Shown piece by piece: positions 1-52,100 of a stretch of 52,100 nt of DNA. Position 1 is the stretch's first letter; the number at the start of each line of letters is the position of its first letter. Origin of the DNA: a virus. The notes beneath the pieces are model-generated. The model ran no database searches. It was not told where the DNA came from and saw only the letters and a program-made list of their open reading frames with translations. The translations under genes were made by a program, and so were the position numbers. The stretch spans positions 1 to 52,100 of the IMG/VR virus record IMGVR_UViG_3300020442_002375; one strand, given 5' to 3'.

Positions 1-73
1 AGATCATCGAGCATTCATCCCATGCCGCCGATAGCATAGGATATTTTCTCATTAGCTTTTCTGTGTTATACAT
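1..73 (-). CDS. Partial hypothetical protein (N-terminus only)
   Basis: An open frame starts at 73 and runs leftward off the window, giving 24 residues that begin MYNTEKLMRKYPMLSAAW. An AGGAG Shine-Dalgarno site lies just upstream of the ATG on the - strand, and the gene begins a few bases after the stop of the 66-227 gene, so it looks like the next member of the same operon. Too little is visible to assign a function. Confidence 0.55.
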   Translation of the reverse strand, partial: MYNTEKLMRKYPMLSAAWDECSMI

Positions 74-227
74 AACTTTCTCCTGTTCTACAATGCAAAA
101 TGGTATTTGAGATTCTCATTCCGTCCTCGTCGCCTGTTTCCGCACAAGCAAGGTAATACAGTCTTACCAATCTAGTCGAGAACTTGTCAAGTATATCGTA
201 AAGGCTCTTTTCCCTATGTTCGTTCAT
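66..227 (-). CDS. Hypothetical small phage protein, 53 aa
   Basis: This short frame encodes a charged 53-residue protein beginning MNEHREKSLYDILDKF and ending GESYV. Its ATG lies inside the last codons of the 214-573 gene in another frame, so the two genes overlap and are probably translationally coupled. It is followed directly by a further gene with a good ribosome-binding site. The N-terminal half looks helical. I do not recognise a family. The support is the tight operon packing and the preserved reading frame. Confidence 0.5.
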   Translation of the reverse strand: MNEHREKSLYDILDKFSTRLVRLYYLACAETGDEDGMRISNTILHCRTGESYV

Positions 228-573
228 TGATCCAATAGTCTCCTGTGTTATAGTTTCTGATCTCCTGAAGTATACTTGCTACTTCGTGAAAGTCAAGCCA
301 TCCCCAGACATCCGCGACACCGTGACGTTCCTTTATAGGATGTTCATTCTGTACGATCTCAAATGTCATTTCTGGGTCTGTCTTGTGACGATACTTTAAT
401 AACGCAAGTTCAAAGTAGCCTGTATGACCACCATAGCTATGATCATGACACACGACACTTGCCCCAAGCCCATTGCTAAAAAAGTAGCGTTTAACATATC
501 GACCGTCCTGCTTTCTTGCTCGTTTTAAAAACCTGGTTTCGTTTAGTTTTAGTGGATTGCATTTAGTTTTCAT
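214..573 (-). CDS. Hypothetical phage protein, 119 aa
   Basis: The protein has a basic start (MKTKCNPLKLNETRFLKRAR), then a mixed segment with HDHSYGGHTGYFELALL, and an acidic C-terminal helix-like part (VWGWLDFHEVASILQEI). There is no signal peptide or membrane segment. A GAGGAGT ribosome-binding site precedes the ATG. It lies in a leftward operon of small genes, directly after the 576-764 gene and overlapping the next gene. The pattern resembles phage early accessory proteins, but I do not recognise a family and assign no function. GC content is higher than in the structural genes further right. Confidence 0.65.
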   Translation of the reverse strand: MKTKCNPLKLNETRFLKRARKQDGRYVKRYFFSNGLGASVVCHDHSYGGHTGYFELALLKYRHKTDPEMTFEIVQNEHPIKERHGVADVWGWLDFHEVASILQEIRNYNTGDYWINERT

Positions 574-575
574 AT

Positions 576-761
576 TTACTCCTCTATATGCGATAGGGTG
601 AAGGGTATCATAACATGCTGACTAACTTTGATTCTAGCCTCTGATTCTGACATGGCCGCGACTTCTCCGATCTTGTGGCCGTTGTCAGCATCTGTGACTA
701 CCCAAATGTTCTGCGGACGTTTTACAGGAAAAACACAGTTGTAGTATTCTCGGTCTGTCAT
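576..761 (-). CDS. Hypothetical small protein, 61-62 aa
   Basis: The gene encodes a short soluble protein containing NIWVVTDADNGHKIGEVAA followed by a Ser/Glu/Ala helix, resembling a small alpha/beta fold. Two ATGs stand side by side (764 and 761). The AAAGGA ribosome-binding site fits the second better, with about seven bases of spacing, so 761 is taken as the start. A promoter at 796-825 lies immediately upstream, so this gene probably opens a small leftward operon that continues to the window edge. Function is unknown. Confidence 0.6.
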   Translation of the reverse strand: MTDREYYNCVFPVKRPQNIWVVTDADNGHKIGEVAAMSESEARIKVSQHVMIPFTLSHIEE

Positions 762-795
762 CATCGGTTCCTTTCGTGTTATTTATTATATCGAC

Positions 796-825
796 ATTTT
801 ACACCGCAGACTTGACCATTGTCAA
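796..825 (-). promoter_or_regulatory. Sigma-70-like promoter P2 for the 576-761 gene
   Basis: On the - strand, TTGACA (825-820) is separated by 18 bases from TAAAAT (801-796), preceded by TG as an extended -10. Downstream follow CGATATAA and AAATAAC, the same bases in the same order as in the promoter at 1655-1682. It overlaps the end of the nuclease gene. Confidence 0.65.
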
Positions 826-1359
826 GCCCGCTGGATTCCATTCTACTAGGTTTAGTCCCTTTACTGACATTTCCCCGTTGACAGCGGTTGTCATTCTGTA
901 GCCGCCGTTTCCTCTCTGGTCTACGTTCCAAGATCGTTCCTTTCCACCGGGGCCATTTAGTCCCCATGTTCTGACGTTGTCTGACGATGCACTCTTTACG
1001 ACTAGTCCTTGTGTGGGGTGAATAAAGGCTAGTAGCAACGTGTCAAACTGACTTGGGTCAATTCCTACAAAAGTGTAAATATTGCTTTTTGGTCCGAGTG
1101 TAGATGCCTTGCATTCTAGCCGTCTACGGCGTCCGCCAATGTAGGCGACAATGTCTGACTGACCGGGGCCGCCGATATGTTCGCAATCTATGCCGCAACG
1201 TGTCAATTCTTCCGCGACTGCAATTTCAACCGCTGTCCCCATCGTCCAAGATCCGCATGATGAAAGCAAATAAGACACTTCGCTTTTTGCTGGACTGTAT
1301 AATTGTTGATCGTCACTAGCTTCTGAAATTGCTTTGGTAATTTGAAGTGAAGTGAACAT
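799..1359 (-). CDS. PD-(D/E)XK-type nuclease-like protein, 186 aa
   Basis: The N-terminal half carries a recognisable PD-(D/E)XK pattern. There is a helix with Glu45 (GTAVEIAVAEELTRCG), then GGPGQSDIVAY with Asp69, a turn, and RRRLECKAS with Glu82 and Lys84. This E...D...ExK arrangement is seen in Holliday-junction resolvases and many phage or restriction nucleases. I infer a metal-dependent DNA nuclease; the substrate is unknown. The ATG at 1359 is chosen because AGGAAAACAAA directly precedes it, whereas the upstream in-frame ATG at 1413 has no good site. The C-terminal third is unfamiliar. The gene follows the zinc-ribbon mini-gene on the same strand. Confidence 0.6.
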   Translation of the reverse strand: MFTSLQITKAISEASDDQQLYSPAKSEVSYLLSSCGSWTMGTAVEIAVAEELTRCGIDCEHIGGPGQSDIVAYIGGRRRRLECKASTLGPKSNIYTFVGIDPSQFDTLLLAFIHPTQGLVVKSASSDNVRTWGLNGPGGKERSWNVDQRGNGGYRMTTAVNGEMSVKGLNLVEWNPAGLTMVKSAV

Positions 1360-1428
1360 TTTTGTTTTCCTAGTTGGTTGTGAATATCGCGAGTCTACAA
1401 TACCTATCGACAATTTGCAAGGGGAAGT

Positions 1429-1608
1429 TTAACCCGCCCCATAAAAATCAAGTGATGCCTGAAAGTGTACCGATTCAGAATCGTCAAAATCGACACGCTC
1501 TTCAATCACTTCACAATGTTCTAAGCAATCAGGACAAATTTGAGCGTCCGATTGAACATAGGAACCGCAGCAATCAGAGTGATAAGTAATTTCAAAATTG
1601 TTTGACAT
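1429..1608 (-). CDS. Zinc-ribbon mini-protein, 59 aa
   Basis: This frame starts at 1608 with MSNNFEITYHSDCCGSYV and stops at 1429. It contains CC, then CPDC, then a further Cys (ICPDCLEHC), the spacing of a small zinc ribbon. The C-terminal half is acidic. The ATG is preceded by AAAGGT at good spacing, and a well-formed promoter at 1655-1682 lies just upstream, so this is the first gene of the leftward small-gene block. Small phage proteins of this type may bind host transcription or replication proteins, but no such role can be read here. It is easy to overlook because it is under 60 codons. Confidence 0.65.
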   Translation of the reverse strand: MSNNFEITYHSDCCGSYVQSDAQICPDCLEHCEVIEERVDFDDSESVHFQASLDFYGAG

Positions 1609-1654
1609 AATTTTAACCTTTCAAAGTTTGTTAGTTGTTATTTGTTATATCGTC

Positions 1655-1682
1655 ATTTTACAGTACATACTTTAATTGTCAA
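1655..1682 (-). promoter_or_regulatory. Sigma-70-like promoter P1 for the leftward small-gene block
   Basis: On the - strand, TTGACA (1682-1677), a 16-base spacer and TAAAAT (1660-1655) with an upstream TG form a near-consensus promoter. The sequence after the -10, CGATATAA then AAATAAC, matches promoter P2 at 796-825 almost base for base, which argues for one recurring phage promoter type. The first gene starts at 1608. Confidence 0.7.
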
Positions 1683-1796
1683 TAGAAAAAATCGGCAATT
1701 TTCAAATATAGTTTCATGCCAAACGAGAAAAAAATATTTTGTTGCCGAATGGTACGCGGTTTGTTAGGGGGTGGGGGGTGTGCAGGCGTACACTAG

Positions 1797-1828
1797 TATT
1801 TGCCTAGCATAATTTAGGTGTGCAAATA
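1797..1828. repeat. Imperfect inverted repeat (operator-like)
   Basis: TATTTGCCTA is followed, after an eight-base loop, by TAGG, a four-base bulge and CAAATA, so ten bases can pair across the bulge. It is a symmetrical DNA element in an intergenic region and could be a protein-binding site or a hairpin. Confidence 0.4.
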
Positions 1829-1916
1829 TATTATAGTCGCATAGCACTATAGAGGGGGTCGATATAGTATAATTTTGTATATACTTCGAAAGGGGGGTTT
1901 TTTTGTTTTACTATCA

Positions 1917-1931
1917 CCCCCTGACAGGGGG
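1917..1931. repeat. GC hairpin CCCCCT-GAC-AGGGGG
   Basis: Six perfectly paired bases flank a three-base loop. On neither strand is the stem followed at once by a T-run typical of an intrinsic terminator; on the + strand it runs into AAAATTTT and another G6 run. Confidence 0.45.
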
Positions 1932-2041
1932 GAAAATTTTGGGGGGTGGTACAAAAATAGTAAGACAGCCCTATAAATATTGGCCGGTTTATTGACCAAT
2001 TATTATAATTTTAAATAAGGCAGCGCCGCACACTTTCCCGC

Positions 2042-2464
2042 TTATCTACCAAACATTTCGTAACGACCAGCAGCGGAGTGTCTGTATTTATTATAGCGAT
2101 ACTCTTGATCCCTATACATCCTATTTTTCATTCTCATTCTAAAATAGGCATCCATTTCTGGTTCTCTAGATTGCCAGTATCCAGTAGATCCTACTGATGG
2201 AGTTCCTCCATACATATTCCCTCCATATATATTCCCCGAAGATCTATTCGCAAAAGCTCTTGCTGCGTTTGGATTATATCCATTAATTATCATTCCTGTT
2301 TGAAAATCATATCCCCAATCTATTCCGGCATAATCATTAGCGACAGGATCTCCAAATCCATTACCATCTAATCCTCCAGCCCCTAATCCCCCAATTGTTC
2401 TCTGACCATATGCAACATTACAGCTTGCAAATACCAAAATCGTAACAAATCCAATTTTATACAT
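2042..2464 (-). CDS. Secreted glycine-rich protein with signal peptide, 140 aa
   Basis: The first twenty residues (MYKIGFVTILVFASCNVAYG) form a short basic start, a hydrophobic core and a plausible cleavage site after AYG; FASC could alternatively act as a weak lipobox. The mature part is rich in Gly, Asn and Tyr (IGGLGAGGLDGNGFGD, GNIYGGNMYGG), and the C-terminus is rich in Arg, Tyr and Met. It is therefore probably exported and may sit in the host envelope. It overlaps the acetyltransferase gene by eight bases (ATGTATAA) and is the last gene of the sugar operon. I do not recognise a family. A role in surface modification or superinfection exclusion is only a guess. Confidence 0.6.
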   Translation of the reverse strand: MYKIGFVTILVFASCNVAYGQRTIGGLGAGGLDGNGFGDPVANDYAGIDWGYDFQTGMIINGYNPNAARAFANRSSGNIYGGNMYGGTPSVGSTGYWQSREPEMDAYFRMRMKNRMYRDQEYRYNKYRHSAAGRYEMFGR

Positions 2465-2876
2465 AATTCACCATACCATTATCTATATTTTTAAAACCTG
2501 CGCCACTATAAAACTTTATTAAGTGATCCGCACAATTCAATCTAACCTTATAACAATTCTCACCTACTGCATAATTAATGCAATGTTCTACTATAGCTTT
2601 GCCATATCCTTTCTTTCTATATGCGCTCATAACCGCAACATCTTCTATATGACAACACTTTTGTTTGTATCTTATTTTATCTTCCATAATTATTGTAGCT
2701 GTTGCCACAAGAATATTCTCATCTAACAACATAAACGTAATTATATTATCTGGTCTGCTTTTCAATATGTTAATAGCATTTTTAACACGAGACTGTCTGA
2801 TGTTAGGATTATTTAAATCACCAACACATTCCAGATACTGCTCAATATAATCTTCTGTAAGTCTTTTTATAATCAT
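2457..2876 (-). CDS. GNAT acetyltransferase, GNA1-like (glucosamine-6-phosphate N-acetyltransferase)
   Basis: This 139-residue protein is a single GNAT domain. Residues 76-80 are HIEDV, followed by the acetyl-CoA pyrophosphate loop RKKGYG at 87-92, then CYKVRLNCAD at 108-117 and FYSGAGF at 122-128. The combination of IEDV, CYKV.L.C.D and FY...GF is the signature of GNA1, which makes GlcNAc-6-phosphate from glucosamine-6-phosphate and acetyl-CoA in eukaryotes. Length also fits GNA1. It overlaps the stop of glmS by four bases (ATGA), and GlmS makes exactly its substrate. The GNAT assignment is firm; substrate specificity is inferred from motif and context. Confidence 0.8.
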   Translation of the reverse strand: MIIKRLTEDYIEQYLECVGDLNNPNIRQSRVKNAINILKSRPDNIITFMLLDENILVATATIIMEDKIRYKQKCCHIEDVAVMSAYRKKGYGKAIVEHCINYAVGENCYKVRLNCADHLIKFYSGAGFKNIDNGMVNYV

Positions 2877-4720
2877 TCTACTGTAACACTTTTAGCCAAG
2901 TTTCTTGGCCTGTCTACGTTCTTGCCCCTGAACACAGCACTATGGTATGCAAATAATTGCAACGGCACTACACTCATTATAGGACTCAAACAAGAATGGA
3001 CAATAGGAATTTGTATATTATAATCTACATCGGTACTTGTGTTTTTACTACAGTCTATATTAATTATTCTTCCGCCCCTACTCTTAATTTCTTGTATGTT
3101 ACTATTCATCTTATCCGTTTGCCTTACATTATTATTCACTGCTATTGCAACAGTATTATCATCCACTAAAGCTATAGGACCATGTTTTAATTCAGCTGCC
3201 GCATATCCTTCGGCATGATTATAACATAATTCTTTCATCTTTAATGCACCTTCTAATGCCACAGGATAATTATATTGTCTGCCAATAAATATAAACTTGT
3301 TTACATCTTTCAGTTCTTTAGCTATAGCTAACATCTTTCCGTCTGTAAATAAACTTTTACTTACTAATACATCTATGTCATTAATATGTTGTATTAACAT
3401 TTTTCTAGTTTCATTATAGACATGATCATTATGATAATCATTTTGGCTTATCCACAAGGATAGCATTAATAACGTTACTACTTGACTTGTAAAAGCCTTT
3501 GTACTTGCAACACCTATTTCTGTACCTGCTTTTAAATAAATCCCACACTCAGTCAATCTGCTTATACTTGAATTAACAGAATTACAAATGCCTATAACAT
3601 GACATCCTTTATCTTTTGCTTTTTTCAATGCTTCTAAAGTATCAGCTGTTTCACCAGATTGAGAGATACCTATCACAATATCTTCTGGCTTGATATTTTT
3701 CTTATCACTATATCTAAATTCACTAGCATATTCCACACTAACTTTTTTATTACAAAATTCCTCTATATAATATTTACCTATCTGTGCTGCATTCCAACTA
3801 GTGCCACATGCTATGATCGTAATATGTTTAGCTTTTTCAAATATCTTTTCATATCCCAAAAGTCCCCCAAAAACTATTCTATAACCATCTATTCTACCAG
3901 CTATCGTATTCTTAATACTTTTAGGCTGTTCATAGATCTCTTTCTGCATAAAATATTCGTAACCATTCTTTTCTATATCTAACCAATTGTTTTGCAATTT
4001 TTCTATCTTATGCTTGGATGCAGATCCACTATCGATATTATATGTTTTTATTTTATCAGTAATCTTGACAATACTATTTTCTTCTACATAGATAACATTC
4101 TCTACATATTTTGGAAAAACTACAGGATCAGAAGACACATAAAAATGATCTTCAGTCCTAGATATTCCAATAGCCAAAGGACTACCTTTTTTTGCACATA
4201 TCATTACGTCAGGATCTTGTTTATCTATAAGAATAAAAGCATAGGCCCCAACAACTCTGCTCAAAGCTAACTTAACAGCTGTTTTTAAACTTACCTTATC
4301 TTTCACTAAATGATCATAAATTAAATACAGAAGCACTTCGGTATCTGTATCTGATAAGAACTTATATCTTTTAGCTTCTAATTCTTTTTTAAGCGCTAGG
4401 TAATTTTCTATAATCCCATTATGAACTATAGACAATCTTAAATCAGACGTTACATGAGGATGAGCATTACGTTTAGAAGGCTTACCATGAGTTGCCCATC
4501 TAGTATGTCCTATACAATTATTAGAATATGCACCTGGATCTACTTTTAATAACAGATCTTCCACACAACCAGCTTGTTTTATTAAAAACGTGGTACCGTT
4601 ACGTAAATAAGCAATACCTGAACTATCATACCCTCTATATTCCAATTTTTCTAAAGCCATTAGGGTTTCAAATACTGCATTTTTATCTCCATATCCTTTG
4701 AAACCTATAATGCCACACAT
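2873..4720 (-). CDS. glmS: Glutamine-fructose-6-phosphate aminotransferase (GlmS)
   Basis: The enzyme turns fructose-6-phosphate and glutamine into glucosamine-6-phosphate, the entry step to amino sugars. The 615-residue protein is full length (the family is about 600-610). It begins MCGIIGFKGYG, with Cys2 as the N-terminal nucleophile of the glutaminase domain, followed by HTRWATHGKPS and HNGIIENY. Two SIS sugar-isomerase domains follow, with ISQSGETADTLEALKKAK and ALKMKELCYNHAEGYAAAE. It ends DRPRNLAKSVTVE, the conserved C-terminal tail. A GGAG site precedes the ATG and overlaps the end of the fucose synthase gene. All main catalytic motifs are intact, so it should be active. GlmS is uncommon in phages. 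Confidence 0.96.
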   Translation of the reverse strand: MCGIIGFKGYGDKNAVFETLMALEKLEYRGYDSSGIAYLRNGTTFLIKQAGCVEDLLLKVDPGAYSNNCIGHTRWATHGKPSKRNAHPHVTSDLRLSIVHNGIIENYLALKKELEAKRYKFLSDTDTEVLLYLIYDHLVKDKVSLKTAVKLALSRVVGAYAFILIDKQDPDVMICAKKGSPLAIGISRTEDHFYVSSDPVVFPKYVENVIYVEENSIVKITDKIKTYNIDSGSASKHKIEKLQNNWLDIEKNGYEYFMQKEIYEQPKSIKNTIAGRIDGYRIVFGGLLGYEKIFEKAKHITIIACGTSWNAAQIGKYYIEEFCNKKVSVEYASEFRYSDKKNIKPEDIVIGISQSGETADTLEALKKAKDKGCHVIGICNSVNSSISRLTECGIYLKAGTEIGVASTKAFTSQVVTLLMLSLWISQNDYHNDHVYNETRKMLIQHINDIDVLVSKSLFTDGKMLAIAKELKDVNKFIFIGRQYNYPVALEGALKMKELCYNHAEGYAAAELKHGPIALVDDNTVAIAVNNNVRQTDKMNSNIQEIKSRGGRIINIDCSKNTSTDVDYNIQIPIVHSCLSPIMSVVPLQLFAYHSAVFRGKNVDRPRNLAKSVTVE

Positions 4721-4730
4721 ATATTCTCCA

Positions 4731-5669
4731 TTATAAATATGATGTTTTATACCAAGATATCGTATTCCTTATTCCTGCAACAAAATCTGTTTCGGCTTTC
4801 CATCCTAATAACCTTTCACATTTATGTTTACTTAAACATCTTCTTGGTTGTCCATTAGGCTTACTTCTATCCCACACTATATTACCCCCAAAACCCATAT
4901 GCTCATTAATTATTGTTACCAATTTTTTTATACTAATTTCTCCTGTTCCCCCCAAATTAATAGGAGTAGGATCATTAATGTCAGAAATAGCAGCCTTACA
5001 AATAGCCTTAGCAGCATCTTCTACATATAGAAATTCTCTAGTAGCACTTCCATCTCCCCAACAAACTATCTCATGTTCCCCCAAAACTTGAGCTTTATGT
5101 ATTTTATTTATAATTGCTGGTATAACATGACTACTATTTTCATCGAAATTATCCCCAGGACCATATAAATTAACAGGTAATAAAACTGTACTATTTAAAC
5201 CATATTGTTCTTTATATCCCTCCAGCATAGTAATAATAGACTTTTTAGCTATACCATAAGGAGCATTGGTCTCTTCTGGAAATCCATTCCATAAATCATC
5301 TTCCACAAAAGGAACATTACAATGTTTAGGATAACTACATACAGTTCCCACATGAATAAACTTATCTACTTCATATTCCTTACATGCGTCTACAAGGTTT
5401 AAACCCATCATAATATTATCATAGAAAAAACTACCAGGATTTTCCTTATTAGCACCAATTCCACCCACTTTTGCTGCTAAATGAATAACCATATCAGGTT
5501 TGAGTATATCAAACAGGTTATTTACATGTTTACGCTTAGTAAGATCAAATGTCTTGCTTCTAGGACTAATAACTCTAAAAGGATACTTGTTTTGGTCATT
5601 TAATAGTTCTTTAACTACAAAAGATCCTAAAAAACCAGATCCTCCAGTAACTATAACAGTCTTTTTCAT
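4731..5669 (-). CDS. fcl: GDP-L-fucose synthase (GDP-4-keto-6-deoxymannose epimerase/reductase)
   Basis: This 312-residue short-chain dehydrogenase/reductase has the NADP-binding loop GGSGFLG at residues 9-15, VGTVCSYPK around Cys111 (the family has SSCIYPK here), the catalytic Tyr138-x3-Lys142 in PYGIAK, and the C-terminal KPNGQPRR characteristic of the family. It converts GDP-4-keto-6-deoxy-D-mannose into GDP-L-fucose by a double epimerisation and reduction. Its substrate is the product of Gmd, encoded at 7599-8597 on the opposite strand. Its ATG overlaps the stop of the small DNA-binding protein gene by four bases. Length matches bacterial Fcl/WcaG. All key residues look present. Confidence 0.93.
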   Translation of the reverse strand: MKKTVIVTGGSGFLGSFVVKELLNDQNKYPFRVISPRSKTFDLTKRKHVNNLFDILKPDMVIHLAAKVGGIGANKENPGSFFYDNIMMGLNLVDACKEYEVDKFIHVGTVCSYPKHCNVPFVEDDLWNGFPEETNAPYGIAKKSIITMLEGYKEQYGLNSTVLLPVNLYGPGDNFDENSSHVIPAIINKIHKAQVLGEHEIVCWGDGSATREFLYVEDAAKAICKAAISDINDPTPINLGGTGEISIKKLVTIINEHMGFGGNIVWDRSKPNGQPRRCLSKHKCERLLGWKAETDFVAGIRNTISWYKTSYL

Positions 5670-5869
5670 TGTTCGTTTGCCTTATGTTTTGGGGGTCTTC
5701 CTTTTCTTTTAACGATCTTTAAGTTCCTTCTTTGTCTCCTAATCATGTCTGCTGTGATAGTGGTACCTCCCATTTCGGTCATTTTTTGAGCAATGTATTT
5801 ATCGGGAATATCAGCAGAATGGTGTTTTATATATGATAGTTCCGTATCAGACCATTTTTTATACTTCAT
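5666..5869 (-). CDS. Small basic DNA-binding-like protein, 67 aa
   Basis: Residues 5-45 read like a helix-turn-helix or Myb-like segment (WSDTELSYIKHHSADIPDKY, then a predicted turn and recognition helix with RRQRRNLK). The C-terminus carries GRPPKHK, similar to an AT-hook. The same N-terminal pattern recurs in the 6782-7606 protein. It has a strong AAGGAG site and is the first gene of the - strand operon, so it may regulate the operon or the divergent promoter region at 5870-5948. DNA binding is inferred from the pattern only. Confidence 0.55.
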   Translation of the reverse strand: MKYKKWSDTELSYIKHHSADIPDKYIAQKMTEMGGTTITADMIRRQRRNLKIVKRKGRPPKHKANEQ

Positions 5870-5948
5870 TTTATATATCTCCTTGACTAAATCGGCCTTT
5901 TAGTTACTATTATGATAGTTTATTACTCTTGTTATGCAAGGATAAAAC
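5870..5948. promoter_or_regulatory. Divergent promoter region between the two gene blocks
   Basis: The two major transcription units start on either side of this 79-base stretch. On the - strand, TTGCAT (5939-5934) and TATCAT (5917-5912) are 16 bases apart. On the + strand, TTGACT (5883-5888) stands 19 bases before TATTAT (5908-5913). Both are imperfect, so exact promoters are uncertain, but some promoter must lie here for at least one direction. Confidence 0.4.
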
Positions 5949-6158
5949 ATGAATAAAAATTCAGATAAAATTGTTGGATCAGTATTGAAAGTGACAGCAT
6001 CAACAGAATTAGATGTTAGTGGCGATCTTACGTCTACTCCCACCAAGTCCATAGCAGAATTACTAAATGAGCAAGAAACCAACGAAAACGAAGAAGAAAC
6101 AGGAATTGAAGACTCAGAAGAAGAAGAAATCTACACGGACCAAGCCCCAAGGCAGTAA
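5949..6158 (+). CDS. Acidic small protein overlapping the sigma-like gene, 69 aa
   Basis: The gene starts with a good AAGGA site and encodes MNKNSDKIVGSVLKV followed by a very acidic tail (NEEETGIEDSEEEEIYT). Its last 92 bases are shared, in another frame, with the start of the sigma-like gene, where the same GAA-rich DNA is read as Lys-rich sequence. As first gene of the + strand block, and next to a sigma-like factor, it could be a transcription accessory protein. T4 gp33 is a small acidic partner of the late sigma gp55, but there is no sequence match here that proves this. Function is unknown. Confidence 0.5.
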   Translation: MNKNSDKIVGSVLKVTASTELDVSGDLTSTPTKSIAELLNEQETNENEEETGIEDSEEEEIYTDQAPRQ

Positions 6159-6789
6159 AAAAATAAAAGCAAAAAAGAAAAAGAATAAATTTGCTAAAGT
6201 TTCGGAGGAAGAGTTTTTAAGAGTTTTAGATGTAATTACACGTAAATTAATACATAAATTTCGTTTTGGTTATCATAGCACTGAAGATATGAAACAGCAA
6301 GCTTCTATTTTTGCTTTGGAAGGTTTGGAGAAATATGATCATACAAGACCATTAGAAAATTTTCTGTGGACTCATGTGAGAAATAGGTTATTCAATTTTA
6401 AAAGAAATAATTATCAAAGGCCAGATAGTCCTTGCATTGGTTGTAAGTTTTATGATAAACATATGAAAAAATCTACTAATGGATGTTTAGAATTTAGCAA
6501 CAAATTAGATTGCGAAATATATAAGAATTGGTATGCTAGAAATGAGAATAAAAAGAATATTATGCAGCCTTCTTATATTGATAATGATCAGGAATTTTTC
6601 TATAAGTCAAATAGTGATTCGTGGATTGCTAATAAAGAAATAGTGGAATTTTTAGATAAAAACATTTCTGGGGAAAATAGAGAATATTATTTAAAACTAA
6701 AACATGGAGTCAAAATAAATAAAGATAAGATGGAAAAGCTAAAAGCGCATATTAGTAATTTGTTAGCACAAAAGGATAAAGATGAATAA
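6067..6789 (+). CDS. Phage sigma factor-like protein (late transcription candidate), 240 aa
   Basis: Residues about 65-115 resemble sigma-70 region 2: HSTEDMKQQASIFALEGLEK, then YDHTRPLENFLWTHVRNRLF and NFKR, as in the phage late sigma group that includes T4 gp55. The first 45 residues are extremely Lys-rich. Four cysteines (C123, C126, C140, C149) form a likely zinc knuckle inserted after region 2. No Shine-Dalgarno site precedes the ATG at 6067, which lies within the upstream gene, so translation may depend on coupling. Position at the head of the morphogenesis block suits a regulator that directs host RNA polymerase to late promoters. The region-2 match is by eye; a clear region 4 is not seen. 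Confidence 0.6.
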   Translation: MSKKPTKTKKKQELKTQKKKKSTRTKPQGSKKIKAKKKKNKFAKVSEEEFLRVLDVITRKLIHKFRFGYHSTEDMKQQASIFALEGLEKYDHTRPLENFLWTHVRNRLFNFKRNNYQRPDSPCIGCKFYDKHMKKSTNGCLEFSNKLDCEIYKNWYARNENKKNIMQPSYIDNDQEFFYKSNSDSWIANKEIVEFLDKNISGENREYYLKLKHGVKINKDKMEKLKAHISNLLAQKDKDE

Positions 6790-7606
6790 AAAGCCAGCTC
6801 CTAAAAAACGTGGACAATTGGGATTAACAGAAGAACAGTTTATACGTGATAATTATGGAATATTATCAGTAGAAGAAATAGCGGAACATTTGAATAGAAG
6901 TGTTGCTCCGATTAATAGATTTATTACGGAAAATAATGTATTTTCAAATAGCGAAGAAGCAAAGGATTATGAAACATTAAAACAAAAGCTACACGGTAAA
7001 TCTTTTTGGCACGAAATTACAAATCAGTTTGATGAAACAAGTGGTGAATTAGAATATTTTGAAAGCACTTGGATCAATCTAATGAAACAGTTTAGAGAAG
7101 ATGTTTTAGCAGCAGAAGAATTACAGATTAAACAATTTATTACTATTGATATCTTGATCAATAGAAGCATGAAGGAACGAAAAAGACACATATCGGAAAC
7201 AGAAAAACTTCAAAAATTAGTGGATGATGAATACGCAAAAGATGAAGAAGATAGGGATATTCCAAAGCTTACTAATTTAGAGACACAACTTAGTTTTGCC
7301 AGAAATAGTATAGCAAATTATACAAACGAGTATACAAAACTTTTAAACGAGCAACAAAAGATAAGTAAAGACCTTAAGGCCACCAGAGAACAAAGAATTA
7401 AAAGAATTGAAGATGGTAAAAGTAGCTGGATTGGATTAATCAGAATGTTGGAAGATGAAGACATAAGAGAAAAAGAAGGTAAGGAAATGGAGATACTCAA
7501 AGAAGCTACTAATAAATTTAAAAGCGACTTAACCGAGTATCATGAATATGAAGACGGCGGCGTGGATCAACCTTTTCTAACTCCAGAAAGTGTTAAAGAT
7601 GAATAA
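6782..7606 (+). CDS. HTH plus coiled-coil protein; terminase small subunit candidate, 274 aa
   Basis: The N-terminus (residues about 10-50) is a helix-turn-helix: LTEEQFIRDNYGILSVEEIA then EHLNRSVAPINRFITENN. The rest is long, charged and mostly helical, with coiled-coil character between about residues 100 and 240. It overlaps the sigma-like gene by eight bases (ATGAATAA). A DNA-binding N-terminus followed by helical oligomerising segments, located upstream of the large terminase, is the usual plan of a terminase small subunit, but four genes lie between. It could instead be a regulator. The HTH resembles the one in the 5666-5869 protein. Confidence 0.45.
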   Translation: MNKKPAPKKRGQLGLTEEQFIRDNYGILSVEEIAEHLNRSVAPINRFITENNVFSNSEEAKDYETLKQKLHGKSFWHEITNQFDETSGELEYFESTWINLMKQFREDVLAAEELQIKQFITIDILINRSMKERKRHISETEKLQKLVDDEYAKDEEDRDIPKLTNLETQLSFARNSIANYTNEYTKLLNEQQKISKDLKATREQRIKRIEDGKSSWIGLIRMLEDEDIREKEGKEMEILKEATNKFKSDLTEYHEYEDGGVDQPFLTPESVKDE

Positions 7607-8597
7607 AAAGGCTTGTGTGACTGGGATAACAGGACAAGACGGTAGCTATTTAGCAGAGAACTTGATATCGAGAGGATATGAGGTTGTGGGGCTTCATAGA
7701 CGCAACAGCACCAATAATTTCGGTAGAATAAATCATTTAATAGGACATAAACTTTTCCATTTACAAGAATTTGATATTACAGATCCTTCTTGTGTTTCTC
7801 AAATTGTTATACAAAATGATCCAGATGAATTTTATAATCTGGCAGCACAAAGTCATGTTGGAACTAGTTTTAAGCAACCATCTACTACTTTCAATATAAA
7901 CACTTGCGGGGTAGTAAACATATTAGAAGCTATTCGTAACTATAATCCTGGAATTAGATTTTACCAAGCTAGCACAAGCGAAATGTTCGGATGTAACTTT
8001 AGTTTCGATGAAAAGCAAGGTAAGTATCAAGACGAAGAAACCCCATTTAGTCCGCAAAGTCCTTATGCTGTAGCTAAAGTAGCAAGTCATCACACGGTAA
8101 AGCTATATAGAGACAGTTATGGTCTTTATGCTTGTAGCGGAATATTATTTAATCATGAAAGTCCTAGAAGAGGAGAAAATTTTGTTACTCGAAAAATAAC
8201 AAAATACATTGGACGACTCATCAATAATAAATTAGTAGAGTCCAATGAAAAATTAAAACTAGGTAATATTTATTCCTACAGAGATTGGGGACACGCAAAA
8301 GATTATGTAGAAGCTATGAGAATGATGCTGAACCAAGAAGTTCCAGAAGATTATGTTATCGCCACAGGCGAAGAACACAGTGTTCAAGAGTTTTTAAGAG
8401 AAGCTTTTGAGTATCTTGATTTAAACTACGAAGACTTCGTAGAAATAGATGAAAATCTATTTAGACCAGCAGAAGTGGATTATTTAAGAGGTCATGCTTT
8501 TAAGGCGAAAAAGAAACTAGGATGGACTCCCCACATTAGTTTTAGTGCGCTAGTGAAAGAAATGGTAGACGCGGATTGTAAGCTGTATGATGTATAG
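7599..8597 (+). CDS. gmd: GDP-mannose 4,6-dehydratase
   Basis: The enzyme removes water from GDP-D-mannose to give GDP-4-keto-6-deoxy-D-mannose, the first committed step to GDP-L-fucose. Starting at 7599 the 332-residue protein begins MNKKACVTGITGQDGSYLAE, with the cofactor loop GxxGxxG at residues 9-15. The catalytic Tyr156-x3-Lys160 lies in SPYAVAK, followed by FNHESPRRGENFVTRKIT, a hallmark of the family. The start at 7599 gives the standard N-terminus and an eight-base overlap with the previous stop; the ATG at 7590 is less likely. With fcl at 4731-5669 the pathway is complete. Gmd products can also feed other 6-deoxy sugars such as GDP-rhamnose or perosamine. Confidence 0.95.
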   Translation: MNKKACVTGITGQDGSYLAENLISRGYEVVGLHRRNSTNNFGRINHLIGHKLFHLQEFDITDPSCVSQIVIQNDPDEFYNLAAQSHVGTSFKQPSTTFNINTCGVVNILEAIRNYNPGIRFYQASTSEMFGCNFSFDEKQGKYQDEETPFSPQSPYAVAKVASHHTVKLYRDSYGLYACSGILFNHESPRRGENFVTRKITKYIGRLINNKLVESNEKLKLGNIYSYRDWGHAKDYVEAMRMMLNQEVPEDYVIATGEEHSVQEFLREAFEYLDLNYEDFVEIDENLFRPAEVDYLRGHAFKAKKKLGWTPHISFSALVKEMVDADCKLYDV

Positions 8598-8865
8598 AAA
8601 TTACGACGACCCATTATATAAGAATTTTAGAAAAAAAGTATTAGCAAGAGACAAATACACTTGTCAATGGCAAGGGTGTAAAAGTAAAAAGAAATTAAAT
8701 GTACATCATATTAAAACCTGGGCAGAATATCCTGGGTTTAGATACGAGGTAAGTAATGGTATAACTTTGTGTAGAGCTCATCACGACATGATCAAAGGTT
8801 TAGAACATGTTTATGAATCTGTTTTTTCCAAAATAGTATACAACAATGGCAAACGAAGACTTTAA
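8587..8865 (+). CDS. HNH endonuclease, 92 aa
   Basis: This is a compact HNH domain. Cys26 and Cys31 form the first zinc pair, His40-His41 stand in NVHHIKTW, Asn57 in SNGITLC, and Cys62, His65 and His66 complete the second zinc and metal site (CRAHHD). All motif residues are present, so it should cut or nick DNA. HNH proteins encoded beside the terminase are needed for packaging-end cleavage in several cos phages, and that role is plausible here. A free-standing homing-type nuclease is the alternative. The gene overlaps the end of gmd by eleven bases and lacks a strong Shine-Dalgarno site. Confidence 0.85.
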   Translation: MMYRNYDDPLYKNFRKKVLARDKYTCQWQGCKSKKKLNVHHIKTWAEYPGFRYEVSNGITLCRAHHDMIKGLEHVYESVFSKIVYNNGKRRL

Positions 8866-9328
8866 TATAATAGTTGACACAAGAGAACAACAACCGTGGA
8901 ATTTTAAGACATATGGTACTGTATCACAAAAATTAGATACGGGAGACTATAGTATTGAAGGGCTAGAGAATTTAGTAGCTATTGAGAGGAAAAAGAGTGT
9001 CAATGAATTTGCAACCAATATTACAGAAAAACGATTTAAAGATTGGGTAGAAAGATTAGGAAATGTGGAATTTGCATTTGTTCTTTTGGAATTTGGTTTG
9101 GAAGATGTTTTGAGATATCCTGCAGGATCTAGCATACCTAAAAGAATGTGGAACAAAATTAAAATAAGTCCAAATTTTATAATTAAGAACTTGTTAGATT
9201 TGCAGTTAAAACATAATATAAAAGTGATGTTTTGCGAGAATCATCATTTTGCTGAACATTTAGCGGAACAAATTTTTAAACGTATTTATTATATAGATAA
9301 AAATAGGAGAGATGACAATGAAACTTGA
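8846..9328 (+). CDS. ERCC4-type (XPF/MUS81 family) nuclease, 160 aa
   Basis: The motifs of the ERCC4 nuclease fold appear in order: IIVDTREQQPW (Asp11, Arg13, Glu14), KLDTGDYSIEG (GDY at 33-35), then VAIERKKSVNEF (Glu47-Arg48-Lys49), followed by an Arg/Phe helix with RFKDWVERLG. These match the GDxnERKxxxD core that binds metal and cuts branched DNA. There is no helix-hairpin-helix tail, so it is a minimal catalytic domain, as in some phage proteins. It overlaps the HNH gene by twenty bases. It probably resolves branched replication or recombination intermediates before packaging; that role is inferred from family and location. Confidence 0.85.
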   Translation: MANEDFNIIVDTREQQPWNFKTYGTVSQKLDTGDYSIEGLENLVAIERKKSVNEFATNITEKRFKDWVERLGNVEFAFVLLEFGLEDVLRYPAGSSIPKRMWNKIKISPNFIIKNLLDLQLKHNIKVMFCENHHFAEHLAEQIFKRIYYIDKNRRDDNET

Positions 9329-9893
9329 TAAGCCAGTACAATTAAGACAGGAGCCTTTTACAGACCCTAAAGGGAATTTACAGCAACCCGACCCTTTTAC
9401 ACTAGAAGAATTACAAATTACATATTGGGATCAGCCATGGACAAAACAAATTGGCGTACAAATTATGAGGGTTCCAACACAGGTAACATTATTTGCTGGA
9501 GAAGCATATGACGCTTTAGGAGACAATAGGTCTCTAAGTTTATTCCAGACAAAACTAAAGGAGCTTATGGGAGAAAATCCTCAAGCATATCTGCAAAACC
9601 TTTTCCCTAAAACATTGGAATCTGATCCTGATGGACCTGGAGCTATTTTAGCTGGTATGATTAGTGCGATGGGCATTAAGAGTACTCCTAACTGCAGTTG
9701 TAAAAGACACGCCTTGGAGATGAATAATAATGGACCAGATTGGTGTGAAGAAAATTTAGGAACGATTTTAGATTGGTTAAATGAAGAAGCTCAAAAAAGG
9801 AATCTCCCTTTCGTCAGGACGGTTGCTAAACTTATGGTTCAAAGGGCTATTAATAAGTCCAGAAGACTAAAGAAAAAGAAACAGAATGGCTAA
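9318..9893 (+). CDS. Unknown protein with Cys motif upstream of terminase, 191 aa
   Basis: The start at 9318 is preferred because AGGAGAG lies six bases upstream; the ATG at 9312 is too close to it. The protein begins MKLDKPVQLRQEPFTDPKG. Its middle is helical, with a Cys-rich stretch (CSCKRHALEMNNNGPDWCEE) that may bind metal, and it ends with a very basic helix (SRRLKKKKQNG). The last bases overlap the terminase ATG by eight bases (ATGGCTAA), which suggests coupling to TerL and perhaps a packaging role. I do not recognise a named family. Confidence 0.7.
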   Translation: MKLDKPVQLRQEPFTDPKGNLQQPDPFTLEELQITYWDQPWTKQIGVQIMRVPTQVTLFAGEAYDALGDNRSLSLFQTKLKELMGENPQAYLQNLFPKTLESDPDGPGAILAGMISAMGIKSTPNCSCKRHALEMNNNGPDWCEENLGTILDWLNEEAQKRNLPFVRTVAKLMVQRAINKSRRLKKKKQNG

Positions 9894-11916
9894 AGAAAAA
9901 ACTACTTTTGATGATGCTTGGTTAGGCTTAGGTGATTTAAGTCAATTAGATATCGATCATAATCCTATGATACATAGGACCAAAGACGATATTGAAAGAC
10001 CTGACGCTCATTTAATGAGACTTATTAGAGATCCTTTATATTTAGGTTCTACTTGTAAGATCCTATTTAATATACAACTTCATCCGATACAAGTTGCTAT
10101 ACTACAAGAGTTTTGGACTCGTCCTTTCCCTATGTTTGTGGCTAGTCGTGGTTTTGGTAAATCTTTCTTAATGAGCCTTTATTGTATTTTAAAATGCACA
10201 TTTGTACCAGGAACTAAAATAGTTGTCGTAGGTGCTGCTTTTAGACAGAGTAAAATACTTTTTGAATATATGGAGACTATATGGAGAAACAGTCCTATAC
10301 TTAGAAGTATATTTTCTGGCAATGAAGATGGCCCTAGAAGAGATGTAGACAGATGTACTTTAAGATTAGGTGATAGTTGGACTATTGCTGTTCCTATGGG
10401 TGATGGAAGCAAAATTAGAGGTCTCAGGGCACATATTATTATTGCTGACGAATTTGCGTCTATATCACCAGATATTTACGAGACTGTTGTTGCTGGTTTT
10501 GCTGCTGTTAGTGCTACTCCTATTGAAAACGTTAAAGAACAAGCAAAGAAGCAAGCTATGATTGAAGCAGGAGTTTGGAATGAAAGTCTGGAAGAATTAA
10601 GCACTCCCAAAAGCAATCAAGCTATTATTAGTGGTACAGCCGATTATGGTTTCAAGCACTTTGCACAATACTGGAATAGATATAAAAGAATTATTAGAAG
10701 TCAAGGAGATATGCAGAAGCTGGAAGAAATATTTAAAGGCGAGGTACCAGAAAATTTTAATTGGAAGGACTATAGTATTATTAGAGTTCCGTATGAGCTA
10801 ATACCAAAAGGTTTTATGGATGATAAACAGGTAGCTAGGGCTAAAGCTACAATTCATACAGGTATTTATAATATGGAATATGCTGCCTGTTTTGTAAATG
10901 ATAGTGATGGATTTTTTAAGAGAACATTAATAGAATCTTGTGTTGCAAATGAAACTAATCCTATTATGATAGGCGAACAAAAAATAGTATTTGATGCAGT
11001 TAATAAGGGTAAACCAAATAGACAATATGTATATGGAATTGACCCAGCTTCGGAAAAAGATAACTTTAGTATTGTTGTTTTAGAAGTACATCCGGACCAT
11101 AGTAGAATAGTTTATGTGTGGACTACTAATAGGGTAAATTTCAAAGATAGACAAAAAACAGGAACAGTTAAAGAACATGATTTTTATAATTTCTGTGCTA
11201 GAAAAATTAGGGACTTAATGAAAGTCTTTCCTCCTGTTCTTATAGGTTTGGATGCACAGGGTGGTGGTATAGCTATTGAAGAAGCTTTACATGATCCTAG
11301 TAATTTGCAAGAAGGAGAAAATTTAATATTACCAGTAATTAATCCAGATAAACAAAAAGATACAGATGGTCAAGCAGGTTTACATATTCTAGATATGGTA
11401 CAGTTTGCTAAGGCTGATTGGACAGCACAAGCTAATCATGGATTAAGAAAAGATTTCGAAGATAAAGTCTTATTATTTCCCAGATTTGACAACTTAACTT
11501 TGGGAATAGAATTAGAAAAAGAAGGTAAAAATGTACTTGAATCTTCATTAGATAATCTTTATGATAATGTTAGTGACTGTATTTTAGAAATTGAGGAATT
11601 GAAAAACGAATTGACTACAATCGTAATGAGTCAGACTAGCACAGGACCAAATGCGAGAGACAGATGGGATACTCCGGAAGTCAAACTGCAAAATGGTAAA
11701 AAGGGTAGATTAAGAAAGGATAGGTATAGTTCTTTGTTGATTGCTAATATGATGGCTAGACAGGTAAAAAGCCCTGATTTACGTCCTAACTTTGATATGA
11801 TCGGTGGTAATTTGAGAGATGTTCCTAAACAAAAGGGAGATATGTATAAAGGGCCAGAATGGTTTACATCGGCTGTAAATCAAGATGATATATATCTTGG
11901 TGTATACAGACAATAG
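9886..11916 (+). CDS. terL: Terminase large subunit (packaging ATPase/nuclease)
   Basis: TerL pumps DNA into the prohead and cuts the concatemer. The 676-residue protein has an ATPase domain with Walker A SRGFGKS at residues 87-93 and Walker B IIIADEFAS with Asp188 and Glu189. The RuvC-like nuclease domain begins at YGIDPASEKDNFS (Asp386) and continues through IGLDAQGGG (Asp456). The Walker A is the SRxxGKS variant usual for phage terminases. There is no sign of an intein or frameshift. It stands directly upstream of the portal gene, the normal order. Confidence 0.95.
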   Translation: MAKEKTTFDDAWLGLGDLSQLDIDHNPMIHRTKDDIERPDAHLMRLIRDPLYLGSTCKILFNIQLHPIQVAILQEFWTRPFPMFVASRGFGKSFLMSLYCILKCTFVPGTKIVVVGAAFRQSKILFEYMETIWRNSPILRSIFSGNEDGPRRDVDRCTLRLGDSWTIAVPMGDGSKIRGLRAHIIIADEFASISPDIYETVVAGFAAVSATPIENVKEQAKKQAMIEAGVWNESLEELSTPKSNQAIISGTADYGFKHFAQYWNRYKRIIRSQGDMQKLEEIFKGEVPENFNWKDYSIIRVPYELIPKGFMDDKQVARAKATIHTGIYNMEYAACFVNDSDGFFKRTLIESCVANETNPIMIGEQKIVFDAVNKGKPNRQYVYGIDPASEKDNFSIVVLEVHPDHSRIVYVWTTNRVNFKDRQKTGTVKEHDFYNFCARKIRDLMKVFPPVLIGLDAQGGGIAIEEALHDPSNLQEGENLILPVINPDKQKDTDGQAGLHILDMVQFAKADWTAQANHGLRKDFEDKVLLFPRFDNLTLGIELEKEGKNVLESSLDNLYDNVSDCILEIEELKNELTTIVMSQTSTGPNARDRWDTPEVKLQNGKKGRLRKDRYSSLLIANMMARQVKSPDLRPNFDMIGGNLRDVPKQKGDMYKGPEWFTSAVNQDDIYLGVYRQ

Positions 11917-11948
11917 AATCACAATACTATTACATTTGAAACGAGCAT

Positions 11949-14138
11949 ATGTCAGAAGAAAAAAAAGAACAAAACGAAAAAATTAAAGATGCAGAGCCTC
12001 TACAAAAAGAAGAGGCTTATGTTTTATGGGGAGATGACGACGGTAGCAGAAATGAAGCCATGAAAGCTTCTGCTGGAGCATTAGAAGAATATGATGCTAT
12101 ACATTCTGCAAAGGCGCACAGGTTTAGATCTGATTATTCTGGTCTAGATACTTCTACAGATGGTAGACCTGGATTGACTAGAAGTGATTATGATTACTTT
12201 CGTCCTTCCGAAAGAGTGCCAGTCAAGATTAAAGGTATTATTAGAAAAGCTGATGATATTTATCAAAGAGTAGGTTTGGTCAAAAATGTTATTGATCTTA
12301 TGGGAGACTTTGGGGCTCAAGGTATTAGATTAGTTCATAAAGTTAAAAAGACAGAAAGATTTTTCCAAGAATGGTTTAGAAGATGTAATGGTAAGGATAG
12401 AAGTGAAAGATTTTTAAACAACTTATATAAAACTGGTAATGTTGTTATCAATAGACAAACAGGCAAGCTTAGTACTAAATCTATAAATCAAATGTATGCT
12501 GCAAATGCTGCTGCTGATATATCTTTACTAAGCATTGATAATCCTGTAGCGTCAAGAGAAATTCCATGGATTTATACTTTTATTGATCCTTCTTGTGTCG
12601 ATGTTGCTGGTGGTGCTATGTCTTCATTTGTTCAGAATAAAACATATGAATTAACTTTACCGGCTCATTTAAGAAAACTTATTAATGCTCCTAAAACAGA
12701 TCAAGAAAGAGAAGTAATTGCCAATTTACCACCGGCTATTGTTGAAGCAGCTAAAAGCAAAAACAAATACCCATTAGATCCTATAAAGACTTTGGTCTAT
12801 CACTACAAGAAAGACGATTGGCAAAGCTGGGCATATCCTATGATATATGCAATCATGGATGATATTACTGTAATTGAAAAATTAAAGTTAGCAGATATGG
12901 CAGCTTTAGATGGGGCTATTTCAAATGTTAGAATATTTAAGTTGGGTAATCTTGAACATAGAATTGCACCTACAAAAAGTGCTACAGCAAAGCTAGCACA
13001 AATTCTTGGTAATAATGTTGGTGGCGGTACAATGGATTTAGTTTGGGGTCCGGATATTGAATTATTAGAATCTAAAACTAGTGTTCATCAATTTTTAGGA
13101 GAAGGCAAGTATACTCCTCACCTCAATAGTGTTTATGCTGGATTAGGTATTCCTCCTACTCTTACTGGCACATATGGTGCCGCAGGAACTACCAATAACT
13201 TTATTAGTTTAAAAACTTTGACACAAAGACTGCAATATGGAAGAGATGTATTAGCAGAATTTTGGGAACAAGAAATTAGAATCGTACAAAAGGCTATGGG
13301 TTTTGCTACTCCAGCAAGAATAGAATTTGACAGAATGGATTTGAGTAATGAAGAATCCGAAAAGGCTTTACTTATTCAATTAGCTGATAGAAGTATAATT
13401 TCTGAAGAGGTATTGAAGAAAAGATTTGGATTTGACGATGATATGGAAAATACAAGAGTTAAGAGAGAGCATAAAGCCAGAAAGAATAAAAAGATGCCAC
13501 CAAAGAATGGTCCATTTAGCGACAATGTTCTAGACTCATCTCTCAAGAAACTCGCATTACAATTAGGCTTAGCTACTCCTAGTGAAGTAGGTTTAGATTT
13601 ATTGCCTAACAAGAATGGTGAGAAAAATATGAACGATATTAAAAAAGAAATTGAATTAAGCAAACAGCCTAAAACTAAAACAGGTGTTCCTGGTGAAGGA
13701 AGACCTAAAAATTCTAAAGATACTGAAAAACGAAAAGAGAAACAATTTGCTCCTCAAACTGGTGCTAGTCTTATTCTTTGGGCGAATAAAGCACAAGACG
13801 ATATAGCTAAAGTTCTACATCCAATACTATTAGACTTTTATCAAAAGAAAAATCTTAGAAGTTTATCTAGCGAAGAGTATGATGAGTTAGACAGTATTAA
13901 AACAAAAATATTATTTACAATTAGCCCAAATACAAAAGTTAGTGAAGAAATTGTAAAGTCTTCTATGAACAAAATTAATAATCCCGAAATACATCATGCG
14001 ATTTCTATGTATGACAAATGGAGATTTAATCTACAATCTGAAATAAATGCTGAAATGTCTGTTGAAGAACAGAAGCAGGCAAAGGCCATATTTTATAGTT
14101 TGGTGTATTCATCTGATGTCCATTCTACGGAGAAATAA
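11949..14138 (+). CDS. Portal protein
   Basis: The 729-residue protein follows TerL and precedes the protease-scaffold, the standard place for the portal. Its central part has the portal look: a stem region with VGLVKNVIDLMGDFGAQGI, an alpha/beta wing, and GIPPTLTGTYGAAGTTNNF followed by a long helix (LTQRLQYGRDVLAEFWEQEI). The C-terminal 200 residues are charged, Lys-rich and probably flexible, including a GVPGEGRPKNSKDTEKRKEK stretch. Twelve copies would form the channel at the capsid vertex. The assignment rests on position, size and general pattern; no single diagnostic motif exists for this family. Confidence 0.88.
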   Translation: MSEEKKEQNEKIKDAEPLQKEEAYVLWGDDDGSRNEAMKASAGALEEYDAIHSAKAHRFRSDYSGLDTSTDGRPGLTRSDYDYFRPSERVPVKIKGIIRKADDIYQRVGLVKNVIDLMGDFGAQGIRLVHKVKKTERFFQEWFRRCNGKDRSERFLNNLYKTGNVVINRQTGKLSTKSINQMYAANAAADISLLSIDNPVASREIPWIYTFIDPSCVDVAGGAMSSFVQNKTYELTLPAHLRKLINAPKTDQEREVIANLPPAIVEAAKSKNKYPLDPIKTLVYHYKKDDWQSWAYPMIYAIMDDITVIEKLKLADMAALDGAISNVRIFKLGNLEHRIAPTKSATAKLAQILGNNVGGGTMDLVWGPDIELLESKTSVHQFLGEGKYTPHLNSVYAGLGIPPTLTGTYGAAGTTNNFISLKTLTQRLQYGRDVLAEFWEQEIRIVQKAMGFATPARIEFDRMDLSNEESEKALLIQLADRSIISEEVLKKRFGFDDDMENTRVKREHKARKNKKMPPKNGPFSDNVLDSSLKKLALQLGLATPSEVGLDLLPNKNGEKNMNDIKKEIELSKQPKTKTGVPGEGRPKNSKDTEKRKEKQFAPQTGASLILWANKAQDDIAKVLHPILLDFYQKKNLRSLSSEEYDELDSIKTKILFTISPNTKVSEEIVKSSMNKINNPEIHHAISMYDKWRFNLQSEINAEMSVEEQKQAKAIFYSLVYSSDVHSTEK

Positions 14139-14140
14139 TA

Positions 14141-15781
14141 ATGGTAATATATGATCAAGAAAAAGAAGATGGTATCAGTATTAAGTTATTAACTGCTGGT
14201 TCTATTAGTTATGCTAGTTCTGTTGTTCCAGCAGAACCTACAGATTCTATTAAGAATTTAAAAAGTTTAGCTTCTTATTCAGATAAAGATCTTTATTATG
14301 TTCAGTCTATTTTAGTTAGTAGCAACTGGAATAAAAACGATGACATCTTTGATAAGGCTGAAGTTTGGAAAGCTAAAAATACTCCAGAAGATAAACCAAC
14401 AAATTTAGAACACGACGAAAATACAATTATTGGTCATATTGTTTCTAATTGGCCAATTGATGCTGATGGAAATATTCTTCCTGAAGATACTAAACTATCA
14501 GAAGTTCCAGATAAATTTCATATCGTAACAGCTTCTGTTATTTATAGGGGTTTTAGTGATCCTAAGCTTAAAATCAGAAGTGAAGAATTAATAGATGAAA
14601 TTGAAAATGGTAGTAAATATGTTAGTATGGAATGTTTTTTCAATAATTTTGACTATGGTTTAATTGACAAAACTTCTGGTACTTATAAAATATTAAATAG
14701 AAATCATGATACAGCATATTTAACCAAATATTTGAAAGCATATGGCGGATTGGGAGAATTTGAAAATTACAAAATTGGTAGAGTTTTGAGAAATATTACT
14801 TTCAGTGGCAAGGGCTTTGTTGATAAGCCAGCTAACGAAGAGAGTATAATTTTTACAAAAAATAATATGTTGCCAGAAAAAAACGAAGAAAATCAAAAAA
14901 TAGGTGTATTTGATAATCAAACACGTTCACATTTAATGGAGACCGAAATTATGGCCGAAAACAAACCAGAGACGGAAGAAGTGTCCGAAGATTTAGAAGC
15001 TGCAAAGGCAGAACTTTCTGAGAAAGTTGAAGCCCTTGAAGCACAAATTGCAGAACATGACAAGGCTCAAGAAGAAGCAGCTAAGGCTTGCGAAGCAGAT
15101 GTTTTGGCCATGAAGGAAAAACTTGAAGCTGATCATTGTGGTCAAAGAGATGCAATGAAAGATGAGCTTGAAGCAGGCTATCATGATAAGATGAAGGCTA
15201 TGAAAGAAGAACTTGAAGCTGGCTACCACGACAAGATGAAGGCTATGAAAGAAGAACTTGAAGCTGTTCATCATGAAGAAATGAAGAAAAAAGAAGAAGA
15301 AAATGCAATGTACAAGAAAGAGCTTGCAGAAAAAGATGAGCTCTTAGCCACATACAGAAAAAATGAAGAAGAAAGAATGATGGCTGAAATGTATAAGAAG
15401 CGTATGGCCACATTAATCGAAGCAGGCTTAAGCGAAGAAGACGCTGAAGCTGCTACCAAGACATTTGAATCATTTGATGATGAAAAATTTGAGGCTATTG
15501 TAGCAACGCTCAATAAAGTTTCTACACAAGATCCAAAGCCAGAAGAAGTCGAAGCAGCTGAGGCTGAAGAAGCAACAGAAGCTCAGTCATCCGAGGTAGA
15601 AGAAACTTCAGAAGAAGCTACAGAAGAAGCCGAAGAAACTTCAGAAGCATCTGAGGTGCTTGATAGCATCGAAGTTGAAGAAGAAGTCAATCTCGGAGTT
15701 GGTGAAGAAACAGATTCCGAAGTAGAAAGTACAAGAGCGGCTCTTGTAGATTTTGTGTATAGTAGACTAGGCAAGAAGTAA
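14141..15781 (+). CDS. Prohead protease fused to scaffolding protein
   Basis: Residues 1 to about 245 resemble capsid maturation proteases: NLEHDENTIIGHIVSNW contains a likely catalytic His, KYVSMECFF follows, and FSGKGFVDKPANEES closes the domain. Residues 271-470 form an acidic, helical coiled coil with four 15-residue repeats (AMKEELEAGYHDKMK type), typical of scaffolding. The tail to 546 is rich in Glu, Ala and Ser. An in-frame ATG at 14951 with GGAG nine bases upstream could produce a free 276-residue scaffold, as in lambda C/Nu3. The protease would clip the scaffold and itself before DNA filling. A GGAG site precedes the main ATG. Confidence 0.85.
   Translation: MVIYDQEKEDGISIKLLTAGSISYASSVVPAEPTDSIKNLKSLASYSDKDLYYVQSILVSSNWNKNDDIFDKAEVWKAKNTPEDKPTNLEHDENTIIGHIVSNWPIDADGNILPEDTKLSEVPDKFHIVTASVIYRGFSDPKLKIRSEELIDEIENGSKYVSMECFFNNFDYGLIDKTSGTYKILNRNHDTAYLTKYLKAYGGLGEFENYKIGRVLRNITFSGKGFVDKPANEESIIFTKNNMLPEKNEENQKIGVFDNQTRSHLMETEIMAENKPETEEVSEDLEAAKAELSEKVEALEAQIAEHDKAQEEAAKACEADVLAMKEKLEADHCGQRDAMKDELEAGYHDKMKAMKEELEAGYHDKMKAMKEELEAVHHEEMKKKEEENAMYKKELAEKDELLATYRKNEEERMMAEMYKKRMATLIEAGLSEEDAEAATKTFESFDDEKFEAIVATLNKVSTQDPKPEEVEAAEAEEATEAQSSEVEETSEEATEEAEETSEASEVLDSIEVEEEVNLGVGEETDSEVESTRAALVDFVYSRLGKK
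14938..14953 (+). promoter_or_regulatory. Internal ribosome-binding site and ATG for a free scaffold
   Basis: GGAG (14938-14941) stands nine bases before an ATG at 14951 that is in frame with the protease-scaffold gene. The product would begin MAENKPETEEVSEDLEAAK, exactly where the coiled coil starts. Confidence 0.55.
15107..15286 (+). repeat. Four 45-bp tandem repeats in the scaffold coiled coil
   Basis: Units start at 15107, 15152, 15197 and 15242, each encoding fifteen residues of the type AMKxELEAxxHxxMK. The second and third are nearly identical; the first and last are diverged. Confidence 0.85.
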
Positions 15782-15806
15782 ACCTAATTATAAACGGAGA
15801 ATTAAA

Positions 15807-16259
15807 ATGGCTCTAAAACCAGATCGCATTGAAAGTCAAGTTGACGTTTCATTTTTCATGAATACCGCCGAAACTAGAGGTGGCATTGCTACTCTTAGCG
15901 CAGGTGGTAGTGGTGTAGCTATGGACGACAGCGCTGCTGTTGTTGCATATGCTGCTACTGCTAGTGGTAAAGTTCCTATGGGTGTTCTTTTAAACGATGT
16001 TGTTGACATTGATTTAACTAGACAGCATATTAACTATCATAAAGACGAAGTTTCTGTTGGTAGCAAGGTCGCTCTTTTAAGAGTTGGTCAAGTTACTACT
16101 AATTCTATCGACGGCACACCAAGTGCTGGAGATAAAGCTTATGTTGGTGTTAGTGGTCTTATCACTGATACCGCAGCAGCTGGTGCTTATCAAATTGGTA
16201 CCTTTTTGAGTAAAAAAGATGCCGATGATTATGCTAAAGTATCTATCAATATCGTATAA
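15807..16259 (+). CDS. Capsid decoration (head stabilisation) protein candidate, 150 aa
   Basis: This small, Gly/Ala/Val-rich beta protein begins MALKPDRIESQVDVSFFMN and contains VPMGVLLNDVVDIDLTRQH and a series of short strands. It lies between the protease-scaffold and the major capsid gene, where decoration proteins such as lambda gpD are encoded, and has a strong GGAG site suiting high expression. No transmembrane segment or signal is present. The role is inferred from position and composition. Confidence 0.7.
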   Translation: MALKPDRIESQVDVSFFMNTAETRGGIATLSAGGSGVAMDDSAAVVAYAATASGKVPMGVLLNDVVDIDLTRQHINYHKDEVSVGSKVALLRVGQVTTNSIDGTPSAGDKAYVGVSGLITDTAAAGAYQIGTFLSKKDADDYAKVSINIV

Positions 16260-16292
16260 CTTAAACCCTTGTAATCAATGGAGAAATTTAAA

Positions 16293-17303
16293 ATGTCAGA
16301 TAATACTAATAAGTTTCAGCCTTCTCCAGAGCTAACAGAGCTTCTTAAACGTTCTGGGTCAGCTAACAGAGAAGAATCTTTAAATGCCAATGCAGAGTTT
16401 GCAAAGGCTTTAGAACTTCCACTACGCCAAGGTGTTTTAAGTGGTAACATTCTTGATGGTATCTTTGAAGCTGTTCAGTTAGCTCCAGGTGCTACTCCAG
16501 AATTTCCATTAGACTTCTTGTCTCCTGGAAGTGAAAGGGACTTTGTAGCTTATACAATTCCTAATCATGGATACATTCCAGAACGTCATGTAGAAGGTGA
16601 TTATGTCATGGTTCCAACTTATGATGTTGGTGCTAGCATTGATTATCTTTTAAAGTATGCTCGTGACGCTCGCTGGGACGTCGTTGGTCGCGCCATGGAA
16701 GTGCTTGAGCATCAATTCGTCAAGAAGATGAATGACGATGGATGGCACACACTTTTAGCCGCTGGTGTTGATCGTAACATTGTTGTCTTCGACAGCGATG
16801 CTGATGCAGGTCAGTTCACTAAGAGACTTGTTTCTCTTCTAAAGACTGTCATGCGCAGAAATGGTGGAGGCAATTCTGCTTCTAACAACAGAGGTCAGTT
16901 AACAGATCTTTACGTTTCACCAGAAGCTATGGAAGATCTCAGAAACTGGAATGTTGATCAAGTTGACGAAGTTACTCGTAGAGAAATCTACACAGCTGCT
17001 GATGGCGCTGTTAACAGAGTCTTTGGTATCAACCTTCATGACCTCGATGAGCTCGGTGTTGGTCAAGAATATCAACAGTTCTACAGCAATACCCTCAACG
17101 CAAGTATGGGTGGTAGCGATGAAGAAATCGTTGTTGGCCTTGATCTTCGCAAGAGAGACAGCTTCATCATGCCAGTTAGACAAGAAGTTCAGATCTTCGA
17201 AGACGATACTTTACATCGTCAGAAGAGAGCTGGTTTCTACGGCTGGGCTGAAGTTGGCTTTGCGGTTCTTGATAATCGTAGAGTACTTCTCGGTTCTCTA
17301 TAA
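16293..17303 (+). CDS. Major capsid protein (HK97-fold candidate)
   Basis: The start at 16293 (MSDNTNKFQPSPELTELL) is chosen because GGAG lies nine bases upstream; the ATG at 16278 is itself part of that site. The 336-residue protein has an N-terminal helical arm, then EFPLDFLSPGSERDFVAYTI, a long central helix with ARWDVVGRAMEVLEHQFVKK, and a C-terminal strand region ending GWAEVGFAVLDNRRVLLGSL. Size, position after the decoration protein and codon bias (more GC-ending codons than neighbours, as in highly expressed genes) fit the major capsid protein. It is followed by a strong terminator. Confidence 0.88.
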   Translation: MSDNTNKFQPSPELTELLKRSGSANREESLNANAEFAKALELPLRQGVLSGNILDGIFEAVQLAPGATPEFPLDFLSPGSERDFVAYTIPNHGYIPERHVEGDYVMVPTYDVGASIDYLLKYARDARWDVVGRAMEVLEHQFVKKMNDDGWHTLLAAGVDRNIVVFDSDADAGQFTKRLVSLLKTVMRRNGGGNSASNNRGQLTDLYVSPEAMEDLRNWNVDQVDEVTRREIYTAADGAVNRVFGINLHDLDELGVGQEYQQFYSNTLNASMGGSDEEIVVGLDLRKRDSFIMPVRQEVQIFEDDTLHRQKRAGFYGWAEVGFAVLDNRRVLLGSL

Positions 17304-17333
17304 TAAGTTTATACTTAGTAAGACTTTTCAAAG

Positions 17334-17363
17334 AAAAGGGCTAGCGGTGTGCTGGCCCTTTTT
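17334..17363 (+). terminator. Intrinsic terminator after the major capsid gene
   Basis: AAAAGGGCTAGC (17334-17345) and GCTGGCCCTTTT (17351-17362) pair over twelve bases with one G-T wobble and a five-base loop. The T-run continues to 17363. It separates the head operon from the fibre genes. Confidence 0.88.
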
Positions 17364-17376
17364 GCTTTATATAGTG

Positions 17377-17384
17377 TATAAATA
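17377..17384 (+). promoter_or_regulatory. Possible late promoter TATAAATA
   Basis: TATAAATA, the T4-type late promoter box, lies between the terminator and the gene at 17421. Because this octamer occurs by chance several times in AT-rich DNA, the call rests on its position after a terminator and on the sigma-like gene at 6067. Confidence 0.35.
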
Positions 17385-17420
17385 AATAAGCAGAAACGCC
17401 CCAATTTATAGAGAGCAATT

Positions 17421-17825
17421 ATGAGCGCAGCCCAATATGACTTTTCGATAGAACAAGGTTCCTCTTTTAGATTGTCATTAGTATACAAAGACTCAAATGG
17501 CGTTGCAATAGATATTACGAATTGGTGCGCGAGACTAATATGGAAAACCAATTCAAATCTTACACAAACATATTCTAGTGGTAATTTAGATGTTTCTAAT
17601 TATAAATTTACCATAGATGGCCCCAATGGAAAACTTCTTTTAGAATTTCCTGCAACAACTACAAACGGGTTTGATTTTACTAGTGCTAAATATGACTTGG
17701 AACTACAATCAGATAATGATTTCTATAGTGGAGGTGGTAAATATACTATTAAATTATTGTTTGGTAATGCTACTATTGTGAAGAGATATAGTAAATCTAC
17801 TACAGTTTTGGGATGTCAATCATGA
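17421..17825 (+). CDS. BppU-like beta-sandwich structural protein, 134 aa
   Basis: The sequence FSIEQGSSFRLSLVYKDSNG, then VAIDITNWCARLIWK and later SAKYDLELQS, gives the F.I.QG...L.....DG...DLT pattern found in small virion Ig-like or BppU N-terminal domains. The same pattern opens the 23590-24801 protein (FTIDQGSDFAIQFIFQDVNG), so the two are paralogues. It probably anchors fibres or decorates the virion. It overlaps the next gene by four bases (ATGA). The start is preceded by GAGAG. Family assignment is by eye. Confidence 0.6.
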   Translation: MSAAQYDFSIEQGSSFRLSLVYKDSNGVAIDITNWCARLIWKTNSNLTQTYSSGNLDVSNYKFTIDGPNGKLLLEFPATTTNGFDFTSAKYDLELQSDNDFYSGGGKYTIKLLFGNATIVKRYSKSTTVLGCQS

Positions 17826-18040
17826 GCGATTATACAGTTGATATTACCAATGAATCACATACAATTCAAATCGAGACATCAATTGATTGCGCTACCTGCT
17901 CAAGTGTTGAAGTTACTAAAACACAACCTAGTAATATTGGAGTAGCCACAGGCTTTGCTAAAGAAGATATATTTGCTACAGATATTATTGCACTAGATAC
18001 ATTTGTATTAGCTCTTGGCATGGACGGTGGGACACCATAA
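17822..18040 (+). CDS. Hypothetical small virion-cluster protein, 72 aa
   Basis: Starting at 17822 the protein reads MSDYTVDITNESHTIQIETS, a short beta-rich piece with CATC, and an acidic end. The start is chosen for the four-base overlap (ATGA) with the preceding gene rather than the ATG nine bases upstream. Co-translation with the BppU-like protein suggests a partner in the same structure. Function is unknown. Confidence 0.55.
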   Translation: MSDYTVDITNESHTIQIETSIDCATCSSVEVTKTQPSNIGVATGFAKEDIFATDIIALDTFVLALGMDGGTP

Positions 18041-18085
18041 ATAATTAATAATACAAAAGGACTATATTTTTAAAAAGAGGTTCAA

Positions 18086-19720
18086 ATGCCCCGTATATCA
18101 CTAATTCAGATCAGAAAAGGAACTACCGCTGAATGGAATAGTGCTAATCCTGTTTTGGGTAGTGGTGAACCAGGATATGATCTTGATCTTAACCATCTTA
18201 AAGTTGGTGATGGTAGCGCTAATTGGAATAGTATTCAGCCTATAGGCTCAGCTTTACATCCAAATATTAATGCTTCTGATTCTAGTGATAATAATTTAGC
18301 TAATCATTTTGTTAGAAATTTGTTGCTAGATGAAAATGGTCACGTTACAGGTATATATGTTACCAATTCTGAACAAATAGAGCTTTCTACAGATCCTTCT
18401 CCTCAAATAGGAGCTGATTTAGACACTAATGGCAATAATATACTATTTGGAACTAATGATAAAGCTGTTTTTGGTTCTAGTACCTTAGAAATATTTAATA
18501 ATGGTACTGATAGTTTTATTTCTGAAAGTACCGGAAAATTAAATCTTAGGAGTCCTTCTGCAAATATTGAAAATGTTGATGGTAGTAAAAAGATAGCTGT
18601 ATTTGATGGTACTAGTTCTCAAACTCATGTTGAGTTAAATTATGAAGGATCTAAAAAACTAGAAACAACAGCTACAGGAGTTTATGTTTTTAATGCAATT
18701 ACTGCTGCTACAGGTATATATGACGCTATTGACCTAGGATTAAAAGATAGTGCTTCATCTCCTTCGCATCAAGAAGGCAGGCTATTTTATGATAGTGAAA
18801 ATCACGCTTTAGTTGTTTATAATGAAGAGTCTGAAGTTACACAACAATTGGGCCAAGAAGAATATTTAAGAGTTAGAAACAACACTGGTGCTACTATTAC
18901 AAATGGTACCCCTGTTATTATTACTGGTTCTCATGGCAATATTGCTCCAACTATAGCTCCTGCAAATGCTGCTAGTGATGTTAATTCCCGTGTTGTAGGC
19001 TTAGCTACACATGATATTGAAAACAATAGTTTTGGTTATGTAACTACTTATGGTATTGTTAGAGATATTGATACTTCTTCTTTCAGTGATGGAGATGAAA
19101 TATTTTTATCTACTACCCCTGGTGCGTTAACTGCAACATGTCCTGTTATACCTAATTATTGCGCACCTATTGGCTATGTTATCAGAAGTCATGCTGCTAA
19201 TGGTTCTATTTTAGTAGAATTAGGAAAACATAAATTAGGCGGAGGAGATTTAAAGTCTGAAGCAAATTTAAATTTACAGGGCATACCTTTTGTTAGTACT
19301 GTTGGATCAGATAGGTCTGGAGGATTGTTAACAGATGCTAATTTAGTTTATAATAGCGGTGCTCAAGAGCTAAATCTTGGTACTGGAGGTATTAGATTTA
19401 GTGATGGAACTACTCAAACTACATCTGCTGGTGGTGTAAATAAAGATTATGTGAGCGTTACTTCTCACTATACATTAACTACTGATAATGATGTGGTTTT
19501 TGTAAATAGTAGTGCGGCTTTGGTAAATGTGTATATTCCTACAGCTAGTGGGGTTGGTGGTAAAGAAATTATAGTTAAGAAAACTGTTGGTTCTAATAAT
19601 GTGGTAATTAATCCTGTAGTTGGCACAGAAACAATTGACGGCAATTCAAGCTTTACAATAACAAGTAATTATGAAAGTGTAACATTAATATCAGATAATA
19701 CAAATTGGTTTATAATATAA
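18086..19720 (+). CDS. Fibre protein with Mtd-N-like start, 544 aa
   Basis: Residues 4-55 (ISLIQIRKGTTAEWNSANPV, then SGEPGYDLDLNHLKVGDG and NWNSI) match the N-terminal module of phage tail-fibre and major tropism determinant proteins. The middle is repetitive beta structure with TNGTPVIITGSHGN. The last 100 residues contain VYIPTASGVGGKEIIVKK and ETIDGNSSFTITSNYESVTL, a trimeric-fibre C-terminus shared with the next gene. It is a fibre or fibre adaptor. Because it lies between capsid and neck genes, a head fibre is as likely as a tail fibre. An AGAGG site precedes the ATG. Confidence 0.75.
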   Translation: MPRISLIQIRKGTTAEWNSANPVLGSGEPGYDLDLNHLKVGDGSANWNSIQPIGSALHPNINASDSSDNNLANHFVRNLLLDENGHVTGIYVTNSEQIELSTDPSPQIGADLDTNGNNILFGTNDKAVFGSSTLEIFNNGTDSFISESTGKLNLRSPSANIENVDGSKKIAVFDGTSSQTHVELNYEGSKKLETTATGVYVFNAITAATGIYDAIDLGLKDSASSPSHQEGRLFYDSENHALVVYNEESEVTQQLGQEEYLRVRNNTGATITNGTPVIITGSHGNIAPTIAPANAASDVNSRVVGLATHDIENNSFGYVTTYGIVRDIDTSSFSDGDEIFLSTTPGALTATCPVIPNYCAPIGYVIRSHAANGSILVELGKHKLGGGDLKSEANLNLQGIPFVSTVGSDRSGGLLTDANLVYNSGAQELNLGTGGIRFSDGTTQTTSAGGVNKDYVSVTSHYTLTTDNDVVFVNSSAALVNVYIPTASGVGGKEIIVKKTVGSNNVVINPVVGTETIDGNSSFTITSNYESVTLISDNTNWFII

Positions 19721-19739
19721 TACAACGGAGAGAAACAAA

Positions 19740-21155
19740 ATGTCATACAGACCTATAGATAGAAATGCAAATGGAATAGTTTTTTTTGGTGATGCAGCTA
19801 CAGACGCTACTTTTGAATCTAATAGTGGTTTAACATATGACGCCAGTGGTTCAGCACTAAAGATACCTAATGGAGGAACCATAGGTAGTCAAGGAGATGC
19901 TGATGCTATTTCCATAGCTAGTGATGGTGTTGTAACTATTAGTCAAGATCTTTCTATCACTGGAGACTTAACAGTAAATGGCTCAACTACTACTGTTAGT
20001 ACAACCAATACAGTTGTTTCGGATACATTAATAGAATTAAATAATGGTGCTAGTACTAATGCTAATGATTGCGGTATTGTAATCGAAAGAGGTAGTACCG
20101 GAGACAATGCTATATTTGTATGGGATGAAAGTGTTGATAAATTTACCTTAGGTACTACTACTGCTACTGGAGCTAGTACTGGTAATCTAACTATTACAAC
20201 AGGAACTCTTGTTGCCAATGTTGAAGGTAACGTTACTGGTAATGTCACTGGTAACGCTGATACAGCTACTGCTCTAGCTGCTGCAAGAGATTTTACATTA
20301 ACAGGTCAGGTTACGACAGATAGTGCTACATCTTTTGATGGTAGTGGTAATGCTGCTCTTGCTGTGTCCTTAGCCGCTGCTGCTATTACCGGACAAACAG
20401 CAGAAACTAGCGTAGCTAATGATGACCTTATTCTTATTTATGACACCTCAGAAGCTGCTTTGCGCAAGATGACCAAATCAAATTTTGTGTCTGGTCTTGG
20501 TGGCGGTGGTATGTCTAACTTTGTTATTGGTGATGGAACAACAACACAAACAATTGATGATGGCGAGACAGTTACTTTTGCTGATGGTACAGGAGCTGAA
20601 TTTGTTGTTAGCGCAACCAATACTGTTACTGTAAATTCTGTAGACAGTGAAATTGATCATGATAGTTTAAGCAATTTTGTGGCTAATGAACATATAAACC
20701 ATACTAGTGTTACTTTAACAGCTGGTGATGGTCTTACTGGTGGCGGGGATATTAGTGCTAACAGAAGCTTTGCTGTTAATGTAGATGATAGTACTGTTGA
20801 AATTAATAGTGATGCTGTAAGAGTCAAAGATCTTGGTATTACAACAGCTAAATTGGCTGCTAGTTCTGTAACAGAAGCTAAAAGAAGTAGAACTACTGCT
20901 GCAGTAACAACAACAAGTACGATTTCTTCAGACGTAAATTTAGTTACTACCGGAGGATCAAATAAGACACTAACTATGCCTAGTGTTTCTGATGGACAAA
21001 TAGTTTATGTGAAGAAAGTAGATAGTGGAGCAGGTAATGTTGTCATCCAAAGGGGTGGCTCAGCTACCATTGATGGAGCTACGACAGTTTCGCTATATGC
21101 GCAATTTGAAAGTATGACCTTGGTATGCGACGGAACCAATTGGCATATTGTATAA
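19740..21155 (+). CDS. Fibre protein, 471 aa
   Basis: This Thr/Ser/Ala-rich beta-structural protein has typical fibre segments: SQDLSITGDLTVNGSTTTVS, GNVTGNVTGNADTATALAAA and DGLTGGGDISANRSFAVNVD. Its C-terminus (GQIVYVKKVDSGAGNVVIQR, then ATIDGATTVSLYAQFESMTL) is clearly related to that of the 18086-19720 protein, so the two share a tip or trimerisation domain. No peptidase or lyase motif is seen. A GGAG site precedes the start. It probably forms part of the same fibre. Confidence 0.72.
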   Translation: MSYRPIDRNANGIVFFGDAATDATFESNSGLTYDASGSALKIPNGGTIGSQGDADAISIASDGVVTISQDLSITGDLTVNGSTTTVSTTNTVVSDTLIELNNGASTNANDCGIVIERGSTGDNAIFVWDESVDKFTLGTTTATGASTGNLTITTGTLVANVEGNVTGNVTGNADTATALAAARDFTLTGQVTTDSATSFDGSGNAALAVSLAAAAITGQTAETSVANDDLILIYDTSEAALRKMTKSNFVSGLGGGGMSNFVIGDGTTTQTIDDGETVTFADGTGAEFVVSATNTVTVNSVDSEIDHDSLSNFVANEHINHTSVTLTAGDGLTGGGDISANRSFAVNVDDSTVEINSDAVRVKDLGITTAKLAASSVTEAKRSRTTAAVTTTSTISSDVNLVTTGGSNKTLTMPSVSDGQIVYVKKVDSGAGNVVIQRGGSATIDGATTVSLYAQFESMTLVCDGTNWHIV

Positions 21156-21181
21156 TTTTAACCTAAATAGTAAGGAATAAT

Positions 21182-22060
21182 GTGCAGAGTATAACGCTCC
21201 AAACAAATGATACAGCAGTCGCTGCTGATGACCAGCTAGGACAAATACAATTTGCTGCTTCTTCAGAATCTGATGGAGGAGCAGCTACTAATGTGTCCGC
21301 AAAAATAGAAGCCGTAGCAGAAGCTGCTTTTCAGTCGGCTTCTCATGCAACAGCTTTAACGTTTTCTACAGCAACTAGCGATGCTAACGCTCCTGGTGAG
21401 CGTGTTAGAATTAGTAATGATGGTAAGGTTGGACTAGGCACTACTGATCCGTCTTACACATTACATGTTAATGGAAATATAGGTTTGACAAATCAAGGAT
21501 TTTATGCTTCTCCTACTGGTGTTATGATAGGAGTAAATGGCTGGACATATAATGATGGACAAACAACTTTATCTCATGGTAGGTTTGGTGAAGATGGAGA
21601 TGCACAAAATAGTTCTTATGTACTAAGGTGTACAACTAGTAATGCTAATTTTACTACAGCACAAAATAATGGCGCTGATGTTGTATTGGCTTCTAATAGA
21701 ACTATGATGTTCAGTGCCAATATTGTTGGAAGAAGAACTGATCAGGTTAACGCTACAAATTCAGATAATGCTGCTTATACTCTGAAAGGATTATTGCATA
21801 ATGATGGTTATGGTGCTGCTTTAGTTGGTAGTGTTGCTAAAACTGTTATTGCTGAGACAGATAGTAATTGGGATGTACAAGCAACTGTTACTGGTGAAGG
21901 TGCTGGAGGAACAGATAACTTAAATATTCAAGTTAAAGGAGCTAACAGTAAAACTGTTAATTGGGTAGTCAAGTTAGAACTATTAGAGGTCGGAGGAGAT
22001 GTTAGTGGATATACAGAAACTAATATCTTAGGAAAGATAGATACAGAAGAAGTACCATAG
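21182..22060 (+). CDS. Fibre protein, GTG start, 292 aa
   Basis: The frame opens with GTG at 21182, preceded by AAGGA five bases away; the overlapping ATG at 21180 leads to an immediate stop. It contains NDGKVGLGTTDPSYTLHVNG, a motif typical of phage fibre C-terminal regions just before a tip or chaperone domain, followed by a globular beta domain with MMFSANIVGRRTDQVNATN and VVKLELLEVG. No obvious intramolecular-chaperone cleavage motif is present. It is the third consecutive fibre gene and may carry the receptor-binding tip. Confidence 0.65.
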   Translation: MQSITLQTNDTAVAADDQLGQIQFAASSESDGGAATNVSAKIEAVAEAAFQSASHATALTFSTATSDANAPGERVRISNDGKVGLGTTDPSYTLHVNGNIGLTNQGFYASPTGVMIGVNGWTYNDGQTTLSHGRFGEDGDAQNSSYVLRCTTSNANFTTAQNNGADVVLASNRTMMFSANIVGRRTDQVNATNSDNAAYTLKGLLHNDGYGAALVGSVAKTVIAETDSNWDVQATVTGEGAGGTDNLNIQVKGANSKTVNWVVKLELLEVGGDVSGYTETNILGKIDTEEVP

Positions 22061-22067
22061 TAGTACA

Positions 22068-22994
22068 ATGAAAAACAAAGTAGCAATTTTGCTTTGGCTT
22101 TATCATACAGATATGGCCCAGGAATTTTATGATATATTATATAAATTTAAAGATATATCAGATATACATTTAGGTCTTTGCATAGAAAATGATAATAGAC
22201 AAGCGTTAGAAGTTTTTAGGGATTTACCTACAAGTGTATTGTACCATCACAATATTGGTGGTGATATTTTACCCTTTTTAAAGCAATTACAAAATATAGA
22301 CAATCCTATATTTGTTAAGCTACATTCTAAAAAAAGCGGATGGGGCATCAATAATCAAGGCAACTGGAGACTTATGCTTTTAGATAGTTTACTAGATACT
22401 CCTAAAGAGCTATTGAAAAATATTAACAGAATGCAAGAAAAAAACATAGGATACTTAGGACCTCCTAGTTTTATGTGCTATGATTTTGAACTCAAAAATA
22501 AAGACAAGATTAGAGAACTAGAATATAAATTAAATATACCCAAAGTAACCAAAAGAGTATTTTGTGGTGGGAATATGTTTATAGGTCAGACTTTGTTATA
22601 TAAAAATATATTAGATCATCATTACCATACTTTATATGATCTTTTATCTAAAGAGACAGGAAAAGTATCTGATCTTAAAAGTGGCACATATTGTCACGCT
22701 ATGGAAAGAATACTGGGTTATATATCCAATAATAAAACTTATTCATCTGGTAGTTGTTTTATAGACACTATCAAAATTAAAATATTATCTAAAAATACAG
22801 ATCACAAATATTTACACTTTAGAACTTTGCCCAATAACGACATTTATTGTGTTGAACAACCAAATATATATGGAAAGATCATAGAACAAAATAAGGACGA
22901 TTTTATAGTAGAGTGGCATCATAAATTGTCAGAAAAGCAGAAATATCAAAAAATATCAAAAAATAGTTATATTAATACTAAGCATATACGTTAG
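22068..22994 (+). CDS. RgpF-like (rhamnan synthesis protein F family) glycosyltransferase-related protein
   Basis: The 308-residue protein has the RgpF pattern: VAILLWLYHTD at the start, NIGGDILPF at residues 62-70, VKLHSKKSGW with the diagnostic LHxKKS at 85-90, NWRLMLLDSLL at 99-109, IGYLGPP, and FCGGNMF at 165-171. RgpF proteins act in the synthesis of rhamnose-containing cell-wall polysaccharides. There is no membrane segment, so it would act in the cytoplasm on nucleotide sugars. It lies among fibre genes and its codon use is AT-rich like them. Together with gmd, fcl and glmS in the same genome it suggests glycan transfer. Acceptor and donor are unknown. Confidence 0.72.
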   Translation: MKNKVAILLWLYHTDMAQEFYDILYKFKDISDIHLGLCIENDNRQALEVFRDLPTSVLYHHNIGGDILPFLKQLQNIDNPIFVKLHSKKSGWGINNQGNWRLMLLDSLLDTPKELLKNINRMQEKNIGYLGPPSFMCYDFELKNKDKIRELEYKLNIPKVTKRVFCGGNMFIGQTLLYKNILDHHYHTLYDLLSKETGKVSDLKSGTYCHAMERILGYISNNKTYSSGSCFIDTIKIKILSKNTDHKYLHFRTLPNNDIYCVEQPNIYGKIIEQNKDDFIVEWHHKLSEKQKYQKISKNSYINTKHIR

Positions 22995-23050
22995 GTGTAT
23001 AGAACATTATATTTATCCACCAGCTATATCTAAAGAAAATAGGTCAAATT

Positions 23051-23575
23051 ATGTCATGGCAAATTGAAATACCTTTGATAGTTAGAACTCTGATTAGTGA
23101 TTTGGCTGATTCACCCACCTATAGTGATGATAGACTACAACAAACTATAGTTATTGCCGCTTCTTATGTTCAAAGAGAAATGAACTTTGATACAGAATAT
23201 GACATTGATTTAGTTAATTTGACTATTACTCCTGATCCAGCTGTGGCTTCCACAAGAGATGAAGACTTTATAGGCTTTTCTGCACTGAGGGCAGGCTGCT
23301 TTTTAGATCAAAGCACCTTTAGAACCAAAGCTGCTAGTGAAGGAATTAGAACGCAACTAGGACCTGCTAATTTGTCTGTAGCTGGAAATTTAAAGGGCTA
23401 TCAGATGATCTTAGAAACAGGCCCTTGTGCTATGTATGACAAGTTAAAGCTAGAATATGAAATTGGAAATATTAAGTATGTTAAAGCCGTGCTTAGTCCT
23501 TTTGTTGGCAATAAGTTTGATCCAAGAAGTCTTTTAAGTGATCATGGAGACAGAGACCGCACCTTTTATTCTTAA
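23051..23575 (+). CDS. Head-tail connector (neck) protein candidate, 174 aa
   Basis: The protein starts with helices typical of gp6-like adaptors: IPLIVRTLISDLADSPTYSD and RLQQTIVIAASYVQREMNFD. A beta part and a second helical part (FIGFSALRAGCFLDQSTFRT) follow. Adaptors bind under the portal and join it to the tail. The position after the head genes and before the tail genes agrees. An AGG site precedes the ATG. The assignment is from pattern and position. Confidence 0.65.
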   Translation: MSWQIEIPLIVRTLISDLADSPTYSDDRLQQTIVIAASYVQREMNFDTEYDIDLVNLTITPDPAVASTRDEDFIGFSALRAGCFLDQSTFRTKAASEGIRTQLGPANLSVAGNLKGYQMILETGPCAMYDKLKLEYEIGNIKYVKAVLSPFVGNKFDPRSLLSDHGDRDRTFYS

Positions 23576-23589
23576 CATAAGGATTACCA

Positions 23590-24801
23590 ATGGCAGTTAC
23601 ACATAATTTTACTATAGACCAAGGTTCAGATTTTGCTATTCAATTTATCTTTCAAGATGTGAATGGTAATAATGTTGATTTAACACAAGGTGTTGTTGCT
23701 TTTAGATTTCAAGGAAATGATGCAAGTACGCCTCAATCTTTTTTAAGTACAGATGCTGCTCCACCAGGGTTGCCTAATAGATATGTAACAGCTAATAATG
23801 CTGGACAAGTAGATATTGAATTTCCAGCAGAATTAACTAAGGATTTTACATTTACTACTGCTGTTTATGAATTAGATTTTCAGCCCGAACTTACTAATCA
23901 AACTCAAGTGTCCAATACGATTATTTCTAGAGGCACTATTGGACTAATACCAAAGTCATTTAATACTTTTGTTGCTGGAGGATCCACAGAGTCTGAAGAA
24001 GGTTCTACAACAGATAATATTATTAGCGGTACTTCTACTGCTGGTGACCAGTGCGCTTCTTCTTGTCTAATATTAGATTCGGATTCTATTATCTATCGCG
24101 CTAGTGGTATACCTATTTTAGACAACCAAGACAACTATAGTGCAACAGAATTTATTGATAATTTAAGACCAATACAGAAAATAGAAGTTGGCATAAATGG
24201 TTTGAAACATAATAGTCCGCAAGACTTAACCTTCTTACTAGACCCTCCTACCGGTAATACTGTTTTATTATCTAGCAATAGTAAAATAAGTAATTATGAC
24301 GAGACCAATACTGCTAATAAATTTAATTTTGTATTTACAGATAGGGCTCCTGCTACACAATTTATTCAAGATGTACCAAATAATGGTATGTGTCAAATAC
24401 AAGACAAAACAAGTATTACAAAATACGGTAGTCACACACTAGAACCTTCTTTTAATCATTTATATGGCACTGCAAATACTGGTGTTTATAAGTTATATAT
24501 TAATGATAATGATCCTATAGGTACTGGTATTATTGATAATTGGGAACTTATTATTACTTATTCCGGTATCCCAATATCGGCTACTCCTACTCCAACACCT
24601 ACAGTAACCCCTACTGTAACACCAACAATTTCTCTAACACCTTCTGTAACACCAACACTTACCATAACACCAACAAACACTTCAACTCCAACAGCTACTG
24701 TAACGCCAACAATTTCTGTAACTCCAACACTCACACCAACTTCTGGACTAGGTCCAACTCCAACACCTACTCTGACACCAACTACTACAGCTTGCCCATA
24801 A
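23590..24801 (+). CDS. Virion protein: BppU-like domain, P-domain and Thr-Pro repeat tail, 403 aa
   Basis: Residues 1-120 are a BppU-like beta-sandwich (FTIDQGSDFAIQFIFQDVNG), paralogous to the 17421 protein. Residues about 155-325 look like a proprotein-convertase P-domain: IQKIEVGINGLKHNSPQDLT, FLLDPPTGNTVLLSS, and TGVYKLYINDNDPIGTGIID ending WELIITYSG. Residues 331-403 are Thr-Pro repeats (TPTPTVTPTVTPT type), an extended stalk that resembles the repeats in the 47893-50310 protein. No protease domain is attached, so the P-domain is probably a binding or stability module exposed on the virion. AAGGA precedes the start. Confidence 0.72.
   Translation: MAVTHNFTIDQGSDFAIQFIFQDVNGNNVDLTQGVVAFRFQGNDASTPQSFLSTDAAPPGLPNRYVTANNAGQVDIEFPAELTKDFTFTTAVYELDFQPELTNQTQVSNTIISRGTIGLIPKSFNTFVAGGSTESEEGSTTDNIISGTSTAGDQCASSCLILDSDSIIYRASGIPILDNQDNYSATEFIDNLRPIQKIEVGINGLKHNSPQDLTFLLDPPTGNTVLLSSNSKISNYDETNTANKFNFVFTDRAPATQFIQDVPNNGMCQIQDKTSITKYGSHTLEPSFNHLYGTANTGVYKLYINDNDPIGTGIIDNWELIITYSGIPISATPTPTPTVTPTVTPTISLTPSVTPTLTITPTNTSTPTATVTPTISVTPTLTPTSGLGPTPTPTLTPTTTACP
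24589..24795 (+). repeat. Degenerate Thr-Pro coding repeat
   Basis: The DNA is a degenerate tandem repeat of six-base units (ACxCCx type) encoding Thr-Pro-x. A similar, much longer tract lies at 49129-49925. Confidence 0.8.
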
Positions 24802-24802
24802 T

Positions 24803-25012
24803 ATGACAGTAAATCTTTTACAAACCGTACTAAATAATACAACTGTAATTATTAAATTTACAGAACCTGTAATTACAAATTTTAATTTTACAACCAACGT
24901 TGTGACTATTGCTTTACAGCAGAAAAGTGAAAATAAAACATCATTAAGTAATGAAAGAATACTTGCTGGAGATGGGAATATAGAATCAATTACTTCTAGG
25001 GAGATACAATAA
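24803..25012 (+). CDS. Hypothetical small neck-region protein, 69 aa
   Basis: The protein reads MTVNLLQTVLNNTTVIIKFT and continues with short strands and a polar tail. Its stop overlaps the next ATG by one base (TAATG), so the two are probably co-translated. It sits just after the P-domain protein. I do not recognise a family; a small virion component is likely from context. Confidence 0.55.
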   Translation: MTVNLLQTVLNNTTVIIKFTEPVITNFNFTTNVVTIALQQKSENKTSLSNERILAGDGNIESITSREIQ

Positions 25013-25530
25013 TGGTTGATTTTTCAGCCTTAAAAAATTTATATAATCAATCTATGGATGAAATACTGGGAGATACTGGATTAGTAGTACCTTGTGTGTT
25101 GTCATTTTCTAATAAGGGCAAAGATACAGTTTGTCCTAATTGTGTTTTTGATCCTATCTCTAGATTATCTGGATATAAATATAATGGTACTGGTCCAGTA
25201 AGTTTTGTAGATGGTACTGTATGTCCTGTTTGTGAAGGTCAAGGCACAATATCTGGATCAGCTAAAAGTAAAACAATTAATTTAGCTGTAATCTTTGATA
25301 GTAAATATTTTGTGAATTGGGGCTCTAGTGTTGGAGATATTCCTAATGGGTCTATACAAACAATTTGTAAAATGTCATTAATAGAAGATATACGAAATGC
25401 AGCATCAATGACTGTAGACACAAATATTTCTGCTTATGGTAATTATTCTTATAGTAGAGCTGGTGATCCACAACCCGCTGGTCTTGGAGATCATAGATAT
25501 CTTATTACTTTTTGGAGTAGGTCGCCATGA
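25012..25530 (+). CDS. Head-tail connector candidate with zinc ribbon, 172 aa
   Basis: Two CxxC pairs, CPNC and CPVC, about 30 residues apart (DTVCPNCVFDPISRLSGYKY then TVCPVCEGQGT), make a rubredoxin- or DnaJ-like zinc ribbon in the N-terminal half. The C-terminal half is a beta domain. A GGGAG site precedes the ATG, and the stop overlaps the next gene by four bases (ATGA). Position between the neck and tail-completion genes suggests a connector or stopper. Function is inferred from position only. Confidence 0.6.
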   Translation: MVDFSALKNLYNQSMDEILGDTGLVVPCVLSFSNKGKDTVCPNCVFDPISRLSGYKYNGTGPVSFVDGTVCPVCEGQGTISGSAKSKTINLAVIFDSKYFVNWGSSVGDIPNGSIQTICKMSLIEDIRNAASMTVDTNISAYGNYSYSRAGDPQPAGLGDHRYLITFWSRSP

Positions 25531-26168
25531 GATTTACAGCTAAAGTAGTAGAGTCTGCTAGAAAAGTAACAGCAAATATTTCTAAGGCTTTACAAACTCA
25601 AGTACAATCTGTTTTTAGAAAAGCCAAACCCAAAATACAAAGAGATATTTCTAAATTAATAGCCGATGCCATTAGAGCAGAGCCAGAGTATGGTGCTTTA
25701 AAAGCCGGTAAACTAAGATTAGAGATAGGTATTGCTGATACATCAGTAGTAGATGATGTAGTAGATTTATTTGCTCAGTCTATAAAATTTAATATTAATC
25801 AGGTTAAAGTTGGAACAAAAGGTATAGACGCGGTTTTATCATTTACTATTATCGGTAGTGATGATTTCGAAAATATATTACAATCTAATGCTGCTGTTAT
25901 TACTTCAGAAAATGGAGCTATGTTACCTTGGTTAACTTGGCTTTTATTAAAAGGTGGTGATGAAATAGTACTAAACAATAAAGTTTTATTTAAACCTAGT
26001 CCAGCTAGTAGAACTGGTCAGGCTATTATGATTCCTACAAAAGGTGGAGGATGGAGGGTTCCAGCTAGATATATTGGAACAGAGTCTAATAATTGGGTAA
26101 CTAGAGCTATGTCTAAAATAGAACCAGATATTCTCAATGCTATGAAAAAACATGTTGAAAGAGGATAA
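25527..26168 (+). CDS. Tail completion / head-tail joining protein candidate, 213 aa
   Basis: The N-terminus is a basic amphipathic helix (ARKVTANISKALQTQVQSVF, then KPKIQRDISKLIADAIR), followed by mixed alpha/beta sequence and a C-terminal helix (NAMKKHVERG). This resembles HK97 gp10-like proteins encoded just before the tail tube. It is coupled to the gene on each side. No catalytic motif is visible. Confidence 0.55.
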   Translation: MRFTAKVVESARKVTANISKALQTQVQSVFRKAKPKIQRDISKLIADAIRAEPEYGALKAGKLRLEIGIADTSVVDDVVDLFAQSIKFNINQVKVGTKGIDAVLSFTIIGSDDFENILQSNAAVITSENGAMLPWLTWLLLKGGDEIVLNNKVLFKPSPASRTGQAIMIPTKGGGWRVPARYIGTESNNWVTRAMSKIEPDILNAMKKHVERG

Positions 26169-26170
26169 TA

Positions 26171-27082
26171 ATGAGCAATAATTATGAACCAGGTTTTAAA
26201 AGTGTTACTTCTGTAGGCAAAAGAGAAACTCTGTCTGCAATTGAAGATAACATTAAAGACTTTTTAGATTGGTCTTTTGTTAATATAGGTGGATTTATAA
26301 ATGTACAAATTCCTACTAGTGGCATTTCTGGAGCTAGTCATCATAAATTATCGTTAGTGACTAATGATCAAACTTTTACAGGAAATAAAGTCTGGGAAGC
26401 AAAAAGAAAAGAATGGGTATATGAAACAGGTATCACCTTTAATGGATCTCAGCCTATAGAAATTAGTGGAGTATATCTTAATGATACTTTTCTGGTAGGC
26501 CCAACAGGATCTGGTGGCTATACCTATACTTTAAATTATCAAGATGGTAGAGTTTTGTTTGATAATCCGGTCAATAAAAATAGTGATGTGGAAATAGAAT
26601 ATTCTTATAGATATGTACAAACTTATAAATCTAGTGTGGATAATGGACTAGAAATCAATCCTGACGTTTTGGCAGCTAATAGAATAGATATGCCAGCAGT
26701 TTTGATAGAAATGACTGATAGGACTATACAACAACCATACCAGCTAGGTGATAATGATAATAAAATATTCCAAGACGTATTATTGCATGTTGTTTGCGAG
26801 AATCCAGTAGAAAGAAACAATATAGCTAATGCTCTTTTGCTTCAAAAAGACAAAGCTTTTCACCTTTATGATATTAACAAAGTCGTACAAAGTGGTGTAT
26901 ATCCTTTAAGTAGAAATGGTAATATTAATCCTGACAGATTAAATTACGACCAAATAGTACAAAACACAGAGTATATAGACAAAAAGGCTTATATACAAAA
27001 TTCGGCCATTACAGAATTTAATACAGTTGCGAATAGTATTTATCACAATATAGTACGTTGGACAATTGAAATTTTCCCTTGA
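26171..27082 (+). CDS. Tail terminator-like structural protein candidate, 303 aa
   Basis: The protein combines a helical start (VGKRETLSAIEDNIKDFLDW), a central beta region with GSQPIEISGVYLNDTFLVGP, and a C-terminal alpha/beta part with QDVLLHVVCENPVERNNIANA. The last part resembles tail-terminator proteins. It lies between the head-tail joining gene and the tube gene, where terminators are encoded. An AGAGG site precedes the ATG. The assignment is from position and fold-like pattern only. Confidence 0.55.
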   Translation: MSNNYEPGFKSVTSVGKRETLSAIEDNIKDFLDWSFVNIGGFINVQIPTSGISGASHHKLSLVTNDQTFTGNKVWEAKRKEWVYETGITFNGSQPIEISGVYLNDTFLVGPTGSGGYTYTLNYQDGRVLFDNPVNKNSDVEIEYSYRYVQTYKSSVDNGLEINPDVLAANRIDMPAVLIEMTDRTIQQPYQLGDNDNKIFQDVLLHVVCENPVERNNIANALLLQKDKAFHLYDINKVVQSGVYPLSRNGNINPDRLNYDQIVQNTEYIDKKAYIQNSAITEFNTVANSIYHNIVRWTIEIFP

Positions 27083-27146
27083 TTTAAAAAACCTTGGTGT
27101 ATTTACAAATTAACAACCTTATTTCGTTTGCTAACGGGAGATTAAA

Positions 27147-28325
27147 ATGCCAACCAATAATAGAGTCTTTTACGCTACACAGCTAATTCATTTAAATCCA
27201 CAAAATACAGACGGCACAGCCGTTTCAAGTCAGAACTTTACGCCTCTAGGCGTACAAAGTGTAGGAATTACAACTAATTTTAACCTTACAGAAGTTTTTA
27301 GTGTTGGACAGCTAGAAGTTTATGATCAGCCAGAAGATTTGCCAGAAATTGAAGTAACGATGAATAAGGTTTTTGATGGCACTCCTCTTCTTTATCATTT
27401 GTGTATGGCTTCCAATACCGCTACTGGTACTAGTGGAGCTGGCGCAACCACTGGAGGTATTGAAGCAGCTAACGACAAGTCTCTAACAGAACTTGGAAAT
27501 AATAGGGTTAATTTTTCTCTCGGTGTATTCGCAGATACCAGCACTAATGCTCAGGGTACTCCTGATAGCTATGTAACATGTAGCGGTATGTATCTTTCCA
27601 GTTTCACATATACTTTTGGTGTTGATGATAACTTTACAGAAGATATTACTCTTGTAGGTAATAGTAAGATTTGGGATCAGAGAGATGGAGCTCCTGCCGA
27701 TTTCCACGCTGGATTTACAGGAGGTAGCTCGTCAGATTTTGATAGTGTTTTTGGCACTAATCAAAGCGCGAAGCATACAGCTAGAAGATTTAACATCGAC
27801 TATGCTAATTCTACTTTCCCAGAAGGTAGTGGTGGTATTAATCGTCCTGGTAGTACTAAAATTAGTCATGCGGGAACTGATGGTTCTCAACCATATTATC
27901 AAAGCGTAACTATTAGTTGTGATCTTGGTCGAGAAGAAATTAGACAGCTCGGACAGTTTGATCCATACTACCGTTATATTACTTTCCCAACAGAAGTAAC
28001 ATCTGAATTTGAAGTTGTTGCATCTGAAGGTGATTACTTAGATGCTAGTGACTTTGGTGGAGCATCCGCTTGTACCAGTAGTTACACTCAGCTTGCAGAA
28101 AAAACGATTAAGATTAAGGTTTGTAGCCCTCATTCCAGTTCACCAGGAGATCAGAACTTTTTAGAATTTGACTTAGGTTCAAAGAATAAAGTTACTAGTG
28201 TAAATTATTCTGGTGGTGATGCTGGTGGTGATAATGTCACAATTAGTTACAGTTTTAGAAACTTTAATAGTTTTAAAATTAAAGCTAGTGGTGAATTTGC
28301 TGATACAGCAGTTAATGTGGGTTAA
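27147..28325 (+). CDS. Major tail tube protein candidate, 392 aa
   Basis: The protein begins MPTNNRVFYATQLIHLNPQN and is mostly beta, with VQSVGITTNFNLTEVFSVGQ and LEVYDQPEDLPEIEVTMNKV, the strand pattern of phage tube subunits. It ends NSFKIKASGEFADTAVNVG. It is the only large gene between the terminator candidate and the chaperone-position genes, has a strong GGGAG site, and its codons are richer in GC-ending forms than its neighbours, as for an abundant protein. A sheath gene is not present next to it. Confidence 0.75.
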   Translation: MPTNNRVFYATQLIHLNPQNTDGTAVSSQNFTPLGVQSVGITTNFNLTEVFSVGQLEVYDQPEDLPEIEVTMNKVFDGTPLLYHLCMASNTATGTSGAGATTGGIEAANDKSLTELGNNRVNFSLGVFADTSTNAQGTPDSYVTCSGMYLSSFTYTFGVDDNFTEDITLVGNSKIWDQRDGAPADFHAGFTGGSSSDFDSVFGTNQSAKHTARRFNIDYANSTFPEGSGGINRPGSTKISHAGTDGSQPYYQSVTISCDLGREEIRQLGQFDPYYRYITFPTEVTSEFEVVASEGDYLDASDFGGASACTSSYTQLAEKTIKIKVCSPHSSSPGDQNFLEFDLGSKNKVTSVNYSGGDAGGDNVTISYSFRNFNSFKIKASGEFADTAVNVG

Positions 28326-28349
28326 TAAGTTTAGTAAATAGGATTTTAT

Positions 28350-28505
28350 ATGGAAGAACAACTTTACTCACTATTAGGAAAGCTTTATGTAGAAGCTCTA
28401 AACTCCCAAAAGGTAATAGAGCTTCTGCAAAACAAGCTAGAAGAAAAAGAAAAGATTATACAGGAATTACAAGGCAAAAAATCTCAAGAAGTTTTGAATG
28501 ACTAA
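28350..28505 (+). CDS. Small coiled-coil protein, 51 aa
   Basis: This short gene, preceded by AGGA, encodes MEEQLYSLLGKLYVEALNSQ followed by a heptad-like helix (KVIELLQNKLEEKEKIIQEL). It overlaps the next gene by eight bases (ATGACTAA). The location between tube and tape measure is that of tail assembly chaperones, so a role in tape-measure folding or tail assembly is plausible. Nothing more specific can be read. Confidence 0.6.
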   Translation: MEEQLYSLLGKLYVEALNSQKVIELLQNKLEEKEKIIQELQGKKSQEVLND

Positions 28506-29565
28506 TGAACAGATTGATCTTTTATTAAACAGGATATTAAGTGGCAATTTAATTTTTTTTTACAACGATCAAGAATACCAATTAAGATGCCCAACCCCAC
28601 AATTAAAGTATCAGTCATGTGTTTTGTATAATGATATTTTATCAGACGAAAAATACAATACTTGGATAAAAGAAGAAAATATGAATAGAATGATGATACT
28701 GTTAGGAATATGGGATAAAGATTCAGATAAAATGATTACAAGTTTAGAAAAAAAGATAGAAGATTTAAAATTAAAACTTTATGAAAGTCTTAAAAGGCCA
28801 GATCAATTCAAGATCAATAAAAGAGCCATTAAAGAGTCAAGACTGTCATTAAATAAGTTAAATAATATTAAGGCTAATTTTAGAAATAATACCTTAGAAG
28901 GGTACGCAGAGTCTGTTAAGAGCGAATTTATTATATATCACACAATATATAAAGATGATAAAAGACTTTTCCCAAAACCTTTTTCTAACAAAGACAACGA
29001 TGTGTCATATAGTCTTTTTAATAGTTTGGTTCAGGAAATATATAAGCATGCTACAACCATAGAAGGTATGAAAGAATTAGCTAGATCTGGACAATGGCGA
29101 GCCTATTGGAATTGTAGTAAAGAAAATATTTTTCCAAAAACTGTTACAGAATGGACGGACGATCAAAGATTATTAGTTAGTTTTAGTAGAATGTATGATA
29201 ATGTTTATGAGCATCCAGAAGCTCCTGATCAAAAAGTTATTGAAGATGATGATGTTTTAGACGGATGGTTTATTTATCAAAAAAATAAAAGAGAAAAACA
29301 GAAAAAACAAGATAGCTTCAGTAAGGCTGGCAATAATGGCAGTGCCAGAAATATGGCTAGGGCTCAAGAGATTTTCTTGACTCCTAATCAAGATCAAAGT
29401 GTTGAAGATATTATGAATTTAAATGATATAAATGGGAAAATGAAAATTAGAGAAAGATCCAATTTTTTAAAGGGTAAAGGAGAAGTAAAAGAAGCCGATT
29501 TGCCAGATGTACAAATAGAGTTAGCAAACCAAAGAGCAGAAATGATGAGGTCAAGGAAACGATGA
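28498..29565 (+). CDS. Tail assembly-region protein, 355 aa
   Basis: The protein is charged and mainly helical: MTNEQIDLLLNRILSGNLIF, a central basic coiled-coil part (EKKIEDLKLKLYESLKRPDQ), then WTDDQRLLVSFSRMYDNVYE. The C-terminus is very basic (AEMMRSRKR). It sits in the chaperone position between tube and tape measure, translationally coupled to genes on both sides (eight-base and four-base overlaps). It might be a tail assembly chaperone, but no frameshift site typical of G/GT genes was found. Confidence 0.55.
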   Translation: MTNEQIDLLLNRILSGNLIFFYNDQEYQLRCPTPQLKYQSCVLYNDILSDEKYNTWIKEENMNRMMILLGIWDKDSDKMITSLEKKIEDLKLKLYESLKRPDQFKINKRAIKESRLSLNKLNNIKANFRNNTLEGYAESVKSEFIIYHTIYKDDKRLFPKPFSNKDNDVSYSLFNSLVQEIYKHATTIEGMKELARSGQWRAYWNCSKENIFPKTVTEWTDDQRLLVSFSRMYDNVYEHPEAPDQKVIEDDDVLDGWFIYQKNKREKQKKQDSFSKAGNNGSARNMARAQEIFLTPNQDQSVEDIMNLNDINGKMKIRERSNFLKGKGEVKEADLPDVQIELANQRAEMMRSRKR

Positions 29566-29849
29566 ACAACAAACAACAGTTAGTATACAATATAGAAAAA
29601 AGATTTAAAACTACTATGATTGGTAGTTTAGCACAATTCGAAAAAAGGTTTCAACATTTGTGGGAAGATGAAAGTATAGATCCAGATAGAAGAGAATATT
29701 ATAGTGAGCTATGGCAAGACACTAGAGATGAGGTTTTAAATAATGGGAATCACCAATCTAGATCTGCGATTAAGGATTTAAAAAGCTATCTTTTCCCTAA
29801 TACTATCAAAAATAATTATAAGTTTTATTTTAAAGAAGGAGATGAGTAA
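29562..29849 (+). CDS. Hypothetical tail assembly-region protein, 95 aa
   Basis: This small helical protein (MNNKQQLVYNIEKRFKTTMI, then AQFEKRFQHLWEDESIDPDR) shares ATGA with the stop of the gene before. It is rich in aromatic and charged residues and has no signal or membrane segment. By position it is a candidate chaperone partner of its neighbours. Confidence 0.55.
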   Translation: MNNKQQLVYNIEKRFKTTMIGSLAQFEKRFQHLWEDESIDPDRREYYSELWQDTRDEVLNNGNHQSRSAIKDLKSYLFPNTIKNNYKFYFKEGDE

Positions 29850-29850
29850 T

Positions 29851-30747
29851 ATGGACACTAAATCATTTAAAGTTGAACTAGATGGAGAAGAAAAAGAGTT
29901 TGTTATTCGTACTCCGTCTTTACAAGATCAAAGAGAAGCCCAAAAGGTTTACAATCAGGCTTTTACAGATGCTATCAAGAGCAAGGCTGTTGTTAGAGCC
30001 AGATTGGACGATCTGCTTAAAGAACAGGGCTTGTGGGACGATGAAAAACAAGTTAAGTTTGATACCTTACAGAAAGAGATTAGCGAATCAGAAGCTAGAT
30101 TAGCCAAGGGTGGCTTTAGTTTAAAAGATGCTAGAAATGTAGCTATTCATATAAAAGAGCTTAGAGCTGAAATGCGGGATCTTATAAGCGTAAGAACTAG
30201 CCTTGATAATCATAGCGCAGAAGGACAAGCTGATAATCAGAGATTTAATTACTTAGTGTCTGCTTGTGTGGTGTATAAAGAAGATAATAATAAGAAGTAT
30301 TTTAATAATATGGAAGATTATTTAGAAAAGGCTACAGACCCTGTAGCTATATTGGGTGCGCAACATTTGGCAAATATGCTTTATGGTCTAGATAATGACT
30401 ATGAATCAAATTTACCAGAAAATAAATTTTTGAAAAAGTACAAATTTGTAGACTCAGAATTTAGATATATTAATAAAGAAGGTAAGACAACAGATAAAGA
30501 CGGAAAGCTAGTTGATAGCGAAGGTAGATATATAGACGAAGAAGGTAATTTTATTGATAAATATGGTAACCGTGTGGATGGAGAAGGAGAATATGTTGCA
30601 GAATTTGAACCATTTTTGGATGATGATGGCAATCCTGTTGTTGTCGAAGAAGAGACCGCTCCTTCTGCCAAATCCGAAGAAAAATCCGAAGACAAACCCA
30701 AAAAATCCACAAGGGCCAAAAAGTCTCCCAAGGCCGCTGCTGAATAG
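29851..30747 (+). CDS. Tail assembly chaperone candidate with acidic octad repeats, 298 aa
   Basis: The start at 29851 (MDTKSFKVELDGEEKEFVIR) is chosen because AAGGAG lies nine bases upstream; the ATG at 29842 abuts that site. The N-terminal half is beta then helical, as in tail assembly chaperones (TPSLQDQREAQKVYNQAF). After about residue 205 it has roughly eight-residue repeats of the form xEGxxxDx (NKEGKTTD, DSEGRYID, EEGNFIDK), then an acidic part, then a Lys/Pro/Ala tail. It is the last gene before the tape measure, the usual place for the chaperone. The repeats resemble acidic calcium-binding loops. Confidence 0.6.
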   Translation: MDTKSFKVELDGEEKEFVIRTPSLQDQREAQKVYNQAFTDAIKSKAVVRARLDDLLKEQGLWDDEKQVKFDTLQKEISESEARLAKGGFSLKDARNVAIHIKELRAEMRDLISVRTSLDNHSAEGQADNQRFNYLVSACVVYKEDNNKKYFNNMEDYLEKATDPVAILGAQHLANMLYGLDNDYESNLPENKFLKKYKFVDSEFRYINKEGKTTDKDGKLVDSEGRYIDEEGNFIDKYGNRVDGEGEYVAEFEPFLDDDGNPVVVEEETAPSAKSEEKSEDKPKKSTRAKKSPKAAAE

Positions 30748-30780
30748 TAATTGTGTTTTAAATATTGTGTTTCACAAGAA

Positions 30781-30815
30781 CCCTCTAGCTCGCTTAGGTG
30801 TGCTAGGGGGTATCT
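30781..30815 (+). terminator. Hairpin upstream of the tape measure gene
   Basis: CCCTCTAGC (30781-30789) pairs with GCTAGGGGG (30802-30810), nine bases with one G-T pair and a twelve-base loop. It is followed by TATCTGCTTTT, so the T-run is interrupted. It may attenuate transcription or shield the tape-measure start. Confidence 0.5.
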
Positions 30816-30835
30816 GCTTTTAGGACTAAAACAAT

Positions 30836-33800
30836 ATGGCTAATGCTTTTAACTTAACTGCTCAAATCAATATCAGAGGACCAGCCAATGTTAATAAGGT
30901 TGTGTCCGGTATTCAAAAACAATTAAATGGTCTTAATGCTAATGTTAATCTTGGTATTAATAGAAATACAACAAAAACTCTTGCAGCTGCAAATAAACAA
31001 TTACAAGCTATTAATGTTAGTTTAAATAAGGTCGCAGGTTCTGCTACTAAAGCAAATGCTTCTATGGCTCAGTTTGCTAAAACCGCAAATAGTTTGGGTG
31101 GTACAGGTAATGTAGCTGCTAAAATTAATAGTGCCAGTAAAGCAACACAGCAACTCGGTAGGAACGCTAAGATTACTTTTAAAGACATTAAACTAGCTCG
31201 TACAGAAATAGAAGAGTTCGGTAGACAGTCTGCTTTGGCCATTAGAAGATTTACTGCTTTTGCTAGTGTTACTAGTGTTATATACGGTGTTAATAATGCT
31301 ATTAATAGAGCCTTGAGTGATTTTGTTAAGTTTGACAGACAATTAGTAAGAATTTCTCAGGTTAGTGGTCAGGCTGTCAGTAATCTAAAAGGTTTACAGG
31401 GTACAATAGGTGATCTTGCAACTACTATTGGTGTTTCTAGTTCTAGTTTGGCAGAAATTTCTGTAACATTGACGCAAGCTGGTTTTAGTGTTAGGGAAGT
31501 ACAAAAGGCTTTGAAAGCTCTTGCTCTTACAGATGTTGCACCTACATTTAATAATCTTAATCAAACTGTTGAAGGCAGTATTGCTTTGCTTAGACAGTTT
31601 AGTATTGGTGCTGGTCAGTTAGAAGCTAGTCTTGGTAGTATCAATGCTGTTGCTGCTCGGTTTGCTGTAGAATCTAGTGATATTATTGCTGCTATACAGC
31701 GTGCCGGTGGTGTGTTTGCTGCTGCTAGTAGAGGTGTTAGCGAAGGCACAGATGCTCTAAATGAATTTATTGCAGTATTTACTGCTGTTAGAGCTACTAC
31801 TCGTGAAGGTGCAGAAACTATTGCTACTGGTTTAAGAACTATTTTCACTAGACTACAAAGAGAAAGCACCATCGAGGCACTAAAAGAATTTGGTGTTAGT
31901 TTACAAGATGCACAAGGTAAGTTTGTTGGTGCATATAAAGCCGTACAATTATTAAGCGAAGGCTTAGGCGGTTTAGATCCTAGGGATATTCGTTTTAGTA
32001 AGATTGTAGAAGAGTTGGGTGGATTTAGACAAATTGGTAAAGTAATTCCTTTGATTGGGCAATTCGCTACAGCACAAAAGGCTTTAACGGTTGCACAACA
32101 AGGTCAAGGTTCTTTGGCAGAAAGTAATGCTAAAGCACAGGCAGCATTAGCTATACAGTTTGCAAGAGTTAGAGAAGAATTCTTAAGACTTGTTCGAGAT
32201 GTTGCTGGTACAGATAGCTTTAAAGGTCTTGTTAGCGGAGCACTAAGTTTAGCCAGTGCTTTAATTAAAGTTGCAGATGCTGTTAAGGGCGTTGTGCCAA
32301 TTATAGGTTTGCTTGCTGCTGCTCGCGGCGCTTCTGCTATAGCACAATTTGGCAAAGGTTTTGGAAGCGGTATTAGAAGAACACAAGGATTTGCTAGTGG
32401 AGGTACAGTTCCTGGTAGTGGTAATACAGATAGTGTTCCAGCAATGCTTACTCCAGGAGAGTTTGTTTTAAGAAAAAGTGCTGTAAGATCTATTGGCACT
32501 GAAAAACTACACAAGATGAATAAGTTCGGGAGTGGAGATAGGGTTAGAGATATTGCAAAAACTCCAGGAGTATCTAAGCAATTACAAAGAAGTATATCAA
32601 CGACCAAAGAACAGCCATTTCGTACAGGTGTAGCCACCAATGCTAATGACAGATTTACTGCTGATATTACTTATGATTCTACTTCTAGACAACAAATCGA
32701 AAATTATATTACTAAAAGATTTGCAAAAAATAAACCAGCCGGTCAAGAATTTCGTTCTAGAATTTTTGGTACAGATAATAGGAAAAAGGGAGATGCTTTT
32801 GAAGAGTACTTAGCGTCTCAAAAAACTAGGGCAGCACGAACAAACACAATATCAGAAAATTATCCAGTAGATTTTCATAGTGGCGCATCTTATGGTGAAG
32901 CAAAAAATGTACAGACTAAATTAAATGAAAATGTTTTTGTTGATAAATTATATAGAGCTAGAGTTTTAGATGGTAGCTATAGAAATAGAAAAGACCAAAG
33001 TGGTTCTTACCCAAGTTCAGAGAGTGGACAAAATATTAACTTGGGTAAGCTTAAAGTATTTTATAGTAAATTTGCTAAGGGCGGAAGTGTACAAGATACA
33101 GTTCCTGCGATGTTAACACCTGGCGAATTTGTAATCAATAAGAAAAGTGCCAAAGCTGTTGGTTATGGTAATCTAAGAAAGATGAATACTAGACCACAAG
33201 GCTTTAATAAAGGTGGTGTTGTTGGATATAATACTGGTGGGTTAGCCGCTATGAAAGGCAGAGGCAGCACTATTGATTTGGGTGGATTTACAGCACAACT
33301 ATCTGGTTTAGAAAGTGCTTTTGCTAGTATGGGAGCTCCTGTAGATCAATTAACTAATGCTGTAATGAAAAATGGTAAAGTTAGTTACTCTTCATACAAA
33401 TCTTTGATAAGACAAGCCAAGGCAAATATTGATCTTGCAAGATCTAGTGCTAAAACTAGCGAAGACTTGAAAAAAGTTGCAGCTATGGAAAAACAACTGA
33501 TGGCAATCAGGAGAAAGGGTGCTGCTCAAGCTAAGGGGGGTGGAGGTGCTGCATTCGCTAAAGCACTTGATCCTCAAAATTTATTTTACTTTACTGCTGC
33601 TGCTGGCGGAGCGGCTGCTGGTTTGGAAGCTTTTGATACTTCAGTGACAAGCGGTGCTGCTACATTTATTAATACTATCTTAGGTATGGTATTAGCTGCT
33701 TCGACTGCTGTTAGCACAATAACAGCTTTAGCGAGTACTACATTAGGATTAAAAGTAGCTTCAATAGCTGCTGCTATGGGATTAACAGGCGTTGGCATTG

Positions 33801-36800
33801 CTTTAGGTCCTTTGACAATAGCTGTTGGTGCTGTTGTTGGTGGGTTAGCTCTTTTGTTTGCTGGATTTACTGCATATTCTGCTGCGATACAAAAATCTAT
33901 ACAGTTAGAAGAAGAACGTACTCAAGGAGCTCTTGATAAAGCGTCAGACAGGGCAGCTAAGGCGTTAGAAAAATTATCTAAAGAAGCCAGTGCTGTTAAT
34001 TTTGAAGAAGCTTTGAGAGCTGCAAGTGATCAAGCTGGTGCTACTGATGATAGGGCCGCTGTAGTAAACAGAAGATTTAGGACTGAACAGCAAAGTGGTG
34101 ATTTTGGTGCTGGTGGTGGTGCCAGATATCTTAGAGAGGTGGGTGCTTATCTTACTCTTGGTTATGTAGATAGTGTGGCAGACGCTACAAGAAATAATCA
34201 AAAAAGAGTAGAAGATTCGGCTAAACAATTAGCTGATTTATACGGTAAGCAATTAGCGACACAATCCTCTATAGCGACAGCTAGATTTAATGAAGGATTT
34301 ACTTTGCAAGATTTAAGCGAAGCCTCGACTCGTAGAGCTGGTGGAGGATCATTAACGGAAGAAGAAAGAATTAATGCTGATATTTTTGATAAGTTATTAA
34401 AAGCAAGATTACAGGCCGATGAATCGTATATTGCATCTCAATTAAGAGCAGAAGAACAAGGTAGAAGTCTAACCACCGCTGAGAAACAGGTTCATGAAGA
34501 TAGAGTTCGAAGAGAAATGATGGCTGGCGATAGCGCTATTAGTCTATCTTCTAAAACAGCACAGGCAGCTAGAGAACAAGAAAGATTAGCACAATTATCT
34601 ACTAGATTAGGCACTGCTTTTGAAAAATTATCTAATGCTGTTGGTCAGGCTATTAATAAAGTAGAGTATGAGGCCCAAGCTAGACAAAATGCTATTAGTA
34701 GTATGATTGCTAGTGGCACAGGAGAAGCAGCTGCTCCAGAATTACCTAATCTTACAGCTAATGTTTTAGAAAACCCTAGTGCTTATAATGCTGCTGAAAG
34801 AGAATCTACTAGACGTAATTTAGCGACAAGTCTTACTCCTGCGCTTGGAGCTGAGCAAGCACAATCTGTTTCTGCATTAGCAGCTTTCGATCCAAATATT
34901 ATATCTAGAGCAATCGTAGATGCTACAGATGGCGCTACTGCTGGCGCAGATATTTCTGCGTTGTCGGATGATATAGGTTCAAATATTGCTGTTGAACTTG
35001 ATAAATTAAGAACACAAGGTGTTTCAGAGGATGTGATAAATAGCTTACAAGAACAAGGTCAAATTACTGCTAACGAAATAGCTCGTAGACTGGAAGGTGT
35101 TACAGATCCTACTGAAAGAAGAAATATTATTGAAGAGGAAACTAAGAAATTTAATGAGTCATTAGCTAAGGCTAGAGATGGAGCAGTAAAGCTTGCTACA
35201 GAATTTACTAGAGTAAGAACAGATGCTCTTAATACATTTGGTAAAAATTTACAAGAAGTTAATAAATTACAAAGACAAGCATTACAATTTGAACAGTCTG
35301 CTATTAATGCAAGAAGATCTTCTGCAGACAGTCTTGGTCAAGCTTTAACGGGTTTTGGACCTAGTGTATCCGAACTTTCTCGAAGACAAAGAGCAGATAC
35401 CGCAAGATTAACCGGAGGACCAACAGATCCTGCTGGCATAGCTGATAATTTTAGGAAATTACAAGCAGAAGCTGCTTTCTTAAGAGATGAGCTTAAAAAA
35501 GCCGGTGAAGCACAAGACACAACGAAAGCTAAAGAATTACAAGAACGTTTAGCAGGCGTTAACTATCAATTAAATAACAATAGGGCTGCGTTAGAAAGGT
35601 TGGCAGAATCTGCTAATGCTGCTGCTGAAGCTGCTCTTAATGAAGTCAGTGAAAGAAAAAGATTACAAGATGCCAATAGATCATTTGCTGAAACTTTATT
35701 AACTTCTGGTCCAGATGAACTTAAGGCTCTTGATGAATCTTTAGTCAGGGCTAATCAAAGAGTTAATGGGTTTATTCCACAGGCTGGTGCTAGCGAAAGA
35801 AAGAAATTCTTTGAACTACTCAAATCAACAGGTAGTGTGCGTCAGGCTCAACAAGGCGTAGCTGCTGATATGAGGAAGAGAGACCTTCAAACTTTGCAGC
35901 AAACTAGAGATGTTAGAATCTTTAGGATGATGAATCAAGGCATGAGTAGAGAAGAAGCAACTAATAGGGCTAATCAAGATGAAGCTAGAATTTTAGCTCA
36001 GATGGGTGGAGAAGCTGGTCTTGGGGCACTAGGTAGAAGCATTGTTGGACAAGCAGTTGCGACAACTGCAGATCCTCTCAATGATCCTGTTATGAAAGCT
36101 TTGACAGATCAATATACAGCCGCCGCTGCTGTACAAGCACAGGCTAATCAAGAATTATCAAACTTGACTAGAGAATTAGCAGATGGAGCTTTAAAAGCTT
36201 CAATCGAACAACTAAGTACTACAATATCAGACTTAAACAAAGATATAGTAACGGCTATTGGTAATTCTGGTGCTGATCCTAATGTTGATGGAATAGACCC
36301 TACCAGAAAAAGCAGGGGTGGTTTAATTTATGCTTCTAATGGACAGTATATTAACTTTAAACCTAAAGGTACAGATACAGTACCCGCAATGCTAACTCCT
36401 GGTGAATTTGTTGTTAATCGTCAGGCTACCCAAAAGAATATGGGATTATTACAATCTATTAATGGTGGTAAAGTTAATACATATTCTAAGGGAGGCAAAG
36501 TTGCTTATCTTAGAGGTGGTGGTTTTGCACAAAGAGATACTAATAAAGACGGTGTGTTAACAGTAGGTGTTGAAGATACACAAGGTTTAAATGACACAAA
36601 TAATGATGGAATAATTACTTTTGCTGAATTTGTTAATGCTATGTCTTTATCAAATCCTCAAAATGCTGCGGTTGCCTCTAATAATCTTAATGCTTATCAA
36701 CAGATGTCTAGTTTAGGAACAGGTTCACAACTAGGGTCTTCTGGCATGGAGTTATTAGGACTAGACGGTGGTCCTGAACAAAATTTTCTTGCTAATCTGG

Positions 36801-39800
36801 CTGCACAAATGGTTGGTGGGCCTTTACTTGCTGGAGCTTTAAATATGCCACTTGGTGTTCAACCACTTTTTGATTTTCAAGAGTTTGGAGGAGTAGGCGC
36901 TTTTAAGGAAGCTCCATTATTTAAGAAAAAAGCAGAACAAAGAAGAGTATTTAATTTACAAAGAAGAAGATTTTTAGAACAACAAAAATTAGCAGATGAC
37001 AGAAATAAGGGTATAGCTGCAAGAAAAGATGAGAATCGAGCCAAAGCTATAGTTAGAGCAAATCCAGGGATGGATATAGAGGCTGCTAGACAACAGGTTA
37101 GGGACAAAAATGATATGTTGGTACCAGATCCTGATGGGGCTCTAGATGGATTAGGTAATGTACAACAAGTTAGATTTGGAGATTTGGCACCAAGACAACA
37201 ACGTATGCACGAAAGAAATGTAGCAAAAGAAAAAGAATTAGCAGAACAAGAAAAGGAAAATGCAAGACTAAAAGCAGAACAAGAAGCGGCAGCAAGGCGA
37301 GTAGAACAAGAAAATCAAAGAAAAGCAGACAAAGCCAAAGAAGAACAAAGACGTAGAGAAGCTAAAGAAAGACGCAAAGTCATTGAAGAAGGTGGAACAG
37401 GTACTTTTCGAGATCTATATACTCCTGATGGTCAAGGAGGATTTAGGCCACTAACAGAAGAAGAATATAGAAAGAAAACTATTGAAGCAGGTGATGAGAA
37501 CATTAGCTTCAATGAAGAAAAAGTTATTAGAGACAAGGGTGGTCGACAAATAGGTACAGGTGAAAAGTTTGAAGTCTATGATGCTCAAGGTAATGCTTTG
37601 GCGACAGGAGACAGTGGAGACTTAACATTTAGAGTAGCGTTTAATAGAAAAATAAAAGATAGAGAACATGAAGAAAGAAAACAAAGAGAGTATGATCCAA
37701 CAGGTGTGAACAGAATTGATCTATATGATAAAGATGGTAAAAAAATAGATTTTGGTTCTGGCGAGCCCTTAACAGACGTAAGAACACAGTCTGTCGCTCA
37801 AAGCTTGTCTGGTGGCAGGTTCGGCCCAAAAATAAAAACATATGATAAACGAGGGAATGAAGTTGATATCAGAGATGATTACAATGCTAGTCAAGCTATC
37901 GAAATACAACGAAAAAAAGAAGAAAGAGAAAGAAATCAAGAAAGACGAGAACTGACTGATTATGAAAAACTTCAGTCAGATCTTATACCTAGTAATTATA
38001 AAGATGCACATATAATAGACAGTTTTGGTAGAGATGAATCTGCATATTTTAATAGCATGCATGTTAGTGAAGAGGATAAAAATAAGAGATTTAAAGAACT
38101 ACAAGCGATGCAACAAAACCGCTTAGATCTGATAGATACTTTTTTGGATAGACCTGGCGAAAGAATGGATGAAGTTCAAGATGCTTTCAATAAAGATCCT
38201 AAATTTAAAAGTATTTTAGAGAACGAACTAGCCAGAAGAATGAAAGAAGCAGGACAAGGGTCGCAAACAGATATTAGTGATCAATTTGGAGTAGAAAGAG
38301 GACAGATTTTTGATGACTATATTGCTAATAGAGAGGCTAACAACGCATACCAACTAGCATTGTACAACGATTTAGTGAAAAATCGCTTTAAAGATATGGA
38401 AGGTCGTGATTTCAATCCATTTGATGAATCTACTTATATTACACCTAGTATGACAGGTGATAGTGCTCTCCTGGATAGTCCTGTTATTAGACAAGCCTTA
38501 GGTGCTGATAAAGAGATAAGTCCAGAACTAGCAGCTTCTAATGCTGAAAAAGCAGCTATTGCTCAGATGGCAAGAGATGAGAAAGAATACAATGACCTCC
38601 GAGAAAAATTTGAACAGATAAAAGCGGAACAAGGGTCTCAATTTACTGGGGCGTTATTGAGAGATATGGAAAGAATGGGAACATCAACAGCATTGTCATT
38701 TCTTGATCTTTTTGATAATTTAAGACATGAAGACAATAAGATAAGGGACACAGAAGAATATATCAAGTTGGAAAACAGACTATATGATATAGACAATTAC
38801 AAAACTCCAGAATTTTCACCGCAAGATGAAGCCAGGATGAGGGAATTGCAACAGAAAGGAATAGGTAACGTTACTGATCTTCCAGGAGTAATGGGTCCTG
38901 TCGCTCCTGATATGATAGATAGCCCTGATCCTATTAAATACTTTGCTGGTGTTTATGGTCAACAGCTATATAATTTAGGAGGAAACGCTACTAATGCACT
39001 ATCAAATGCTCTGATGGATAATGCCGTTTTTGGATCAGTTGATTTTGAAGAACGGGCTAGACAACAAAAAATGTTTGAAGAAACTATGGGTGGAGATCCT
39101 TTGTTGATGAGTCCAGAGGAACGAATTAGAAGACAACAAAAATTTGCTGATGATATTACTGCGCTCCAGAGCAGAATAGCAGAACCGTTTGCTTATGCGG
39201 CATATGCTGGAGGTGGTGCGATGGATATTGTTGCACCTCTTCTAGAAGGAGAAGGCTTAGGAATGAGCGATCCTAAGTTCCGCGATGACTTTTATGATGC
39301 AACTATGGGAGCACTTGCTGCTGCACAAGATGGAAAAGAAAGAAATATCTTAGGTGAAGATCTTGTAAATTTAGGAAAAGAACTTGAAAGAGTTAATGCT
39401 GAAGCGAATAAGGGTAATTATGGACCTAATTCGAATGCGGTAGCTGATGCTATAATGCTTATGACAGATGCGATACCTGTTTCAAAAGTAGGCGACTCAC
39501 TCAAAAGACTTAATCCTAATATGGGGACTCTTCCTTCTCCTGGTAAACTTATTCCTGATTTAGGAATAATATCAGTAGATCCTAAGGGTATTAGGGCAGA
39601 AATACTTGCTGGGCGGCGAGCAAGATATGAAGAAGCAGTCCAAGCAATCCTTGAAGAGAGAAGACTTGCTAACGAAAGTTTAGACTACTTAAATTCTGAT
39701 CAATTTTTGACTGATCTTGTTGAACAGGCTGGTAATACAACCGCTATAAGACCAGATGGTACCCCTGCAGGATTTGGTATGCCTGGACAACCAGGTGTGA

Positions 39801-41305
39801 ATTTGGATTCGTATCCTTCAATTCCTAGTGTTAAACCTAAACCAGGAACAGCAGCGAATCCACGACAACTCTCTCCTCAAGACAAAGCGGCTGTTGATGA
39901 TTACTTACGGTCAACTAGAACTCCTGTTGTTGGTAACCAAGGCATGCCGGACGATCTGTTAAATGATTTAGGTGCTGACTTTCAAAATATACAAAATAAC
40001 ATACCTACTGGACCTGATATTCCTCTACCAGGAGTTAAGAGTATTGATGACCTACCATCGGCAACAACAGCTACTACCAAAGATATTAGAGCTGCAAGTA
40101 TTAATATGGACGATCCTGAAGCAGTCGAACAATTTCTTGCTTATCATAAAAATTATTTAGATACTATGTTGCAAGGAGCAAATGATCCTCTTTATAATTT
40201 AGATAATATAAGTAAAAAAGATCTTGTTAATATTATTGCAAATGCTCAAGATAGATCATCTAGTGTTCAAAGTACTTTTATTAAAGACAGAATAGCTGAT
40301 ATAAACATGTCTAGAAATGCAAGTGGGACAACTGCTGCTGTTCCGGATGCTATAAGATCACAAAGACCAAGGGGAGATCTGCAGATCGGGCAAGGTCAGG
40401 GTCCTGCAGATGATACTCTTCAGCGTATTTCCAGAGGGGAAGGCCACATGGATGGTGGGAAGTTCGTTCCAGGCAAGCCTCCAGTTGATGCTGGTCCCGC
40501 AGCACCTTTACAGTCTAGTTTAACCTCAGAAGATAGAGGTGCCCAAGCGAAACAAATTCTCAAGAACACCACTGCAGCTTCTAGAACAGAAGCAGAAACT
40601 GCTATCGTTAATCAAGCTATAAAAGATCCAGATATACTAAAGACTATGCGCAAAGGAGGAATGGTATATGCTAGTAATGGTATGCTAGTTCCATATCGAC
40701 CACAAGGAACAGATACAGTTCCAGCTATGTTGACTCCTGGAGAATTTGTGGTCAATAGAAATGCTACTAGTCAATATCTACCAGTTTTAAGGGCTATTAA
40801 TAGTGGGTATAATACTCACGGTCAAATGGTTAACCATCTTGCTCGTGGAGGAGTAGCAGGATCGCCTCAATATCTCCAAAATGGTGGATTAACAGGATTA
40901 GCAGGTAGCATTATGAATAATGGTGTATCAGTTAATAGTCAAATTGGAGGATTAGAAGAATTAAAAATCGTTGTAAATCAGCTTAATGAAGCTATATCTA
41001 GTGGTACAGAAAATATGACAAGCGTCGCTACACAAATCTCAAATACGTCTCAATCTCTAGCTTCTGGAGCTCAATCTTTGAACGAAGCTGGTACAAATAT
41101 ACCGACGCAGATTACACAACAACAAAGACTTACTGTGGACCACGCTGGTATTCCACAAAACATAGGAGCAGAATTTGGAAGAGCAGCAGACTATGCTATT
41201 GGTCAAGCAGACTCTAGATCAGCACAACAATTAAATGATCTTAATACTGCAAATGAAGGTTCACTTGGTTTACCACCTCCTAATAACAACTCTACTATAC
41301 GTTAA
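30836..41305 (+). CDS. Tail tape measure protein, 3489 aa
   Basis: Residues about 130-470 carry the TP901-type tape-measure core (DFVKFDRQLVRISQVSGQ, FAVESSDIIAAIQRAGGVFA, GAETIATGLRTIFTRLQRES, GGFRQIGKVIPLIGQFATAQ). A 120-residue hydrophobic segment around 910-1020 probably inserts in the host membrane. Four copies of DTVPAMLTPGEFV stand at residues 532, 754, 1847 and 3293. A nuclease-like segment lies at 608-746, an EF-hand pair at 1901-1931, and charged coiled-coil sequence at 1990-2500. At about 0.15 nm per residue the full length predicts a tail of roughly half a micrometre, unless the C-terminus is cleaved or does not span. The AGGA site is ten bases before the ATG. Confidence 0.93.
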   Translation: MANAFNLTAQINIRGPANVNKVVSGIQKQLNGLNANVNLGINRNTTKTLAAANKQLQAINVSLNKVAGSATKANASMAQFAKTANSLGGTGNVAAKINSASKATQQLGRNAKITFKDIKLARTEIEEFGRQSALAIRRFTAFASVTSVIYGVNNAINRALSDFVKFDRQLVRISQVSGQAVSNLKGLQGTIGDLATTIGVSSSSLAEISVTLTQAGFSVREVQKALKALALTDVAPTFNNLNQTVEGSIALLRQFSIGAGQLEASLGSINAVAARFAVESSDIIAAIQRAGGVFAAASRGVSEGTDALNEFIAVFTAVRATTREGAETIATGLRTIFTRLQRESTIEALKEFGVSLQDAQGKFVGAYKAVQLLSEGLGGLDPRDIRFSKIVEELGGFRQIGKVIPLIGQFATAQKALTVAQQGQGSLAESNAKAQAALAIQFARVREEFLRLVRDVAGTDSFKGLVSGALSLASALIKVADAVKGVVPIIGLLAAARGASAIAQFGKGFGSGIRRTQGFASGGTVPGSGNTDSVPAMLTPGEFVLRKSAVRSIGTEKLHKMNKFGSGDRVRDIAKTPGVSKQLQRSISTTKEQPFRTGVATNANDRFTADITYDSTSRQQIENYITKRFAKNKPAGQEFRSRIFGTDNRKKGDAFEEYLASQKTRAARTNTISENYPVDFHSGASYGEAKNVQTKLNENVFVDKLYRARVLDGSYRNRKDQSGSYPSSESGQNINLGKLKVFYSKFAKGGSVQDTVPAMLTPGEFVINKKSAKAVGYGNLRKMNTRPQGFNKGGVVGYNTGGLAAMKGRGSTIDLGGFTAQLSGLESAFASMGAPVDQLTNAVMKNGKVSYSSYKSLIRQAKANIDLARSSAKTSEDLKKVAAMEKQLMAIRRKGAAQAKGGGGAAFAKALDPQNLFYFTAAAGGAAAGLEAFDTSVTSGAATFINTILGMVLAASTAVSTITALASTTLGLKVASIAAAMGLTGVGIALGPLTIAVGAVVGGLALLFAGFTAYSAAIQKSIQLEEERTQGALDKASDRAAKALEKLSKEASAVNFEEALRAASDQAGATDDRAAVVNRRFRTEQQSGDFGAGGGARYLREVGAYLTLGYVDSVADATRNNQKRVEDSAKQLADLYGKQLATQSSIATARFNEGFTLQDLSEASTRRAGGGSLTEEERINADIFDKLLKARLQADESYIASQLRAEEQGRSLTTAEKQVHEDRVRREMMAGDSAISLSSKTAQAAREQERLAQLSTRLGTAFEKLSNAVGQAINKVEYEAQARQNAISSMIASGTGEAAAPELPNLTANVLENPSAYNAAERESTRRNLATSLTPALGAEQAQSVSALAAFDPNIISRAIVDATDGATAGADISALSDDIGSNIAVELDKLRTQGVSEDVINSLQEQGQITANEIARRLEGVTDPTERRNIIEEETKKFNESLAKARDGAVKLATEFTRVRTDALNTFGKNLQEVNKLQRQALQFEQSAINARRSSADSLGQALTGFGPSVSELSRRQRADTARLTGGPTDPAGIADNFRKLQAEAAFLRDELKKAGEAQDTTKAKELQERLAGVNYQLNNNRAALERLAESANAAAEAALNEVSERKRLQDANRSFAETLLTSGPDELKALDESLVRANQRVNGFIPQAGASERKKFFELLKSTGSVRQAQQGVAADMRKRDLQTLQQTRDVRIFRMMNQGMSREEATNRANQDEARILAQMGGEAGLGALGRSIVGQAVATTADPLNDPVMKALTDQYTAAAAVQAQANQELSNLTRELADGALKASIEQLSTTISDLNKDIVTAIGNSGADPNVDGIDPTRKSRGGLIYASNGQYINFKPKGTDTVPAMLTPGEFVVNRQATQKNMGLLQSINGGKVNTYSKGGKVAYLRGGGFAQRDTNKDGVLTVGVEDTQGLNDTNNDGIITFAEFVNAMSLSNPQNAAVASNNLNAYQQMSSLGTGSQLGSSGMELLGLDGGPEQNFLANLAAQMVGGPLLAGALNMPLGVQPLFDFQEFGGVGAFKEAPLFKKKAEQRRVFNLQRRRFLEQQKLADDRNKGIAARKDENRAKAIVRANPGMDIEAARQQVRDKNDMLVPDPDGALDGLGNVQQVRFGDLAPRQQRMHERNVAKEKELAEQEKENARLKAEQEAAARRVEQENQRKADKAKEEQRRREAKERRKVIEEGGTGTFRDLYTPDGQGGFRPLTEEEYRKKTIEAGDENISFNEEKVIRDKGGRQIGTGEKFEVYDAQGNALATGDSGDLTFRVAFNRKIKDREHEERKQREYDPTGVNRIDLYDKDGKKIDFGSGEPLTDVRTQSVAQSLSGGRFGPKIKTYDKRGNEVDIRDDYNASQAIEIQRKKEERERNQERRELTDYEKLQSDLIPSNYKDAHIIDSFGRDESAYFNSMHVSEEDKNKRFKELQAMQQNRLDLIDTFLDRPGERMDEVQDAFNKDPKFKSILENELARRMKEAGQGSQTDISDQFGVERGQIFDDYIANREANNAYQLALYNDLVKNRFKDMEGRDFNPFDESTYITPSMTGDSALLDSPVIRQALGADKEISPELAASNAEKAAIAQMARDEKEYNDLREKFEQIKAEQGSQFTGALLRDMERMGTSTALSFLDLFDNLRHEDNKIRDTEEYIKLENRLYDIDNYKTPEFSPQDEARMRELQQKGIGNVTDLPGVMGPVAPDMIDSPDPIKYFAGVYGQQLYNLGGNATNALSNALMDNAVFGSVDFEERARQQKMFEETMGGDPLLMSPEERIRRQQKFADDITALQSRIAEPFAYAAYAGGGAMDIVAPLLEGEGLGMSDPKFRDDFYDATMGALAAAQDGKERNILGEDLVNLGKELERVNAEANKGNYGPNSNAVADAIMLMTDAIPVSKVGDSLKRLNPNMGTLPSPGKLIPDLGIISVDPKGIRAEILAGRRARYEEAVQAILEERRLANESLDYLNSDQFLTDLVEQAGNTTAIRPDGTPAGFGMPGQPGVNLDSYPSIPSVKPKPGTAANPRQLSPQDKAAVDDYLRSTRTPVVGNQGMPDDLLNDLGADFQNIQNNIPTGPDIPLPGVKSIDDLPSATTATTKDIRAASINMDDPEAVEQFLAYHKNYLDTMLQGANDPLYNLDNISKKDLVNIIANAQDRSSSVQSTFIKDRIADINMSRNASGTTAAVPDAIRSQRPRGDLQIGQGQGPADDTLQRISRGEGHMDGGKFVPGKPPVDAGPAAPLQSSLTSEDRGAQAKQILKNTTAASRTEAETAIVNQAIKDPDILKTMRKGGMVYASNGMLVPYRPQGTDTVPAMLTPGEFVVNRNATSQYLPVLRAINSGYNTHGQMVNHLARGGVAGSPQYLQNGGLTGLAGSIMNNGVSVNSQIGGLEELKIVVNQLNEAISSGTENMTSVATQISNTSQSLASGAQSLNEAGTNIPTQITQQQRLTVDHAGIPQNIGAEFGRAADYAIGQADSRSAQQLNDLNTANEGSLGLPPPNNNSTIR

Positions 41306-41316
41306 GGCCAAAAGAC

Positions 41317-44300
41317 ATGAATAATGTACATATTTTTGAAAATGTAGGATTAAAATGTAAGACAGAAAATAATAAAATTATTCTATTAAAAACCTTGGTC
41401 GGATATAATAATTTTCAAGACTCACAAGTAGGCTCTTCTGTACCATATTTAATTAGGAATGTTGCCCAAAACAAATATGAAGTAGGTGTTGGTGAATTAG
41501 GTAAAGATAAGGATTTTTATATTGTTAGAGAAAAGGTAATATCTTCTTCTAATAATGGTGATCCTGTAGAACTTATAGGGGTTGATAGTGAATTCTATAT
41601 CTTTGCTAATGAATATAATTTTAATACAGCCTTTAATAATGTTATACTTAAAGAAGACAGTTTTGATGTAGATAATGTTAGAGCTATATATATAGTAGAT
41701 ACTTCCAAAGGTTCTATTTCTGCCACACTACCACCCGCCCAAGATAATAAATCATTAGTAGTAGATTTTAAAACAGTTAATAATGCTAGTGGTCAATTAA
41801 TAATTAAATGTTCTGAAAATTATACAGTTCATACCTTGCCCGGTAAGGACAAACATATCACATTAGTCTGTACTGGTTCAAAATGGGTTCCACTACAAGA
41901 TAGTCAAAAACAACAATCTACTTTTAGCACATTCTCAAATCCATCGTTTTCTGCACAAGCTGATCCTGCTGGAGCTACTGGCTCATTACAATACAAAGTT
42001 GATGCTACAACCTTTGGTGACACTAAAGCATTTTTTGGTCCAAATGATACAATACTATTAGGTGGTACAGGGATAGTTGATAATGCTCATATTGTATTGC
42101 CTACTACTGGCGTTGGTGCTAATAATGATGTGATATTTAATAAGCAACATGCTAGTGGCGATTTTACTGTTCACGGTAGTGCTAGTGGTATAGGCTTGTC
42201 ATTTAGTCATAGTGGAGGTCTAGGACTTAATGTTCCTACAGGCTTTGCTCCTCCTTCTAGTGGAGATGTAATATTGTACGGTAGTGGTGATGCTAGAAAA
42301 AACCTATTCTTTTCTTATGATGGTAGATTAGGCATAAATATTCCTTCTGGTAGTAGACCACAAACTGTTGCTCATTTTGTAAATATTTCTGATTGTTCAG
42401 AGACTTTAAGATTAGAAAATAAGGCGGTTTGTCATCCAGCAAATCTTACATTATTACATAACCCACCTCTTGCTACTATTCCTGCTAATAGTACTATAGC
42501 TACTGTTACTATGTCCTCTAAAAATAGTGCTAGTAATGAAGTAGATTATGTACAATTATTGGGTAGGGTTTTAGATTTTACTAATGGTCAAACTAAGGGA
42601 GAATTTGGTTTAGTTGTAAATAGTGGTAATGCTGCCATTCAAACTGTAAAAACTAACGCTAGTCAAACATCTTTAAATCATGGCACTTCTAGACTATCTG
42701 TCTCTGATAGTTCTGCTGGTATTGCTAGTCCAGAAATTACATTTTCAGGCACAAGTATAAATTTTGTTGATTTAGCTTCAGGTCAATCTGGAGTTGTTAA
42801 TTTTGGCACAATTAATACCAATCTCATTACACCTAATACATTAAAACTAGACACATTAAGCACAAACAGTTTATTAACAATTAATTCTGATAAAGAAGTT
42901 GTAGCAGCAAGCACAGGAAATGCAATAGCTATTGCAAATGCTCCTTCTGGCAGAATACTTTCAACAGAAGCCAATGGTATTATCAGTACAGATATTGGTC
43001 TTGATGATTATTTTAGAACCAATAAAGATGTTGTCTATAATAGCTATCCACATAGACAAGCAGAAGGCTGTTTACAACAAATTATATTTGTTGAAGATGT
43101 ATTAGAGAGAGAATTTTCTGTAGGAGATCAAATATCTATAACAGATTCTGATGGTAATGTTACGTATAATTTTGTTACCGGCTTAACTCTGAATAATGGC
43201 ATAATTACTGTTATGAATTGTGCTAATACAATTAGCGCAGCTACTGTCGCTGGGATATCTGTACAATCAATCAGTAAAGGTTTTACTCTTACATTAGAAA
43301 AATTTGTAGATCCTACTGTTACAGCATTAAATGATTCTACATTCATAGTTTTAAGCACACAACCTGGACAAAGCACCGTGTTTAATGGAGATAAAGCTCA
43401 AGTGGGCTTTACTGTTTATGCAGATTCTCTAGTTCCAGCATTAGATATTAGACCTTCAGGAGCTAATCCTGCTCGCGTATTTACTGGTCAGTATTATGGC
43501 TACTCAACAACATCAAATAGTGCTCCTTTAAAAGTTTTAGTAGATGCTTCTGGTAGAGGTACTAGTAATTCAGAATATAACACTGCTAATTTTGATAATG
43601 CTACTATTCCTAGATGGTCTGGTTTCGTAAGTGATGTAGGTCTTAATGGACGACCTAGTGCTTTTGGTACTTTTGATCAACAGGGTAATGTTGCAGAATG
43701 GATAGCAGTTAATACTGAACAACATAACACAAGCGACTCTAGGTATGTAGCAGGTGGTAATTTTGCTAGTACTTTAGAACAAATGAAAGCTCTTGAGGCT
43801 TTAAGTTCTATGTCGGGTGCGTCTGGTGTTGGTATTAGACTTGCTAGTGTGTTTAATAAACAAGATAGTGATTATGTTAGTGGTGTGCTGGGCTTAGACT
43901 TTGCAGATATTACTAATCCAGTAAACATATCATCTGCTACAGGATTACAACTATATAATAGTAGTACAGACACGTTTTCTGATTTAAGCTTTTCTAATCT
44001 TGGTACAGTCACAAGACAATACAGAATAGGCAAAAATGAAATTACTAATAGTCAATATGTCAAATTCTTAAATGCTATAGCTTCTGGAAATGCAGGAGAT
44101 GTATTAAATCTATTTGATTCTAGAATGGAAACAAGTATTGCTGGAGGTATTGAAAAAACTAGTTCTGTAATATGTGCTCCAAGAAACATGTTACATACAT
44201 ATAGTGTCAAAACAAACTATGATAATAAACCAGTTAACTTTGTTAATTATTTAAGTGCTGTTAGATTTGCTAATTGGGTTAATAATGGCGCTCCAACAGG

Positions 44301-47085
44301 GTTAACAGTTAGTCCTGATGTTATAACAGAATCTGGAGCATATAATATTGCATTACAGGGTGGCGGTATTTATGCCATTAGTAAAGATGCAAATGCAGAA
44401 TATTATCTTCCAGATATAAATGATTGGTATAAAGCAGCATACTTCCAACCAGGAACAGCAGTTGCTCAGTCTGGAACATCAATTCTTCTTAATGCTAATG
44501 ACGCTGGAATACTTTCTACAAAAAATGATGTAGAAGCAACTGTTACTATCGGTGGTGATGTAGTACTATCTAGCGGAGACTTAAATGTTTCAGGCGTAGT
44601 TGCTGCAAGAGATTTGCAAATTATTGGTGCTTCTGGAGAAAGTGTTATAGAAACTGCTAATGATACAGAAATAAACATTCTAGGCTTACAACATGGACAA
44701 AATTCTTTAAGACTTGTAAATACAGAAAATGGTAAATTACAAATTGGTCCTAATCCTAGTTTAACATTAAGTGGTGCTGGTGAATTAGACGGTAGCTATT
44801 TTACGGGTTTTTCAAAAGCAAAAACAACTATAGCGTCTACTGGCGAAATTAAAATTTTATCAGAACTTCCTGTTAAGTTTAGTGGTATTAGCACACAAAG
44901 TCTTCTAGTAAATCGATTATCTTTCCAAGACGATGAAGGTAATGCAAGAGACTTTTTCAATGGTCCTGACGGTGGCTTTGTTTACAAAACAGGACCATCC
45001 AATTCTGAGGCTTCTGATCAATTAAGATTTGAAGGAGGAGAAATATATTATACTGGAGTAGAGAGTAGTGGTCTGAGTCCTTTATATATAGATAATCTTA
45101 ATAGAGTAAGAACATATAATAATTTAAAGTATGAATCTGATTTTGTTGAATTAAGTGGTATGTTTAATCCGACAGAATTACAGGTTGGTCCTGATAATCC
45201 TTCCTTGTCTGGAGCTTTCTTGGTTCATCAAGGTACTGGTCCTATGAAGTATAAGAGCAATGACTTCTTATCTGCAGAAGGATTAACCTATCAAAGATAC
45301 GCAAAAAGACTAGTTCATGTAGATGTATTTACTAAAAAAGTAAGCTTTGTATCTCCACCGGAAGAACCTAAAATACCTGATATTGCTGCTGGCACCCCTA
45401 CCTTAGAGGAGTTGGCTATAGAATATTCATTTGGTGATACTGTAGCTATTATGCATACGGGCGATAATGAAATTGAATATGTAAAATTGGCCGCACAAGC
45501 TAAAGGTCCATTTGATGGTCCTGATTTTCTTTATATCGGAGATACTCCGTTATTTAGTGAAGGCGAGGGAGTAGAAGGATCTGATACCAAGAGTTCGTTC
45601 TTCTGTCCAGGTGTTAAGGCTAATGCGGGCGATGGCGGTGAAGACCTAGCAAGTTTTACTGGTATTATGTATTCAATAACCAGGTCTTCTACTCTTAAAA
45701 ATGGTTTGGGATACGGATTATTTCCTAAAGATCCTCCTGCTATTAGTGGATTTACTTGTGACAGCGAATCTTATGAGCCTATTGCAAACGAAGGCGCTGA
45801 GTTTACATTTAGACCAAGTTCCCAAAATGTTATTAGTAGTAGACCATTAATTAGTACTATGTTTAATAATGTTGGAGAAAACATTGACTTTGCCATATAT
45901 GGACGTACTAAATTCCAATACAATAGATATAACCCAAGTATACATGGAGCAGATTCTGAAAAGGGTGGTCGTCCTTCTGGTTTAATTCCAAGTTTTATGG
46001 TTGATGCTAATATAGGAAATGCTGCCAGTGGAGAGCTTCCTTCTGGGGTTTTCTTTACAGATTGGGTTGATGAAGAGAAAACTATTCCAACAGGATTTAA
46101 TTTAGATCAACGAGGTAAAGTTCTTGTTAATACAGAAACTCCTTTTGTTATGAGTTCGCTAAGCAAGGCTATTTCTGCTGAACCTAGTGGATTCCCTACT
46201 TTAGATCTTGTTGCTGATTTAACAGTAAATGGATATACTTATTCTAGAGGATTAATAACTGATCATATTTATCTATCTGGTATAGATCCTAATACTTATA
46301 TTCCTGGTGCCGTATTGACTACAAATGTTAATGGTAGGATTATTTCTGTTAAACCAGATCTTCCTCCTAGTGTTCCTGGTCCACCAACTTTAATTAGTGG
46401 TTCTGTTGGTAATACTAGTGTTGATTTGGATTGGTTTGCTCCAGTAGAAAATGGTGGTAAGCCAATATTAAATTATATAGTAGAATATAGCACTAATAAT
46501 GGTGCTACATGGACTGCTACTGTTGATGTTGTCGATCCTAATCCTGGTGAAACTGTTACAGGATTAACTAATGGCGAAAATTATGTCTTTAGGGTTAGAG
46601 CAGTAAATGAAGTTGGACAGGGACAATGGTCAGAACCTAGTGCTCAATTTACCCCTAGTTCTAATTTCCCAGGAGCTGTTAGAGAACTTACTTTAACCAG
46701 AAGAGATGTAACTGATCCTGCTACTGGCAATGTAGTATCTAATACTATAGAAGCAACTTGGGCTGTGCCTGTAGAAGCTGGAGCTAGTGTTATCGCACAA
46801 TATATAGTTAGGTACAAACCATTTGATGGCTTATCTTGGATTACCAAAGACCCAATTACTGCAACATCAGCTAGTTCATATACTTTTGATTTAACAGGAT
46901 TGCTTGCTGGTCCTACATATTTGGTTAAAGTTACAGCACAAAATAGTTATGGAGAAGGACAACCTAGTATTCAGCGATCGGTTGGCACTGATCCTCCTCC
47001 TACAGGGCCAGAACCTCCTCCAAACCCTAATGACTTTGGAACCATAGAATTTTCAGGATCTTGTTCTACTCAAACAACAACTTAA
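41317..47085 (+). CDS. Large tail-tip/fibre protein with FGE-like halves and fibronectin III domains, 1922 aa
   Basis: The first 700 residues are fibre-like beta sequence. Residues about 723-845 match the C-terminal half of formylglycine-generating-enzyme/C-type-lectin domains (FGTFDQQGNVAEW, later GVGIRLASVF), and 901-1045 match the N-terminal half (YRIGKNEITNSQYVKFLNAI, PVNFVNYLSAVRFANWVNNG, YLPDINDWYKAAYF), so the order is reversed. Residues 1688-1880 contain two fibronectin type III domains, the first with PPTLISGSVGNTSVDLDW and LTNGENYVFRVRAVNEVGQG. The end is Pro-rich with two late Cys. It follows the tape measure, so it is probably a tail-tip, baseplate or receptor-binding protein. No sulfatase-modifying activity is expected. 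Confidence 0.8.
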   Translation: MNNVHIFENVGLKCKTENNKIILLKTLVGYNNFQDSQVGSSVPYLIRNVAQNKYEVGVGELGKDKDFYIVREKVISSSNNGDPVELIGVDSEFYIFANEYNFNTAFNNVILKEDSFDVDNVRAIYIVDTSKGSISATLPPAQDNKSLVVDFKTVNNASGQLIIKCSENYTVHTLPGKDKHITLVCTGSKWVPLQDSQKQQSTFSTFSNPSFSAQADPAGATGSLQYKVDATTFGDTKAFFGPNDTILLGGTGIVDNAHIVLPTTGVGANNDVIFNKQHASGDFTVHGSASGIGLSFSHSGGLGLNVPTGFAPPSSGDVILYGSGDARKNLFFSYDGRLGINIPSGSRPQTVAHFVNISDCSETLRLENKAVCHPANLTLLHNPPLATIPANSTIATVTMSSKNSASNEVDYVQLLGRVLDFTNGQTKGEFGLVVNSGNAAIQTVKTNASQTSLNHGTSRLSVSDSSAGIASPEITFSGTSINFVDLASGQSGVVNFGTINTNLITPNTLKLDTLSTNSLLTINSDKEVVAASTGNAIAIANAPSGRILSTEANGIISTDIGLDDYFRTNKDVVYNSYPHRQAEGCLQQIIFVEDVLEREFSVGDQISITDSDGNVTYNFVTGLTLNNGIITVMNCANTISAATVAGISVQSISKGFTLTLEKFVDPTVTALNDSTFIVLSTQPGQSTVFNGDKAQVGFTVYADSLVPALDIRPSGANPARVFTGQYYGYSTTSNSAPLKVLVDASGRGTSNSEYNTANFDNATIPRWSGFVSDVGLNGRPSAFGTFDQQGNVAEWIAVNTEQHNTSDSRYVAGGNFASTLEQMKALEALSSMSGASGVGIRLASVFNKQDSDYVSGVLGLDFADITNPVNISSATGLQLYNSSTDTFSDLSFSNLGTVTRQYRIGKNEITNSQYVKFLNAIASGNAGDVLNLFDSRMETSIAGGIEKTSSVICAPRNMLHTYSVKTNYDNKPVNFVNYLSAVRFANWVNNGAPTGLTVSPDVITESGAYNIALQGGGIYAISKDANAEYYLPDINDWYKAAYFQPGTAVAQSGTSILLNANDAGILSTKNDVEATVTIGGDVVLSSGDLNVSGVVAARDLQIIGASGESVIETANDTEINILGLQHGQNSLRLVNTENGKLQIGPNPSLTLSGAGELDGSYFTGFSKAKTTIASTGEIKILSELPVKFSGISTQSLLVNRLSFQDDEGNARDFFNGPDGGFVYKTGPSNSEASDQLRFEGGEIYYTGVESSGLSPLYIDNLNRVRTYNNLKYESDFVELSGMFNPTELQVGPDNPSLSGAFLVHQGTGPMKYKSNDFLSAEGLTYQRYAKRLVHVDVFTKKVSFVSPPEEPKIPDIAAGTPTLEELAIEYSFGDTVAIMHTGDNEIEYVKLAAQAKGPFDGPDFLYIGDTPLFSEGEGVEGSDTKSSFFCPGVKANAGDGGEDLASFTGIMYSITRSSTLKNGLGYGLFPKDPPAISGFTCDSESYEPIANEGAEFTFRPSSQNVISSRPLISTMFNNVGENIDFAIYGRTKFQYNRYNPSIHGADSEKGGRPSGLIPSFMVDANIGNAASGELPSGVFFTDWVDEEKTIPTGFNLDQRGKVLVNTETPFVMSSLSKAISAEPSGFPTLDLVADLTVNGYTYSRGLITDHIYLSGIDPNTYIPGAVLTTNVNGRIISVKPDLPPSVPGPPTLISGSVGNTSVDLDWFAPVENGGKPILNYIVEYSTNNGATWTATVDVVDPNPGETVTGLTNGENYVFRVRAVNEVGQGQWSEPSAQFTPSSNFPGAVRELTLTRRDVTDPATGNVVSNTIEATWAVPVEAGASVIAQYIVRYKPFDGLSWITKDPITATSASSYTFDLTGLLAGPTYLVKVTAQNSYGEGQPSIQRSVGTDPPPTGPEPPPNPNDFGTIEFSGSCSTQTTT

Positions 47086-47097
47086 AAGGTAAAAATT

Positions 47098-47877
47098 ATG
47101 GCAGGACCACAATTTAGAAGAGATGTTTCAACAACTAACATACCATCAAAAGACCAGATAGAAATTGGAGAAATAGTTATTAATGCTGTAACAGGTAGAC
47201 TTTATACTGTTACGGTTAATCCTCCTACTGTGGTTGGTGGTTCTCCAACTAAAGGAGAAGTTATTGAATTTGTAGGTTCGCTTGTTTGTCAACAAACAAC
47301 AACAGTTCCAGATATTATTTTTTCAGACACTACTGGATTTTGCTGCTTAGGCGACACTTTAGGTGTTGAAGTTAGTGGATTACAAGAAAATACTAATTAT
47401 ACATTCTCAATGTCTGAGCTTACAGAAAATAGTAGTTCCATAGATTTAGCATCTGCAAATTATACTAACTATACAGGTAGTGTGAACGGTACTGATATTA
47501 ATTATTTAAAATCTGCTATTATTCCTGTTAGCATAAATACTACAGATAATAAATCTGCTGTAAGCATATTTGAATTTAATATTTTGTCTGACAATGATCT
47601 AATTACTAGTAAAGTTGTTAGTGTTAAGTGTAAAGATTGTTCAGCAACAACAGATCCTGGAAGCGGTACAGATACTGGTACAGATACTGGTACAGATACT
47701 GGTGTCCAAGCTACTATTAGTTCTAATACAGTATCGACTTCTGCACCTGCTACGCCTCCTCCACCGCCAGTTTCACCTCCCCCACCAGTTTCACCTCCGC
47801 CACCAGTTTCACCGCCACCACCAGTTTCACCGCCACCACCAGTTTCACCGCCACCACCATCTCCTTATGGATATTAA
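47098..47877 (+). CDS. Virion protein with Ig-like domain and Pro-rich tail, 259 aa
   Basis: The N-terminus reads MAGPQFRRDVSTTNIPSKDQ, a short anchor-like piece with GEIVINAVTGRLYTVT. An Ig-like domain follows (LGDTLGVEVSGLQENTNYTF) ending at CKDC. After that come three GTDT repeats and a tail of five PPPPVS repeats. The domain ending in CxxC is shared with the 50357-51589 protein (CIDC, CSGC). It is probably a surface-exposed tail or fibre component with a stiff proline stalk. AAAGG precedes the start. Confidence 0.65.
   Translation: MAGPQFRRDVSTTNIPSKDQIEIGEIVINAVTGRLYTVTVNPPTVVGGSPTKGEVIEFVGSLVCQQTTTVPDIIFSDTTGFCCLGDTLGVEVSGLQENTNYTFSMSELTENSSSIDLASANYTNYTGSVNGTDINYLKSAIIPVSINTTDNKSAVSIFEFNILSDNDLITSKVVSVKCKDCSATTDPGSGTDTGTDTGTDTGVQATISSNTVSTSAPATPPPPPVSPPPPVSPPPPVSPPPPVSPPPPVSPPPPSPYGY
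47665..47700 (+). repeat. Three perfect 12-bp repeats (GTDT coding)
   Basis: GGTACAGATACT occurs three times in tandem at 47665, 47677 and 47689, inside the Ig-like/Pro-rich virion gene. Confidence 0.9.
47756..47865 (+). repeat. 18-bp tandem repeats encoding PPPPVS
   Basis: About five copies of an 18-base unit read Pro-Pro-Pro-Pro-Val-Ser. Two of the later copies are identical in DNA. Confidence 0.85.
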
Positions 47878-47892
47878 AGGAATAAATTTAAT

Positions 47893-50310
47893 ATGATACC
47901 TGAAAATAATTTTATATTATCAGAATGTGAATGTGGCACTCTAATATCTTTTCCTGAAATAGATTTACAATCTACTAATCCTCCTTTTTCTTTATCTGGC
48001 GGTAATAATCTTATTATAGAATTTAATGTTGTTGACACTTATCCTAAAGACGCCACTGTTACTGTTGTACCAAGTGCTTATAATATACAAAAACCTAATA
48101 AGTTCACACCTCAAACAAGTGTTAAGATACTATCAGAATATAATTTCGGAACTCACGCTTTATTGCAGATGAATTGTAAAGATAGATATGGTAGAATTTT
48201 ATATAGTGCTTATCAAAAAATTGTTTGTAGTCCAGCAGGAAACAGGATTTGCGAAGAACCAACTAAATCACGTAAACAAGACCCTAATATAATTTTAGAA
48301 AAACGTAATGGCTGGAAATACAATTATAATGATCATACAATAGCATTATTTTTATATAATGAGAACATATATTCAAATGATATTGTTGCTAAATTACAAC
48401 GTAAAAATACTAACGTATTACCTTTAAGACTATTTTGTGAAAATGGAACTTTTCCAGACCATGTTAGCGACCAACCAGATAGCGCTGTTGAAAATAGTTG
48501 TGCTACTAGTGTTAATAATAGGAAAGTAGCACCAATTCCTGCTATTAGTATGTTAGTAGAAAAATATGCAGATACTACTGTTAAGGTAGGCGAAATAATT
48601 TATAATCCTAAGGTTTATGTTAAATCAGATATTATTACAGTAGAGAAAGACAATACTTCCGCAACAGGGGTTTTTAATGGTTTTCATATTGAATTATCAA
48701 CTGATAAACGATTACAGCATTTATTACAAACAGATATTGATGCTAATGCTTTTGTATTAAATGAAGGAGATAGCCAATTTACTATTAATGGTCGTACATT
48801 TGATAAAAACCAATATTTGTGTTATTCTGTTGGTACATATGAATTAGATGTTCCTGAAGATCATCCTATAGCTTTTCTTAATAAAGGATTAGAAGAATAT
48901 ATATCTTATAGTGGTAATCCATCTAAAGAAAAAACTAGAACCGTTAATGTGGTTGAAGATCCTAATAATGATTATATACCAACCCATCTTCATGGCGATT
49001 ATAAATTTTATTATGGTAATGTAACTTTGACTGTTACTTCTGGCATAAATAATATGCCTATTAGTTACTATAGTTATTATAATGGATTTTTAGGAGGTAA
49101 GGATAGATTGGTTTTTGCAGAAACCTATGCTCCAACACCTACACCTACTGTTACATCTACTCCATCTGCAACTCCAACACTTACCCCTACTATTTCTCTT
49201 ACTCCTTCTATTACTCCTACAACTACTACAACTCCTACAACCACACCGACTACAACACCTACACAAACTCCTACTGCTACTGTAACCCCAACGGTCACTC
49301 CTACTATTTCTGTTACTCCTAGCATAACACCTTCTAATACTCCAACCGTTAGTGTGACAACTACTAATACTCCTACTGTTAGTGTTACGCCTACCAATAC
49401 TCCTACTACTACAGCAACATTGACACCTACCGTAACACCAACAATTAGTGTAACGCCTTCTGTAACTCCAACACTTACTCCTACAATTTCAGTTAGTCCA
49501 ACAGTAACTCCTACGATTTCTGTAACTCCATCTATTACGCCTTCAATAACACCGACTATTTCTGTTACTCCTACTATAAGTGTTACTCCTACTTTGACAC
49601 CAACAAATACTACAACTCCTACTGTAACACCTAGCAACAGTCCTACTCCTAGTATCACACCTAGCAACACACCGACTGCTAGTGTAACACCAACATATAC
49701 TCCTACTGTTTCAGTTAGTCCAACCAATACTCCTTCCGCTACTCCTACGAATACTGTAACTCCTAGCGTTACACCAACCCATACTCCTACTGCTAGCGTA
49801 ACACCTAGCAACACACCTACCGCTAGTGTAACACCAACACGCACTCCCACACCAACTGTAACACCTACACCTACCCTAACTCCTATACCAACAATTACTC
49901 CAACTCCAACTTTGACACCTACTTCTCAAACAATAAATTCTCAGTGTTTAGATGGTAGTATACCTGTTGCAGTAGTGTCTGCTTCTGATGGTAGTAATGT
50001 ATATAATTTTGATTTCATGTCTAGTGAAACCAATACTTTCAAAGCAACAGCAGGTACGTATGTGTTTACAAATGTACCAGCAGCTCATCCTATAGCTTTT
50101 CACACTAATGGTAAGCCTATGAGCTATACCGGACAATCTTTACAGGGTCAAAAAATTGGTTTAGACGGTAATACATATGATTATTGGTATGGAACTGTAA
50201 CATTGGTTATTACTGGAGATTTTGGTACGACTTCTTATGAGTGTTGGTATCACGGCTATATGGGAGGAGAAAACAATTTGACCTATGATAGTACTTGTAC
50301 AGCCCCCTAA
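47893..50310 (+). CDS. Virion protein with two cupredoxin-like domains flanking a Thr-Pro stalk, 805 aa
   Basis: The N-terminal 250 residues contain Ig-like sequence starting with CECG. Residues about 295-410 form a cupredoxin-like domain (DHPIAFLNKG ... SYYSYYNGFLGG), and 680-800 form a second (AAHPIAFHTNGKPMSYTG ... SYECWYHGYMGG). In the second, Cys784, His787 and Met790 with an upstream His match a type-1 copper site. In the first, the same positions are Ser, Asn and Leu. Between them lie about 260 residues of Thr-Pro repeats. It is probably an exposed fibre or tail-tip protein. Copper binding is inferred from motifs only. Confidence 0.75.
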   Translation: MIPENNFILSECECGTLISFPEIDLQSTNPPFSLSGGNNLIIEFNVVDTYPKDATVTVVPSAYNIQKPNKFTPQTSVKILSEYNFGTHALLQMNCKDRYGRILYSAYQKIVCSPAGNRICEEPTKSRKQDPNIILEKRNGWKYNYNDHTIALFLYNENIYSNDIVAKLQRKNTNVLPLRLFCENGTFPDHVSDQPDSAVENSCATSVNNRKVAPIPAISMLVEKYADTTVKVGEIIYNPKVYVKSDIITVEKDNTSATGVFNGFHIELSTDKRLQHLLQTDIDANAFVLNEGDSQFTINGRTFDKNQYLCYSVGTYELDVPEDHPIAFLNKGLEEYISYSGNPSKEKTRTVNVVEDPNNDYIPTHLHGDYKFYYGNVTLTVTSGINNMPISYYSYYNGFLGGKDRLVFAETYAPTPTPTVTSTPSATPTLTPTISLTPSITPTTTTTPTTTPTTTPTQTPTATVTPTVTPTISVTPSITPSNTPTVSVTTTNTPTVSVTPTNTPTTTATLTPTVTPTISVTPSVTPTLTPTISVSPTVTPTISVTPSITPSITPTISVTPTISVTPTLTPTNTTTPTVTPSNSPTPSITPSNTPTASVTPTYTPTVSVSPTNTPSATPTNTVTPSVTPTHTPTASVTPSNTPTASVTPTRTPTPTVTPTPTLTPIPTITPTPTLTPTSQTINSQCLDGSIPVAVVSASDGSNVYNFDFMSSETNTFKATAGTYVFTNVPAAHPIAFHTNGKPMSYTGQSLQGQKIGLDGNTYDYWYGTVTLVITGDFGTTSYECWYHGYMGGENNLTYDSTCTAP
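49129..49925 (+). repeat. Long degenerate Thr-Pro coding repeat
   Basis: Nearly 800 bases of degenerate units encode TPTxTPTxSVTP-type sequence between the two cupredoxin-like domains. Codons vary among units. The antisense strand is open by chance, a by-product of the repeat. Confidence 0.88.
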
Positions 50311-50338
50311 CTATAAAATGGTGTATTATACAATAAAA

Positions 50339-50346
50339 TATAAATA
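50339..50346 (+). promoter_or_regulatory. Possible late promoter TATAAATA
   Basis: TATAAATA ends ten bases before the ATG of the 50357 gene in a short intergenic gap. This is very close for a promoter with a normal leader, and the octamer is expected by chance in AT-rich DNA, so support is weak. Confidence 0.22.
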
Positions 50347-50356
50347 AGGTAAAAAT

Positions 50357-51589
50357 ATGACTTCTATTACAACTCAATATGGAATATACAGATATGTTGG
50401 TAATTCTGGATTAAACCTTATGCAACCACCTTCAGAAGCAGAGCCAAGCTTGGGAGGTGTTGGAAATCCAGATGTGTCAGGTGTTTCCATACAATCCACA
50501 AATACTGCTACTAGATCAAACAACTTAGATTTATTAGATAGTCAATGGTATCAATTAGTAGACAATACCTTATCTATACATTCCACACAAATATCTGATC
50601 AGTCTATACCTGTATATTTTACAGACCTAGATCAATTAAATACTAATAGAAGAGTACCTAGTACGGATTCTACTTTAACACAATTAGATCCGGGAGAATC
50701 TTACTATTTTATTATGAGAAGTTCTGCAGATCTTCCAATTACATTGCCAGAATTTGGAGGATCGTTTGGTGATTCTTGCTCCAGTGCAGGTCCCGCAAAT
50801 TGCAGCAATATCGGAGTAGAGCCTATATCTGATACTAATTTAGTAGGAAAAGATAATAATAAACAATTCGTTACTGTCTGCGTCACTGGTTTAACATGTG
50901 GAGAAACTTATAGTTATAACTTTGAATCTTCATTAAGTAATTGGCCTACGTATGTTAATGCAATTTCTGGAGAATTTCTAGCTACCCACCAAAAGATGGA
51001 AATACCAGCAGAGATTACTTTTTCTAAAGAAACTGGTAATTTAGACCAAACCAACCTATTAGATTATAAAATATATGAGGATATAAATTATCATCCATGC
51101 AAAACAGAAGACTTTAATGTATATTCTGCTATAAAAGTTAAAATAGAACCTATTAGCTATAACGGTCTTGGTGCAGAAGATTTGTTTAAATTACATTGTA
51201 TAGATTGTTTACCAGATTGCGATCCGTACGCAACTGTTAAGTTTGTTGATGCCCCACTAAAGCAGTTGGCATTAGAATGCTGTCAAGAAACAAATAACCT
51301 AGTTGTAGATGTTAGAGATGCTAGGCTTGGCGAATTATATGATTATAAAATTATTAGTGATTCTTTAAGTAATGTATCCATTACTCCTGTAACAGGAACA
51401 GTGTCCTTTGGGAAATACTATGCTCCTAATGTGGCTAGTGAGCCATTAGATGATGCCGGTGGTCAATTTAATATGTTGTTTAATCTTATGGAAAATACTG
51501 AAGCTATTTTGAAAGTAGAGCTTACTCATAGAAATACTCAAATTATGAGCACAGATTATTTAACCGTAGTCTGTAGCGGCTGCGTATAA
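50357..51589 (+). CDS. Virion protein with repeated Ig-like CxxC domains, 410 aa
   Basis: The first 150 residues (MTSITTQYGIYRYVGNSGLN ...) are polar beta sequence. Two related domains follow: VCVTGLTCGETYSYNFESSL ending at CIDC, and CCQETNNLVVDVRDARLGEL ending at CSGC. Both resemble the domain in the 47098-47877 protein, so this family is repeated within the phage. An AAGG site precedes the ATG. It is likely a fibre or tail-surface component; no enzymatic motif is present. Confidence 0.62.
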   Translation: MTSITTQYGIYRYVGNSGLNLMQPPSEAEPSLGGVGNPDVSGVSIQSTNTATRSNNLDLLDSQWYQLVDNTLSIHSTQISDQSIPVYFTDLDQLNTNRRVPSTDSTLTQLDPGESYYFIMRSSADLPITLPEFGGSFGDSCSSAGPANCSNIGVEPISDTNLVGKDNNKQFVTVCVTGLTCGETYSYNFESSLSNWPTYVNAISGEFLATHQKMEIPAEITFSKETGNLDQTNLLDYKIYEDINYHPCKTEDFNVYSAIKVKIEPISYNGLGAEDLFKLHCIDCLPDCDPYATVKFVDAPLKQLALECCQETNNLVVDVRDARLGELYDYKIISDSLSNVSITPVTGTVSFGKYYAPNVASEPLDDAGGQFNMLFNLMENTEAILKVELTHRNTQIMSTDYLTVVCSGCV

Positions 51590-51609
51590 TTTATTTAAGG
51601 AGTTACTAA

Positions 51610-52100
51610 ATGGGACATGGATATGCACGTATTGCTTCCGGTTGTCCCAGTCCCTGTGTATGGGAGTATCAAGGAGAGTGGGAACTCCAAATAGACTCGG
51701 CTACCGGGGAGGAAATGGGATGCTCTTATTTTGAAGACAATGGAGAGGACTGCGATTGCCAACCTCCACTCATTAGTGGATCTGACGGTGATGTGACTAC
51801 TACACCATGTACTTCCAACGACGGATGTGGAGAGCAATGTAAATGGGTATGGAGTAATACTGGTGCTGCTGGTCAATGGATGAATGATCCCTATTGGGGA
51901 GGCTACGATAATTGTGTCGAAGGAGCAGGTAATTGTAATACATGCAATAGTCCTGAGCCACTAGGCTATGGTAATTTTGGAACAGTTGACTATAGCGATT
52001 GCTATGACCCATCTGCTCCACCCCCACCGCCTCCGTCAACGCCACCATCTCCACCGCCTCCGTCAACGCCACCATCTCCACCGCCTCCGTCAACGCCACC
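51610..52100 (+). CDS. Cys-rich and Pro-repeat protein, C-terminus beyond the window
   Basis: The frame begins MGHGYARIASGCPSPCVWEY with AAGGAG seven bases upstream, and stays open to the end of the window (163 residues visible). The first 135 residues hold twelve cysteines with many Gly, Asp and Trp, suggesting disulphide or metal stabilisation. From about residue 136 it becomes proline repeats of the form PPPPSTPPS. DNA here is visibly richer in G and C than the neighbours. It is probably another exposed virion component, given its place in the fibre cluster. Family not recognised. Confidence 0.65.
   Translation, partial: MGHGYARIASGCPSPCVWEYQGEWELQIDSATGEEMGCSYFEDNGEDCDCQPPLISGSDGDVTTTPCTSNDGCGEQCKWVWSNTGAAGQWMNDPYWGGYDNCVEGAGNCNTCNSPEPLGYGNFGTVDYSDCYDPSAPPPPPPSTPPSPPPPSTPPSPPPPSTP
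52024..52100 (+). repeat. 27-bp tandem repeat (PPPPSTPPS coding), cut by the window end
   Basis: Units begin at 52024, 52051 and 52078 and are identical in DNA as far as visible. The third is incomplete. Confidence 0.92.

Follow-up and report, generated by a model that had tools for sequence, protein, structure and literature searches.

The tail protein and its gene neighbourhood

The window, i.e., the whole 52,100-nt stretch of viral DNA analysed (positions 1 to 52,100 of IMG/VR record IMGVR_UViG_3300020442_002375), encodes a tail protein of 1922 aa (41317..47085, plus strand, as are the tape-measure gene and the parts of the protein given below). Besides an FGE/C-type-lectin-like domain that is putatively permuted, it has fibronectin type III domains at its C-terminus. 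The better of two fibronectin type III stretches covers residues 1689-1776 (46381..46644; Pfam PF00041, E 4.1e-23), and such domains were also found at the C-terminus of the relative L060. Immediately 5′ of the ORF lies the gene of a 3489-aa tape-measure protein (30836..41305; Pfam PhageMin_Tail, E 1.2e-21). The motif TPGEFV marks this tape-measure protein and was used to recognise the upstream ORF in relatives; a tape-measure-like ORF with the motif was located directly upstream in all 28 window-clade homologues examined. Proteins of the window clade are ~1150-1970 aa long and have the start of their permuted domain around residue 706-774, counted along the reading frame.

The domain of the window protein opens with a hinge segment (residues 725-756, QYYGYSTTSNSAP..., 43489..43584), which was recognised by a hinge HMM built from bead-type relatives (independent E 9e-6). 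It is followed by the canonical C-terminal half (residues 767-846, 43615..43854), identified by profile and by its GNVAEW, GG, and GIR motifs. In the doubled-profile alignment described below, residues 847-892 (43855..43992) form the junction at which the canonical C-terminus runs into the canonical N-terminus. The canonical N-terminal half (residues 893-1047, 43993..44457) comes last, and was identified by profile and by the motifs YRIGKNEITNSQY, NKPVNFV, and LPDINDWYKAAYF.

Two further proteins of the window have recognisable features. An 805-aa protein (47893-50310) has a long P/T-rich repeat region flanked by two similar end segments, and a 403-aa protein (23590-24801) contains a proprotein convertase P-domain (E 3e-7).

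Reversed order of the two half-domains

The whole 1922-aa protein matched the Pfam FGE-sulfatase family PF03781 (E 9.9e-11) with 42.2 bits, passing the gathering cut-off of 23.3 bits, and did so in two stretches. Positions 43609-43845 of the window correspond to profile positions 159-254, and positions 44005-44445 to profile positions 33-124, so the window protein departs from the canonical PF03781 order, in which the N-half precedes the C-half. Because profile 159-254 is matched ahead of 33-124, most of the FGE domain is there, with its order rotated. The motifs tell the same story, with FGTFDQQGNVAEW at residues 783-795 and GVGIRLASVF at 837-846, followed by YRIGKNEITNSQYVKFL at 902-918 and LPDINDWYKAAYF at 1031-1043. 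The sequence-only reading, which had placed the C-half motifs (723-845) ahead of the N-half motifs (901-1045), is thus borne out by both motif positions and profile order.

We further aligned the protein with a doubled FGE profile, i.e., the profile written twice in tandem (500 positions). Residues 767-1047 gave one contiguous alignment to positions 173-250 and then 1-150, crossing the joint from position 173 to 400 of 500. This alignment scored 111 bits, versus 21 and 94 bits for the two pieces scored separately. Canonical proteins aligned in normal order in the same test. Because the doubled profile aligns across the joint in one piece, the complementary pair of half-matches is not a product of chance. 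An assembly artefact was ruled out, since an independent contig, 92% identical across the domain, has the identical half order, and many relatives have it too.

Relatives in viral contigs and bacteria

Scanning viral contigs with motifs and profiles recovered many giant phage proteins with reversed half order. A half-by-half survey of viral ORFs, whose counts include overlapping copies of identical contigs, found 95 ORFs with C-N order, 15 with C-N-C-N, three with three permuted domains in series, and 25 with one canonical domain. Relatives in reversed order, which the sequence-only reading had proposed to look for, therefore exist in number: viral contigs hold 143 permuted domains, 86 of them distinct once duplicates are removed. 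The 25 canonical ORFs (~300 aa) look like PEP-CTERM-like genes, judging by their length and by the sequences shown. Across the whole family, a median of ~9 extra residues connects the old termini, and the junction of the window clade is longer than this. Bead-type C-N units are commonly bounded on either side by P/T-rich linkers.

Several records showed additional FGE-type arrangements. Two IMG/VR contigs, possibly bacterial DNA, have tandem runs of adjacent canonical FGE genes of the PEP-CTERM-like kind, three in L023 and five in L029. The 152-kb viral contig of L094 and L100 (record G020) gave 20 FGE half-domain matches. In the L021 ORF (4051-13239), a permuted domain at aa 844-1384 seems to enclose an FGE domain of canonical order (aa 1014-1293), its own N-half being broken between profile positions 61 and 72.

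Among bacterial loci, the best 80 of at least 411 relatives ranked by permuted alignment had a canonical or tandem canonical order, except L135. This locus, a contig of 3.8 kb binned as alphaproteobacterial, codes for a protein homologous to that of the phage and looks like a phage contig. A full permuted bacterial match should have topped the ranking among the relatives, as L135 did. We also considered a bacterial origin of the permuted form, since nine bacterial ORFs cross the doubled-profile junction, and rejected it: on inspection these ORFs were canonical or tandem canonical, again with the exception of L135. The permuted domain is thus common to many uncultured phages, while the retrieved bacterial relatives, L135 excepted, keep the ordinary order. 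DNA and protein searches of cultured phages yielded nothing beyond one weak partial match. The PHROG family phrog_18508, named as a kinase, matches the permuted domain with its halves swapped in order, and is presumably an FGE-fold family under a misleading name.

Predicted structure and fold matches

AlphaFold2 predicted the domain of a bead-type relative as a single chain with high confidence (pLDDT 94.3, pTM 0.94; input alignment of 80 sequences, all permuted), which points to a monomer fold for this relative. The monomer prediction of the window's own domain, based on 24 sequences, was weaker: most of both halves was modelled above 70, but overall pLDDT was only 68.3 (pTM 0.75), and the first 64 residues as well as the ends were disordered.

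The permuted-family profile matched the solved FGE folds 5aoh, SUMF2, TvpA, GldK/PorK, FGE, and EgtB. Among the alignments printed, which included 5aoh and TvpA, the halves were in swapped order; for 5aoh, query 191-273 aligned to chain positions 80-163 and query 37-101 to 199-263. In a Foldseek search, the bead-type model retrieved TvpA and PvdO at the top and more FGE, CalU17, and EgtB entries lower. Each match covered ~40-115 columns, and none reached E 0.001; such partial matches are expected of a permuted chain, as Foldseek aligns in chain order. With the window's own model, Foldseek did not find the FGE fold. Proteins with the C-type lectin fold have their first strand paired with their last (PMC5006420), and joining the old termini is therefore expected to be easy.

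Probable circular permutation within one chain

We consider it very likely that residues ~725-1047 form one circularly permuted, FGE-type C-type-lectin-fold domain within a single chain of the tail protein, most likely a ligand-binding one. The features of natural circular permutants were found: a contiguous match to the duplicated profile, joined old termini, and new termini that lie in one region. The P/T-rich linkers on both sides of many units, the ~9-residue joint, and the confident AlphaFold2 monomer of the bead-type relative indicate that the permuted unit is autonomous, and its autonomy together with that monomer prediction argues for an intrachain permutation. The canonical N- and C-termini, on the neighbouring strands beta1 and beta5, would be joined via the linker, and the chain would instead be opened in the loop that leads from the EWYKAA helix to the GxYDxxGNVxEW strand, creating the new termini. 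Folding would then take place within a single chain, with the domain as an in-line part of a tail-fibre or tail-tip protein, and the new termini may serve to orient the binding face on the fibre.

The sequence-only reading had offered a swap of half-domains between subunits as an alternative to permutation. The doubled profile, the short joint, the P/T-flanked units, and the relative's monomer model favour permutation, and the swap was not supported. In such a swap, the C-half of one chain would complete the N-half of its neighbour in a fibre trimer. Tail fibres are usually trimers, which would suit this arrangement, as would the window-clade junction, which exceeds that of the bead type in length. 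Segment swapping is also known in the C-type-lectin-like superfamily from the collagen IV NC1 domain (PMC3779223). However, the typical joining linker leaves little room for crossing between subunits, the confident prediction for the relative is a closed monomer, and the many relatives that are separate beads between P/T-rich linkers imply no close trimer, so that a swap seems improbable. More improbable still is a tandem-array remnant, in which a first canonical domain lost its N-half and a second its C-half, leaving two halves that are now unrelated modules. Canonical tandem arrays do occur in bacteria and are a plausible route to permutation. However, the two remaining halves are near-perfect complements, with no overlap and in many proteins, and the relative is predicted to fold as a single domain. 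A tandem array is likely the history of the permuted domain rather than its present state.

Cut points and origin of the permutation

In canonical order, the hinge segment, which is related to GYWTYATQSDTAPTCVSANSSGDG, sits between both halves. By the hinge HMM, it follows the N-half in 63 bead-type domains, and precedes the C-half in 14 window-clade domains including that of the window, the hinge of the remaining window-clade members being too diverged to score. No relative has a hinge on both sides of one domain. In the L022 ORF (9735-10814), profile positions 132-250 come before 3-129, with a P/T-rich linker directly after. The family thus has three cut points, those of the bead type, the window type, and L022.

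Several origins of the permutation were considered because a quick tree placed four long-branch bacterial rows within the permuted clade; a single-clade tree fits better, and the tree constrained to one permuted clade was not rejected (p-AU 0.968). Together with the hinge placement and the L022 cut, this suggests a single permutation origin with later shifts of the cut, two independent permutations being a less likely alternative. Out-of-phase excision from a tandem array would be the simplest route for such shifts.

A cysteine at the new N-terminus and one at the new C-terminus occur together in 23 of the 80 aligned bead domains, singly in one domain each, and in neither position in 55. On the tree, each of the two cysteines needs 14 changes. 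They change in step in about five of five supported independent comparisons, although five pairs cannot reach p 0.05. This pair is probably a disulfide staple that closes the cut in the bead type; the window clade has no terminal cysteine pair. We tentatively propose a virus-restricted permuted lineage in which the cut moved at least twice (after the hinge in the bead type, before it in the window type, and inside the N-half in L022), probably by tandem-array excision, and in which the bead termini were restapled by a disulfide. If true, permutation would be an evolutionary means of pointing the receptor-binding face of a tail fibre in a new direction with the fold unchanged.

Putative function

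The mean entropy of the permuted domain was 3.1 bits in the variable loops versus 1.1 bits in the core, and its most variable stretches are the counterparts of the variable region of TvpA and Mtd. The binding face would consist of the hypervariable loops that run from the RGG to the GFR strand. The FGE active cysteine pair is located between these same strands, and no conserved cysteine was found there in the permuted family (alignment positions 67-92, 80 sequences). Because the FGE cysteines are missing, enzymatic activity is improbable; a role in formylglycine generation or sulfoxide synthesis, which only the Pfam family name suggests, has next to no probability.

Diversification by a DGR (diversity-generating retroelement), as in Mtd, would agree with the shared fold subclass and with the position of the variable loops, which fall where Mtd and TvpA have their DGR variable region (PMC5006420). 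However, none of 28 virus records, up to 244 kb long and possibly incomplete, had a reverse transcriptase (PF00078) match, and no template/variable repeat pair was recognised among the repeats of the window. The DGR reading is highly unlikely and was rejected on the 28 records. The conserved scaffold with variable loops, the missing cysteine pair, and the absence of a reverse transcriptase from these records suggest that the permuted domain most likely gives the tail fibre a module for binding receptors or glycans, one that varies by ordinary evolution.

Comparison with known systems

Natural circular permutations as such are already known; our search of the open literature yielded no permuted domain of the FGE type or of the C-type lectin fold. 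The window domain shares its motifs and both halves with FGE-sulfatase/SUMF1 proteins (PF03781), including the secreted paralogues of Planctomycetota and Verrucomicrobiota, but differs in its rotated halves, its lack of FGE-type cysteines, and its setting in a phage tail protein. Ordinary domain annotation misses the permuted domain, giving two half hits only, and similar tail adhesins may be overlooked for this reason. With its many members and several cut points, the family provides a natural series for how permutation arises and moves.

Collagen IV NC1 is likewise a rearranged member of the C-type-lectin-like superfamily (PMC3779223), but it swaps segments between subdomains, whereas the permuted phage domain rotates the chain order. 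The suggested link to Mtd, a phage receptor-binding protein (PMC5006420), holds for the fold: TvpA (2y3c), which shares the fold subclass with Mtd, is among the matches of the family profile, and the variable loops correspond in place. Unlike the window domain, TvpA has its halves in canonical order when aligned. In both TvpA and Mtd, the variable region is C-terminal and is diversified by a retroelement; no such element was found in the records searched here. As a separate observation, the window also encodes a 544-aa protein (18086-19720) that matches Pfam Mtd_N, the N-terminal domain of the major tropism determinant (E 3e-14).
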